A stretch of DNA of 60,606 nucleotides from an uncultured Candidatus Actinomarina sp. (GTDB taxonomy: Bacteria; Actinomycetota; Acidimicrobiia; Actinomarinales; Actinomarinaceae), in assembly GCA_902593475.1 (NCBI GenBank), contig CACJIM010000007.1, positions 1-60,606 of the forward strand, given 5' to 3'. The notes under the pieces are model-generated. The model had not been told where the DNA came from. It was given only the letters and a program-made list of their open reading frames with translations, and did no database searches. Both the position numbers and the translations under genes were made by a program. Shown here one piece after another: positions 1 to 60,606 of the stretch; positions within the stretch are counted from its first letter, which is position 1, and every line of letters starts with the position of its first letter.

Positions 1-2
1 TA

Positions 3-1037
3 CCAGGTGACATATATGGATTAGCCAATGAAAAATTCCGTAATAGGTTGGGACTTGCTCCTACAAACTCTTCATTCATAGCAATGGTTGCTTGTATGAT
101 TGAGTCTGATGGTGAAGAAAAAGTTTTAGAATGGCTAACAGCAATTAATGGTCTTGGATATGGAGAATATCCAAAAAACTCACCTCAAGTAGCAGCAGCT
201 GCAGCTGGTGAGCTTGATATTGGAATGATCAATCATTACTACACACTGAGAGTATTAGCAGAAGATGCTGGTGCTCCTATTAAAAATGTTTACTTAGACG
301 GTGGATGTGGTGCAATGAGATACGAAGATCCAAGTATTGAAAGTGCATTACTTAATTTTAAAAACAAGGGTATATTTGAGCTCATAGTTATATCTCTTTA
401 TCCTCATAACGCTATGGCAACAACAATAACTACTGAAATGGAAACCAGAATTGTAGCTCACAAAGTCTCTGAAGATTTTAAATTGACTTTTACAAAACCT
501 TTTTTTGACAATGAAATATATATAGATGCTGTAAGTAATTCCATAAAACCTTTTATCGAAAAAGCTTCATTTGACAAAATTATATTTAGTTATCATGGAA
601 TTCCAAAGAGACAGGCAAAAAAAACAGATGAAACGGGAGAACATTGCTTTTCAACTGGTAACTGTTGTGAGGTTGAAGGTGCAGGCTCGAAAGACTGTTA
701 CAGGTCGCATACAAGGATTGCTTCAGACTTAACAGCAAAAAAACTCGGCCTAAATGATGACCAATGGGAAGTCGCATACCAATCTAGAATAGGTCCTGGA
801 TGGCTAACTCCCTTCACTGACAGGAGGCTCGCCGAATTACCAGAGGAAGGTAAAGATAATATAGCTGTGTTATGCCCGTCATTTATATCAGATTGTCTAG
901 AAACTTTAGAAGAAATAGATATTCGTGGAAGAAAAACTTTTTTTGATGCTGGGGGTAAGAATATGACCTACATACCATGTCTAAATGATTCAGAGGATAC
1001 TATTAATCTCTTAGAGAATTTAGTTAAGAGTGCCTGA
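3..1037 (+). CDS. Chimeric ORF: C-terminal part of an iron(III) ABC transporter substrate-binding protein fused in frame to ferrochelatase lacking its N-terminus; open at the window edge
   Basis: Frame stays open upstream of the listed TTG (PGDIYGLANEKFRNRLGLAPTNSSF...), typical of FbpA/IdiA-like SBPs, as is QVAAAAAGELDIGMINHYYTLRVLAEDAGAPIKN. From about residue 87 it becomes HemH: AMRYEDPSIESAL, ISLYPHNAMATT, SYHGIPKR, DCLETLEEI, GGKNMTYIPCLN. Confidence 0.8.
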   Translation, partial: PGDIYGLANEKFRNRLGLAPTNSSFIAMVACMIESDGEEKVLEWLTAINGLGYGEYPKNSPQVAAAAAGELDIGMINHYYTLRVLAEDAGAPIKNVYLDGGCGAMRYEDPSIESALLNFKNKGIFELIVISLYPHNAMATTITTEMETRIVAHKVSEDFKLTFTKPFFDNEIYIDAVSNSIKPFIEKASFDKIIFSYHGIPKRQAKKTDETGEHCFSTGNCCEVEGAGSKDCYRSHTRIASDLTAKKLGLNDDQWEVAYQSRIGPGWLTPFTDRRLAELPEEGKDNIAVLCPSFISDCLETLEEIDIRGRKTFFDAGGKNMTYIPCLNDSEDTINLLENLVKSA

Positions 1038-1139
1038 TTTTGCTAACTTTTTAAAATTTAATGATTTGATCACAAATTTGCCACCATTACGAACAAACCA
1101 CATAAATCCGGCTAAAACATAAGCATAAGGACACATCAT
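1020..1139 (-). CDS. Putative small ORF, 39 aa, MMCPYAYVLAGFMWFVRNGGKFVIKSLNFKKLAKSGTLN
   Basis: Open ATG-to-TAA frame with a TAATAT hexamer 7 nt upstream; overlaps the hemH 3' end by 18 nt. Confidence 0.3.
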   Translation of the reverse strand: MMCPYAYVLAGFMWFVRNGGKFVIKSLNFKKLAKSGTLN

Positions 1140-1177
1140 ATTATTAATATTATACATTAAATACTAGAATATTAATA

Positions 1178-1273
1178 ATGCAAAAAGATCCTAAGCTCGT
1201 GAGAAAATATGAACCAATTATATGGTTGTTATTTTTTGGATTAACATTTGCCGTTGGCTGCCCAGCCTTTTAA
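1178..1273 (+). CDS. Putative small membrane protein, 31 aa, MQKDPKLVRKYEPIIWLLFFGLTFAVGCPAF
   Basis: Open ATG-to-TAA frame, charged N-terminus then a hydrophobic stretch; TAGAAT hexamer 7 nt upstream. Confidence 0.4.
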   Translation: MQKDPKLVRKYEPIIWLLFFGLTFAVGCPAF

Positions 1274-1316
1274 TCTTCACTCCATTATGTGTTAATAACT
1301 GTTAACATATATAACA

Positions 1317-2000
1317 ATGAACAATAATCCAAATATCTTTATGCAAAGTGAAATTGAGAAGTTACCGAATTCTTTCTATTCTCATGCTGAAGCAATTTTC
1401 CATTTATCAGAAGTTGGAATAGACGTAAAGCAAACACGTGTAGCTGACTGGTTAGGTGTCAGTAGAGCTAATGTATCACAAGTTATAGGAAGAATGCAAA
1501 ACAGCGGTCTGATTGAGTTTGGTGATGAATTAAAGCTTACAAAAAAAGGTGACTATCTTGCAAAAATGATAGCTAGAAGACACAGAATTGTTGAACGATT
1601 TCTCTCTGAAATTTTAGATCTACCATGGGATCAGGTCTACGTAGAAACTAAAAAATGGGAAAATGTTTTAAGTTCTATTACCGAAGATGCAATGTTGAAA
1701 ATCCTTGGCAATCCAAAAACTGGATTGTTTGGAAATCCAATTCCATATTCTAATTATTTTGAAGGACCTATGGATAGATTGTGTGATGTTGATACAAACA
1801 AAAAATATTCAATTATAAAAATTTCTGAAGAGTTAAAAAGAGACAGTTCTGTTATTTCTTTTCTTGAAAGAAATAAAATATTACCTGGTAATAAGATATA
1901 CATATCTAATACCAATAAATACTCTATAACTGTCAGTGTGACAAAAGATAACTTTTTTGGTCTTGATCAATTTATAGCAAAAAGAGTATTTGTTAGTTAA
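1317..2000 (+). CDS. DtxR/IdeR/MntR-family metal-dependent transcriptional regulator
   Basis: N-terminal HTH (TRVADWLGVSRANVSQVIGRMQNSGLI) followed by the DtxR-type dimerisation/metal region (RRHRIVERFLSEILDLPWDQVYVETKKWENVLS) and a C-terminal FeoA-like domain. Confidence 0.85.
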   Translation: MNNNPNIFMQSEIEKLPNSFYSHAEAIFHLSEVGIDVKQTRVADWLGVSRANVSQVIGRMQNSGLIEFGDELKLTKKGDYLAKMIARRHRIVERFLSEILDLPWDQVYVETKKWENVLSSITEDAMLKILGNPKTGLFGNPIPYSNYFEGPMDRLCDVDTNKKYSIIKISEELKRDSSVISFLERNKILPGNKIYISNTNKYSITVSVTKDNFFGLDQFIAKRVFVS

Positions 2001-2040
2001 TTCAATTTATGGTTAAACAGGAAAATTTTATAATTTAAGT

Positions 2041-2523
2041 ATGGAAGACTTTTTATCAAGAATACCTTACGAATTATTTTCATATATTGGTGGAGGAATC
2101 TTTTTGTTTATTATTTTGTACAGATTTTTCCCAAATTTATTTTTAAAAATTCATAAACCAGTATTTTTCACCATTGGAATCCTTTCGCTCTCATTAGGTT
2201 ATGTTGGTATAGTTGTGCCTGGGTTGCCAACAACAGTTTTTATACTTATTGCTGCATGGGCATTTTCAAAATGTTCTGAAAGATTCACGTTATGGCTCGA
2301 AAGTCACCGTATTTTTGGCCCTATAATTTTAAACTGGCAAACATATAGAGGTTTATCTAGACGAGCCAAAAAACTTGCAATATCTATGATTATCCCGACT
2401 TTCGTTTTAACAATTTATTTTGTATTTTCATTTGTAGGAGACTTAATTTTTGGTTCTTTCGGTATAGCACTGTGTACATGGCTTGCTACGAGGCCTGAAC
2501 CACCATTAGAAAACGGTTCTTAA
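2041..2523 (+). CDS. DUF454 (YbaN-like) inner-membrane protein
   Basis: FFTIGILSLSLGYVGIVVPGLPTTVFILIAAWAFSKCSERFTLWLESHRIFGPIILNW matches the DUF454 signature. Confidence 0.8.
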   Translation: MEDFLSRIPYELFSYIGGGIFLFIILYRFFPNLFLKIHKPVFFTIGILSLSLGYVGIVVPGLPTTVFILIAAWAFSKCSERFTLWLESHRIFGPIILNWQTYRGLSRRAKKLAISMIIPTFVLTIYFVFSFVGDLIFGSFGIALCTWLATRPEPPLENGS

Positions 2524-2525
2524 AT

Positions 2526-3128
2526 TTAATTTGCTTCAGGTATCTGATATCCAATTGGAGAAACTTTATCTAGTTCAAAAACATCCCTAGCTTGTGCTTC
2601 ATAATTCAAACCAATAGATATTTGGTCTCCTTCAGTAACTCTATTTCCGTTTTCATCTAAACGTGCATTCATTGTAGCTTTTTTGCCTGACTTACAAATT
2701 GTTTTTATTTCAGTCATTTCATCGGCCCAAGCAAGTAAATAAACACTTCCTGGAAACGGCTCCCCCCTAAAGTCTGTTCTTAAACCATAACAAAGAACGG
2801 GTATTTTTAACTTATCGACTACAAGTGATAACTGGAGAACTTGTTTTGGACTCAGAAATTGAGATTCATCAACAAGTACACACGATACATGCTCCCTTTG
2901 ATGCTCATGTGCTGTCCAGACATACAGATCATCATCTGCAGTAAATATTTCACAATCTCTATCCAAGCCAATTCTTGAAGCGATCTTTCCCTCACCAAAT
3001 CTGTCATCAAGTTTTGGAGTAAATAAAAGTGTTCTCATATTTCTTTCTTCGTAGTTGTGGGCAGACTGAAGTAAAGTTGTACTCTTACCAGCATTCATTG
3101 CCGCATAATAAAAATATAATTTTGCCAT
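2526..3128 (-). CDS. tdk: Thymidine kinase, type II
   Basis: [22 protein letters not shown]-loop; [28 protein letters not shown] lasso region. Confidence 0.92.
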
Positions 3129-3160
3129 TGTTTATATATTAGTTATTTAATTTTATGTTG

Positions 3161-4156
3161 CTATCTAAGAGCAACTATTCTTCCAACAGTTTTCCTACTG
3201 CCGATTAAATCTAGATAAGTAATAATCTCATCAAATTTTATTGTTTTATATACTGGTTCAATTTGTTGATTGCTGTATAAATCAAATATCAGCTCCATAC
3301 GTTTCTTAAGATACTCATTATCATCATTTTCAAAACTAATCATAAAAACTCCAATTATTGAAATATTCTTGACTAGCAAATAACTTAACATCTGCGAAGG
3401 TATATTTCCACTTGCAAACCCGACTATGAGAGCTCTCCCTTCAGACCCTAACAACCTAATACCTTGTTGGTATGCATCTCCCCCAACTGGATCATATAAA
3501 ACATCTACTGGCTTTTTACCAAACTTACTTTCAATTATTTCGTTTACATTTTCTTCACGGTAATTAATTACTAATTCAGGACCAAATTGTTTAACTAATT
3601 CTTTTTTTTCTTCAGAGCCAACTGCCGCAATAACTTTCGCACCACAGATTTTGGCAAGTTGAACTGCTGAAAGACCTACGCCACCAGCAGCAGCATTAAC
3701 TAAGACCAATTCATTTGGTTTCAACTGGGCACGTCTATGTAATGCAAAATCTGATGTAAGATAAGACATTAAAATAGCGGCACCAACTTCAAAAGATATA
3801 TTGTCTGGTAGTTTATATGTTAAATTTTCAGATACGACACAAATATCTCCAAAACTGCCATGTCTACCAGATCTAAAAACTGTAGTTGCAGCAACGACTC
3901 TATCTCCAACCGAAAAAGTACTTTCAGTTGAACATTCTTTAACATATCCTGCAACTTCAAAACCGGGAACAAAGGGCTGCTCTGGATTTGACTGATACAT
4001 ACCACTGGATAATAAAAGGTCAGCAAAGTTTAAAGTTGCAGCTTTTGTCTCAATAATTAACTCATGGTCTGCTAATTGTGGGTAATCCATTGAAGTAAAT
4101 TCAAGATTAGTAAATGGAGAGACCGTATTTTGTACCCATGCTTTATATTCCTTCAT
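3161..4156 (-). CDS. NADPH:quinone oxidoreductase, MDR/zinc-type alcohol dehydrogenase superfamily
   Basis: VPGFEVAGYV, LVNAAAGGVGLSAVQLAKICGAKVIAAVGSEEK, PVDVLYDPVGGDAY. Confidence 0.88.
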   Translation of the reverse strand: MKEYKAWVQNTVSPFTNLEFTSMDYPQLADHELIIETKAATLNFADLLLSSGMYQSNPEQPFVPGFEVAGYVKECSTESTFSVGDRVVAATTVFRSGRHGSFGDICVVSENLTYKLPDNISFEVGAAILMSYLTSDFALHRRAQLKPNELVLVNAAAGGVGLSAVQLAKICGAKVIAAVGSEEKKELVKQFGPELVINYREENVNEIIESKFGKKPVDVLYDPVGGDAYQQGIRLLGSEGRALIVGFASGNIPSQMLSYLLVKNISIIGVFMISFENDDNEYLKKRMELIFDLYSNQQIEPVYKTIKFDEIITYLDLIGSRKTVGRIVALR

Positions 4157-4198
4157 ATAAATATCATAAAAGAATTGAACAGTGGTAGTCTTTTTTTT

Positions 4199-4579
4199 AT
4201 GGAAGTAATTTTAAAATTCATACACGTGGTTGGATTGTCAGTTTGGTTAGGATCTATGGTTACATGGGCAGTATTTGCTCCAAGAATGAATAAGTATGAT
4301 CCTACAAAAAACACAACAGGCGTCTTGCGTATTTCATTCAGTAAAATTTCATGGATTTCATATGCAATTACCGTAATATCTGGTGTAGGTATTTTATTAA
4401 CTGTGAACGATACTGCTGCTAATTGGAATTTAGAAATTGGAATTTTAGTTTTAGCAGGTATTGTTATTGCATTTCATAGTTTTGCAACAAACATTAGTGC
4501 TGCTCTCAGGGGCGCATTTAACGGTGTAATGCTTATACTTGCACTAATTGCTGTCTACTTAACTACTATATATATTTAA
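4199..4579 (+). CDS. Small integral membrane protein, possibly CopD-like
   Basis: Four hydrophobic segments; start MEVILKFIHVVGLSVWLGSMV preferred over the listed 4130 start, which overlaps the divergent gene. Confidence 0.6.
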   Translation: MEVILKFIHVVGLSVWLGSMVTWAVFAPRMNKYDPTKNTTGVLRISFSKISWISYAITVISGVGILLTVNDTAANWNLEIGILVLAGIVIAFHSFATNISAALRGAFNGVMLILALIAVYLTTIYI

Positions 4580-5121
4580 AAGGAACTTATTAAGTCCAAA
4601 TCTTCTTCAGCAATAATTCCATATCCTCTTGTGAGAATATTTTTGCTTCCTCTTTCAATCAAAAACCAATATATTGTTTCGTTAGAGGGTATATCTAAAT
4701 TTTCTAAAAATTGATCTAAATCAACATAAGCAGTGATTGTTCTATCTCTAATTCTGTCATCTCTAATTCCTGCTCGCATGATTCCATCTAAATAAACTTC
4801 AAATAATTTGGAACTCTTTTGTACGGTTGGGACTTCAATGATGTTGTGTGTATCACCAAAACCATTATTTTCTAATAAAGATATTGATTCATCTACCAAA
4901 GGTTGATGCCATTGTTGAAATGCAACAATAATAATTAGATTCTTATCAACGAAATCATCTGGAACAACTTTATCTCTTTTGTTCAAATCTCTTCCGTTAA
5001 TCTCCGGAAATTCTCCATATTCAACGGTCACTTCATTCTCCTGTTCTGCTTGACAACTTACAGAAAAAAATAAAATTAAAACAAGGAAGCTAGTCTTGAA
5101 CCGGACCAAGGACTGCCTCAA
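4576..5121 (-). CDS. Hypothetical lipoprotein
   Basis: Signal peptide with lipobox (SFLVLILFFSVSC); no family recognised. Confidence 0.6.
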   Translation of the reverse strand: MRQSLVRFKTSFLVLILFFSVSCQAEQENEVTVEYGEFPEINGRDLNKRDKVVPDDFVDKNLIIIVAFQQWHQPLVDESISLLENNGFGDTHNIIEVPTVQKSSKLFEVYLDGIMRAGIRDDRIRDRTITAYVDLDQFLENLDIPSNETIYWFLIERGSKNILTRGYGIIAEEDLDLISSF

Positions 5122-5527
5122 GGTTTTTAATTTGTTTATCCATCAATTTGTTAAAAATAGGTCCTATAAAAATTCCCAAAACAAAAAAAGGAAAGTTATA
5201 TTTGATATCTACCGAGTAAGTAACTTCAGTACCTTTTGAGTTTGCGGACAAAAAAATTGTATCAATAATTGTAAATATAGAAGTGCTTGCTTGTAAAGAG
5301 ACTCTTAAAGGAGGACCCCACTCAATAATCTCATAGTTGTACTCCCTTGGCTTGTTGTTGAAATGCGTTTTTACTTTGAAAACTGAACCTTGCCTTAAAG
5401 GTTCTTTGGTAACAAGTTCGCCTTCGTCGCCTTCAGCCCATTTTTCTAAATTTCTAAAATCTGATAAAAACCCAAAAGCCGAATCAATATCTGAGCTAAC
5501 TGTTACTGTTCTTGAAAAGTTTGGCAT
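5090..5527 (-). CDS. SRPBCC/polyketide-cyclase-like (START superfamily) protein
   Basis: FSRTVTVSSDIDSAFGFLSDFRNLEKWAEGD and IEWGPPLRVSLQA...GTEVTYSVDI pattern. Confidence 0.75.
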   Translation of the reverse strand: MPNFSRTVTVSSDIDSAFGFLSDFRNLEKWAEGDEGELVTKEPLRQGSVFKVKTHFNNKPREYNYEIIEWGPPLRVSLQASTSIFTIIDTIFLSANSKGTEVTYSVDIKYNFPFFVLGIFIGPIFNKLMDKQIKNLEAVLGPVQD

Positions 5528-5567
5528 AGGTTTATATTAAATAAATTAAATTTTTGTAGGGAATTGT

Positions 5568-6392
5568 TTATCTAAGATTTAAAGATCTATTTCTGAAACC
5601 TATAAATCCTATTACCAAAAATATTGCTATTTTTCCGATGACAAGCAATAAGTCTTCTGCAAATAATCCATCTTGATAAGGGTTTCCATATGCTCCAAAA
5701 GATGAAAGGTTATCATCAAACCACTGAAAGAAATCATTTGTTCCAGCTAGTGAGTTAGTTAAATATTCAAATGCCATTAAACCTCCACCAAAAGCCCAAG
5801 CCATTGAGGATTTTCCAGTAAATGCTCCAAGAGCAAATCCTAGAGCGCCAAAAGTAACCCCAGCTAAAGCGGCTTGAAGTGTTGCTTTCATAAGCGGAAC
5901 ATAATCAAGTGTTTGACTAAGTTCCATAGTTGCAATTGGAATAAACATAATATTTGTCCATGCAAAAGTTACAAATAAACCGAAGAGAACAGCAACAATT
6001 GATTGTGTTAAATACACAGAAGTTCTTGTCATTGGTAAAGCAGCAACAAATTCAAAAGTCCCGTCCTCTTCTGCTTTTGAACCTAATTTATTTAAAAGAA
6101 TTATTGTGGCAGTGCCAATTAAAAGTGGAACAAATGGTACTAAGAAATAAGTTGTTACCATTCCTTCTAATGTAAAAACATTGTCCCAATCCGAAATTCC
6201 CAATAAATTCATCATTGTTTCATTTTCTGACATTCCTCTAAAAGCTTCTCTTTGTGTGTCAATAAGCAAACTTTCTACACTTGAATTTGCAAAAGCTAGT
6301 GGAAGTATTAATAAGTAAACTCCACCAGAAATTGCCCAATTTAAAATAAATTTTCTTGGAACTGTAATCATATATTTGAAATAGTTAAACAT
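5568..6392 (-). CDS. ABC transporter permease
   Basis: Multi-TM ABC-2-like protein directly downstream of an ABC ATPase (6392 junction). Confidence 0.75.
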   Translation of the reverse strand: MFNYFKYMITVPRKFILNWAISGGVYLLILPLAFANSSVESLLIDTQREAFRGMSENETMMNLLGISDWDNVFTLEGMVTTYFLVPFVPLLIGTATIILLNKLGSKAEEDGTFEFVAALPMTRTSVYLTQSIVAVLFGLFVTFAWTNIMFIPIATMELSQTLDYVPLMKATLQAALAGVTFGALGFALGAFTGKSSMAWAFGGGLMAFEYLTNSLAGTNDFFQWFDDNLSSFGAYGNPYQDGLFAEDLLLVIGKIAIFLVIGFIGFRNRSLNLR

Positions 6393-7105
6393 TACCCCTC
6401 TCTTCTATCATAGAATGTAAAAAAAGCATCTTCTAAATCTTGACCTTCTTCTTTTGCTTTATTTAAAAATGTCTCATATGTTTCATCATATACTTTTGAA
6501 CCTTCTCTTAAAACAGCCATCGAGTCGGCAACTTTTTCAACCTCAGAAATAATATGTGATGATAAAAGTATTGCTGCACCATTATTAGCAAATTCTTTTA
6601 CAATTTCAAAAAAAGTTCTTTGATGAAAGGGGTCTAGGCCCGAAGTTGGTTCATCTAAAATTAATGCCTTTGGCTTATGAAGTACCGCAAGTATCAATGC
6701 AACTTTTTGTCTGTTACCTTTAGATAATTCTTTGAGAGTTTGATCAACCTCCAATTCAAACTTTTCTGATAATTCCATAGCATAATCAGTTGATTGACCT
6801 CTCATATCCGCACCAAGTTTAAATAGTGACTTAGAATTTAAATTTTGTGGAAGTTGAGGATCTCCAGGTAAATATCCTATTATTTTCTTTGCCTCAACAG
6901 GGTTTTCAATTGTATCAATTCCCTCAACTGAAAGTGAACCTTCAGAGGGCATCAAAAATCCCATAAGACTTCTCATTGTTGTAGATTTTCCAGCCCCATT
7001 AGGACCAAGAAGCCCTTTAACCTCTCCATTATCAACAGAGATATTGATATCTCCAACGCCTTTTCCGTTTTTGTATTTCATTGTGAGATTTTTAATTTCA
7101 ATCAC
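6392..7105 (-). CDS. ABC transporter ATP-binding protein
   Basis: LLGPNGAGKSTTMRSLMGF Walker A, LSKGNRQKVALILAVLHKPKALILDEPTSGLDP signature and Walker B; GTG start. Confidence 0.9.
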   Translation of the reverse strand: MIEIKNLTMKYKNGKGVGDINISVDNGEVKGLLGPNGAGKSTTMRSLMGFLMPSEGSLSVEGIDTIENPVEAKKIIGYLPGDPQLPQNLNSKSLFKLGADMRGQSTDYAMELSEKFELEVDQTLKELSKGNRQKVALILAVLHKPKALILDEPTSGLDPFHQRTFFEIVKEFANNGAAILLSSHIISEVEKVADSMAVLREGSKVYDETYETFLNKAKEEGQDLEDAFFTFYDRREG

Positions 7106-7141
7106 AAAATAAGTTTAAAACAAAAAAATTAAAATTATAAA

Positions 7142-7276
7142 TTATTCCTCTGAATTTTCATTTTTTTGCTTATTTCTTAACCAAGTTAAAAGTAAAGCCG
7201 GGATTAAAAACATTAGCATTTCATCCCAACCACCCTGATGATTAAGTGCAGGTGGTGGAATTATTTTGATGTACAT
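7142..7276 (-). CDS. Putative 44-aa small ORF coupled to nuoN, MYIKIIPPPALNHQGGWDEMLMFLIPALLLTWLRNKQKNENSEE
   Basis: Its ATG overlaps the nuoN stop by one base (TAATG); open to TAA; hydrophobic centre and charged tail. Below the ORF-track size cutoff. Confidence 0.5.
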   Translation of the reverse strand: MYIKIIPPPALNHQGGWDEMLMFLIPALLLTWLRNKQKNENSEE

Positions 7277-8748
7277 TAGAGATAACCCTCGACCATCCAG
7301 CGAGTTATGTTAACAAGCGAATCTGGAAGTAATCCAAAATATATTGTTAAAGCAGCCAATACACCTAGTAGCAGCTTGTCTGAGTTTTTAACCTGTATTT
7401 TTTCAACTACGTTTTCTGTTTTCTCAACTGCTGCTACCCATATTGGTCGTAAGTAAAAATAAAATCCTGCAACTGTAGTCAGCATTAAGACTGTTACCAA
7501 TATATATCTCTCATATGACCAAAGATTGGTAATTAAAATAAACTTTGAGACGAATCCACTTGTTAATGGTAATCCTGCAAGGCCAAGCATGAATATTGAA
7601 AATGTAATTGTTATAAATTTATTTTCCTTAAATAACCCTGAGATATTTGAGATTTGAAAGTCCGAACTTAATTGACCGCTTATAATTGAAAAAACTGTAA
7701 AGATTCCAATTAATTGAATAATGTAAGTTATCAAATAAAACGTTGATGCACTTATTCCATAAACTCCTGAAGATATGCCAGAAAGTATAAAGCCTGATTG
7801 AATAACTCCACTATAAGCAATTAGTCTTTTCAAATCACTTTGATTTGCAGCAAATAAAGCGCCAGCGAGTACTGACAAGATTACAACCGCACCAAAAAAT
7901 AAATCAAATTGGTCGATAATGAATGTTAAAGAGACTGCTACAAGCCTTGCGAGGACTATGAATGATGAAACCTTTGCAACCGTTGCCATATATCCTACAT
8001 ATCCAGTAGGAGAACCCTGGTATACGTCTGGTGCCCATGCTTGAAAAGGTGCAGCTGCAACTTTAAATAATAATCCAACAATTATTAATATCAGTCCGAC
8101 AAAAGTTGTTAGTGGAACATTATCTGGACCTATGAAACTAATTGCAATACTAGTTTCATATACGCCAATTATTGATAGTGAGACATAAATTAGAGCAATA
8201 CCGTATACAAATATACACGAAGCAAGCGAGCCAAGTAAGAAATATTTTAAAGCAGCTTCATTACTTAATTGATCCCCCCTGTTCAGCCCAGCTAAAGCAT
8301 ATAAACTAATTGAACCAATTTCTAAACCTATGAATAACATTATGAAGTTCTCAGCATCAATCATTAATAAAAATCCAGATGCAGACATTAAAATTAGTAT
8401 TAAAGCTTCAGTGGTTTTGTCTTCTATTAATTCTGAAGTTTTCCAGAAAGAATTAAAAGTAAAAAGCAAAACCATTCCAACAAGTACGTTTCCAACAAGG
8501 GCAAACTCATCAAGAAGAATTTTTTCTGTGAAATAAGAAGAGATACCATCAGTCAGAAATAAACCAAACTTTAAAAATATTGTAAATAAAGTTAGCAAAA
8601 TTCCAACAAACGAAACATATTTTTTTACGTACATAGGCGTTGAAATGGTTATTGTGCAAAATAATAAAACAATAACTGTCAGTAATAGTGCCAACGTAGG
8701 TGCAATTACGATGTAGTTTATTCCTAATATCTCAGAAACTGTTGTCAT
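7276..8748 (-). CDS. nuoN: NADH-quinone oxidoreductase subunit N
   Basis: Antiporter-like subunit (ALKYFLLGSLASCIFVYGIALIY, AAAPFQAWAPDVYQGSPTGYVGYMATVAK); last large gene of the nuo operon. Confidence 0.95.
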   Translation of the reverse strand: MTTVSEILGINYIVIAPTLALLLTVIVLLFCTITISTPMYVKKYVSFVGILLTLFTIFLKFGLFLTDGISSYFTEKILLDEFALVGNVLVGMVLLFTFNSFWKTSELIEDKTTEALILILMSASGFLLMIDAENFIMLFIGLEIGSISLYALAGLNRGDQLSNEAALKYFLLGSLASCIFVYGIALIYVSLSIIGVYETSIAISFIGPDNVPLTTFVGLILIIVGLLFKVAAAPFQAWAPDVYQGSPTGYVGYMATVAKVSSFIVLARLVAVSLTFIIDQFDLFFGAVVILSVLAGALFAANQSDLKRLIAYSGVIQSGFILSGISSGVYGISASTFYLITYIIQLIGIFTVFSIISGQLSSDFQISNISGLFKENKFITITFSIFMLGLAGLPLTSGFVSKFILITNLWSYERYILVTVLMLTTVAGFYFYLRPIWVAAVEKTENVVEKIQVKNSDKLLLGVLAALTIYFGLLPDSLVNITRWMVEGYL

Positions 8749-10232
8749 TTTAGGTCCTTAAACATTGCTATAGTATCACTCAGAAAACTTGCCTCTTGAA
8801 TTACAAAACTTTCAATATAGTTTGGATAAATTCCAATAAACAACATTAATAAAACTAATGGAGCTATTGATGCTGTTTCACGGGAATTGAGATCACTTAA
8901 GCTTTCATTTTCTTCATATTTAATAGGTCCAGTAAACATTCTTTGATATGCCCATAACATATATATCGCAGCTAAGACTACACCAAATGCTGCAAAGGAT
9001 GTCAGAATTTTATAGCTGTTAAAGCTTCCCATAAGAATCATGAACTCTCCGACAAAACCATTTAAACCAGGAAGGCCTATCGAGGCGAATGATGTAAATA
9101 GAAATATTGCTGCATACCTTGGCATAGATATCTTGACTCCACCAAAGTCACTAATTTTTCGAGTATGTCTTCTTTCGTATATAAATCCAACCAGCATAAA
9201 CAAAGCACCTGCAGTGATTCCATGATTTATCATTTGTATAATTGCTCCCTCAATACTTAAAAATCCACCAGCTGAAATTCCAAGCATAACAAATCCCATA
9301 TGACTAACTGAAGAATAAGCAATCAGCTTTTTGATATCGATCTGAGCAATGGCAACAATAGCACCATAAATAATTCCAATTACAGACAGTATTGCAATCA
9401 GATTTTTGTAAGCTAAAAAACCCTCTGTAAAAAATGGTATTGACACTCTTAGTATTCCGTAAGCACCAACTTTTAGAAGCACTCCTGCCAACATTATACT
9501 TCCAGCAGTTGGAGCTTCTACGTGTGCATCCGGCAACCAAGTATGCAGTGGAAATATAGGCACTTTAATTAAAAAGCCAAATGTAAATAATAAAAATAAA
9601 GTTTTTGACTGTGACTCAAGCAAACTTAATGAAGACAATGTTTCAAAATCTACAGCAAGCCTACCATTAACTCCAAAGCTTAAAACTGCTGTATAAACTG
9701 TTCCAATAAAAATAAATACCGAACCAAAAACAGTGTAAAGAATGAACTTTATAGTTGCGTATCTTCTATTCTCACCTCCCCATATTCCCATTAGGAAATA
9801 CATAGGGATAAGTAAAGCCTCAAAAAATATAAATAATGAAATTAAATCACCACTAATAAATACACCATTTATTGCAAAATGTAACATTAACAATGATCCA
9901 ACAAATCCTTTGCTTTCAGAGTGATCTTTGCCAATAGAAAGTAATGAAACAAATACTAACAATGAGCTGAGCAACAACAAAAGTGTTGACATTCCAGAGA
10001 GACCGAAATGTAGATTAATTCCGTAAGACTGTATCCATTGAAAAGTTGATAAAATTGTAAATTCTGTTTTTGCATATTCCCCAAATAGCAAATAAACACA
10101 TTGAGTTAACGTTATTAAAGAAAAGGCGATTCCAATTGGTCTAAATGTCTCTTTTCTTGAATTCGGAATCAAAAAGATAAGTAATGCACTAAAAAGTGGA
10201 ACTAACAACAAAGAGAACATAATAGAAATCAT
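8745..10232 (-). CDS. nuoM: NADH-quinone oxidoreductase subunit M
   Basis: LHTWLPDAHVEAPTAGSIMLAGVLLKVGAYGILR; operon position. Confidence 0.95.
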   Translation of the reverse strand: MISIMFSLLLVPLFSALLIFLIPNSRKETFRPIGIAFSLITLTQCVYLLFGEYAKTEFTILSTFQWIQSYGINLHFGLSGMSTLLLLLSSLLVFVSLLSIGKDHSESKGFVGSLLMLHFAINGVFISGDLISLFIFFEALLIPMYFLMGIWGGENRRYATIKFILYTVFGSVFIFIGTVYTAVLSFGVNGRLAVDFETLSSLSLLESQSKTLFLLFTFGFLIKVPIFPLHTWLPDAHVEAPTAGSIMLAGVLLKVGAYGILRVSIPFFTEGFLAYKNLIAILSVIGIIYGAIVAIAQIDIKKLIAYSSVSHMGFVMLGISAGGFLSIEGAIIQMINHGITAGALFMLVGFIYERRHTRKISDFGGVKISMPRYAAIFLFTSFASIGLPGLNGFVGEFMILMGSFNSYKILTSFAAFGVVLAAIYMLWAYQRMFTGPIKYEENESLSDLNSRETASIAPLVLLMLFIGIYPNYIESFVIQEASFLSDTIAMFKDLK

Positions 10233-12148
10233 CTTGACACCAATGGTGTAGCAATAAACAATGCAATTAGAAGTAGTAAAAATAAACCAAAATAAACGAC
10301 ATAATTTCTCACTAAACCAGTTTGAGTTGAAGATGTAATTTTTGAACTTTTATTAAATGCAGTTGATACGAAGTTAACAGATCCATCAATCAACATTCCA
10401 TCAACAACAACTGCTACTTTACGACTAAGGTTCTTCATGCCGGAGACAAAGAAAAAATTACCGAATTTATTTAAATACAAAACATTTGAGGAAAGATCTT
10501 TAACTAGGTTGATAGGACCTTCAAGTTTAAATTTTTTCAAGTTAATTCTTTTATGAAGCTCCATTCCAAATAAGAGAAAAGCAATAATTAGTCCTGTGAA
10601 ACCAGCACCAATAGAGAGTACTGCTAACACAACTAATGTAATGCCCTTTGGTAAATGCGTTACTTCAACATTCTCTAAAGTCACGTGTAAAACTTTTTCT
10701 AGACCATGAAAAAATGGTGTATTTATAAAACCAATAAATATAGAAAATATACCTAAAAGTAGTAGGGGTCTCGTCATTGCTTTTGGTGCTTCAGCAACAT
10801 CTGAGTGTTCAAAACCATTATCTTTTTCAAAAATTAGCAACCAATGTCTTCCCATATAGAATGCTGTAAGAAAAGCCGCTCCTAATGCTAAAGCCCAAAA
10901 AACATAATAAATACCTCCATTTACAAAAACGGATGCAAGTATTTCATCTTTTGACCAAAAACCTGCAAGAGGAGGAATGCCTGATATTGCAAGAGTTCCT
11001 ATTCCCATCATTGATGCAGTAATTGGCATTTTTTTTCTAAGTCCACCCATTTTTCTAATATCCTGTTCATGGTGCATAGAGTGAATAACAGCACCAGCAC
11101 CAAGAAACAAAAGTGCTTTAAAAAATGCATGAGTGACTAAATGAAAAATTGCAGCGACATAAGCCCCTGCTCCAATTGCAATAAACATAAATCCGAGCTG
11201 AGAAATTGTTGAATATGCCAATACCTTTTTGATATCAAATTGATTTATGGCAGAAAATGCAGCAAGAAGTGCCGTTATAAGTCCAAAAATTATAATCAAT
11301 AAGCTAGCTATTTTTGAGTGTTGTAATAAGGGAGATATTCTAACAAGCATAAACACTCCTGCAGTAACCATTGTGGCTGCGTGAATAAGAGCGCTTGCAG
11401 GAGTTGGACCTTCCATTGCATCTGGAAGCCAACTAAAAAGAGGGAATTGAGCAGATTTGCCAAAAGCACCTAGCAATAAAAAGAGGGATATTGCCGTAAT
11501 GGTAGACTCAGCTATTCCAGTAGTATTTTGTAAAATTTTATAAAAATCAAACGTATTAAAAGTATCTAAAATAATCATTAATCCAATTAAAAATCCAAAG
11601 TCCCCAACTCTATTTATAACAAATGCTTTATTACCGGCTTTTGCAGCAGCTGGTTTTTTAGACCAAAATGAAATTAATAGATATGAACTCAAACCAACTA
11701 ATTCCCAACCAAAGAACATCACTAAGAAGTTTGATGACATGACTAGAAGTAACATTGAAAAAACAAAAAAGTTAAAATACACAAAATAATTACAATGATT
11801 TTCGTCTTTTTCCATATAAGAAGTGGAAAAAAGTTGAATTACAAAAGATAGTCCAGTTACCAAAATCAGCATAATTCCAGATAGTCCATCAAGAGTAAAA
11901 CCAATGCTTATATCAGGATTAGAGATCCATTGAAACAACTCAACTTTTATAGGTTTAAATTTATCAAGCCCTAAGGCAATAAATGCATAGGCGGCAATAG
12001 CAAATGACAAGAGTGCACTATTTAAAGTAAAAAAGTTAGTAATTAATTCATTAAATAATTTTTTGTTTAGAAAAAGGAAGACAGCAGTTAAAAAAGGTAG
12101 AAAGATTGGGAGAATAAAAATTAATTCCAATTTAACCTCTTGATACAT
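10229..12148 (-). CDS. nuoL: NADH-quinone oxidoreductase subunit L
   Basis: [36 protein letters not shown]; operon position. Confidence 0.95.
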
Positions 12149-12464
12149 TCAATACATCTACTGATGCAGATGACTGCTTTCTAAATATAGAAACAATAAT
12201 CGCAAGGCCAACTACTACTTCAGCTGCTGCTACTACAAGAACAAAAAATACAAAGACTTGACCATCAACCTGTCCAAAATGTTTTGATGCAGAAATAAAA
12301 GTAAGGTTTACTGCGTTGAGCATTAATTCAATGCACATAAACATAATGAGAGCATTTTTTCTAATCATCATTCCTATAAACCCTATTGAAAAGAGAATCG
12401 CTGCAAGTGTAAGATACCAATCGGTAGTTACTTCAAGCATTACTATTTCGTTTCTTAGTATCAT
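12132..12464 (-). CDS. nuoK: NADH-quinone oxidoreductase subunit K
   Basis: [20 protein letters not shown]...[24 protein letters not shown]. True start may be internal (MLEVTTDWY). Confidence 0.93.
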
Positions 12465-12960
12465 AAGCCAAAGCTATAGCTGCAGCGGTGGCAACAATAA
12501 GAAGTAAAGAAATGATTTCAAATGGAAATATCCACTCTGTAAAAAGTGCGCCTGCAATTAATTGTGGTGTACCTTCTGCATCAAACTCAACAGGTGGGAA
12601 CCAGAGATCCCACTTGAAGTCTGAACTTATTGCAACATATGCTAAAAGGGAAATAAGAATTAAAAATACTCCACTCACTAAAAATGTTTGACCTTTAATA
12701 GAGTCAGTAGTTTGTTCTTTTTTATCTACCCCAATCATCATTATTACAAACAAAAATAGAGTCATAACTGCTCCTGCATAAACTAACATTTGAACCATTG
12801 CAACAAAAGTTGCATTTAAAGTTATATAGATTATTGCTAAGGAAACCAGTGTCATAACTAAACCCATAGCATTGTGTACAGGGTTTTTGGCAAATATAAC
12901 AATGAGTGCGCCTATGATAATGAGACTTGCTGGAGCAAAGAATAAAAGCGCCTCAACCAA
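12433..12960 (-). CDS. nuoJ: NADH-quinone oxidoreductase subunit J
   Basis: [51 protein letters not shown]. Confidence 0.93.
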
Positions 12961-12961
12961 C

Positions 12962-13576
12962 TTACTCTTCCTCCAATGTCTGTCCTTCTTCAGGAGGTTT
13001 CTTTCCTACTCCAAGTGAACCTGACCAATTTACAACATTTTGAAAATTTGGATTTCCATTAGGAGAAGTTGCTCTCATCCATCCATCAGATGTATTCAAA
13101 TCATCAAAATTAATAAGCTTAGTTTGTTCCTCATGGGTGTTAGGAGTTCCATCATCTTTTACAACTAATACCTCTTTATCAAATATTGCTTCGGACCTAT
13201 TAGCAACACTCATCTCAAAAAGAGAAGTCATAGTGATTGCTTCAGTTGGGCAGGCTTCCACACATAACGCACAATAAATACACCTGAGCATATTGATTTC
13301 ATAAATAAATCCGTATCTCTCCCCTGGGCTTACAGGGTTCTCTTCTGGATTATCCTCTCCTCGAACATAAATGCATTGTGCTGGACAAACTCCTGCACAC
13401 AGCTCACAACCTATACACTTTTCCATGCCGTCTTCATATTTGTTTAAAACATGGCGGCCGTGAAATCTTTGGGGCTTTTCTCTAAATTCTTTTGGATATT
13501 TGTCGGTAACTGATTTTCTAAATAATTCTTTGAAAGTTACTTTCAATCCTTTTATTAAACCAAAACTGTCACTCAT
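12962..13576 (-). CDS. nuoI: NADH-quinone oxidoreductase subunit I (2x[4Fe-4S])
   Basis: CIGCELCAGVCPAQCI and CIYCALCVEACPTEAI. Confidence 0.95.
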   Translation of the reverse strand: MSDSFGLIKGLKVTFKELFRKSVTDKYPKEFREKPQRFHGRHVLNKYEDGMEKCIGCELCAGVCPAQCIYVRGEDNPEENPVSPGERYGFIYEINMLRCIYCALCVEACPTEAITMTSLFEMSVANRSEAIFDKEVLVVKDDGTPNTHEEQTKLINFDDLNTSDGWMRATSPNGNPNFQNVVNWSGSLGVGKKPPEEGQTLEEE

Positions 13577-13579
13577 AAC

Positions 13580-14677
13580 TTAACTCCAAGGTAAACCAAA
13601 CTCTCTTAATCCTAGAACAATAGCGGACAAAATAAGCCAAACTAGAGATGCCGGTATAAGCCTTTTCCACCCAAGCTCCATCAATTGATCATATCTGAGC
13701 CTTGGTAATGTGGCTCTTATCCAAACAAATATGAATAAAAGTGCAAACGTTTTGACTCCTAACCAAATTATTGGCATAATTGCAGATATTATTGGAGGCA
13801 AAATCCCCTCAAAAGTAGGACCAAGCCACCCACCTAGAAAAAAGGTTGCAGTAATTGCACACATGTTGAACATATTTATATATTCCGCCAAGAAAAACAT
13901 AGCAAACCTGAATCCAGAGTATTCTGTATGAAACCCTCCGACCAATTCTTGTTCTGCTTCGACTAAGTCAAAAGGGGCTCTGTTTACTTCAGCTACAGCA
14001 GCTATGAAAAATATTCCAAATGCAATAAATTGAGGAAAAATATTCCATTTAGGAATAAATGAAACAATTGAGCTAAGAATTGGAATTGTTGTTGATAAGT
14101 TTCCGGATTGGCTACTAACTATATCTACAAGAGATAGTGAACCAGAATATAAGATTACTGGTACTAAAGATAATCCCATAGCTGCCTCGTAAGATATCAT
14201 TTGTGCGGATGCTCTAACACCGCCGAGAAGTGGGTATTTAGATCCAGAAGACCACCCAGCTAAAACTACACTATATACAGCAATTGATGACAAAGCTAAG
14301 AAATAAAGAACACCTACGTTTAAGTCTGCACCAACAAAATCAACAATATAATCTTTACCACCAATTTCAATGTTTAAGTCCGGACCTAATGGAATGATCA
14401 TGAAAATTAAAAATGATGGTACCAATGCAATTATTGGCGCCAACAGATACATAGCTCTATCAGCTTTTAGAGGCATGATTTGCTCTTTTAATAATAATTT
14501 AATTGCATCTGCTACAGTTTGTAAAATCCCAAAAGGACCAGCTCTATCAGGCCCCACTCTAGACTGCATTCCAGCAACTAATTTTCTTTCAAGCCATATC
14601 AACAATATTGTGTTGGTCAACAAAACTGCCAAAACAACATTTGATTTAATTAATGCAATTATTAGCTCAGTTGACAT
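13580..14677 (-). CDS. nuoH: NADH-quinone oxidoreductase subunit H
   Basis: WLERKLVAGMQSRVGPDRAGPFGILQTVADAIKLLLKE; EVNRAPFDLVEAEQELVGGFHTEYSG. Confidence 0.95.
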   Translation of the reverse strand: MSTELIIALIKSNVVLAVLLTNTILLIWLERKLVAGMQSRVGPDRAGPFGILQTVADAIKLLLKEQIMPLKADRAMYLLAPIIALVPSFLIFMIIPLGPDLNIEIGGKDYIVDFVGADLNVGVLYFLALSSIAVYSVVLAGWSSGSKYPLLGGVRASAQMISYEAAMGLSLVPVILYSGSLSLVDIVSSQSGNLSTTIPILSSIVSFIPKWNIFPQFIAFGIFFIAAVAEVNRAPFDLVEAEQELVGGFHTEYSGFRFAMFFLAEYINMFNMCAITATFFLGGWLGPTFEGILPPIISAIMPIIWLGVKTFALLFIFVWIRATLPRLRYDQLMELGWKRLIPASLVWLILSAIVLGLREFGLPWS

Positions 14678-16979
14678 TCAGCGCTTCTTTCACTTGAGTA
14701 GGAATGATTAATATCTCTCTTGAGAAATCAAATTTATTTAACTCTCTTCTGTTTGTTGGTATATAAACTAGGTCATTCGGAAAATTATTATTAACTTCAT
14801 AACTGACAGTAACTTCTAATTCATCTTGCGTTAATGTACAACTACCAGAAGTTAAATTGTACTTTTCAACTACACTCTCACTTACCTCGATAAATTTTTT
14901 TGAACCTAGCATAGAGATGCTGTCAGAATGTCTTTCAGTAGCAGAATCTCCATAAAGTTTTTCTCCAGTAAAAAACATGGTCTTATTTAGTTTATTTTCT
15001 GAAGTAGAAATCTTTGGTTTAGAGATGTTTATCATTCCATCTAAATTTGATGGTTTATCTAAATTATCAAATACTGGACTTAAAGAAGAATCAAGATTTT
15101 CATATGCTTTTCTATTAAGGTCTTCTAAGCTATTTGCCTCAGCTTTAAGACCTGCAAAATTCATTAAGCTAGTTATAAATTCCCAATCACTGACAGTTTG
15201 GCCAGGCGATGGAACAAGTTTTTCTATACGAGATGTTCTAAATTCGATATTTGTAAAAGTTCCTTCTTTTTCACCCAATGTTGAACTTATTGGTACGACG
15301 TAGTCAGAAAGTTCTGAAGTTTCGTGATTGAAATTATCTAATGTTACAACTGTATCTATGCTTTTGATAATTGATTTTATTTGATTTGAATAAACAGAAC
15401 GACCAATAGGATCTGCACCCACAATAAATAATAGATCTGTATTATCTTTTGATATATCGTTTACAAAATCATTGAGTCCTTTTAGGTTTTCTAAAGTTTG
15501 AAAAGCACCATAAGTATTACCTTTTGAATAAGCATTTAATACTTTTGAATTTGCATTTGAATTTAAAAATTCAAATAATTTTGTAATACTTTCATCAGCC
15601 TGATAGGGTGTGGATTTACCCAAAATAGCTGTAATATTTTTGCCCACTACTAAATTATTTATTTCTTTCATTTTTGAAAGATCTTTTAGAATTTCAAAGT
15701 TTTCTGAAACCATATCTTTACCGTAAAATACATCCGCAATATCACTTAAGGTCTCATTTGTATGGCCAAAAACTATTAACTTAACTCCATTTTTTACAGC
15801 CTGACGAATTCTCAAATAAAGTACAGGAAGTTTTTCTTTCAAATCTTCAGCCCATACAACTATTGCATCGGAAGAGTTTAAATCATCAATCTTTGCTAAT
15901 TCGATATTGTCACCAAAAAACCCTTTATAAAGCAAATCATCATTTAAATAAAAACTGCTTTCAGATTGAGAAATGGTCTTTGAAAATTCTCTGAATGCAA
16001 CATAGTCCTCATTTGTTAAATTTGAACCGAGTAAAAAGTTAACTTTTGTTTGTCTGTCTTTAATAAATTCTGTTAGTTCAGAATATACATCCTGAATTTC
16101 GATTTCTACTAATTTATTATCCATCATTTTAAGTGGAGTTTTTAATCTTGAATCAGAATTTAAATACTCAAAATTGTAACGTCCTTTATCGCACATCCAC
16201 CCTTGATTAACAGCATCATTGTCGACACCAAGAATTCTTAACATCTTATTTTGTGATGAATTCAATTCTATTGAACAACCCGTAGGACAACCGTTGCACG
16301 TTGATCGTGTAGATTTTAGGTCCCACGGCCTTGCTTTAAACCTATAGGATGTAGAAGTTAAAGCACCAACAGGACATATCTGAACAGTATTTCCAGAAAA
16401 GTATGACTTGAAAGGTTCATTTGGAAAAGTATTAACTTCTGTTTTGTTTCCTCTTTGGATAAACTCAATTAAAGGATCGCCTGAAATTTCATCTGAGAAC
16501 CTTGTACATCTTGCGCATAAAATACATCTCTCTCGATCAAGCAATATTATTTCAGATATATTAATTGGTTTTTCAAAATGTCTTTTTTCTTCAACAAAAC
16601 GACTCTCTCCTGGGCCGTAAGCCATTGTTTGATCTTGAAGCGGACACTCTCCAGCTTTATCGCATATAGGACAATCAAGAGGGTGGTTGATCAATAAAAA
16701 TTCTAAGACTCCCTCTTGAGCTTTTTTTACGACATCTGATTCTGTGTCAACAACCATTTCATCACTGACTTCAGTTGTGCAAGATGGTACCAACATTTTA
16801 CCTCTTGGTGTTTCAACTTCAACTAGACACATTCTGCACATGCCAACGGGATCTAAGCGTTTGTGCCAACAAAATCTTGGAATGTGAATTCCAGAGTCTT
16901 CACATGCTTCAATTAATAACTTATTAGGATCAGACTCAATTTCAATACCGTTAACATTTAAATTAACTTTTTCACTCAT
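14667..16979 (-). CDS. nuoG: NADH-quinone oxidoreductase subunit G
   Basis: N-terminal Fe-S motifs (HKRLDPVGMCRMCLVEVE, CPICDKAGECPLQD, CILCARCTRF), molybdopterin-like domain. Confidence 0.93.
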   Translation of the reverse strand: MSEKVNLNVNGIEIESDPNKLLIEACEDSGIHIPRFCWHKRLDPVGMCRMCLVEVETPRGKMLVPSCTTEVSDEMVVDTESDVVKKAQEGVLEFLLINHPLDCPICDKAGECPLQDQTMAYGPGESRFVEEKRHFEKPINISEIILLDRERCILCARCTRFSDEISGDPLIEFIQRGNKTEVNTFPNEPFKSYFSGNTVQICPVGALTSTSYRFKARPWDLKSTRSTCNGCPTGCSIELNSSQNKMLRILGVDNDAVNQGWMCDKGRYNFEYLNSDSRLKTPLKMMDNKLVEIEIQDVYSELTEFIKDRQTKVNFLLGSNLTNEDYVAFREFSKTISQSESSFYLNDDLLYKGFFGDNIELAKIDDLNSSDAIVVWAEDLKEKLPVLYLRIRQAVKNGVKLIVFGHTNETLSDIADVFYGKDMVSENFEILKDLSKMKEINNLVVGKNITAILGKSTPYQADESITKLFEFLNSNANSKVLNAYSKGNTYGAFQTLENLKGLNDFVNDISKDNTDLLFIVGADPIGRSVYSNQIKSIIKSIDTVVTLDNFNHETSELSDYVVPISSTLGEKEGTFTNIEFRTSRIEKLVPSPGQTVSDWEFITSLMNFAGLKAEANSLEDLNRKAYENLDSSLSPVFDNLDKPSNLDGMINISKPKISTSENKLNKTMFFTGEKLYGDSATERHSDSISMLGSKKFIEVSESVVEKYNLTSGSCTLTQDELEVTVSYEVNNNFPNDLVYIPTNRRELNKFDFSREILIIPTQVKEALNVN

Positions 16980-18265
16980 AATAGAACTTTCGTAGGAATT
17001 AAACTCTCTACCTCATCTCTAAAATCATTCATTAGTGAAGTAATTGGAGAAACTGCTGATGGACCGAGGGGGCAAATTGTGGTCATTTTAGGTGGCCATG
17101 ACAAGCCTGGAGAGATATTATCGCAAACATCAAGTAGTAAATTTATATCAGAAGTTCTCCCTCTACCACTAGCTATCCTATCTAGTATCATTTCAAGCCA
17201 CGTTGTTCCTTCACGACAAGGAGTACACTGACCACATGATTCATGAGCAAAAAAACTGACAATGCTTTTTGCCGCACTTACAAGATTGGTATCTTCATCC
17301 ATCATTACCACAGCGCCTGAGCCAAGCATTGAATTATTGTTAGCTACATCATCAATTGTCATTTTTATGTCTAACTGATCTCCCCTAAACCATGGTGCGG
17401 AAGCACCTCCAGGTATATAAGCTTTAACTTTTTTATTATTTCTTATACCACCACCAAGTGTTTCTACAAATTCACCAAAAGAACTGCCCATTTCAATTTC
17501 ATAGTTTCCTGGGTTATTTACATGTCCAGACAAACTAAAAATTCTAGTACCTGTAGAGCCTTCAACTCCCAACTTGTTGTACTCTTCGCCACCATTCTCA
17601 ATTATCCAAGGCACAGAGGAAATTGTTTCAACGTTATTTACCAAAGTTGGTTTCATATATAAACCTTTTACTGCTGGGAAGTAAGGAGGTTTTAGTCTTG
17701 GTTCTCCTCTTCTGCCTTCGAGTGAATTAAGTAGTGCGGTTTCTTCACCACATATATATGCCCCTGCTCCTAGATGGACAACTATGTCAAGATTGATTTC
17801 GGAACCAAAAATATTCTTTCCCAAATATCCTTTTTGATATGCTTGTTCTACTGCTTGCTGAACTCTTCTAGCAGGCTTCGCGTATTCTCCTCTTATGTAT
17901 ATAAAAGCTTCTTTAATATTTGCTGAAAAACAAGTAATGATAATGCCCTCAATGAGTTGGTGAGGATCTCTTTCCAATAAAATCCTATCCTTGAATGTAC
18001 CTGGTTCTGACTCGTCTGCATTGATTACTAAATATCGATCTTCATCTTCAGCCAAAAATCCCCACTTAACTCCGGTTGGGAACCCAGCACCACCTCTTCC
18101 TCTTATATTTGATGCCTTAATTTCTTCTAATATTTTTTCAGGAGAGCTTTCTAAGATTGTTTTTTTTGCAGTCGAGTACCCATTGTTTTTTTCATAACTA
18201 TCAATTAGATGGCTGTCTTCCGGATTATCTCGCATGTGTTTTGTAAGAAGAATAGTTTCTTTCAT
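16976..18265 (-). CDS. nuoF: NADH-quinone oxidoreductase subunit F (FMN/NADH)
   Basis: IRGRGGAGFPTGVKWGF, YICGEETALLNSLEGRRGEPRLKPPYFP, ESCGQCTPCREGTTW. Confidence 0.95.
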   Translation of the reverse strand: MKETILLTKHMRDNPEDSHLIDSYEKNNGYSTAKKTILESSPEKILEEIKASNIRGRGGAGFPTGVKWGFLAEDEDRYLVINADESEPGTFKDRILLERDPHQLIEGIIITCFSANIKEAFIYIRGEYAKPARRVQQAVEQAYQKGYLGKNIFGSEINLDIVVHLGAGAYICGEETALLNSLEGRRGEPRLKPPYFPAVKGLYMKPTLVNNVETISSVPWIIENGGEEYNKLGVEGSTGTRIFSLSGHVNNPGNYEIEMGSSFGEFVETLGGGIRNNKKVKAYIPGGASAPWFRGDQLDIKMTIDDVANNNSMLGSGAVVMMDEDTNLVSAAKSIVSFFAHESCGQCTPCREGTTWLEMILDRIASGRGRTSDINLLLDVCDNISPGLSWPPKMTTICPLGPSAVSPITSLMNDFRDEVESLIPTKVLL

Positions 18266-18876
18266 TTTTTTACCTCAGTTGTCTTTAAAGTTTGAAAGCC
18301 TGGAGCAGTGGAAGTAGCGCCAGAGTTATCTTGAATAGCCCAATCAAAAGATTTTATACCTCCGAAATTTTCTTGCATTTCATCAGCAACAACGACATCT
18401 GGTTTTGTTTCTTTTAACCATTCGCACAAATTTATTGCATTTTCAGGAGTTACACCCTCAACTGTCTCATAATTAACTTGTACTGCTGGAGCTCCACCGC
18501 AAGCACCAATACACTCCACAGCCTCAAAGGTGAACAATTCTTCCTCATCAGTTTCATTATTATTTAAGCCCGTAAATTCTTGAACTTTATTTATTACTTC
18601 ACTTGAATTATTGATCTCACATGATATTGATTTACAAACACTTAATAAGTACTTTCCAGTAGGTTCTTGTTTGTACATTGAGTAGAATGTCGAAACTGAT
18701 TTCACTTGTACTTCTGTTATACCTACTAATTCACTTATCACAGTTATGGAGTCGTCAGAAATATAGCCATCCTTACTTTGTGCTAAATGCAAAAGAGGAC
18801 CTAGTGCAGATCTTTTTTGAGGATAGAGCTTAATTATTTTTTTTGCCTGTTTTAATAATTTATCATCCCAACTCAT
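18262..18876 (-). CDS. nuoE: NADH-quinone oxidoreductase subunit E
   Basis: [2Fe-2S] thioredoxin-like: SVCKSISCEI ... VECIGACGGAPAVQVN. Confidence 0.93.
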   Translation of the reverse strand: MSWDDKLLKQAKKIIKLYPQKRSALGPLLHLAQSKDGYISDDSITVISELVGITEVQVKSVSTFYSMYKQEPTGKYLLSVCKSISCEINNSSEVINKVQEFTGLNNNETDEEELFTFEAVECIGACGGAPAVQVNYETVEGVTPENAINLCEWLKETKPDVVVADEMQENFGGIKSFDWAIQDNSGATSTAPGFQTLKTTEVKK

Positions 18877-20249
18877 CTATCTACATCTCCTATCACGGGA
18901 TCTAAGGAAGCTATTGCAGCAACAGCATCTGCAATTGGACTATCAGTCATAATGACAGGAAGTGCTTGAAGATTACAAAAAGAAGGACCTCTGACATGCA
19001 TTCTGTAAGGTTTTGCTGAACCATCGGAAACTATGTAACAACCTAGCTCTCCTCTGGGTGACTCAACGGCAACATATGCATCACCCTCTGGAACTTTAAA
19101 ACCCTCAGTATAAATTTTAAAATGATGAATTAGAGCTTCCATTGATTCATCTAATCTTTTGCGTGGGGGTGGTGTTATTTTTTTATCTTGAACTTTATAA
19201 GGGCCTTTTGGCATATTGTTCATTGCCTGTTCAATGATTTTTAGACTTTCAAAAATTTCTAATACTTTTACTCTCCATCTAGCAAAGACGTCTCCTTCAA
19301 TTAAAGTTGGAACATCAAATTCATAATTTTCAATTCCCGAGTAAGGTTGAGACTTTCTTAAATCCCAAGAATACCCAGAAGCTCTTAAACTTGGTCCAGT
19401 TACGCCATAAGCAAAGCACTCCTCTGTTGTGAGGATTCCAACATTTTGTAATCTTCCTTTCCAAATAGGATTGTCCAGGAGCATGTCGTCATAATCTTGT
19501 AGCTTTTCAGGTATTATTTTTAAAATTTCTTCAACATCTTTCTGCCAACCATCAGGTAAATCTGCGGCTACTCCACCAGGCCTTATATAGTTGTGGTTCA
19601 TTCTTAGCCCTGTTGTTTTTTCAAAGAAATTTAAAATTAACTCTCTTTCTCTAAAGCCAAAAATCATCATGGATAAAGCTCCTATATCCATTCCGCCAGT
19701 CGCAAGAGCAACTAAATGTGACGAAACCCTATTAAGTTCGGTCATCAAAATTCTTATTGTTTCTGCCCTTTTAGGCACTTCAATACCAATAAGTTTTTCA
19801 GTTGTGAGAGAGAAAACTAACTCGTTAAATAAGGGGGAAAGATAGTCCATTCTTGTTGTGTTAGTTGGACCTTGAAAATAATTTAATTCTTCACCAGTTT
19901 TTTCCATACCTGTATGTAAATATCCAATAATTGGCTTAACACGCCTTACAACCTCTCCTTCAAGCTCTGCCTGAAGTCTTAAAACACCATGAGTTGAAGG
20001 ATGCTGAGGTCCCATATTAACTATCATTCTTTCATCGTCAGACGTATCCTCATCAATAACAAAATCATCAACAACTTCGGTTCCTGTCTGAATTTTTATT
20101 TGCTTTTCATTTTCGTCTTCAAGCATTTTTTGTGAACCTTCGTCAGTTGAAGATATATTCCAGCCACCTTCTTCTGAATTTGTAGCCCAAAAATCTAATT
20201 TATTTTTAAAATTACTGAGCTTACTTTTTTTAATTTTATTATTTTTCAC
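18873..20249 (-). CDS. nuoD: NADH-quinone oxidoreductase subunit D
   Basis: SDDERMIVNMGPQHPSTHGVLRL...; ESPRGELGCYIVSDG. Confidence 0.95.
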   Translation of the reverse strand: MKNNKIKKSKLSNFKNKLDFWATNSEEGGWNISSTDEGSQKMLEDENEKQIKIQTGTEVVDDFVIDEDTSDDERMIVNMGPQHPSTHGVLRLQAELEGEVVRRVKPIIGYLHTGMEKTGEELNYFQGPTNTTRMDYLSPLFNELVFSLTTEKLIGIEVPKRAETIRILMTELNRVSSHLVALATGGMDIGALSMMIFGFRERELILNFFEKTTGLRMNHNYIRPGGVAADLPDGWQKDVEEILKIIPEKLQDYDDMLLDNPIWKGRLQNVGILTTEECFAYGVTGPSLRASGYSWDLRKSQPYSGIENYEFDVPTLIEGDVFARWRVKVLEIFESLKIIEQAMNNMPKGPYKVQDKKITPPPRKRLDESMEALIHHFKIYTEGFKVPEGDAYVAVESPRGELGCYIVSDGSAKPYRMHVRGPSFCNLQALPVIMTDSPIADAVAAIASLDPVIGDVDR

Positions 20250-20663
20250 TTAATCAACCTTTGGCGCATTTTTAAACTGTACTGGTATTCTTCCAGATCC
20301 ATAATTTTTTCTTAATGGATGCCCTTCCCAATCATCAGGCATTAAGATTCTTGTTAGGTCTGGATGGTCTTCAAAAATGATACCGAACATGTCATAGGCT
20401 TCTCTTTCATAAAAATTTGCACTGGGGTAAATTTCAGTTATTGAAGGTATTGTTAAATCTTCATCATTAACAAATACTTTTACTGTCTTACGTGAATTCT
20501 TTGAAGTTGATAAAAATTGAACAACTATTTCAAATCTAGGTTCTTTTTTTCTAAACCAATCAACTACTGTTAGGTCTACCATCATTTCAAATCCATCTTT
20601 TTTAAAGGATTCGATTAGTTCTTTATATTCTTCTGTTGTTGAACTAATAATTTCAGGGTTCAT
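20250..20663 (-). CDS. nuoC: NADH-quinone oxidoreductase subunit C
   Basis: [49 protein letters not shown]. Confidence 0.94.
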
Positions 20664-21121
20664 CTATTTATCTCTCCATCCATTATTTTGTCGTGTAAAG
20701 TTAAAATTCCATGCATGAGCGACTGTGGTCCTGGTGGGCATCCGGGAACATAAATATCAACTGGAACTATGTGGTCTACACCCTGAACTAAAGCATAGTT
20801 GTTGAACATTCCACCAGTTGAAGAGCAAGCGCCCATAGCGATTACCCATTTAGGATCAGCCATTTGATCATAAACTTGTCTTAACACTGGTGCCATTTTT
20901 TGAGATACTCTTCCAGCTACAATCATCAAGTCTGCTTGTCGGGGTGATGCTCTAAAAACTTCCATTCCATATCTTGCTAGATCATACTTAGCACTTCCAG
21001 CAGCCATCATTTCTATTGCACAGCATGCAAGTCCAAATGTGACTGGCCACATTGACTGAGTCCTTGACCATCTGACAGCTTTATCAATAGTTGTTGTGAA
21101 GATATTGTCTGGAGTGTACAT
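20660..21121 (-). CDS. nuoB: NADH-quinone oxidoreductase subunit B
   Basis: [63 protein letters not shown]. Confidence 0.96.
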
Positions 21122-21522
21122 TATGCCACCTCCTGCAATTCTTCTTTGAAGTATCTCTCTCTACGTGGAATATTCCAATCTAGCACTCCTTTTTTCCAGA
21201 CATAGTAAAGAGTCTCTAAAACAAAAAATGTAAATATTGATATGGCAGCTATGCCGAACCATCCTAAGTCATTAAACCTTGTAGCCCATGCAAATAAAAA
21301 TATTATTTCAATGTCAAAAACAATATAAAGCATTGCAACCATGTAAAACTTGACTGGAAACCTTTGAGATGGTTCAACTTCTGGAAAAATCCCACATTCA
21401 TAGGGTGCAAGTTTTTCAGGTGTTGCTTTTTTTGGCGATAATATATATGAAGCACCAAGTGAAGCCAAAGCAAAACCAACTGCAACAACTAACATAACCA
21501 GTATCGGAAGCCAATCTAACAT
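21121..21522 (-). CDS. nuoA: NADH-quinone oxidoreductase subunit A
   Basis: [49 protein letters not shown] upstream. Confidence 0.95.
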
Positions 21523-21535
21523 GTTCCCTCCATAT

Positions 21536-21553
21536 TTGTGAAATATTTCACAA
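21536..21553. promoter_or_regulatory. Rex operator (perfect palindrome TTGTGAAATATTTCACAA) upstream of nuoA
   Basis: Exact match to the TTGTGAAnnnnTTCACAA Rex consensus, just upstream of the nuoA SD; rex is about 1.4 kb away. Confidence 0.9.
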
Positions 21554-21601
21554 GCACTATTCTCATTTTAGTACTAAAAATATGTTAAATAATTTCGCTT
21601 A

Positions 21602-22867
21602 TTAGTTTTTTGAACTTAGTGTTAAAAGTTTTGTTGGAATCATAAATTTATACGCTATCTTCAAAACTTCTTTTAAAGTTAGGTAGGCTTCGTCAAATAA
21701 TAATTCCACAACAAAGTCAATTGTATCCTGATCATTTGAGGCAACTCTTAACAATCTTTTGGTCATAAATGGACTCTGTAAAACTAGTCTTGCTAGAGCA
21801 CAACTTAAAAAGTGTTTTCTGAATCTTTTGCTGAACTCTTTTTCGTATAAGTCAATTCCATCACTTAATTTTTCTGAATGAATTATTTCATGAGTATTTT
21901 TAGCTAATAAATAACCTGCTTCCATGCCATAGAATATTCCCTCTCCACTCATCGGATTGATCATTGAGCTTGCATCTCCAATTAATGCAATATTTAGATC
22001 TTTATTTCGCTTTGGTCTCGATGAAGCAAAAGGAAGTAAATATGATTTTTGTTTTCTAATATTCTCAACAATTACTCCTCTGCTTTCGAGCTCAGAAACA
22101 AAATTATCTAGTAGTACATTAATATCTAATTTATCTTTTTTAAATATGCTGACCGGAACACCAATTCCTATATTTAACAAATTACCCTTACTTGGAAAAG
22201 CCCAAGCATATCCTTTGTCTGCAGATACATTTATTTCAAACATAAGCGTTCTCTCATTAAATATCTCTAAGTAGTTAGGACTATCAATGTATGCCCTTAT
22301 AGCTATTGCTTTATGCCAATCAGAATTCGATTTATAACTTAATTTTTTTCTGATTCTTGAATTTGCTCCATCGGCCCCTACAAGAATCTTTGTTAAAAAC
22401 TCTAAGTTTTCATTTTCATTCTTGATTTGTACACTTAAACTTTTGTCCAAATTAGAAGTGAAGTCTACAAAACTATATCCTTCATAAACATCAACTCCAC
22501 ATTCCTTAGCTAAGTCCAATATTCTATTATCTAGGTCTACTCGTGGAATAACATATACAATTGAATCTTCCTTATTTTTTACTTCAGGAATATAATTTTG
22601 AATACCAATGTTGTCCGGCCCGTAAAGAGTTGTTGAAACAACTTGTGGCTCACCATCTAAAATATGTTCATTGTTAAATCTTTTTAATGCATTTATTACT
22701 CCAGGACCAATCGCATCACCACATGATTTATCTCTTGGAAATATTGCTTTATCAACTAATCCAACAGTTAAGTTGGGATTTAGGTTTTTATAAGAAATAG
22801 CAGCGTTTGCACCAGCTGGGCCGGCACCAATTATTAAAACGTCATAATTTTTAGGGCTTTTTTCCAT
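21602..22867 (-). CDS. Geranylgeranyl-reductase-family FAD oxidoreductase (possible menaquinone isoprenoid reductase)
   Basis: DVLIIGAGPAGANAAISYKN FAD motif; FPRDKSCGDAIGPG; LIGDASSMINPMSGEGIFYGMEAGYLLA. Confidence 0.85.
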   Translation of the reverse strand: MEKSPKNYDVLIIGAGPAGANAAISYKNLNPNLTVGLVDKAIFPRDKSCGDAIGPGVINALKRFNNEHILDGEPQVVSTTLYGPDNIGIQNYIPEVKNKEDSIVYVIPRVDLDNRILDLAKECGVDVYEGYSFVDFTSNLDKSLSVQIKNENENLEFLTKILVGADGANSRIRKKLSYKSNSDWHKAIAIRAYIDSPNYLEIFNERTLMFEINVSADKGYAWAFPSKGNLLNIGIGVPVSIFKKDKLDINVLLDNFVSELESRGVIVENIRKQKSYLLPFASSRPKRNKDLNIALIGDASSMINPMSGEGIFYGMEAGYLLAKNTHEIIHSEKLSDGIDLYEKEFSKRFRKHFLSCALARLVLQSPFMTKRLLRVASNDQDTIDFVVELLFDEAYLTLKEVLKIAYKFMIPTKLLTLSSKN

Positions 22868-22941
22868 ATTTTACTAACTTACATTGTATTTCCATTAATA
22901 CGAAACTAAATAAAGCTAATAAATAACTTTAAATAATTACA

Positions 22942-22947
22942 TATAAT
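22942..22947 (+). promoter_or_regulatory. Putative -10 element (TATAAT) of rex
   Basis: Consensus hexamer 27 nt upstream of the GTG start. Confidence 0.4.
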
Positions 22948-22974
22948 TTCAGTATCTAATTAGATTGTGCATTA

Positions 22975-23619
22975 GTGAAAGAAAATAAGAAAATACCACC
23001 AGCTACGGTAAAGAGATTACCGCTCTATTTACAGTGTCTGGATCTAGTGGGTGATGATGAAATTGGTATTTCATCAAGTAAATTAGCTGAACTAGCTAAA
23101 GTAAATGATGCTCAAGTTAGACGAGATTTGTCATATCTTGGTACGCTAGGCACAAGAGGTGTTGGTTATGATATCTCTACTCTTAGAAATCAACTTCAGC
23201 TTGAACTAGGCCTTGTCGAAGGCTGGAGTGCTGTAATTGTTGGTATTGGTAATTTGGGTTCAGCTTTGGCACATTATGGTGGATTTAGAGAAAAGGGTTT
23301 TGGAATTGTTGGACTGTTTGATGATGATCCTAAGAAAATTAATAGTCAAGTAGCAGGCTTAGTTATCAAACCTTTAAGTGACTTAGAAAAGTACTGTGAA
23401 AAATTCAACGTAGCAATTGGAATAATTGCGACTCCTGGCGAATATGCTCAGGGTGTTGCAGATCAATTAATTGGATGCGGAGTAAGATCAATTCTTAACT
23501 TTGCCCCTGTACTTCTCAAAAATGTACCTGATGTACAAATAAGATCAGTTGACCTCTCCCAAGAATTACAAATTTTGAGTTATTACCTAGATAGACCTGT
23601 CCTAAAAGCAGTTGACTAG
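22975..23619 (+). CDS. rex: Redox-sensing transcriptional repressor Rex
   Basis: PPATVKRLPLYLQCLDLV, LAKVNDAQVRRDLSYLGTLGTRGVGYDI, VIVGIGNLGSALAHYGGF; GTG start. Confidence 0.96.
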   Translation: MKENKKIPPATVKRLPLYLQCLDLVGDDEIGISSSKLAELAKVNDAQVRRDLSYLGTLGTRGVGYDISTLRNQLQLELGLVEGWSAVIVGIGNLGSALAHYGGFREKGFGIVGLFDDDPKKINSQVAGLVIKPLSDLEKYCEKFNVAIGIIATPGEYAQGVADQLIGCGVRSILNFAPVLLKNVPDVQIRSVDLSQELQILSYYLDRPVLKAVD

Positions 23620-23620
23620 A

Positions 23621-24901
23621 CTATTTTTGATACATATATCCTAATACTGCTCTAATTACCAAACTAACATTTAAACTTAACCAAAGTGTTGATATAGTAT
23701 TTTCAATTCTTAGAAGATAACTACAAATTAAAAATCCTGAAATTGAGGAAATTACAGTTAACAGTGAGAATTCTTTTGACTTATCAAGTCCCAACAAAAT
23801 TCCATCCCAAAGAAATGCAAAACAACCAATAAATAAACTTGCAGCTACCATCAATTTTAAATTTGTGTTTAGTAATGAATCAAAACTGCTAGCAGCAAAT
23901 AACTGTACAAAATCTTCAAGAAATATTAGTGTTGCTACGGTAAGGAAGATCGAAATTAAAGTTGTTACAGAAATAAGTTCTTTTTGTAATATAGATTTCT
24001 GATATTTTTCATTTTTTGAAATTAATTCAGAAATTAAAGTTTGTGAGGCTATTGCAATTGCGTCGACAAAAATATATCCAACAGACCAAAGTTGTAAAAG
24101 AATATGCTGTAGAGCAATTTCTTCCATTGACATTAATGAAGACCTATTTCTTAAGTAGGCCATGAAAAGAGTCAAAAATAGTGACCGAATGAGTATATAA
24201 ACACCAACACTGAAAAATTTCTTTCTCATGCTAACTTTGTCAACATTTTCACTTGTTGAGGAGAGGTTGTTTTGGTGCTTTTTTAATACAACAGTTGAAT
24301 AAATTGACGAACAAAAGAACGCAAGTGAGCTTGCAAAGCCAATTCCAGCTGCACCAAAACCTAGGAATAAGCCAAAAAACAAGCTATAAACTATATTGAA
24401 AGCTGACACTATAAAAGCACTATAAAAAGTGATCTTGGCAACTTTAAGGCCCCTCAAAACAGCTGTTGAGTGCATATTTACTAAGTAAAATGGTAATCCA
24501 ACACATCTAAAAATTAGATAGTCAGATGACAAAACTTTGATCTTATTGGTTGGCTCAAATGTAGAAATAAAATAGTCACTACTTAAATAAAGAATTAAGA
24601 ATGAAACTAAACCTAATAATATAGATACATTTCTTCCAAACTTTATGAAATAATTTAATTTATTTACTTCATTTTTTGTATTTAATGATGATACAAGTGG
24701 TGTTGTTCCATACGCTAAAAATATAAAAACCCAGATGAAAACAAAATAAATTGTTTCACCAATCCCAATAGCAGAGAGAGTATCTAGATTTATAATACTT
24801 GCTATTTTTGAATCAATTAACCCTACTATTGGTTCCAACGCAAGCCATAGAAATATTGGATAAGAATTAATCCATATGTCTTTTCTAACAGAATTAATCA
24901 T
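23621..24901 (-). CDS. MATE-family efflux transporter (DinF-like)
   Basis: Polytopic; N-terminal IFLWLALEPIVGLIDSKIASIINLDTLSAIGIGETIYF typical of MATE/DinF. Confidence 0.82.
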   Translation of the reverse strand: MINSVRKDIWINSYPIFLWLALEPIVGLIDSKIASIINLDTLSAIGIGETIYFVFIWVFIFLAYGTTPLVSSLNTKNEVNKLNYFIKFGRNVSILLGLVSFLILYLSSDYFISTFEPTNKIKVLSSDYLIFRCVGLPFYLVNMHSTAVLRGLKVAKITFYSAFIVSAFNIVYSLFFGLFLGFGAAGIGFASSLAFFCSSIYSTVVLKKHQNNLSSTSENVDKVSMRKKFFSVGVYILIRSLFLTLFMAYLRNRSSLMSMEEIALQHILLQLWSVGYIFVDAIAIASQTLISELISKNEKYQKSILQKELISVTTLISIFLTVATLIFLEDFVQLFAASSFDSLLNTNLKLMVAASLFIGCFAFLWDGILLGLDKSKEFSLLTVISSISGFLICSYLLRIENTISTLWLSLNVSLVIRAVLGYMYQK

Positions 24902-25193
24902 TAAATTTTCTTGCTTTAGTTAGGCCCCATAACATAATTTGTTCATGTGCATCAGGTCCTAAATTTTGTGGTGTAATAATTTTCTTCAGATCATATTTAT
25001 TTTTTACAAACTCGTTTAAAAATTGAGTTGGGGTTTGTGTTTGGTCGATATACGGAAGAGAAAATTCAGAAAATAATTCATTCTCTAATGTTTGAAAATC
25101 AGATTCTTCTATTTTGACTTTTTCATTTTTTAGGTAAAACTTTAAACCATTAGTTAAAATCTTTACGAAAGAATTTATATCAATACTACTCAT
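24894..25193 (-). CDS. Conserved hypothetical protein, 99 aa
   Basis: Overlaps both neighbours by a few bases as in an operon. Confidence 0.55.
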   Translation of the reverse strand: MSSIDINSFVKILTNGLKFYLKNEKVKIEESDFQTLENELFSEFSLPYIDQTQTPTQFLNEFVKNKYDLKKIITPQNLGPDAHEQIMLWGLTKARKFND

Positions 25194-26200
25194 GAAAAAA
25201 CCTGAACAATTATTAGTCCAATCGGTCCTGATACTACTCCAATACCTACCCTGCGAAATTCATTATCTAAAATAGTATTTCTATGTGAATCTGATTGCAT
25301 TAAGCTTTGATGACCTGACCTTACAGTTGATGCAATTGCTAAGTTTTCTCCTACTGTTGTAAAAGGAAAGCCAACTTTTGAGAGTCTTTCATTAACACTT
25401 TCACCATTATTTGGATTCTGATGACACCAAAAACCACCGACATACATTTCATATGCATAAGCTTGAGCAACATTGGATAATATTTGATTTAGCTCAAGTC
25501 CATCAACATTTTCATTTTGTCTCTCTAGAGAAAGTAAGTTATAAATCTCTATAGAAAAATCTTGTCGCGACTGAAGATTGGATTCATTATATCTTGGAAT
25601 TTCTAGACAACCATCATCATCAACGACTACAGATGATTTCCCGGTTAAATAATTAATCCTATTTACAACTTTTAACAAATCCGTACCGATAACCACTTCT
25701 AAAGTTTGTTGAGGTGATCCTTCTGGGCTTACATAGAAATTAACAAGATTTGATTCTTTTACCGAATTTTCAAATAAGTTTGGGAGATTTACAATGTTTA
25801 GTGCAGTAAAAATTAAAGTCAGAATTAAATTACTTACTAAAAGTGATATGGCAGCTCCCAAAGCTTTGCTTCCTAAATCTGAAGTCTTTATACGATTATT
25901 TAACAAATTTTGTAGAAATGATGCAATAGTTAATATTGCTACAAAAATTATTATGCCCCCAAATACTTCTGACAACTGTAGATTTGAATTTAACCAACTG
26001 CTAATGTATGCACCAATCTCATCTGAATATCGAAAACTTAGGGAAACAGCAATTAAAAGTGAAAATAGATAAAATATTTGAAAAACTGCCCCTTTTTTCC
26101 ATCCCAAATAGAGGAAATAAAGCATGAAAATATACATAAATACGTCCAAATACTGTTGATTAGATAAATCAATTAGTAAATTTTCGATTATTTCACTCAT
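25190..26200 (-). CDS. CvpA-like membrane domain fused to an extracytoplasmic CAP (SCP/PR-1) domain
   Basis: N-terminal TM segments (YLGWKKGAVFQIFYLFSLLIAVSLSFRYSDEIGAYI) and C-terminal VGENLAIASTVRSGHQSLMQSDSHRNTILDNEFRRVGIGV. Confidence 0.75.
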   Translation of the reverse strand: MSEIIENLLIDLSNQQYLDVFMYIFMLYFLYLGWKKGAVFQIFYLFSLLIAVSLSFRYSDEIGAYISSWLNSNLQLSEVFGGIIIFVAILTIASFLQNLLNNRIKTSDLGSKALGAAISLLVSNLILTLIFTALNIVNLPNLFENSVKESNLVNFYVSPEGSPQQTLEVVIGTDLLKVVNRINYLTGKSSVVVDDDGCLEIPRYNESNLQSRQDFSIEIYNLLSLERQNENVDGLELNQILSNVAQAYAYEMYVGGFWCHQNPNNGESVNERLSKVGFPFTTVGENLAIASTVRSGHQSLMQSDSHRNTILDNEFRRVGIGVVSGPIGLIIVQVFS

Positions 26201-26274
26201 TATTACCCATTTTATTTGTAAATTATTTAATTCTGCTATTGAATAGTACTAAATATCCGCTATTGTTTAATAAT

Positions 26275-26298
26275 TCCTACAAATTAGTAGGATTTTTT
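26275..26298 (+). terminator. Terminator-like hairpin with T6 tract in the 5' leader of the liv substrate-binding gene
   Basis: TCCTAC-AAATTA-GTAGGA followed by TTTTTT. Confidence 0.5.
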
Positions 26299-26326
26299 AA
26301 TTTCAGTGACTGAAAGGAAATTATAT

Positions 26327-27625
26327 ATGAAGAATCGCAAAGCTTTGGCTTTGATTGCGATTTTAGCACTTGTTGCTGCGGCTTGTGGCGGTAGTGATGG
26401 TGGAAGTGATGATGCAGTAGTGGAAGTTGAAACAACTGAAGCACCTGCAACAACTGAAGCCCCTACAACTACAGCTGCTCCTGCGCCTGCTAGTGATCCA
26501 TTAATTTTGGCATCTTTAATGCCATTATCTGGTGACCTTGCATCGTTAGGACCTGGTATTGCACTAGGTGCAGCTCTTGCTGTTGAGCAAATCAATGCTG
26601 CTGGCGGTATAAACGGACAACCAGTTCAACTTATTGAAGGTGATAGTGGTTGTGATGGAGCTGTAGCTCTTACAAGTTTAAATGATGTAATTGCCCAAGG
26701 TGCTCAAGGTGTTATGGGAGCTGCATGTAGCGGTACCTCACTAGCTATTCTTGACACAGCAATTGCAGCTGAAGTTGTAATGGTATCTCCATCAAATACA
26801 AGTCCTCAATTTACCAAAATGGATAAAAAAGGATTTTATGCAAGAACTGCTCCTTCCGATCTTCTACAAGGTGATGTTTTGGCATCATTATTAATTGAAG
26901 ATGGTGTAGGTACAGTTTCTATTATTTCAAGAGCAGATGCTTATGGTAGAGGTCTAGCAGAAGCAACTGCTGCTGCGTTTGAAGCTGCAGGAGGAACAGT
27001 TAAAACAATTGTTTATCATGCTCCTGATGCGACAGAATTTACTGCTGAAGTAACAGCTGTCGGTAAAGGTGCTTCTGATGCTATTGTTGGAATCTTATTC
27101 CCAGAAACTGGTTGTGGAGTATTGCAACCTGCTTTTGAGCAAGGATTATTAGATACACCTTGGTATATGACTGATGGTGTAAAAGATGCTGGTCTTGCAT
27201 CTTTGTGTGGACTTGGTACCGCACTTGATGGATTTAAAGGTACTGCACCTGGTTCTGCAGCTGGAGAAGCTAAAGATGCTTTTGAAGCTGCTTATGCTGG
27301 AGTTAGTGCCGACGGATCACCAACATTTATTTTTGCTCCACAAGCATATGATGCTGTCATGTTAATGGCAATATCAGCTGCTGCAAATGGTGTTACTGGA
27401 CCTGAAATTGCTTCAGGACTAGTCGAAGCATCATCTGGTGGAGAAAAATGTATTGGAGTTAGCTGTATAGCACTTGCTGCTGACGGCGTTGACGTAGACT
27501 ATGTTGGAGCTTCTGGTGAGATTGAATTAAATCAAGCTGGTGACCCAACTGCTGCTACATATGATATTTGGACAACTGAGGGTGATACTAACCCAGTCCT
27601 TAAATCAGTAGACTTCGGTTCATAA
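26327..27625 (+). CDS. Branched-chain amino-acid type ABC transporter substrate-binding lipoprotein
   Basis: MKNRKALALIAILALVAAACGG lipobox, T/A/P-rich linker, type I periplasmic binding fold (LASLMPLSGDLASLGPGIALGAALAVEQINAAGGINGQPVQLIEGDSGCD). ATG 26327 with SD AAAGGAAA. Confidence 0.9.
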   Translation: MKNRKALALIAILALVAAACGGSDGGSDDAVVEVETTEAPATTEAPTTTAAPAPASDPLILASLMPLSGDLASLGPGIALGAALAVEQINAAGGINGQPVQLIEGDSGCDGAVALTSLNDVIAQGAQGVMGAACSGTSLAILDTAIAAEVVMVSPSNTSPQFTKMDKKGFYARTAPSDLLQGDVLASLLIEDGVGTVSIISRADAYGRGLAEATAAAFEAAGGTVKTIVYHAPDATEFTAEVTAVGKGASDAIVGILFPETGCGVLQPAFEQGLLDTPWYMTDGVKDAGLASLCGLGTALDGFKGTAPGSAAGEAKDAFEAAYAGVSADGSPTFIFAPQAYDAVMLMAISAAANGVTGPEIASGLVEASSGGEKCIGVSCIALAADGVDVDYVGASGEIELNQAGDPTAATYDIWTTEGDTNPVLKSVDFGS

Positions 27626-27640
27626 TCTTTAATTAGATTT

Positions 27641-27673
27641 AAAAAAAGGCCTGAGAAATCAGGCCTTTTTTTT
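27641..27673. terminator. Bidirectional intrinsic terminator between the convergent SBP and livF genes
   Basis: AAAAAAAGGCCTGAGAAATCAGGCCTTTTTTTT: GGCCTGA/TCAGGCC stem with A/T tracts on both sides. Confidence 0.95.
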
Positions 27674-28409
27674 ATAGCTTACCTAAATATAAATCAATAA
27701 CTCTAGGGTCATTCAGTAAATCTTCACCGTTGCCCTGGTATGCATTTCGTCCCTGATCAAGAACATAGCCTCTGTCACTAAATGCAAGTGCTCTTTTAGC
27801 ATTTTGTTCAACTAATAATATAGAAACTCCTGAATCATTTATTTCTTTAATTGAAGAAAAAACTTCATTAATTGCTACAGGAGATAAACCTGCTGATGGT
27901 TCATCAAGTAATAAAAGATTTGGTGATGTTATTAAAGCTCTTGCTAAAGCAAGGATTTGTCGTTGTCCACCAGACAAGTTTCCAGCTTTATCTTTTTTTC
28001 TATCAGACAACATTGGGAAATCAGAGAATGTTTTTTTTATCGCCTCCCTTTTATTTTTTATGCTCCATGATCCAATTTCTAGATTTTCTTCAATTGTTAA
28101 GGATGGGAAAACATTTGCTACTTGAGGAACGTAACCTATGCCTTCCATGACAATTTTATGTGTAGATAAATTAGTTTTTTCAATTCCATTTATATAAAAT
28201 CTGCCTGCAGAAACTTTTATTAAACTCATTATTGCTTTTAATAAAGTTGATTTTCCTGCCCCGTTTGGTCCTATGATTGAAACAATTTCACCATCGTTAA
28301 CTACTAAGTCAACTCCCTGTAAAATGTTTAAACCTTTAACATACCCAGCTGCAATTCCATTACACTCTAAAATTGTTTTATTCATCATCTTTCCCCAGAT
28401 AAGCTTCAA
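27672..28409 (-). CDS. livF: Branched-chain amino-acid ABC transporter ATP-binding protein LivF
   Basis: IIGPNGAGKSTLLKAIMSL, LSGGQRQILALARALITSPNLLLLDEPSAGLSP. Start probably at the internal MMNKTILE. Confidence 0.9.
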   Translation of the reverse strand: MKLIWGKMMNKTILECNGIAAGYVKGLNILQGVDLVVNDGEIVSIIGPNGAGKSTLLKAIMSLIKVSAGRFYINGIEKTNLSTHKIVMEGIGYVPQVANVFPSLTIEENLEIGSWSIKNKREAIKKTFSDFPMLSDRKKDKAGNLSGGQRQILALARALITSPNLLLLDEPSAGLSPVAINEVFSSIKEINDSGVSILLVEQNAKRALAFSDRGYVLDQGRNAYQGNGEDLLNDPRVIDLYLGKL

Positions 28410-29148
28410 TTACATTTTTATTAGTTCTAATTTCATTAGGACTACCATCAGCAATTAATGAACCCTCAGCAAGTACAACAACCCTCTCGGAAATCTTCAT
28501 TACGGCTTCTATATTATGTTCGACCATAACTATTGTGATTCCGTCTTCTGACAATTTTTTAATAAGTGATAAAATATCCTCAGCTAATTTTGGATTAACT
28601 CCCGCCAATGGTTCGTCTAAAAGCAAAATTTCAGGTTCATTAATTATTGCCCTAGCAAGCTCAAGAAGTTTTTTCTGTCCACCAGAAAGTTCTCGAGCAT
28701 AAGAGTCAGCCATATGTCCAATATTTAAATCGTTCATAATTTCATTAGCCTTATCTTTAAGACTATTTTCATAAACTTTTTGTGAATTTAATTTTAAAAT
28801 TGACCTTAAGAAAGAGTCGTTATTAACATCCGAACCAGAAAAAAGTAAATTTTCCATAACCGTCATTCTGTCAAAAACTTTTGTCAATTGAAAAGTTCTT
28901 ACCATGCCCATTCTTGCAATCTTATATGGTTGTGAATTTGATATATTTTTTTCTTTCAAAAATATATCTCCGCTGTCCGCATTTTGAAATCCTGAAATTA
29001 AATCAAAAAAAGTAGTTTTGCCAGCGCCATTAGGCCCAATTACTGAAGTAAGCTCACCCTCTATAAATGACAACTCTTTTATGTCTACAGCTGTAATACC
29101 GCCGAAAGATTTTTTAAGATTTTTTACAGAAATTAAATTATTTAACAT
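28378..29148 (-). CDS. livG: Branched-chain amino-acid ABC transporter ATP-binding protein LivG
   Basis: VIGPNGAGKTTFFDLISGF, LSGGQKKLLELARAIINEPEILLLDEPLAGVNP. Confidence 0.92.
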   Translation of the reverse strand: MLNNLISVKNLKKSFGGITAVDIKELSFIEGELTSVIGPNGAGKTTFFDLISGFQNADSGDIFLKEKNISNSQPYKIARMGMVRTFQLTKVFDRMTVMENLLFSGSDVNNDSFLRSILKLNSQKVYENSLKDKANEIMNDLNIGHMADSYARELSGGQKKLLELARAIINEPEILLLDEPLAGVNPKLAEDILSLIKKLSEDGITIVMVEHNIEAVMKISERVVVLAEGSLIADGSPNEIRTNKNVIEAYLGKDDE

Positions 29149-30202
29149 CTAAAAGTAACTCTTCTTTTTTACCCAATAGCCCACTTGGTCTAAATATCAT
29201 TAGAAACATAATTAATACTCCAACTAAAAGAAATCTGACTCCAGCTAATTGTTGGCCATTTGCATTTTCAAACAAGAGGTATGCTAATCTGTCAGTTTCC
29301 GATATTATTACCCAAAAAATTATTGAACCAAAAATTGGACCTGTAATTGTACCTACGCCCCCCAATATCATAATTGCCCATACATAAAAAGTTAACAAAG
29401 GTATAAAAACTGTTGATTCAAGCGACCCATAGTTAAATGCTAAGAGGACTCCCGATAAACCTGCTATACCCGCTCCAAGCATGAAACTTTGAAGCTTAAG
29501 CCATACAGCATTTTTACCCATTGCTCTTACAGCATCTTCGTCTTCCCTGACAGCTCTTAATGCACGTCCCCAAGGTGACTTACTTAAGCGTTTTAAAAAT
29601 AAAACTGTAAAAAATATTGAAATCCAAGCTGCTAAACAGACCCAACCCTGAGAAGCAGAAAAACCTAAATTATCTGAAAGTTCGTCAATAAAACTGGGTC
29701 TGTATTTTTGAAAATTTTCTGTGTAGTTAATAATGCCGTAAACTCCACCTGTTATTGATTCTAGATCTCTTACGAGAAGCCTAAATATTTCTGCTGCAGC
29801 GATTGTAACAATTGCTAAATAGTCACCTCGTAATCTTATAGCTGGTAGTCCTAACAATAGACCGAATAAGGCTGCTGCTAAAATACCTATTATTAATGCT
29901 ACAAAAAAAGGTAGTCCAGTTGTGACTACAACTCCTTCTCTGCCTGCTGCATGAGGCATCAAAAGTAATGTAACATAAGCACCAACTCCCATAAATGAAG
30001 CATGGCCAAAATTTAAAAGTCCAGTCCAACCAAAATGAACATTCAATCCAATTGCACTTAGTCCATAAATTCCTGCAAATGTAACTAGATTCAAAAGAAT
30101 CCTAATAGCACCGTCGGGATTCAAGAAAAATACTAAATAAATTGAGAATATAGATATAGATAAAGCAAAAATAAACTGTAGTGAAAATCTTTTTGTAATC
30201 AT
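29138..30202 (-). CDS. livM: Branched-chain amino-acid ABC transporter permease LivM
   Basis: IGLNVHFGWTGLLNFGHASFMGVGAY; GRALRAVREDEDAVRAMGKN. Confidence 0.92.
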   Translation of the reverse strand: MITKRFSLQFIFALSISIFSIYLVFFLNPDGAIRILLNLVTFAGIYGLSAIGLNVHFGWTGLLNFGHASFMGVGAYVTLLLMPHAAGREGVVVTTGLPFFVALIIGILAAALFGLLLGLPAIRLRGDYLAIVTIAAAEIFRLLVRDLESITGGVYGIINYTENFQKYRPSFIDELSDNLGFSASQGWVCLAAWISIFFTVLFLKRLSKSPWGRALRAVREDEDAVRAMGKNAVWLKLQSFMLGAGIAGLSGVLLAFNYGSLESTVFIPLLTFYVWAIMILGGVGTITGPIFGSIIFWVIISETDRLAYLLFENANGQQLAGVRFLLVGVLIMFLMIFRPSGLLGKKEELLLDVK

Positions 30203-31116
30203 GAAATTCTTTCTTTTTGGCCAAATATTCCCTGAGGTCTAAATAATAGAATTAAAATCATTACTGCAAGTGCTACTGCATTTTTAGCTTCAGCATGTCC
30301 TTCCATAAATGGTAATCCGACTGAAACTTGAACTAAAATCCCAATCATAAATCCTCCTACCATTGCACCAAAAGAAGTTCCAATACCACCTAATACTGTT
30401 CCAGCGAAAATAAGAAGCAAAATTAAAAATCCCATATTCCACCTAACATCGTTAATCGTTGCTTGAAATATACCAGCTAAACCTGCCAACATACTTGACG
30501 CAACCCAAGTAAGCAAAATAATATTGTCTGAATTTATGCCAGAAACACTTGAAAGTTCTTCTGAGTCTCTTACCGCTCTCATAGCCTTTCCTAAACGAGT
30601 GTAAGTCAATAAAAGCCCGACAATAATCATTACAATAATTCCAGCAATCAAAACATTAAAGTTCCTAGGAGTCATATCAAAAAATAAATAGGTTTGTCTT
30701 CTTTGAAGCTCAAGAGGGAAGTTCTGCACTCTACCAGTAGCGAATAGTAAATATAAATGTCTTACCAATATTGAAAGACCTATAGTTACAACTAATACAG
30801 CAATATTTCCAACATCATTTTTTCTTAAAGGCCGGAATAAAAATACCTCTAATAAACCACCAAATAAACCACACACTAATATTGCCAAAAAGCATGAAAT
30901 TGCAAAATTTAGACCTAAAGGTGAAAATTTCTCTAAAAATAATACTCTGTAATCAAGTGGGCTTGAGAAAAATAAAGTAGCAATTGCACCTAGAGCAATA
31001 ATTTCTCCATGAGCGAAATTAACGATTCTTGTGACACCATATAACAAAGATAGTGCAACAGAAGCTACAGAAATTATTATCCCTAATAGAAGCCCATTAC
31101 CAAGTTGATCTAACAA
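30199..31116 (-). CDS. livH: Branched-chain amino-acid ABC transporter permease LivH
   Basis: LSLLYGVTRIVNFAHGEIIALGA; GKAMRAVRDSEELSSVSGIN. Confidence 0.92.
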   Translation of the reverse strand: MLDQLGNGLLLGIIISVASVALSLLYGVTRIVNFAHGEIIALGAIATLFFSSPLDYRVLFLEKFSPLGLNFAISCFLAILVCGLFGGLLEVFLFRPLRKNDVGNIAVLVVTIGLSILVRHLYLLFATGRVQNFPLELQRRQTYLFFDMTPRNFNVLIAGIIVMIIVGLLLTYTRLGKAMRAVRDSEELSSVSGINSDNIILLTWVASSMLAGLAGIFQATINDVRWNMGFLILLLIFAGTVLGGIGTSFGAMVGGFMIGILVQVSVGLPFMEGHAEAKNAVALAVMILILLFRPQGIFGQKERIS

Positions 31117-31974
31117 TTAGGAACCTTTTTCTTCATCATAAAACTTAACCTCAGAACCATCCTCTACGATTATTTTTAATTTGTATACTTCATCAGCTTG
31201 GTTTAAATATCCTATTGTAGCACCTATCCATGAGGCTGGGGTCTCTACTTTTCCTACAACTACAACTGCCAAATCTTCAGATACCCTTACTTCAAAATTT
31301 CCATTTATCTTCAATTCTTCAACTTCTAATCCTTCACCAAGAAAGATGGTTCCAGTACCTGCGATTCTTGAATCATTTAATTTAATATTGTCTAAATTTA
31401 TTTCGGAATTGAAAGATATTAAATTTAGTTGCCACATGTTTTTATTTCCAATATTGACATTCCATCCTGCAACTTTTAAAAGAGTTGATGTTTGCATTTC
31501 TCGAAACAAAACAGCTTTAGGTTCTCCAACTAAAGTTTCAACTGCTTCTGGGTAACCTATATTTCCTGGTTTATCTATAACGTTGGCCGTATAACCTGTT
31601 TCATTAAAAGTATTTAAATTTATACTTCCACTTGTATCAATAACAAGTAAATATTCTGAATCTTTGTTGAGCTCCCTATTTTCTAGATATGAAGGGAAAC
31701 TATAAGTTGTTAGAAATTTTGCATCAAAAATCTGAGCGATTGGAAACAATAATAAAACTGCTGAAAGATATATAGTTAGATAGAAATAAATCCTATTGGT
31801 AATTTTTTTGATGTTTAAATATAAATAAATAACTGCAGGAATAATAGTAAAAGGGAAAAAATCAATATAGTCATAGATAATAGAAGGTCTCAGATAACCA
31901 AAAAAATACAGGGCAATTTGAACACCTAATATTGAAAATATAAAAATTTTAAAAGAATTTATATACTTACTCAC
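31117..31974 (-). CDS. Membrane protein with extracytoplasmic beta-rich C-terminus (LiaF/DUF2154-like, tentative)
   Basis: Several TM segments, then INLDNIKLNDSRIAGTGTIFLGEGLEVEELKINGNFEVRVSEDLAVVVVGKVE; GTG start 4 nt after tRNA-Thr. Confidence 0.5.
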   Translation of the reverse strand: MSKYINSFKIFIFSILGVQIALYFFGYLRPSIIYDYIDFFPFTIIPAVIYLYLNIKKITNRIYFYLTIYLSAVLLLFPIAQIFDAKFLTTYSFPSYLENRELNKDSEYLLVIDTSGSINLNTFNETGYTANVIDKPGNIGYPEAVETLVGEPKAVLFREMQTSTLLKVAGWNVNIGNKNMWQLNLISFNSEINLDNIKLNDSRIAGTGTIFLGEGLEVEELKINGNFEVRVSEDLAVVVVGKVETPASWIGATIGYLNQADEVYKLKIIVEDGSEVKFYDEEKGS

Positions 31975-31978
31975 TCAG

Positions 31979-32051
31979 AGCCGGAGAGGGGAGTCGAACC
32001 CCTGACCTGCCGATTACAAGTCGGCTGCTCTGGCCACTGAGCTACTCCGGC
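31979..32051 (-). tRNA. tRNA-Thr(UGU)
   Basis: GCCGGAG acceptor paired with CTCCGGC; anticodon loop CTTGTAA (TGT); T arm GGGGTTCGACTCCCC; CCA not encoded. Confidence 0.95.
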
Positions 32052-32084
32052 AAACAGTAAAATAATAGCAAATTCAGTTTTGAA

Positions 32085-32819
32085 TCAGCTACTTTTTTTA
32101 AAAAAATGGTTCATTGCAATCGCTGCAGCAACAGAGGCATTAAGAGATTCGACAGTATTGTTCATATTTATTTTTACAATTAAATCTAATTTGTTTTGTA
32201 TCTCCTTACTTAATCCATTTTCTTCCGAACCAATAAATAGGGCAACTTTTTGATTATTCAAGTCAACATTCAATAAATCCTCTTTGGCATTCATTTCCAA
32301 GCCAACAGTCCAATACTCAAGTGACTTTAATTTCTTGATTAGAGAAAAGATAGAATTATAAAAAACAATATTTACATTTTCAAGACCACCTGAAGAAATT
32401 GCAAAAGTTCTCTCTGAAATATTTACTGACCTTTTTTTTGGAATGCAAACTATGTTAAAGTTAAATGCTGATGAAGTTCTGGTTATAGCACCAAAATTAT
32501 TTGTATCTTGAATATGATCTAATACAACAATGTTGCTATGTGTTAACTGATCAAAAGTTTTTTCATCATAGGTCTTTTTGGGAGTACAAAGCGCGACAAC
32601 CGAATGCCTATTGTTATATGTCCAACCATCTTTTTTACTAATTTTTTCAACTATTAACCCTTTATTTTTTGCTTTCTCAATTAAAAGCTCTAAACGATGT
32701 GATGTAGTTTTATCAGATTCTAAGAAGATAACTTTTTCTGCTCGATCAGAATCAATAGCACTGTTTACTGAATTAATTCCTTCAACTATTTTCCCAATAC
32801 CAGGCACTATCATCACCAT
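32085..32819 (-). CDS. rlmB: TrmH/SpoU-family 2'-O-methyltransferase, probable 23S rRNA RlmB
   Basis: LDHIQDTNNFGAITRTSSAF, ALFIGSEENGLSKEI, VESLNASVAAAIAM. Confidence 0.9.
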   Translation of the reverse strand: MVMIVPGIGKIVEGINSVNSAIDSDRAEKVIFLESDKTTSHRLELLIEKAKNKGLIVEKISKKDGWTYNNRHSVVALCTPKKTYDEKTFDQLTHSNIVVLDHIQDTNNFGAITRTSSAFNFNIVCIPKKRSVNISERTFAISSGGLENVNIVFYNSIFSLIKKLKSLEYWTVGLEMNAKEDLLNVDLNNQKVALFIGSEENGLSKEIQNKLDLIVKINMNNTVESLNASVAAAIAMNHFFKKSS

Positions 32820-34179
32820 CCTTAATTAACAAGCCTATTTCCTTTAATTTATCTCTCATAACATCAGCTTGATTAAAATCCTTATCGCTTCTAAGTTTTT
32901 CTCTTTTTGCAAGAAATTCTTCCATTGCTTGTTCTAAATTGTCATAATTTATTTGAAATGTATTGAAAAATTTGGAGAGTTCATCCTGATTAATTTTTAC
33001 ATTATCTTTGATATCAAAGTTAAAACCTAAGATTTCAAATATAAATTTGATAGTTTCTTTTAAATTTTTTTCTTCATCTACACTGATATTGCTTAAATTG
33101 TTCATTTTTTCGAAGATTTCTCCTAAAAACTTCGGTGTATTTAAATCATCATTCATAGAATTTTTAAATGTTTCAATAATTGATAAATCTGAAACATTTG
33201 CCTCAACACCACTTGTGAAATCCTGTATTCTTTTTAAAGTTGTTTTTGACTCTTCTAATAAGCCTTCAGAAAACTCCTGTGGCTTTCGATAGTGTGATCT
33301 TAAAAAGAAAAATCTAATAACATTTCCACCAAACTTATCTATATATTCATTTAGGAGTTTAATATTACCTTCCGATTTAGACATTTTTTGTCCTGAAAGG
33401 TTAATCATGCCATTATGTAACCAGTATTTTACAAATACCTGATTTTCAAATGCAGCAGAAGATTGTGCAAGCTCATTTTCATGGTGAGGAAAAATTAAAT
33501 CATTACCTCCACAATGAATGTCAATGCCTGAGTCAAATATTTTATCTATCATGGCAGAGCATTCAATGTGCCACCCAGGTCTCCCATCTCCCCAAGGTGA
33601 ATTCCACGAAGGTTCGTTTTCCTTTGAAATCTTCCATAGTGCAAAATCTTCAGTATTTTTCTTATCAGACTCTAAGTAAACTCTGGTTCCAGAAATGACT
33701 TCATCTTTATTTCTACCCGATAATTTCAAATAATCTTTAAATTTAGTAACTTCAAAATAAACACCTGATTGTGTTACATATGCATATCCATTTTCAATTA
33801 GGATCTCAATAAAATTTATTATATGATCTATAGTCTCAGTAGCCTTGGGTTCATTATCTGGTGGTAAGCAATTCAGGCTTTTATAGGCATCTTGAAATTC
33901 TTTTGTTACTCGATCAGCTAATTCCTTCGTAGTGATTCCTTCTTCTGCTGCCCTTTCAATTATTTTGTCTTCAATATCAGTTATATTTCTAACAAAATTA
34001 ACTTCATAGTCTAGATAAACCAGATATCTAATTAAAAAATCAAAAACTACAGCAGATCGTCCATGCCCAATGTGTGGTGAAGATTGTACTGTTGGGCCAC
34101 AAAGATAAATTTTTACATTATCTGAATTTGGTTTAAACTCCTCAACAGTATTGGAATATGTATTATGTAGTTTAAGCAT
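32782..34179 (-). CDS. cysS: Cysteinyl-tRNA synthetase
   Basis: YLCGPTVQSSPHIGHGRSAVVFD, GWHIECSAMI, GGNDLIFPHHENE, KMSKSEGN. Confidence 0.95.
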   Translation of the reverse strand: MLKLHNTYSNTVEEFKPNSDNVKIYLCGPTVQSSPHIGHGRSAVVFDFLIRYLVYLDYEVNFVRNITDIEDKIIERAAEEGITTKELADRVTKEFQDAYKSLNCLPPDNEPKATETIDHIINFIEILIENGYAYVTQSGVYFEVTKFKDYLKLSGRNKDEVISGTRVYLESDKKNTEDFALWKISKENEPSWNSPWGDGRPGWHIECSAMIDKIFDSGIDIHCGGNDLIFPHHENELAQSSAAFENQVFVKYWLHNGMINLSGQKMSKSEGNIKLLNEYIDKFGGNVIRFFFLRSHYRKPQEFSEGLLEESKTTLKRIQDFTSGVEANVSDLSIIETFKNSMNDDLNTPKFLGEIFEKMNNLSNISVDEEKNLKETIKFIFEILGFNFDIKDNVKINQDELSKFFNTFQINYDNLEQAMEEFLAKREKLRSDKDFNQADVMRDKLKEIGLLIKDGDDSAWYWENS

Positions 34180-34642
34180 CTTTCACCGAAACTAATGCAA
34201 CACAAGCCGATGCTATTCCATCTCCAATCACACCTAGGTTATCAAAAGACTTACCCTTTACATTTATTAATTGTTTGTCAATCCTTAGTAAATCAGCAAG
34301 ATTTGAGATAATAGCCTCAGATATTTTTGAAATGTTAATAACTTGTGAAAGAACCGTTATGTCAATATTGTTTATAACTACTTTGTCATACTCAATAATT
34401 TCTAAAACTTTATTTAACATTTCTACGCTCGATATATTTTTTGGCGTACTTTCATTAGATGGAAAATAAAAACCTAGATCCTTTTTTGCTTTAGATCCAA
34501 GCAAAGCATCGCTTAGTGAATGTAGAATTATATCTCCATCCGAATGAGCTTCAAAACCAGGTCCTTCGACCGATATCCCTCCGAGGACTAATTTTTCATT
34601 ATTAGAATGTTTGTGTATATCAAAACCATTACCTACAAGCAT
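34172..34642 (-). CDS. ispF: 2-C-methyl-D-erythritol 2,4-cyclodiphosphate synthase
   Basis: GNGFDIHKH, AHSDGDIILHSLSDALLG, DLGFYFPS. Confidence 0.95.
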   Translation of the reverse strand: MLVGNGFDIHKHSNNEKLVLGGISVEGPGFEAHSDGDIILHSLSDALLGSKAKKDLGFYFPSNESTPKNISSVEMLNKVLEIIEYDKVVINNIDITVLSQVINISKISEAIISNLADLLRIDKQLINVKGKSFDNLGVIGDGIASACVALVSVKDA

Positions 34643-34668
34643 TATGCCTCTTTTGATTTATATATAAA

Positions 34669-35226
34669 TTATAAACCGTCGTCAGGGTCTTCCTCAGGAA
34701 GATATTGGTTAATTTTTTCTACAGCTGCTTCTTCATCAATACTTAATGCACATGCTATTTCACTTGCTAGAGTTGTTCTTGCTTTTGCAAGCATTCTCTT
34801 AAGTGCAGGCGAGATGCCCTTGTTAATTTGAGCGTGTGTAAGGTCCCTAACAACTTCGGCAACCTGTATAACATCTCCAGAAGTCATTTTTTCTGTCAAA
34901 ACTTTATACCATCTACTCCAATTAGTTCCTGCCTCTTCTGGTTTTTCTTTAAATATAGGAAACACTTTTCTTGAGACTGCATTTTTTGAGATAACAGGTC
35001 TTATAACTTCATCAACATTTTCCACTGGCACCATTACTAGTAATCCATCTGTAAGGACTTCAATCTCAAAGTACTGTCTTCGTTTTGATTTTACTTCACC
35101 ATTTTCATCAAAAATTTCAACATTCTTGTTAACTTTTCTAACAACTTTTGCAGCGCCATGGTGGGGATGAACTACAAATTGGTTTGGTTTATATTTATCA
35201 GTAGTTTTTTTTGTTTTTGTTGCCAT
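34669..35226 (-). CDS. carD: CarD/CdnL-family RNA polymerase-binding regulator
   Basis: FVVHPHHGAAKV...; YFEIEVLTDGLLVMVPVENVDEVIRPVISK; likely start MATKTKK. Confidence 0.9.
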   Translation of the reverse strand: MATKTKKTTDKYKPNQFVVHPHHGAAKVVRKVNKNVEIFDENGEVKSKRRQYFEIEVLTDGLLVMVPVENVDEVIRPVISKNAVSRKVFPIFKEKPEEAGTNWSRWYKVLTEKMTSGDVIQVAEVVRDLTHAQINKGISPALKRMLAKARTTLASEIACALSIDEEAAVEKINQYLPEEDPDDGL

Positions 35227-35258
35227 AGATGTCAACAATACTATATATTCAGAACTAT

Positions 35259-36317
35259 TTAATGTCCATTTATATATGAAAAACCTATATTTTTAAGCAA
35301 TGTATCGAAATAATCTCTTAATTGTTGTGCCCTACTTCTTCCAATACCCTCAACTTCAAACAATTTTTCTGGTGAAGCAGTGAGTAATTTTGGTAATGTT
35401 TTAAATTTTTGAATAATTTGATCATGTAAATTTTCAGGTAATCCTGGTAATCTTGCGAGAACCCTATATCCTTTTGATACTGAAATGTCATCAAGAGGAA
35501 GCTTGGACAACACGCTGCCAAGATAATCTACCGCATTCAATTCATCATATGACAATTTACTTATCTCATTAATTGCTTTAGTGGTAGTTCGAAATTTCCT
35601 TACTGGAAGATGGTCTTTCAAAACTAGATTTAATGTATTTAGAACACCTGATTCTAAAGAATCTATCTGAATCATGATCAATCCTGCATCCTCACCAAGT
35701 TTAAGTGCTTCAGCTTTGACTTGGTTAGCAAGCCGAGTAAGAAGCTCTCCTCTTTGAATGACTTCTAAAACTTCTTGATTTGTTATTGTGTTTTCAATCT
35801 CAAGCTCTCCTAAATTTGTTACAGCGTCGTCAAACCTTCTTCTCATCCTGTCAACTGATTGCAAAGATTCATTAACCCTTCCTAGTATTGCTGATGACTC
35901 CTCTAACTCTATAGTCTGAAGGTTTTCAAATACTTTAATTAAAGAAGTTTCTTCAGATACAGCTATCACTGTCAAACCAGTAGTAGCTGCAGTTCGTTCT
36001 GCAGTTCTGTGCCTTGTTCCGGTTTGTGTGGTAGAAATTGAGTCACTTGGATTTAAATGAACATTAGCTTTTAAAATTTTTGTAACACTCTCATTTACAA
36101 CAATAGCGCCATCCATTTTTGATAATTCTGAAAGCATCTCAGGTGAAAATTCACAATCATTTAAAATTAGTCCACCTGAAGAAATTTTTTCTAATTTTGT
36201 TGTTGAACCTATGACGATTAATGCTCCTGCTTTTTTGTCAGCAATTAAATCAACACCAATCCTTAAAGGTTGGCCTGGTAATAACTGACTTACACTTGTG
36301 TTATTGTTTAAGTTCAT
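35259..36317 (-). CDS. disA: Diadenylate cyclase DisA
   Basis: DAC domain with LSKMDGAIV and GTRHRTAERTAATTGLTVIAVSEE; C-terminal HhH (LFEVEGIGRSRAQQLRDYF). Confidence 0.94.
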   Translation of the reverse strand: MNLNNNTSVSQLLPGQPLRIGVDLIADKKAGALIVIGSTTKLEKISSGGLILNDCEFSPEMLSELSKMDGAIVVNESVTKILKANVHLNPSDSISTTQTGTRHRTAERTAATTGLTVIAVSEETSLIKVFENLQTIELEESSAILGRVNESLQSVDRMRRRFDDAVTNLGELEIENTITNQEVLEVIQRGELLTRLANQVKAEALKLGEDAGLIMIQIDSLESGVLNTLNLVLKDHLPVRKFRTTTKAINEISKLSYDELNAVDYLGSVLSKLPLDDISVSKGYRVLARLPGLPENLHDQIIQKFKTLPKLLTASPEKLFEVEGIGRSRAQQLRDYFDTLLKNIGFSYINGH

Positions 36318-36397
36318 ATTCCTCTTTATTATTTGAACAATATTGTTATTTGAATGTTACTGTATTATTTTATAAATAGGGACAATAGGCTAATTAA

Positions 36398-37213
36398 ATG
36401 GAAAAAGTAGAATGTAAGGCTTGCTCAGCTACAGTAGACAAATCAATTGAGTTTTGTTCAAGTTGTGGTGAATGGCTTGGTTTAAGCATAAAAGACATAG
36501 AAAATTCAGATGCTAAAACAGAACCTGAAGTTACTCGAAGAGTTAGACCTCCTGAAGAATTGTTGTCACAACCACTCTCAAATTATGGCGCAACTTCTTT
36601 ACCAACAAGAAATGAAGTCCCTGGTATCAGAGCTGTTTTTTTTCTAGCAATAATCATCCCATTAATTGCTGCGGCTAGTTATTACTACAACCAAAATATC
36701 GCAGAGGAAGTTATTGAAGAAATTCAAGTTGTAGAACAGTCAACAACAACAAGTACCTCAACTACAGTGCAAAGCTTACTTCAGCTACAATATCCATTTA
36801 GCTGTTCATCTTCAAGTAGCCTTGGGGAAGGATGGTCTTGCGAAAAAATATATGATGATGAACCGTCTTCGTGGCAAGATAACAGCTCAGAATGTGCAGA
36901 TGCCACGTTAGAATTTACTTTCTCAAAAGATATTTATTTTCAATTTTTGACTTACGAAAATATAGAAGATTCAAAGTCTTTTAAAAGAAACTTTAAACCA
37001 AGAGATATATTAATAACATCAGAAGAAGAGGGGTTCTCAATAGAATATGAGCTTGAAAATCAAAACACTAGCTCACAATGGATCGATTTAAATACATCAT
37101 CATCTGTAATTACAATACAAATTTTAAGTGCATATCCTGGGGAAGAGGTTAATGGTGCAGAACCATTTCTCGAATGTTCTATTCAGGAAATTACTTTTTA
37201 TGGACGTGGATAA
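36398..37213 (+). CDS. Zinc-ribbon, single-TM protein with extracytoplasmic discoidin-like (possibly NADase-type glycan-binding) domain
   Basis: CKACSATVDKSIEFCSSCGEW zinc ribbon; TM at VFFLAIIIPLIAAASYYY; C-terminal KIYDDEPSSWQDNS...NFKPRDILITSEEE pattern. Confidence 0.55.
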   Translation: MEKVECKACSATVDKSIEFCSSCGEWLGLSIKDIENSDAKTEPEVTRRVRPPEELLSQPLSNYGATSLPTRNEVPGIRAVFFLAIIIPLIAAASYYYNQNIAEEVIEEIQVVEQSTTTSTSTTVQSLLQLQYPFSCSSSSSLGEGWSCEKIYDDEPSSWQDNSSECADATLEFTFSKDIYFQFLTYENIEDSKSFKRNFKPRDILITSEEEGFSIEYELENQNTSSQWIDLNTSSSVITIQILSAYPGEEVNGAEPFLECSIQEITFYGRG

Positions 37214-37214
37214 G

Positions 37215-38369
37215 ATGGATATCAATTCTCTCAAGTCTCAATTTTCAAAATATAAAAAAGACTTGTTAGATCTTAATAAATACATGTATGAAAATCCTGA
37301 ATTAGGATATCAAGAGATTAAGTCTGTAAATAAAATTACTAAACTTATCAAAAAGCATACAGCTGATGCAAAATTTAAAAAGTTTACTGATATTCCTACT
37401 GCTTTTACTGCTTCAATCAATAATAAGCCCAGAAAAAAAAATATTGCTATATGTATAGAATATGATGCATTACCGAATGTTGGACATGCTTGTGGACATA
37501 ACCTAATATCATCCATAGGATTAGGTGCATTTTTTATCCTTTCGAATTATATAAACGACCTATATTACGAAATAAAGTTAGTAGGTTGTCCTGCTGAAGA
37601 AATCATTCCATTGACCTATGAAAATGGGGGTGGTGGTGGAAAAATAAAACTTTTAGACCAAGGTGCCTTTGATAACACTGCATATTCTGTAATGATCCAT
37701 CCGGCTACAAGAAATGAAGTTGATCCTTTAATGATTGCAGTAAAACAAATTGATATAGAATATTTTGGTAAAGCTGCACATGCGTCTGGTTCAGCATATG
37801 TTGGAAAAAATGCATTGGATGCTCAAATCCTTGCATACAACAACATCAGTGCTTTAAGGCAGCAGCTACAATCTGTAGAAAAAGTTCATGGAATAATTAC
37901 TCATGGTGGTGAGTCACCCAATATTATTCCAGATTACACAAGATCAAGTTGGATGATTCGTGCTCAAAAAACAAAAGACTTAAATAGATTAGAAAAGAAA
38001 ATTATAAATTGTTTCAAAGGAGCTGCAGAGTCTACAGGTTGTAAGTTAAACATTGTTGAAGGTAATGGGACTTATGAAAATTTAGTTACAGACAAAAAAT
38101 TAAAGTCAATATTTATGGAAAATTCAAAAAAACTTTCTTTAGATATGAAAACCAATGAAAGTTATGATCAAAGTAAAAACGGATCTACAGATTTTGGAAA
38201 TATTTCAAAACAAGTTCCTTCATTACACGCATTTCTTCAAATTGTTGATGATGATGGAAAGATTGTAAACCACCAACCTGAATTTGCTCATGCAACAGTT
38301 ACTAAAAGAGCTACTGATATGATTGAAACTGGTAGTGTTCTTTTAGCTTCTACTATTTTAGATTTGTAA
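37215..38369 (+). CDS. M20-family amidohydrolase/peptidase
   Basis: NPELGYQEIKSV, ICIEYDALPNVGHACGHNL, GCPAEE. Start near MDINSLKSQ rather than the listed 37128. Confidence 0.87.
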   Translation: MDINSLKSQFSKYKKDLLDLNKYMYENPELGYQEIKSVNKITKLIKKHTADAKFKKFTDIPTAFTASINNKPRKKNIAICIEYDALPNVGHACGHNLISSIGLGAFFILSNYINDLYYEIKLVGCPAEEIIPLTYENGGGGGKIKLLDQGAFDNTAYSVMIHPATRNEVDPLMIAVKQIDIEYFGKAAHASGSAYVGKNALDAQILAYNNISALRQQLQSVEKVHGIITHGGESPNIIPDYTRSSWMIRAQKTKDLNRLEKKIINCFKGAAESTGCKLNIVEGNGTYENLVTDKKLKSIFMENSKKLSLDMKTNESYDQSKNGSTDFGNISKQVPSLHAFLQIVDDDGKIVNHQPEFAHATVTKRATDMIETGSVLLASTILDL

Positions 38370-39333
38370 ATCTTGCATCAATAGCATTCTTTACAAGTTG
38401 ACTGTGTAAATTTCCATCTAACTCTAAATAATTTTCAGCTTTTTTAAATTCCTCAGAAATCTTTGTTTTTGCCATTAATCGATTATCTGAATTTAGAGTT
38501 ACCTTAAACCCAGATTTTAACAGCTTTATGGCTGGGTGGTTTTCAATAGTTACTGAACTTGCACCTGATTTTACATTTGAAGAAATACATATTTCTAATG
38601 GAATCTGCTTATCCAAAACATATTGAGCTATTCTGGAATTTGGAATATAAGTGTCGTTTTTGTATTGACAACCATCAATAATTTGCCAACCATGCCCTAT
38701 TCTTTGTGCTTGACAATTAAAAACAGCGTCTTCTATATAGGACAAGTCAGCTGCTTCTCCTGCGTGTATAGTTAAACCTACTTCAGATTCTGAAATTAAA
38801 TTACAAGCTTCTTTGTGAAGTGAGGGAGGAAAATTATACTCTGGACCTGCAAGGTCAAATCCAATAACATTGTTATTAAAATTTTTTATAGCCAATTCTG
38901 CAACTTCAGTTGAGTTTTTATGTTGTCTCATTGCACATAAGATTGTATAAAATTCTCCACCAAAGTCTTTTTGTCCATCTTTAATACCTGTTGACACTGC
39001 ATCAACAACTTCCTGTGAAGATAGTTTTCCTTGTAAATGTTGTAGAGGAGCATATCTCAACTCACCATACACAACCCCATCTTCTACTAAGTCCTCAACT
39101 GCTTCATATGCAACTCTTCGGATTGAATCAGTGTCTTGCATAACAGAAATTGTCATCTCAAATTTTTTGAATACTTGTTTTTTATCAGTTGAAATATTTT
39201 CAAAAAACCAATTTTCTAATTCTTGTTCGTTTGAAGAAGGAACAGTCAAGTTTTTAGTTTTAGCAATATCTATAATGGTTTTTGCTCTTAGCCCTCCATC
39301 AAGATGTTCGTGTAAAGCTGAAAATTCTTTTAT
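38353..39333 (-). CDS. add: Adenosine deaminase (proposed AUA start; listed ORF begins at TTG 39249)
   Basis: In-frame upstream IKEFSALHEHLDGGLRAKTIIDIAKTKN carries the HxH metal motif; downstream LTIHAGEAA, QRIGHGW, LEICISSNVKSG, VTLNSDNRL. Confidence 0.85.
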   Translation of the reverse strand: MKEFSALHEHLDGGLRAKTIIDIAKTKNLTVPSSNEQELENWFFENISTDKKQVFKKFEMTISVMQDTDSIRRVAYEAVEDLVEDGVVYGELRYAPLQHLQGKLSSQEVVDAVSTGIKDGQKDFGGEFYTILCAMRQHKNSTEVAELAIKNFNNNVIGFDLAGPEYNFPPSLHKEACNLISESEVGLTIHAGEAADLSYIEDAVFNCQAQRIGHGWQIIDGCQYKNDTYIPNSRIAQYVLDKQIPLEICISSNVKSGASSVTIENHPAIKLLKSGFKVTLNSDNRLMAKTKISEEFKKAENYLELDGNLHSQLVKNAIDARFTNLK

Positions 39334-40649
39334 GAGAAATCTCCATTATCTATTTTCTTATCAAATCCTGTTTTAGTAAATAATTTATTAAATGCCTCTA
39401 ATCCTTCCTCAAAAACTTTTTGTTCATCGATTAGTTGAAATTTTGAATCCTTTAATATGCATTCTCCGTCTATAAATACATCCTTTATTTCATTAGATGA
39501 TGCGCACATTACAATATTATTTACTACATCATGCAGTGGTTGCATTCTAGGAGAATTAATTGAAATTGTTATAAAATCTGCTTTTTGATTTTTTGATAAA
39601 TTTCCTGAAAAGTTACCACCAGAGATCCTTTTTATGTTTTCCTCAGAAGCTTTTCTAAATATTTCTTTTGGTTTAATGAAATCTTTTTTGGCTACGGAAT
39701 TATTTAAGACTAATGCAGTCCTCATTTCTTCTAACATATCATAATCATCGTTACCCCCAGAACAATCTGTACCTATTCCCCAGTCAACATTCAATTCTGA
39801 CAAAAAATTAGTATTCATTGGCTTTCCAGCTATTCCGTGAGTTGTTGGGCAAAATATTGGAAATGCTTTTGACTCTGCAAGTAACTCCAAATCTCCATCC
39901 TCTACAACATTGCAATGAGCAGCTATTACTTTTTCATTCAATATTCCGAGGTTAAATGCGTGTTTAATTGGGGAAGTATCATAGTTAGATTTAATATAGT
40001 CCATCTCTTTTTGAGTTTGAGCTAGGTGTATATGTGTTAATAAATTATTTTCTAGCGCATAATTGCTTAATTCTTTAAGTTCTTTTGGGCTTACTGTTGA
40101 AGTTTCATGTGGTGCAACAATTGGATGAACTGTACTATGATTTTTCCAATTATTATTAAAGGACTTTGCTAGTTTAATTTGTTCTTTACCAGTCCATGGA
40201 CCATACTCAGTCATAATTGTGTGCCCAATAAACCCTCTTATTCCAATATATTCACACGCTTTTGCAACTGAATCAGCAAAAAAATAATGATCATTAATTG
40301 ATGTTGTGCCAGATGATATAGCATCCATCATGCCTAATAAAGAAAGCTTGTAAACTAAATCTTCATCTAGAGCTGGTTCAATCCCCCACATCACATCATA
40401 CAGTGCACTTGCGTTTCCATAACCAAGTCCTTTTACAGAATTTAAAGCAACATGTGAGTGTGCATTTGTAAAACCTGGTGAGATTATTACATCTCCTAAT
40501 TCGTTAATTTTACTTAAGTCTTTAGTTATTGTTTCTATCGGTACTATATTCTCTATGTATTTTCCATTAACAATTAAAACAGAATTTTTATGAACAGTTT
40601 TGTAATCTTCAACTATGTATCGAGCTGAGAAATATTCTTTACTTATCAA
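39330..40649 (-). CDS. TRZ/ATZ-family amidohydrolase (cytosine/guanine/SAH-type deaminase)
   Basis: VISPGFTNAHSHVALNSVKG, HIHLAQTQKE, AAHCNVV, GIGTDCSGGND. Confidence 0.85.
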   Translation of the reverse strand: MISKEYFSARYIVEDYKTVHKNSVLIVNGKYIENIVPIETITKDLSKINELGDVIISPGFTNAHSHVALNSVKGLGYGNASALYDVMWGIEPALDEDLVYKLSLLGMMDAISSGTTSINDHYFFADSVAKACEYIGIRGFIGHTIMTEYGPWTGKEQIKLAKSFNNNWKNHSTVHPIVAPHETSTVSPKELKELSNYALENNLLTHIHLAQTQKEMDYIKSNYDTSPIKHAFNLGILNEKVIAAHCNVVEDGDLELLAESKAFPIFCPTTHGIAGKPMNTNFLSELNVDWGIGTDCSGGNDDYDMLEEMRTALVLNNSVAKKDFIKPKEIFRKASEENIKRISGGNFSGNLSKNQKADFITISINSPRMQPLHDVVNNIVMCASSNEIKDVFIDGECILKDSKFQLIDEQKVFEEGLEAFNKLFTKTGFDKKIDNGDFS

Positions 40650-41576
40650 TTATTGTTCAGGAATAGGGACAGGTCTTACCCTTATTCTTTGTCTTATGCC
40701 AATAAGTATTAACACAACAACTGTTAGAGCATAAGGGACCATTAAGATTAGTCTTGAGTCTAATTCATATACACCTTGAAGTCTTATACCGATTGCGTCT
40801 CCTAAACCAAAAAATAAACTAGCACCAAATGTACCAAGTGGAGTGTTGTTACCAAATGAAGAAGCAACAAGTCCTATATAGCCTTTTCCAGCTGACATTC
40901 CCTCTGTAAAAAGAGTCATGTTTTCTAGTGAAAGAAAAGTACCACCTATACCTGCTAAAACTCCTGAAAAAATAACAGTTAACCATTTCATTCTTAAAGT
41001 ATTAATTCCAGCATCTTCTGCAGCCTCAGGATTTTCACCAGTAGCTCTAATAGCTGTTCCCAATCTTGTCTTGTAATAAACCAAATATAAAACAATAGCT
41101 AGAAAAAAAACAAGGTAAATTGAAGGTGTGTATCCTGAAAGAATTTTTTCAAAACGAGTATCTACAAGAAATTCGAAATTTATTGGATCGATGCCTTGAA
41201 TGGAAGGGTCAGAAAAAAAACCTCTACGTTTGAATAATGTTTCTAATAAATATCTTGTACCAGCAATAGAAAAAATGTTGATCGCTAAACCTACTAAAAC
41301 TTCATCTGCACCTAAATTGAAACTTAAAACACCAAATAAAATTGCCGTAAGCACTCCAGCAGATACTCCCCAAATAAAACCAGTTAGGGCACTTCCTGAA
41401 TAGTAGCTTGCTGCGATTCCAACAAATGCTGCGTTGAGCATTTTGCCCTCTAAACCAATATTCAAAACACCAGAAGCGGAGCACATTGCTGCACCAAACC
41501 CAATTAAGGCAATTGGAGTTGCACTACGAATTAAGCTCCTAAAAAGAGAGATATCAAATATTTCAAGCCATTCCAT
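40650..41576 (-). CDS. Nucleoside-type ABC transporter permease
   Basis: SGVLNIGLEGKMLNAAFVGIAASYYSG, GTAIRATGENPEAAEDAGI; BMP-type gene cluster. Confidence 0.88.
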   Translation of the reverse strand: MEWLEIFDISLFRSLIRSATPIALIGFGAAMCSASGVLNIGLEGKMLNAAFVGIAASYYSGSALTGFIWGVSAGVLTAILFGVLSFNLGADEVLVGLAINIFSIAGTRYLLETLFKRRGFFSDPSIQGIDPINFEFLVDTRFEKILSGYTPSIYLVFFLAIVLYLVYYKTRLGTAIRATGENPEAAEDAGINTLRMKWLTVIFSGVLAGIGGTFLSLENMTLFTEGMSAGKGYIGLVASSFGNNTPLGTFGASLFFGLGDAIGIRLQGVYELDSRLILMVPYALTVVVLILIGIRQRIRVRPVPIPEQ

Positions 41577-42659
41577 TTATTTAATCTTTCTAGTAAAAAA
41601 AGCGTCTAGTTTTCTAACGAATTTAAATCTTTCCAGTGAAGATACAAGCTTTTGTGCACTAACAAAAAATATTAAAATTGAGAGTAGAATTACAACTATT
41701 TCTCGAGAAACTTCAGTTTTATAATCTACAAATAAACCTCCGTTTCTTAGAGCACTCCAAAATAAAGAAGCAATTAAACCGCCGATTGGTTCTAATTTAC
41801 CCACAATTGCAATAAGAATTCCATCAAACCCTTGGTTAAAAAGAAGTTCTTGGTAAAAATATCTAGCATTTCCAAGAATTTCGATACCACCAGCAAGCCC
41901 CCCAAGTCCTCCAGAAATTAACATTCCTGTTATTGCAGATCTATCTGAAGGTATTCCAAGGTATGAACTATATCTAGATGGATAAAACCCGACAAGACCA
42001 TCGCCGCCAGATCTTAATTCGTAACCAAATGTTGTTTTTTTAAGAATAAAATATGTTAAAAATGCAATAATTACCGCTATGAAAAAACCAGAGTTAAATT
42101 GTGAATTTGGAAAATATTGTTTTAATTCAGCAGTTTCTAATATTCTTGGAGTCGCAGGTGCTATAGGGTCTGCTCTAAATGGTCCATTAGCCATATAGGA
42201 AACAAACAATACAGCAACGAAATTAAGAATAATTGTTGAAATTATCTCACTTACACCCGCATAAACTTTTAATAAAGCTGGTAGCAACATCCACAAACTT
42301 CCAGTAATAATGGCAATAGCTATACATAAAGATACATGGGGAATATGGCCCAAGGATGTAAATTTATATCCTGCCCATGCAGCATATAAACCCCCAATAT
42401 ACATTGATCCATTTATTCCAATATTAAACATACCAACTCTGAAAGAAACCACAGTTGCAATTGACGTTAGAATATATGGAGTCGCAATATTTAAAGTATT
42501 CAAAATATTTCTCTGTCCAACAACAGCGCCTTCAAAAAATAATTTCCCAATTTCTCTAGGAACAAAACCAGTAACAGTTAATAAAACCCAAGCAATACCA
42601 ATAGTTATTATTGTTCCTGCAAAAAGAATGAGTACATCTTTAAATGAAAATTTTTCCAT
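41577..42659 (-). CDS. Nucleoside-type ABC transporter permease
   Basis: FRVGMFNIGINGSMYIGGLYAAW; GVSEIISTIILNFVAVLF. Confidence 0.88.
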   Translation of the reverse strand: MEKFSFKDVLILFAGTIITIGIAWVLLTVTGFVPREIGKLFFEGAVVGQRNILNTLNIATPYILTSIATVVSFRVGMFNIGINGSMYIGGLYAAWAGYKFTSLGHIPHVSLCIAIAIITGSLWMLLPALLKVYAGVSEIISTIILNFVAVLFVSYMANGPFRADPIAPATPRILETAELKQYFPNSQFNSGFFIAVIIAFLTYFILKKTTFGYELRSGGDGLVGFYPSRYSSYLGIPSDRSAITGMLISGGLGGLAGGIEILGNARYFYQELLFNQGFDGILIAIVGKLEPIGGLIASLFWSALRNGGLFVDYKTEVSREIVVILLSILIFFVSAQKLVSSLERFKFVRKLDAFFTRKIK

Positions 42660-42661
42660 TA

Positions 42662-44188
42662 TTAATCCTTTATTCCAGCCATATATAGACCCATTTGTTG
42701 CTGATCTACATCTTTAGGGTTTACCCATTCAACTATTTCACCCTCATAAATAACTGCTACTCTATCTGCGACTGACATAACCTCATCTAATTCTGCGGAA
42801 ACTAATAAAACTGCTTTTTCAGAATCCCTAATCTCAACAAGTTGTTTATGAATTGCTTCTATATTTCCTATATCAACTCCTCGAGTTGGTTGAGATGCTA
42901 TTGTCAAAAGTGGATCTTCTGAGAGCTCCCTAGCAATAACAACTTTTTGTTGGTTACCGCCAGATAAAGATCCTGTTCTTACAAAAACTCCAGGTGTTCT
43001 AATATCAAATTTTTCCCTTAAATTATTACTATGGTCAACAACGTTTTTCATACTAATAATTCCACCCTTAGAAAGAGGGCTTCTGAAATATGAGGTTCCG
43101 ACTAAGTTTTCCCAAATATCTAATTTCAAATTGAGTCCAGTATTAGCCCTGTCCTCTGGAACATGTGCCAAGCCAGCTCTTCGTCTTTTTCGTGGAGAAA
43201 TAGATTCTATGTTTTTACCATCAAAAATAACCTCACCTTTACTTGTTGGTCTTAAGCCTGACAAGGCTTCAACTAGTTCTGTTTGACCATTTCCATCAAC
43301 ACCTGCGATTCCAACAATTTCACCTTTATGAACATCTAAAGATAAGTTTTTGACAGCAAGCAATCCTCGTGCATCATGTACCCATAAATTTTTCACTTCT
43401 AAGACTTTTTCAGTAGGTTTTGCTTCTTCTTTTTCAACTTGCATAAATACTTCACGTCCTACCATTAATTTTGCTAATTCTTCAGGAGAAGTGTCTTTTG
43501 TATTGGAGACTCCTTGAACTTTTCCATCTCTCATGACTGTTACTCTGTCAGAAATTTCCATAACTTCTCTTAACTTATGGGTAATAAAAATTACTGTTTT
43601 CCCTTCATCAACAAGACTTCTGATAACTTCAAATAATTCATCGGTCTCTTGGGGTGTAAGCACTGCGGTTGGTTCATCTAAAATTAAAATGTTTGCGTTT
43701 CTATATAAAGTTTTTAGAATTTCAGTTCTTTGTTGAATACCTACAGAAGCGTCTATCATTCTAAGTTTTGGATCAACATCTAATCCATACTTTTTTGCAA
43801 TATTTGAAACTTCAGAATTTAATTCATCCCAATCAATAAAACCTCTTGAATTTCTTGGCTCTTGGCCTAATCCAATGTTTTCTGCAGCAGTAAAAGATGG
43901 CACTAAATGAAACTCTTGATGAACCATGCCTATGCCAAGCTCAATCGCTTTATCTACTTTGTTTATTTCAACCGGTTTATCATTTATAAATATTTCGCCT
44001 GAATCAGGTTGTTCAATTCCATATAAAATTTTTACGAGAGTTGATTTTCCAGCTCCATTTTCTCCAACTAGAGCGTGTATCTCACCTTTTAAGACCTTGA
44101 AATCTACAGAATCATTAGCAGTAACTCCCGGATAGGATTTTGTTATATTTTTTACTTCTACTGCTGTTTCTATATTGTTTTGAGTCAT
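42662..44188 (-). CDS. Nucleoside/sugar-type ABC transporter ATP-binding protein (two NBDs)
   Basis: LVGENGAGKSTLVKILYG; DEPTAVLTPQE; second NBD GVDGNGQTELVEALSG, SGGNQQKVVIARELSEDP. Confidence 0.92.
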   Translation of the reverse strand: MTQNNIETAVEVKNITKSYPGVTANDSVDFKVLKGEIHALVGENGAGKSTLVKILYGIEQPDSGEIFINDKPVEINKVDKAIELGIGMVHQEFHLVPSFTAAENIGLGQEPRNSRGFIDWDELNSEVSNIAKKYGLDVDPKLRMIDASVGIQQRTEILKTLYRNANILILDEPTAVLTPQETDELFEVIRSLVDEGKTVIFITHKLREVMEISDRVTVMRDGKVQGVSNTKDTSPEELAKLMVGREVFMQVEKEEAKPTEKVLEVKNLWVHDARGLLAVKNLSLDVHKGEIVGIAGVDGNGQTELVEALSGLRPTSKGEVIFDGKNIESISPRKRRRAGLAHVPEDRANTGLNLKLDIWENLVGTSYFRSPLSKGGIISMKNVVDHSNNLREKFDIRTPGVFVRTGSLSGGNQQKVVIARELSEDPLLTIASQPTRGVDIGNIEAIHKQLVEIRDSEKAVLLVSAELDEVMSVADRVAVIYEGEIVEWVNPKDVDQQQMGLYMAGIKD

Positions 44189-44203
44189 GATATATATCTT
44201 ATA

Positions 44204-44235
44204 TTTTCTAGCCCGAAAGAAATCGGGCTAGAAAA
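44204..44235. other. 13-bp-stem inverted repeat between the BMP SBP gene and the ATPase gene
   Basis: TTTTCTAGCCCGA-AAGAAA-TCGGGCTAGAAAA, perfect arms; no T tract after the stem on the coding strand. Confidence 0.9.
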
Positions 44236-44249
44236 TAAATTTTTATATA

Positions 44250-45374
44250 TTAGCCACCAGCTGTAACGTCGGTAACTACTATTTCACCAGATACAATCTT
44301 AGCTCTAACTTCTGCAACTTCTTCAACAAGCGCATCAATCTCAGCTGCCATGTCTGGATTTTGTTCTTTGAAGAGATTTGTTCCATCAACAAGCCATGTT
44401 GATCCAACAAAATTTTCTGCTAATCCATAGCTATCAATTGAGCTAAATACTTGACCATTAGCTGCAATTGTGTCTTGGATAACTTTATAAACTGATTTAT
44501 CAACACCCTTCATCATTGATGTAATCATTGTTCCTGGTTGAATATAGTCTTGATTTGAATCAACACCTACTGCATAATTACCAGTTTCTGCTGCTGCTTC
44601 GTATGCTCCATCACCTGTAGCACCACCAGCGGCGAAAATTACGTCAGCACCTTGTTCAAAGCAACTGAGCCCAATTTCTTTACCTTTTGCAGGGTCTCCC
44701 CAGCTTCCAGCATAACCTGCGCAGAATTCAACATCAGGATTTGCGTATCTAGCACCTTCTTCCCAACCAGTTTGGAATTTTCTAATGATTGGAACGTCCA
44801 TTCCTCCCATGAAAGCTACCTTTCCAGTTTTAGAAAGTTTTGCAGCAATATAACCTACCTCAAAAGAACCTTCATGTTCTTTGAATATAATATTTGCCAC
44901 ATTAGGCAATAGATTTCCGTCATCATCAGTAACAACCATATCTACAATTGCAAACTGAATATCTGGGTTAGCAAGAGCTGCTTCTTTAATTCTCTCTGCT
45001 TCAGAAAAGCTAATTCCAATAATTAATTCTTTTCCGTCAGCAATGAGATTTTGATAAGCTGCTGCTCTTTCAGATTCTTCAGCTTCAATAAAGTCGCCGT
45101 CGATTCCTAATTCAGCAAGTGCTTGATCGAAGCCTCTTTTCGCTGAGTCCATAAATGAACGGTCACCTAAAGCTCCAAGTACTATACCTACTTTTAACGC
45201 TTCTGCTTCTGGCTCTTCTGCAGGTGCTGCAGTAGTAGCTGGAGAATCAAGAGTCTCTTGTTCTGCTGCTGGTTCTGCAACCTCTTCAGTAGTTGTTTCT
45301 GAGCTGCCACCACAGGCAGACAAAATCAACATTAATGACAGAAGTACAAAAACGGATTTCTTTTTAGTAATCAT
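44250..45374 (-). CDS. BMP-family (nucleoside) ABC transporter substrate-binding lipoprotein
   Basis: LLSLMLILSACGGSS lipobox; VGIVLGALGDRSFMDSAKRGFDQALAELGI; SD AAGGAGT. Confidence 0.9.
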   Translation of the reverse strand: MITKKKSVFVLLSLMLILSACGGSSETTTEEVAEPAAEQETLDSPATTAAPAEEPEAEALKVGIVLGALGDRSFMDSAKRGFDQALAELGIDGDFIEAEESERAAAYQNLIADGKELIIGISFSEAERIKEAALANPDIQFAIVDMVVTDDDGNLLPNVANIIFKEHEGSFEVGYIAAKLSKTGKVAFMGGMDVPIIRKFQTGWEEGARYANPDVEFCAGYAGSWGDPAKGKEIGLSCFEQGADVIFAAGGATGDGAYEAAAETGNYAVGVDSNQDYIQPGTMITSMMKGVDKSVYKVIQDTIAANGQVFSSIDSYGLAENFVGSTWLVDGTNLFKEQNPDMAAEIDALVEEVAEVRAKIVSGEIVVTDVTAGG

Positions 45375-45465
45375 TAATTTACTCCTTCATTATTTAAATA
45401 ATGATTTAATAATTCTATCTGAAATTATTAAAAGTGTCTTATTGATTGAAGGTAAATATTTACTT

Positions 45466-46398
45466 TTATGGGAGAAGTTTTGAGGTATTTGTTATTATAT
45501 TAAACAACTTTTCATCATCTACTTTGTTCATCCAGTGGACGTTTTTATTTCTTCCAGAAATATGATTAGTGTCAACCACTGTTTGGCCTAGTGTTAATTC
45601 TGAATCAACCTCAACTTCGACATTGGTAACTTCTCCAGTAGTTAAAGAGCAATCGACTAAATAAGCAGTTACAAATGCATCATGTACTGGAGTTCCATCT
45701 GGAAACTTTTGTTTAACTATTTCTAAATCAGCTAAGGACCCCATTAAACCAACAAGATATTCTCCAGTAGTGGTACCTGTTTCATGAATTGTATTCAGTC
45801 TTTCACTTGTAGAAATTGCTTGATGTGTAACGTCTAATCCCATCATTACCAATTTTGCACCTGAACTTAAAACAACTTTTGCTGCTTCCGGGTCAACTAA
45901 AATATTAAACTCTGCCACAGGTGTATGGTTTCCAAAACCTGCTCCTCCTCCCATGAAAATAATTTGATCTATGTTTTTAGCTAACTCAGGGTTAGTATTT
46001 AAAACTTTTCCGATATTTGTCATTGGGCCAAGAACACAAATGGTAATTTTCTCATCACTGTTTTTTAGTAATTCAGTTATGTAATCTACTGCTCCAATAG
46101 ATTCTTCGCTTTTTGAAGGCTCAGGAAACCCAACTCCATTTAATCCATCTGTTCCGTGAACCCATTCTGCTGTAAGTAAATCTCTATTTAAAGGCTTCGA
46201 TTCCCCTTTATAAACTGGGATACTGTTTCTATTGGCATGTTCGAGAATTCTAAGAGCATTTCTTGTTCCAACATCTACGCCAACATTTCCTCCAACTGTA
46301 GTTATTGCAAGTAATTCCTCATCCGTAAAATGTGCTAAAGCAATGAGAATTGCTACGGCGTCATCAGTACCTGGGTCGGTATCGATAATGAATTTCAT
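45466..46398 (-). CDS. Inosine/uridine-preferring nucleoside hydrolase
   Basis: MKFIIDTDPGTDDAVAILIAL metal motif; ITICVLGPMTNI; AEFNILVDPEAA. Confidence 0.93.
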   Translation of the reverse strand: MKFIIDTDPGTDDAVAILIALAHFTDEELLAITTVGGNVGVDVGTRNALRILEHANRNSIPVYKGESKPLNRDLLTAEWVHGTDGLNGVGFPEPSKSEESIGAVDYITELLKNSDEKITICVLGPMTNIGKVLNTNPELAKNIDQIIFMGGGAGFGNHTPVAEFNILVDPEAAKVVLSSGAKLVMMGLDVTHQAISTSERLNTIHETGTTTGEYLVGLMGSLADLEIVKQKFPDGTPVHDAFVTAYLVDCSLTTGEVTNVEVEVDSELTLGQTVVDTNHISGRNKNVHWMNKVDDEKLFNIITNTSKLLP

Positions 46399-46416
46399 TT
46401 AATTATTGTAGTATTT

Positions 46417-48897
46417 TTATGATTCAGATTCTACAAAATCTACAGGTGGTTCATCTGGAGCTTCAACTGATTCAAACTCTAGAGTATTTTCATCTTTATT
46501 TAATGAAATTATTATTGTTGATCCAGCTTTATATTTACCTTGTAAAAGCTCTTCTGAAAGAGGGTCTTCAAGTAATCTCTGTATAGACCTTCTTAAAGGT
46601 CTCGCTCCAAATTCTTTATCATAACCTTCGGTTGCTAAAAATTCTTTAGCTTCATCAGAAAGTACAATTTCTAAGTCAGAGTTTTTAAGTTGATTGTGTA
46701 CTCTATCAAGCATTAAATCAACAATTTCTTTAACTTCATCAATTAATAGCTCATGGAAAACAATTGTTTCATCTATTCTATTTAAAAATTCAGGCCTAAA
46801 ATATCTTTTTAATTCTTCACTAACTTTTGATTTCATTTTTTCATAATTATCGATTTCGCTTAAATTACTGAAGCCGATATTTTTGGCAATATCTTTGGTT
46901 CCTAAATTTGAAGTCATGATAATTATTGTGTTCTTAAAATCAACTGTTCTACCTTGTGCGTCGGTAAGTCTTCCATCTTCTAGAATTTGGAGAAGTGTAT
47001 TAAATACATCAGGATGAGCTTTTTCTACTTCATCAAGAAGAACTATACTGAAAGGTTTTCTTCTTACAGCTTCAGTGAGTTGGCCTCCTTCATCATAACC
47101 AACATAACCCGGAGGTGAGCCAATTAATCTACTTACTGTGTGCTTTTCCATATATTCAGACATGTCTATCTGAATTAATGAATCTTCATCGCCAAAAAGA
47201 AACTCTGCTAAAGCTTTTGCGGTCTCAGTTTTACCAACACCAGATGGTCCTAAAAATATAAATGAACCAGATGGTCTTTTTGGATCCTTTAATCCAGACC
47301 TTGTTCTTCTTATAGCTTTTGAAACTGCCGCAATTGCTTCATTTTGACCAATAATTCTCTTATGTAGCTCGATTTCCATTTCTAACAATCTAGCTGTCTC
47401 TTCTTGGGTTAATCTATGAACTGGTATGCCTGTCCATTGAGCTAGAACTTCTGCAATTTCTTCTTCATCAATTACCATTTCAATTTCTGAAGCAGATGCT
47501 GAGTCTATAGTGTTTACTTCATCAAGTAATAGTTTTTCCTGATCTCTTATTTGAGCTGCTTTCTCAAACAATTGAGATTGAACAGCATCAATTTTTTGCT
47601 CTCTTAAATTCTTAAGTTTGTCAGCTATTTCTTGTTTATCTTGATCAAGAGGTTTCTTGTAAACTCTCATGCGACTACCTGCTTCATCAATCAAGTCAAT
47701 AGCTTTGTCAGGTAAGAATCTATCAGATATATATCTGTCTGCCATATTGACAGCAGAAGCGATAGCTTGATCTGTAAACCTGACTCCGTGGTGGACCTCA
47801 TATCTATCTTTCAATCCATCTAATATTTCTATAGCATCTGAGAGTTTTGGCTCATCAACTTGTACGGACTGGAATCTTCTTTCAAGTGCAGCATCCTTTT
47901 CAAAATGTTTTCTAAATTCTTCTAGTGTTGTGGCACCTATTGTCTGAAGTTCGCCTCTTGCTAACATTGGCTTTAAAATTGACGCAGCATCAATCGCTCC
48001 TTCAGCAGCTCCGGCACCAACAAGTGTGTGTATTTCATCTATAAATAAAACAATGTCACCTCTTGTTTTTATTTCCTTTAAGACTTTCTTTAGACGTTCT
48101 TCGAAGTCACCCCTGTATCTTGATCCTGCTACTAAAGCAGATAAGTCAAGTGTATAAATTTGTTTACCTTCAAGAGTTACTGGGACGTCACCTGAAACGA
48201 TTTTTTGAGCTAAACCTTCAACAATCGCAGTTTTACCAACTCCTGGCTCACCAATTAATACTGGGTTGTTCTTTGTTCTTCTGGATAGTATTTGCATTAC
48301 TCTTTCAATCTCTGTTGTTCTGCCAATAACAGGGTCGAGCTTTCCTTCTTTTGCCATTCTTGTAAGATTTCGTCCGAATTGATCTAAGATAGCTGAACCT
48401 GTTCCTGAACCAGGTCTTTCCCTACCTCCTGTAGATGCAGCTTGTTGCTTTTTGCTTTCACCTGCAGATGAAATTAATTTGATCACTGTTTGTCTAACTT
48501 GAGATAGTTCAGCACCTAATTTTTTTAAAACTTGAGCAGCAACGCCTTCTCCTTCACGAATCAATCCGAGAAGTATATGTTCTGTTCCTATGTAATTATG
48601 TCCTAGTTGTAAGGCTTCTCGTAGTGAAAGTTCTAAAACTTTTTTTGCTCTAGGAGTAAAAGGAATATGCCCACTCGGTGATTGTTGGCCTTCTCCAATA
48701 ATTTCAACAACTTCTGACCTAACGCTATCAATATTGATATTTAATTCTTCCAAAGCTTTTGCAGCATGGCCTTCGCCTTCTTGAATTAAACCGAGAAGTA
48801 TATGTTCTGTTCCTATGTAATTATGATTAAGTCTTCTAGCTTCTTCCTGCGCTAGAACTACGACCCTTCTGGCTCTATCAGTAAATCTTTCAAACAT
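46417..48897 (-). CDS. clpC: ATP-dependent Clp protease ATP-binding subunit ClpC
   Basis: Two Clp_N repeats ([14 protein letters not shown]), [19 protein letters not shown]-like central region, [16 protein letters not shown]. Confidence 0.96.
48566..48600. repeat. 35-bp direct repeat copy 1 inside clpC
   Basis: CCGAGAAGTATATGTTCTGTTCCTATGTAATTATG. Confidence 0.95.
48791..48825. repeat. 35-bp direct repeat copy 2 inside clpC
   Basis: Identical 35 bp, offset 225 bp (75 codons). Confidence 0.95.
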
Positions 48898-48976
48898 ATA
48901 GTTATATTACCAAGGGTCTGTTTATACACTTAAATGAAAATTACAACTATTTATACATTTACTTTATTCTTTAGTT

Positions 48977-49960
48977 ATGGAAAGCAATGAAATCAAAAAA
49001 ATTATTCCTTTCGATGATATTTGGGATAACTTAAATGTATTAGAAGAAAGACTATTAGAAATTTCTAGCTCTTCAAATGATTACCTTACATCAATTTCTC
49101 AATATCTTATAAATGCCGGAGGAAAAAGATTTCGACCAATCGTTACCTCGCTTGCTGGAAAGTTTGGGAATGAAATTGAAAATATTGGCAAAATTATAGA
49201 CGCTGGTGTTTGTGTAGAACTAATTCACATTGGGAGTTTATATCATGACGATGTAATGGACAATGCTACAACAAGAAGAGGTGTTGAAAGTTCAAACTCA
49301 AAATGGAACTCTACCCTTTCAATACTTGCAGGAGATTATTTACTTGCGAGATCTTCTGAGCTTGCAGCTGAAAGTTTAGGATTAGAATCTGTCAAACTGT
49401 TGGCATCAACTTATGCAGAATTAGTTGAAGGTCAAACTAAAGAGTTAAATTTAGCTTTTGACCTTGATCAAAATATTGATGATTACTTAACAGTTATTGA
49501 AGGAAAAACTGCGAGCCTTATTAGAACAAGTGCAAGGCTTGGTTCTCTTGCTAGTTCAGCTGATAGTGAGATTGTTGATGCCTTGAGCAATTGGGGTTGG
49601 AACTGTGGAATAATTTTTCAAATATCTGATGATATATTAGATTTAACTTCTGACTCGCAAACGTTGGGAAAGCCTGCAGGTAATGATATTTTAGAAGGAA
49701 CTTACACATTACCGGTCTTAATTGCATTGAATAAAGACAAAGGTAAGTATCAGGAACTCTTGACTGAAATAAAAGAAGAGAAAATTGATGTTAAAAATGT
49801 GCTTGATGAATTTACTACAAAGGAAATAATTGACGACTCAAAAGAAATAATCAACGGCTACTTAAATGAGAGCGTAGAGGCGATATTTACTCTCAAAGAT
49901 CATGAACTATTTCCAGTTCTAGAAAACATTAACAATTATCTTATTAATCGAACAAATTAA
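48977..49960 (+). CDS. Polyprenyl (heptaprenyl-type) diphosphate synthase
   Basis: GGKRFRPIV, LIHIGSLYHDDVMDNATTRRG (first Asp-rich motif), QISDDILDLTSD (second). Confidence 0.93.
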   Translation: MESNEIKKIIPFDDIWDNLNVLEERLLEISSSSNDYLTSISQYLINAGGKRFRPIVTSLAGKFGNEIENIGKIIDAGVCVELIHIGSLYHDDVMDNATTRRGVESSNSKWNSTLSILAGDYLLARSSELAAESLGLESVKLLASTYAELVEGQTKELNLAFDLDQNIDDYLTVIEGKTASLIRTSARLGSLASSADSEIVDALSNWGWNCGIIFQISDDILDLTSDSQTLGKPAGNDILEGTYTLPVLIALNKDKGKYQELLTEIKEEKIDVKNVLDEFTTKEIIDDSKEIINGYLNESVEAIFTLKDHELFPVLENINNYLINRTN

Positions 49961-51438
49961 TTTTCAGGTTTTAAATGTGGAAAGGCAATAACCTCTCTAA
50001 TTGATTCATTGTTTGTAAGCATCATTACAAATCTATCTACTCCAAAACCAAGTCCACCAGTTGGAGGTAGCCCATACTCCAAAGCTTCAATGTAATCGCT
50101 GTCTTCTACATGTGCCTCTTCATCTCCCTCAGCTTTTTTTTGTGCTTGTTCCTTTAACCTTGCCTCTTGATCAACTGGATCAATGAGTTCGGAAAAACCA
50201 TTGGCTAATTCACTACCAAAAGCAAATAATTCAAACCTTTCAGTCACTCCGTTCTTTTCTTTACTTTCCCTAGCAAATGGTGAGGCTTCTTTGGGGTAAT
50301 CAGTTACAAATGTAGGATTTACAATATTGTCTTCAATGTATTTTTCAAACAAATCGTAAACTAACATTCCTGTAGTTTTAGATTCATTCTCAATCTTATG
50401 TTTTGTTAAAAACTCTTCTTTGATTTTTTTTAAATCTGAATTGTGTTTGATTTCAACATCAAAATATTCACTTACCAAATCAAACATACTTATTCTTTTC
50501 CAAGGAAAACTAAAATCTGCTTCTTTTTCAGTAAATTCTATCTTTAAATCATGATTTAATTGACTTAATATGTACTCGCACATATTTTCAACCATATCCA
50601 TTACACCATTTACATCTGTGTAAGCCTCGTAACTTTCCATCATCGTGAACTCAGGTGAGTGTGTTTGGTCAATGCCTTCATTTCTAAAAACTTTTCCAAC
50701 TTCAAAAACTTTTTCATAACCACCAATAATCAATCTTTTTAAATATAGCTCAGGAGCAATTCGAAGAAACATGTCAATACTCATTGCATTATGGTGTGTC
50801 ACAAAAGGTTTGGCAATGGCACCTCCTGCTTTTGGCTGGAGTGTGGGGGTCTCAACTTCAATAAAACCATCACTAACCATAAACTCTCTTATTAATTTGA
50901 GAACTTTAAATCTCGTATCTATAGTTTTCTTTGCATCATCATTTACGATTAAATCAAGATACCTTTGTCTAAATCTAGTTTCTTTATCTTTCAATCCATG
51001 CCACTTTTCAGGAAGTGTTCTTAAAGATTTGCTCAAAACTATTAAATTGGAAATTTTTAATGAAAGCTCTCCCTTTTTTGTTTTCATTATGCTTCCAGAA
51101 GTACCTACTATGTCTCCTACATCCATTAATTCAATGTGTTCTTCTAATTTCTCATCTAAATCGTCTTTAGAAGCAAGTAATTGTATTTTGCCAGTTGAGT
51201 CTTTTACATCTATAAATGTTAATTTTCCAAAAGACCTAATACTTAGCACTCGACCTCTCACAGCAACACTAATATCTGTTTGTTCTCCATTGTCTAGGCT
51301 TTGATGGTTGGCATGAATATCGCTTATAAAACTTGCATTTTTATAGTATGTTGGAAAAGACTCTGTTCCTTTTAATTTTTCAACCTTCTCACGTCTAAGG
51401 TCATATATTTCTTTTTCAGATTTTGATAATTCGGTCAC
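49957..51438 (-). CDS. lysS: Lysyl-tRNA synthetase, class II
   Basis: VRGRVLSIRSFGKLTFIDVKD, FRQRYLDLIVN, GLGFGVDRFVMMLT; GTG start. Confidence 0.95.
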   Translation of the reverse strand: MTELSKSEKEIYDLRREKVEKLKGTESFPTYYKNASFISDIHANHQSLDNGEQTDISVAVRGRVLSIRSFGKLTFIDVKDSTGKIQLLASKDDLDEKLEEHIELMDVGDIVGTSGSIMKTKKGELSLKISNLIVLSKSLRTLPEKWHGLKDKETRFRQRYLDLIVNDDAKKTIDTRFKVLKLIREFMVSDGFIEVETPTLQPKAGGAIAKPFVTHHNAMSIDMFLRIAPELYLKRLIIGGYEKVFEVGKVFRNEGIDQTHSPEFTMMESYEAYTDVNGVMDMVENMCEYILSQLNHDLKIEFTEKEADFSFPWKRISMFDLVSEYFDVEIKHNSDLKKIKEEFLTKHKIENESKTTGMLVYDLFEKYIEDNIVNPTFVTDYPKEASPFARESKEKNGVTERFELFAFGSELANGFSELIDPVDQEARLKEQAQKKAEGDEEAHVEDSDYIEALEYGLPPTGGLGFGVDRFVMMLTNNESIREVIAFPHLKPEN

Positions 51439-51447
51439 ATTTATATC

Positions 51448-52215
51448 CTAATTATTTAAGTTAAATATTTCTTCTAACCCAACTAATGTTAAATTTTCTT
51501 CATACTGTGCATTTAAATTAAGTGCAGGCTGAATAATTGGACTTAAACCTCCAGTTAGAATAATTTTTGGTTTTGTTCCCAATTCTTGTAAAAGTTTCTC
51601 AATCATAGAATCTATCATAGATGCGTGCCCAAAGATTAACCCGCTCTGAATAGCTTCATAAGTATTTTTACCTACAACTTTTTTTGGAAGGTCTAATTCA
51701 ACAGATTTCAAAGAAGCGGTCTTCGATGTTAAAGCGTCCAAGCTAATTTTTATACCCGGTGCAATAGCTCCGCCTAGATACTCTTTTTTATTGTTTACAA
51801 TATCAAAAGTAGTTGCTGTCCCTAAATCAACAATTACAACATCTGACTCGGCAATTTTATAACCAGCAACTGAATTTGCTATTCTGTCAGGTCCTAATTC
51901 TTTTGGATTATCAATATTTACTTTTAAACCTGTTTTAATACCAGGCCCCACAACGATAGGTGGGAAATCTAAATATTTCTCAATTGCTTGAACCATATTG
52001 TTAGTTACTTGAGGAACAACTGAGCAGACTATAGAACCTGCTAATTCATTTCTTTTGTCATCTATTAGGTTAAAAGTGGAGTTAAAAAGTGCCAACAATT
52101 CATCTGGAGTGTTTGCATCTCTAGTAGTAAACCTGTAAGAATCCCAGCCATCCTTGTTTCCTATTCCTACTGTTGTTTCAGTATTTCCAATATCAATTGC
52201 TATTATTTTTTTCAT
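51448..52215 (-). CDS. coaX: Type III pantothenate kinase
   Basis: IAIDIGNTETTVGI, GPDRIANSVAGY, VIVDLGTATTFDIV, LGGAIAPGI. Confidence 0.94.
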   Translation of the reverse strand: MKKIIAIDIGNTETTVGIGNKDGWDSYRFTTRDANTPDELLALFNSTFNLIDDKRNELAGSIVCSVVPQVTNNMVQAIEKYLDFPPIVVGPGIKTGLKVNIDNPKELGPDRIANSVAGYKIAESDVVIVDLGTATTFDIVNNKKEYLGGAIAPGIKISLDALTSKTASLKSVELDLPKKVVGKNTYEAIQSGLIFGHASMIDSMIEKLLQELGTKPKIILTGGLSPIIQPALNLNAQYEENLTLVGLEEIFNLNN

Positions 52216-53030
52216 ATTTCTATATCAATGTTGTCTATCAGCCTTACATTTTCAACATAAGCTGCAGTTAATAACTTTAATTTCTTTGAGTATTTATTTG
52301 GATAATTAAAATTTTCTTCATCCACTATTTCAAGATAGTCCAAATCTATTTCATTTTGATTAAGTGAATTAATACCTAGTTCAACAGATTCTTCAAAACT
52401 TTTACCTAAATTTATTTCTTTAGACACTTTTTGTAAAGATTTAAAAATATTTGCTGCAATTAATTTAGCATCATGTGATAAATGCTTATTTCGGCTACTC
52501 AAAGCAAGGCCATTTATATCTCGAAATATTTCGCCTTCTATTATTTCAATATTTAAATCAAGCCGACTAACCATGTCCTTAATTAAAAATAATTGTTGCG
52601 CATCTTTTTTCCCGAACACAGCATGGCTAGGCTTTATTAAATCAAACAGTCTATTTACAACAGTTAAAACTCCCTCGAAATGGCCAGGCCTTGAAGCTCC
52701 CTCAAGAATAGATCCAACTTTACTAGGAACAATAGAAGGGACTCCTTCACTAGGGTAAATGTAGCTATCCTGAGGGAGAAAAATAAAATCAACACCCCTA
52801 CTTTTCAAAAATTGAATATCTTGTTCATGCTCGATAGGATAATTTTTGAAATCGTCATCATTATTGAATTGTCTTCTATTAAGAAATATGGATACCAAAG
52901 TTTTTAAATTTGTTTCTTTTCCAATATCTACAAGTGACAGGTGGCCTTCATGTATTGCTCCCATTGTGGGAATAAAACATATGTTTTCAGACAGGATGTC
53001 ATCGTTAATTGTATTTATCACTTTTGTCAT
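52212..53030 (-). CDS. panC: Pantothenate synthetase
   Basis: FIPTMGAIHEGHLSLV, FGKKDAQQLFLIKDMV, GLALSSRNKHLS. Confidence 0.94.
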   Translation of the reverse strand: MTKVINTINDDILSENICFIPTMGAIHEGHLSLVDIGKETNLKTLVSIFLNRRQFNNDDDFKNYPIEHEQDIQFLKSRGVDFIFLPQDSYIYPSEGVPSIVPSKVGSILEGASRPGHFEGVLTVVNRLFDLIKPSHAVFGKKDAQQLFLIKDMVSRLDLNIEIIEGEIFRDINGLALSSRNKHLSHDAKLIAANIFKSLQKVSKEINLGKSFEESVELGINSLNQNEIDLDYLEIVDEENFNYPNKYSKKLKLLTAAYVENVRLIDNIDIEI

Positions 53031-53057
53031 TATCGTGCCCTAAAATGGTGCCCGTAC

Positions 53058-53531
53058 TTAAGTTTTAATTTTACCAATATTAGTTATTTTTTGATCAAAA
53101 ATTTTAAAACTAGATTTATCTAAAGGCTTATTTAAAACCTCATATAAAGGTTCGACAACAAAAAGTCTATTTTGCCAATCATAATGAGGGATAATCAAAT
53201 CTTCTTCCTCAATTTCTTCACCTTTAAAAAATATAATATCTATATCTATCAACCTTGGTCCGTATCTAAAATTTTTCTTTCGCCCCATTTGAGTTTCTAT
53301 TTCCTTAATTTTTATTAGTAAATTTCTAGCTGTTCCTTGGTATTCAATTTCAATAACAATGTTGAAAAAATCATCTTGTTCTTTGTAAAGTAGTGGTTCT
53401 GTTTTGTAGACTGATGAGATTTTAATAATCTTGGCAAAATTAGAAATTAGCCTTACTCCATCAATTAAATTACTTTCTTTATCACCAATATTTGAGCCCA
53501 ATGAGAGAAATATACTATTTGAATTCTTCAC
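53058..53531 (-). CDS. folK: HPPK, 6-hydroxymethyl-7,8-dihydropterin pyrophosphokinase
   Basis: FLSLGSNIGDKESNL, YGPRLIDIDIIFF, IIPHYDWQNRLFVVEPL. Confidence 0.93.
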   Translation of the reverse strand: MKNSNSIFLSLGSNIGDKESNLIDGVRLISNFAKIIKISSVYKTEPLLYKEQDDFFNIVIEIEYQGTARNLLIKIKEIETQMGRKKNFRYGPRLIDIDIIFFKGEEIEEEDLIIPHYDWQNRLFVVEPLYEVLNKPLDKSSFKIFDQKITNIGKIKT

Positions 53532-53883
53532 GATAAGAAACCGAAATGCCCTCTGTTCTATCTTTTAAAATTGTATCTGGTTTATGAACTGTGACCTTGA
53601 TTTCTCGAAACATAGATTCATTTTTTGCGTATTTCAATACAATTTGTTCAGAAATTTGTTTTGCCAGAGTTTCAATTAAATCATAGCTTTCTGTGTTTAC
53701 GAATTTTATAACTAAATTAACAATTTCCTCATAATTAAGTGTTTTGTTAATATCGTCTACAGAAAAATCAGAAATATTGATATGAACATCTACCAAAAAT
53801 TCTTGATCGTTTTGTTTTTCGTGATCATAAATTCCATGTTTTCCAAAGCACTTTATTTTAGAAATATTTATGTCGAATGACAT
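53515..53883 (-). CDS. folB: Dihydroneopterin aldolase
   Basis: IKCFGKHGIYDHEKQNDQEFLVDVHINI; YDLIETLAKQI. Confidence 0.9.
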   Translation of the reverse strand: MSFDINISKIKCFGKHGIYDHEKQNDQEFLVDVHINISDFSVDDINKTLNYEEIVNLVIKFVNTESYDLIETLAKQISEQIVLKYAKNESMFREIKVTVHKPDTILKDRTEGISVSYREEFK

Positions 53884-53886
53884 TAT

Positions 53887-54357
53887 TTATATAGTGGGAA
53901 TAAGAGCTATAGCTTTTGGTGAAAGTGGTTTTTCTAATATTTTTTCAAGTATGGTTCTTGCCAAAATAGGATCGTCCAAAAGTTTGGAGTAAATTAAATA
54001 ACCAGCAAGAATTCCCGGAACTTGTTCATCTAATAATTCTCGATGTATTAGAAGCTTTCGATCCTTGTCTGATAATGCTTCTTTGATTGCATCAAAAATA
54101 ACATTTAGAGACTCTTTTGGAATATCATCACTTAACGGATAGTGATAAGTTCTAAAACCTACTTCTTGATAGTTTTTAAGATTAAAGTCTGAATCAAGTA
54201 GAGAGAAGATAGCATTAATGCCCTGTCCTTTTAGCCACTGAATTTCTTCTTCCCTCCTTATTTTACGAGGAGTAAGGCCACCGCCACCAATACATTCGGA
54301 AACAGCTAGTTTTCCTTCAATAATCCAATGAAAATCATTGGGTTTTAAACCAGCCAT
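53887..54357 (-). CDS. Dual-specificity-phosphatase-like protein with degenerate active site
   Basis: FHWIIEGKLAVSECIGGGG...EEIQWLKGQGINAIFSLLDSD...YHYPLSDDIP layout; signature loop reads LIHRELLDEQVPG instead of HCxxxxxR. Confidence 0.6.
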   Translation of the reverse strand: MAGLKPNDFHWIIEGKLAVSECIGGGGLTPRKIRREEEIQWLKGQGINAIFSLLDSDFNLKNYQEVGFRTYHYPLSDDIPKESLNVIFDAIKEALSDKDRKLLIHRELLDEQVPGILAGYLIYSKLLDDPILARTILEKILEKPLSPKAIALIPTI

Positions 54358-54394
54358 TGTAACCTCCGTAAATTATATTAGCTTAAATGTAAAA

Positions 54395-55138
54395 CTAAGA
54401 AGCTATGTGTAGCCTAACCAAAGAAACGCCAGAGTTTATACAGTGGTCATAAAGTTCTTCATCTGTCATCTCTAAATTTTGAGCAAATTTTTTCTTCGAA
54501 TAACCCACAACTAATGGAAATCCAAAGGAAAAATAATCTAGATTTTCAAATAATTTTTGAGAGTCCTCCATTGATTTACCAAAGCCTAATCCTGGATCAA
54601 TAGAAATTCTGTTTTTATCAACTCCATGAGAAATTAAATTTTCTATTTTTTCTTCTAAATGATCTCTTACTTCTTTTACAACATCTTTGTAATTCATCTT
54701 TTCTTGAATATCAGATGAATTTGGGTGCCTATGTACAAGAATAATCTTTGGAGCTTTTTCAATAATTAATTGAATCATTTTTAAATCATTGAAACCACTT
54801 ACATCGTTAACAATTTCAAAATTATTTTCTAAAGCATGTCTGGCAATCTCATAATTCATCGTATCTACAGATAATTTAAACTTTCCAAAATAATTAGAAA
54901 TAAAAAAATTAAGTCTTTTTAATTCTTGTTCATAACTAACTTCTTTAAAGCCGGGTTTAGTTGAAACTCCACCAACATCAAGAATTTTTATTTTCTTTTC
55001 TTCTGCTGTTTTTAATAGAAAACCCAATCTCTCTTTGTTTTCAAAAACACCGTCACCAGTAAATGAATCCGTTGTTGAATTAATAATTCCAATTACTTTT
55101 TGGTTAACTGAATTTAAAAGATTATTCCAATCCGTCAA
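54395..55138 (-). CDS. folP: Dihydropteroate synthase
   Basis: VIGIINSTTDSFTGDG, LDVGGVSTKPG, ISIDPGLGFGKS, FPLVVGYSKK. Confidence 0.92.
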   Translation of the reverse strand: MTDWNNLLNSVNQKVIGIINSTTDSFTGDGVFENKERLGFLLKTAEEKKIKILDVGGVSTKPGFKEVSYEQELKRLNFFISNYFGKFKLSVDTMNYEIARHALENNFEIVNDVSGFNDLKMIQLIIEKAPKIILVHRHPNSSDIQEKMNYKDVVKEVRDHLEEKIENLISHGVDKNRISIDPGLGFGKSMEDSQKLFENLDYFSFGFPLVVGYSKKKFAQNLEMTDEELYDHCINSGVSLVRLHIAS

Positions 55139-55140
55139 TT

Positions 55141-55701
55141 TTAAGAAAAGTTTAAAAGTGCTTCGTTTCTTAAAGAAAAGTCTAATTCATATACACCCGT
55201 TGAGTATGTAGTTATGACCTCTTCTGATGAATTTTGTGAATTCAATAAATCAGAGCAAAGATGTTTTGCAGACATTTTAACAAACACTCCATCGGCATCT
55301 AAAGTTTCGTGTATGAACGAGGCAATTTTTTCAGTTAACTTTTCCTGTAATGTTAAGTCGTTTGAAAAATGCCCTACAAGATCACTAAATTTTGAAATTC
55401 CCAATATCTTTTTCTTTGGGAAAACAGCAATACTTGCTGAGCCATGAAAAGGCATCATATGATGTTCACATAAGCTAATGTATGAAATTCCATTTATATA
55501 AATGGGTTGATTGTGTGTAACTTCTTTTAGTGATTCAAAAATAAGTGTTTCATCACCTTTATTAGATAATTTTTTTTGAACTTGGTCTAAAAACTTAATT
55601 GATAAATTTTTTATTTCTTCATCACTCTTATCAGTTATTTCTTTCAATAAGAAAAATAAAGATTCCTGTGCCTGGATTAGGTTAGTTTGAACTTCGCTCA
55701 T
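55141..55701 (-). CDS. folE: GTP cyclohydrolase I
   Basis: ISYISLCEHHMMPFHGSASIAVFPKKKILGISKF; MSAKHLCSDL. Confidence 0.93.
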   Translation of the reverse strand: MSEVQTNLIQAQESLFFLLKEITDKSDEEIKNLSIKFLDQVQKKLSNKGDETLIFESLKEVTHNQPIYINGISYISLCEHHMMPFHGSASIAVFPKKKILGISKFSDLVGHFSNDLTLQEKLTEKIASFIHETLDADGVFVKMSAKHLCSDLLNSQNSSEEVITTYSTGVYELDFSLRNEALLNFS

Positions 55702-57566
55702 CAGGCAAGCCTTAAGCTTTTACCAGTACCCTGAATTTTTACTTTTTTAATAGCTTTAAATACTTCGGCTACTTCATCTTTATTAATAGTCTCTTTCTCC
55801 ATTAATAAATTAACCATTGCATCCATTTGTTTTTTAAACTTCTTTAATATTTTTCCAGCAATTATGTGAGCGTCATTCAATAAATTTCTTACCTCGTCAT
55901 CTATAGATGAAGCGACTTCGTCAGAATAGTCTTGTTGTCTTCCATAGTCTCGACCAAGGAATACTTCATTTGAACCTTTGCCATAAAGCATTGGTCCAAG
56001 CTTTTCACTCATACCAAATTCCATCACCATTCTTCTTGCAATATCTGTTGCTTTTTCAATATCGTTTGATGCCCCTGTAGTTGGGTCTGCAAATATTAAC
56101 TCCTCTGCAACTCTGCCTCCCATAAGCATTGCGAGTCTATCTTTTAATTCAGCCTTAGATGAAAGATACTTTTCACTATCGGGCAATGCCTGAGTATAGC
56201 CAAGCGCTCTTCCCCTAGGGATAATGGTAACTTTGTGAATTGGGTCTGCATTTGGAAGTGCCCAGCCTACTAAAGCATGGCCAGTTTCATGATAAGCAAT
56301 AATTAACTTTTCCTCTTCTGTCATTACTTGACTTTTCTTTTCAGGACCAGCCATAACTCTATCGATTGAGTTCTCGATATCGGCAATACCTATCGTTTTT
56401 TTATTTTTTCTTGCAGCAAGTAGTGCTGCTTCGTTTAATAAATTGGCAAGATCAGCACCGGTAAATCCTGGTGTTTGTTTAGCCAAAGTTTCAAAGTTAA
56501 CATTTTTTGCTAATGGTTTATCTTTAGCGTGAACTTTTAGAATCTGAGTTCTTCCTGCTAAATCGGGCCTGCCAACGATTACCTGTCGATCAAATCTTCC
56601 CGGCCTTAATAGAGCAGGATCGAGAACGTCTGGCCTGTTTGTTGCTGCCATAAGTATTACACCTTGGTTAGCTTCAAAACCATCCATTTCAACAAGTAAT
56701 TGATTTAGAGTTTGTTCTCTCTCGTCGTGTCCACCACCAAGACCAGCACCCCTCATTCTTCCAACTGCATCAATTTCATCAATAAATATGATTGCTGGAG
56801 ATGATTCTTTGGCTTTTTTAAATAAATCTCTTACCCTGCTGGCTCCAACCCCTACAAACATCTCAACAAAGTCAGATCCTGAAATGCTAAAAAATGGAAC
56901 ACCAGCTTCCCCAGCAACTGCTTTTGCAAGAAGGGTTTTCCCTGTTCCTGGAGGTCCTACAAGTAAAACTCCTTTAGGAATTTTTGCACCAAGTTTGTTA
57001 AATTTTTCTGGAGATTTCAAAAACTCTTTTATCTCTTCTAGCTCTTCTTTAGCTTCTTCAACACCTGCTACATCCTGAAACGTAACTTTTGGTGCTTCTT
57101 CGTCGAGCTCTTTTGCTTTTGATTTACCAAATTGCATGATCTGATTTCCATTTGATCTAACTTGAGAAAACATATAGAACATAAATGCTGCAAGAAATAG
57201 CCAAGGTAAAAATGCAAATACATAATCTTGAAACCCTGCAGGCTCTGTATCAGTATTTAAGACTATATCTTGATCAACTAAGAGTTGAAATACTTCTCCT
57301 TCAAAACCCTCTGGATATTCTGTTTGATATACGGTTTCATCATTTGCTATTTTAAATTCGACCATATTTGATTGTTCTTTTATTGTGGCTTCTATTACAG
57401 AGCCGGCGATAATTTCATTTTTAAACGCAGTAAAAGATTTGCTTTCAGGTGCGTTAACCGTAGAGTTGTACTGCTGGACGCCAAGAAAGATAAGTAGTCC
57501 TAAAGCAAAGTACATAAAAAATGACTTATTGTTATTTTTTTTATTCATTTCTTTTTTCTTATCCAT
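55701..57566 (-). CDS. ftsH: ATP-dependent zinc metalloprotease FtsH
   Basis: [28 protein letters not shown] region, [12 protein letters not shown]. Confidence 0.97.
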
Positions 57567-57610
57567 CTTATTTAATTTAATACTCTTGGGTTTAAAAGCA
57601 ATACTGACAT

Positions 57611-58123
57611 TTAAGAGAGAAGGGCTAAATAAGGCAATTCTCTATATTTTCCGTTGTAGTCTAGACCATAACCAACTACAAATTCAGGGCCAATTTCAAA
57701 TCCACTGTAATCGATTTCAATTGGGTCTTTTGAAACTCCTTTTTTAACAAACATGCTAAAAATTTCAATACTTTTTGGATTTCTAGATTCAAGTAATTTT
57801 TTTAAGCTTGAGAGGGTTAATCCTGTGTCATAGATGTCTTCGACTATCAAAATATTTTTATTTGAAATGTCATACTCCAAATCTTTAATAATTTTAATTT
57901 GTCCAGATGATTCAGATCCGTAATAAGATTTAATACTCATAAAGTCAAAGGTAACATCAATCTGAAGTTGCTTAGCAAGGTCGCTTACAACTATAAAAGC
58001 TCCTTTCAGAATGCCAATAACTACAAGTTCTTCGTCTTTATACTTACTATTTATTGTTTCTGCAATTTCCGAAATTTTATTTTCTATTTCTTCTTTTGAT
58101 ATTAAAGTTTTAGAAATTTTCAA
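57611..58123 (-). CDS. hpt: Hypoxanthine phosphoribosyltransferase
   Basis: [59 protein letters not shown] at 58123 preferred start. Confidence 0.93.
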
Positions 58124-59375
58124 TACTAACCTTTTCTGTAGAAGCACTTATTATAAATTTATCTTTCTGTGTTTCCAACCAGTTTCCCTCACTAGATTTT
58201 CTTATTCCTGGTATCCATAGAATAGTATCTTTCAGTTTAAGAACTGGCCAGACCTCTCTAAGTGACTTATTTACCCCATATGAACGAAATATTTCAGCAG
58301 CTTTTTGGTTATGACTACCTGTTTTAAACAAATCTCCATCAGAAATTTCACTAAAGTAAATTTCATTTTCTAGGTATTTTGGCAATGATATAGACCAATT
58401 ATTTAAAGAGTCGATAGAATCGTATTTTTCGAAATTAAAATAACCTTTTGGTTCTAGCAAATCTGCACTACCTGTCCATTTCTCTTTATTGACAAAGATA
58501 AGAAGCCCGCTTTGACTTGAAACTTCCCAATTTTCAAAAAAACTTTTCCTAATATTTTTTTCAATGACAGAAAATATTTTTTTGATATCGGAATTCTGTA
58601 ATCCGCTTTGTCCAATATATTGAGATATTGTTGACAGCAAATAATAAGAGGCTGAGTTGTCCATATTAATCAGTGAAATTGGAACTTCTACATATCCTTT
58701 TGCACTTTTAATATACGAAATTAGGTTTTTATCATTTTTTGTAAGTTCATCTATTTCGTAAATTAAACCTTGTATTTTGCTATTTAAATCTCCTTTGAAA
58801 TTCTTTTCAATGCTCGGAATAATTTCATTCCTTAACCAGTTCCGTAAAATTGAATTGTCTTTGTTTGTAGAGTCTTCTAAAAAATTTATTTTTTTATCCT
58901 GAGCATATTTAATGATTGAAGACTTTTTAATATCAATTAGTGGTCTTAATATACCTTTTATCTCTTGCTTTATAGAAAGTAGACCTTTGAGTCTTGTCCC
59001 TCTGAACAGATTTATCATAAAAGTTTCTACTCTATCATCACTATGATGTCCAAGAAGAAGAATTTCATCTTTTTGCATGTTATTAAACAATGCTTCGTAC
59101 CTTGCATCTCTCATTTTTGTTTCTGACGAATCAGAATCTAACTGAGTATCTACATTCAAATGATCTATACCTAAATCTTTAGCAAAACTCTCAGCTGATT
59201 TTTGAAGTTTGTCTGAATCTTTTTGATTGTGGTTAACAAAAACACTCCTGACATTTGATGTATAAGAATGCACTATATGCAGCAGTACTGAGCTGTCAAC
59301 GCCCCCGCTTAATGCAACAACATAGTTTTGAGTTGGATTAAGTAGATTTGTAATTTTATTTTCAATTTCAGTCAT
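58110..59375 (-). CDS. tilS: tRNA(Ile)-lysidine synthetase
   Basis: YVVALSGGVDSSVLLHIVH; LLGHHSDDRVETFMINLFRGTRLKGL; FLEDSTNKDNSILRNWLR. Confidence 0.93.
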   Translation of the reverse strand: MTEIENKITNLLNPTQNYVVALSGGVDSSVLLHIVHSYTSNVRSVFVNHNQKDSDKLQKSAESFAKDLGIDHLNVDTQLDSDSSETKMRDARYEALFNNMQKDEILLLGHHSDDRVETFMINLFRGTRLKGLLSIKQEIKGILRPLIDIKKSSIIKYAQDKKINFLEDSTNKDNSILRNWLRNEIIPSIEKNFKGDLNSKIQGLIYEIDELTKNDKNLISYIKSAKGYVEVPISLINMDNSASYYLLSTISQYIGQSGLQNSDIKKIFSVIEKNIRKSFFENWEVSSQSGLLIFVNKEKWTGSADLLEPKGYFNFEKYDSIDSLNNWSISLPKYLENEIYFSEISDGDLFKTGSHNQKAAEIFRSYGVNKSLREVWPVLKLKDTILWIPGIRKSSEGNWLETQKDKFIISASTEKVSIENF

Positions 59376-59390
59376 TACAAGAAGACTAAT

Positions 59391-59684
59391 TTATTTTTCT
59401 ATAACTTTGTATCTTTTTCTTGTTACTTGTCTGAAGTACTGGATGACATTACCAAGAATCACCAGAGTAGCTATCGCAACAGTAGTTGGAATTAAAAACC
59501 TGTAAGTCCAAGCTACATCCTCTATCTGCTCTGGTGGTTCCTCAATAACTATTGCAGGTACTGGTAAGTTCTCATCCATTGTTCCCTGTTGGGTTTCATT
59601 TTCCTCAACATGATCATCAGCTAATGCAGACATTGCTGGTGTCATGACTAAAAACAAACCGAGTACAAATGCAAACTTTTTCAC
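59391..59684 (-). CDS. Small exported membrane protein, 97 aa
   Basis: Signal peptide (MKKFAFVLGLFLVMTPAMSALA), acidic linker, TM (FLIPTTVAIATLVILGNVIQYF), basic tail; GTG start. Confidence 0.6.
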   Translation of the reverse strand: MKKFAFVLGLFLVMTPAMSALADDHVEENETQQGTMDENLPVPAIVIEEPPEQIEDVAWTYRFLIPTTVAIATLVILGNVIQYFRQVTRKRYKVIEK

Positions 59685-59723
59685 ATTATGAGACTAGTAA
59701 AAGTTTAAAAAAATATAAAGATT

Positions 59724-60563
59724 TTAAAAATTAATATTAAGTTGATATTTTGTAGAAAATTTTTCTAATTCATCGGAGCTGAGTTTAGATAATGAATATT
59801 TTTCTATTTTCTTAGGTACTTTAACGTCCACTCTCAGAGTTGTAAGACTTTTAAATAGCTTAAGCAATTCATAGTTTTCGAAAATTGTGTTTGCATGCCT
59901 TTCTCCACTTCTTATATTGTTTTTCCAGATATTTAAATTTTGATAAATGTTTTCAATATTTTCATACTCTTGAAGTAGTGCTGATGCAGTCTTTTCACCA
60001 ATACCATTCATACCTGGAATGCCATCAGAAGAATCTCCAACAAGTGCCAGAAAATCTGGTATTTGATGAGGATGTACACCAAATTTCTTATAAACATCAT
60101 CTCCTGTTGTAAAAGATTTATACCTGGTGGAGTACATTGAAATATTTTTAACATTTAGACATTGCATTAGATCTTTATCTAATGATCCAATAATAATTTC
60201 TATATTTTCATTTTTAAATAATTCACATACAGACGCAATAGCGTCGTCTGCTTCATAATGGTCCATTGGTAATAAAGTAAGTCCAAGTAATTCTGTAACT
60301 TTTTCAGCCAAAGGGAATTGATCTAATATTTCTTTATCAATATTTTTACTAGATTTGTATTCGTTATAAATTTCATTTCTAAAAGATTCCACCTTTGAAT
60401 CGAATGCAACACCTATATATTCATATTTTTTTCTTAAGGATTGTAAGTGGTTTATGTATCCTTTTAATGCACCTACTTCTTTTCCCTGTTTTGTTTTCCT
60501 GCTTGGATAACCAAAATGTGCCCTGAATAGCTCGTAAGTACCATCAACTAGGTAGATTTCCAT
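59724..60563 (-). CDS. Stand-alone 5'-3' exonuclease (PolA N-terminal / FEN-like)
   Basis: YLVDGTYELFRAHFGYP, HYEADDAIASV, GSLDKDLMQCL, LALVGDSSDGIPGMNGIGEKTASALL. Confidence 0.9.
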   Translation of the reverse strand: MEIYLVDGTYELFRAHFGYPSRKTKQGKEVGALKGYINHLQSLRKKYEYIGVAFDSKVESFRNEIYNEYKSSKNIDKEILDQFPLAEKVTELLGLTLLPMDHYEADDAIASVCELFKNENIEIIIGSLDKDLMQCLNVKNISMYSTRYKSFTTGDDVYKKFGVHPHQIPDFLALVGDSSDGIPGMNGIGEKTASALLQEYENIENIYQNLNIWKNNIRSGERHANTIFENYELLKLFKSLTTLRVDVKVPKKIEKYSLSKLSSDELEKFSTKYQLNINF

Positions 60564-60606
60564 ATTTAAATTTTAATTTCGATTTATTTTCACTGCAAAA
60601 AGCAAA

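Follow-up and report, generated by a model that had tools for sequence, protein, structure and literature searches.

The left end of this contig raises the question of whether a ferric-iron transport protein and a ferrochelatase have been fused in an organism that groups with Candidatus Actinomarina, or whether two separate genes have been joined artificially. The window, that is, the whole stretch of 60,606 nucleotides that was analysed, opens with a single reading frame (nt 3-1037, + strand), recognised as an ORF and from its translation, that runs off the left edge. This edge is base 1 of the contig (G000:C7), i.e., the contig end itself, in a genome of 836,891 bases in 30 contigs that is 60.5% complete. 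An earlier note, made from the letters alone, had described one frame, open leftwards, passing from a substrate-binding protein (SBP) into hemH, and this description is borne out by the translation, by profile matches and by 93% identity to an SBP gene. As a feature of the organism, the SBP-ferrochelatase gene fusion is almost certainly an artefact.

Residues 1-103 of the frame match a ferric-iron ABC SBP of the FbpA type, and a match to ferrochelatase covers residues 104-343 (Pfam PF00762, 8e-61, profile positions 94-315 of 317), with a TIGR00109 match over its cut-off from profile position 98. In Pfam and NCBIfam searches of the frame, ferrochelatase alone was detected, from residue 104. In the closest relative (G025), the SBP gene that shares 93% nucleotide identity with nt 1-317 encodes a whole protein (L003:2634-3722, open at the locus end), whose matches to solved proteins of the FbpA/HitA type reach 2.6e-63. 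Membership of the first ~100 residues in the ferrochelatase family was rejected on the domain search and the relative's gene, an SBP match being found instead. Both parts are incomplete. The first spans about residues 182-284 only of an FbpA-type protein that would comprise a signal peptide, two lobes and a C-terminal part, and the second, starting at profile position 94, falls short of the full-length ferrochelatase fold with its N-terminal half. By the relative's numbering 97 residues are missing from hemH, more than the roughly 85 first estimated, although the SYHGIP and DCLETLEE motifs and the Cys-rich insert are all present as described; the insert is also carried by the intact hemH genes of relatives. 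The features of this end of the contig are as follows.

1..310, + strand: displaced, inverted segment, an internal part of an FbpA-type SBP gene (~residues 182-284) that starts at the contig end; 93% nucleotide identity to G025:C1:170834-171150 (+), in an orientation opposite to the rest of the contig
311..317, + strand: chimeric junction with 7-bp microhomology, TGCAATG, the same 7-mer being found as inverted copies in both intact G025 genes
312..1037, + strand: 3' portion of the ferrochelatase gene hemH, starting at residue 98 and set in its usual genomic surroundings; PF00762 and TIGR00109, collinear with G025:C1
645..701 (approximate), + strand: internal four-cysteine insert, C-x5-CC-x9-C, an insertion-type [2Fe-2S] ferrochelatase motif as defined in PMC8529089, seen in the translation and in the intact relative
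1317..2000, + strand: DtxR-type iron-dependent repressor gene (Pfam Fe_dep_repr_C, 7e-19), which adjoins hemH or the SBP gene across the genus and agrees with the dtxR-type gene reported to follow the frame
2041..2523, + strand: gene for a 160-aa membrane protein (memb160), a conserved neighbour of dtxR by tblastn synteny

The geometry of the junction is revealed by alignment to G025. Apart from one 8.2-kb island, nt 311-60606 are collinear with G025:C1:169883-117794, nt 311-37234 corresponding to C1:169883-132979 and nt 45411-60606 to C1:132989-117794, both on the minus strand. Nt 1-317 alone map to the plus strand (C1:170834-171150) and are both inverted and displaced. The two matches overlap by the 7 bases TGCAATG, which in G025 lie in the SBP gene at C1:171144-171150 (+) and in hemH at 169877-169883 (-), inverted and with 1,261 bp between them. 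The overlap upholds the chimeric switch that had been claimed at nt 297-318 and narrows its position to nt 311-317. Searches of the rest of the assembly found neither the reciprocal junction nor the intervening DNA, the 5' part of hemH, the rest of the SBP gene or the ~8 kb that lies beyond the SBP part in G025; a second intact hemH, which the earlier note had proposed to look for, was likewise not found in this genome.

The gene order in related genomes, also recommended for comparison, gives a consistent picture of two separate and intact genes, mostly divergent. Among 42 Actinomarina genomes, hemH was detected in 22 and gave no match in 20. The other 21 hemH genes of the genus are full length, the one in the window being the only one to start at profile position 94. 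According to a tblastn map, 19 of these 21 loci keep hemH and the SBP gene apart and in divergent orientation, memb160-dtxR-hemH occupying one strand and the SBP gene the other; in the remaining two (L060 and L063) they are separate, codirectional and both intact. The order in L060, which has a scaffold gap, and in the gapless L063 is dtxR-hemH-SBP; hemH is flipped there and precedes the SBP gene, a reorientation that has occurred naturally at this locus. In most of the remaining loci dtxR and the SBP gene diverge directly from each other, hemH being absent from the interval. The gene is missing from the usual dtxR/SBP interval in L066 and L069-L076, and the spacer was confirmed to be gap-free in L069, L070 and L072. 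The SBP gene is present at every genus locus mapped. The locus has already been described as the iron cluster of Actinomarinales, located between two nuo operons (PMC7771536); a Fe3+ ABC transporter, a ferrochelatase and an iron-dependent repressor are found at the same place, but the genes are separate there, whereas two of them are joined at a contig tip here.

Very probably, the fusion arose in vitro as a chimera and survived as a dead-end contig tip; its most likely source is the amplification of a single cell by phi29 polymerase (multiple displacement amplification, MDA). In general terms, the artefactual join that had been listed among the possible origins is supported by the inversion, the displacement, the microhomology, the position at a contig end and the separate genes of relatives. 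In the organism itself, the two genes would be separate and divergent, with ~120 bp between them. A 3' end that was being extended in hemH, toward the N-terminal end, and became displaced would re-anneal via TGCAATG on the displaced strand of the SBP gene and be extended back, creating an inverted join with the loss of ~1.26 kb in between. The 5' part of hemH and the intergenic region would be lost at the join, and the 5' part of the SBP gene would fall past the contig end. The assembler would then follow the chimera for ~310 nt and stop, this length being probably about what short-read fragments support before assembly ends.

This scheme agrees well with what is known of MDA. Of 475 MDA chimeras studied by Lasken and Stockwell (2007; PMC1855051), 406 (85%) were inversions with an intervening deletion, and in most of these the two sites lay within 10 kb of each other. 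Among such close inversions, 93.5% had 2 bp or more of complementarity, with a maximum of 21. The junction in the window shares all of these traits: its second segment is inverted, the sites lie <10 kb apart, the intervening DNA is lost, and the 7 nt of complementarity are within the 2-21 nt range. It differs in that those chimeras were seen in raw reads, whereas this one stands in an assembled contig tip. We infer that the join was produced by MDA. That this record originated as a single amplified genome (SAG) is inferred from its named relatives, most of which bear the AG-/AH- names of GORG-type single-cell records; the genus is known mostly from SAGs, and the 182 Actinomarinales genomes of PMC7771536 are, too, largely SAGs. 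On the other hand, no inverted tip was seen at the ~15 other contig ends that can be placed on G025, nor were inverted self-copies or foldbacks seen at other contig ends of the assembly, which thus gives no indication that such chimeras are frequent in it. This comparison covered contig ends and stretches of one relative. It also counts against an amplification chimera that hemH is, to judge from the genomes compared, dispensable in the genus, and hence that its disruption need not be lethal.

This dispensability favours instead the next most probable origin, a genuine and recent inversion in this lineage between the inverted TGCAATG copies that would have broken hemH and the SBP gene and fused the two. 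We regard such an event as unlikely, even though 20 of the 42 genomes have no hemH match and the orientation of hemH differs naturally in L060 and L063. The natural flips keep both genes intact, the SBP gene is retained at all genus loci mapped, and the contig stops ~310 nt beyond the join with no reciprocal junction in the assembly. Moreover, neither half has decayed: relative to G025, the 103 codons of the SBP part differ by 20 synonymous and 1 non-synonymous changes and those of the hemH part by 41 synonymous and 12 non-synonymous changes, the pattern of normal purifying selection that is also seen in neighbouring genes. The join, if real, would therefore be very recent, and an SBP-ferrochelatase fusion would have arisen where the ferrochelatase is an orphan, dispensable gene.

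A computational misjoin, in which the assembler bridged hemH to the SBP gene at the contig end although no DNA molecule was chimeric, is quite unlikely. In its favour are the position of the join at the contig tip and the short distance between the two loci, but the sequence that they share in the relative is 7 bp, far below usual assembly k-mers, and for this reason a chimeric read is the simpler source. Very unlikely indeed is a functional fusion that would both bind iron and carry out its insertion into porphyrin, a possibility also raised before and left without support. The frame is open across the join, but this is weak evidence: of the 136 same-sense 7-mer pairs common to hemH and the SBP gene, 69 are mutually in frame, and about half of chance matches would thus keep the frame open. 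Such a fusion occurs in no relative, the frame ends with the contig, and the hemH part is without its first 97 residues; in addition, the SBP resembles, in translation, a secreted lipoprotein and has a signal sequence, whereas ferrochelatase acts on the cytoplasmic side. Finally, the deletion first suggested, collapsing an SBP-permease-ATPase-hemH operon, can be practically dismissed. All that speaks for it is the continuous reading frame. In 19 of 21 relatives the two genes lie divergently on opposite strands, so that only an inversion could bring them into the same direction; in the two codirectional cases hemH precedes the SBP gene, an order from which no deletion could yield an SBP-to-hemH join.

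Recognition of the probable amplification chimera prevents the annotation of a false fusion protein, and it illustrates how chimeras at the contig tips of single-cell genomes can be tested for simply, from synteny, orientation and microhomology together. Of greater importance than the chimera is a side observation on hemH itself. Profile searches for hemB (PF00490), hemE (PF01208) and hemQ (PF06778), in which the positive controls gave matches, found none of the three in any of the 42 Actinomarina genomes, and hemH would accordingly be an orphan, as far as tested, in about half of the genus. Actinomarina thus appears to lack haem synthesis, although the COX1 family of haem-copper oxidases (PF00115) matches all 42 genomes, some of them weakly. 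An orphan hemH suggests haem auxotrophy with either porphyrin salvage or removal of iron from haem, and our leading guess for its role is porphyrin salvage. An analogy is offered by Haemophilus influenzae, in which growth on iron and protoporphyrin IX goes through a retained ferrochelatase. Growth of this species on the two compounds is described in PMC2859871. Haem auxotrophy is known in freshwater actinobacteria (acI). A literature search found no published report of Actinomarina as a haem auxotroph, and the word heme is absent from the text of PMC7771536. About half of the genus would then retain a ferrochelatase next to genes for iron transport and iron-dependent repression despite the apparent lack of haem synthesis, and porphyrin salvage, or iron removal from haem, would become directly testable in an abundant marine lineage.

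The ferrochelatase of Actinomarina also carries an internal insert. The C-x5-CC-x9-C arrangement, present in the window and in the intact gene of the relative (L003:1498-2514, - strand), is the one found in insertion-type [2Fe-2S] ferrochelatases. The survey of ferrochelatases in PMC8529089 lists no Actinobacteria among the motif carriers of the insertion type, and the intact Actinomarina hemH would add one. Since no actinobacterial insertion-type enzyme is listed there, it is possible that hemH was acquired horizontally.

Elsewhere in the window, the 8.2-kb island (nt 37235-45410) is absent from G025 at this position, where the flanking matches overlap by ~10 bp. To judge from its translations, it encodes amidohydrolases, including an adenosine-deaminase-like protein, and a BMP-type nucleoside ABC transporter.
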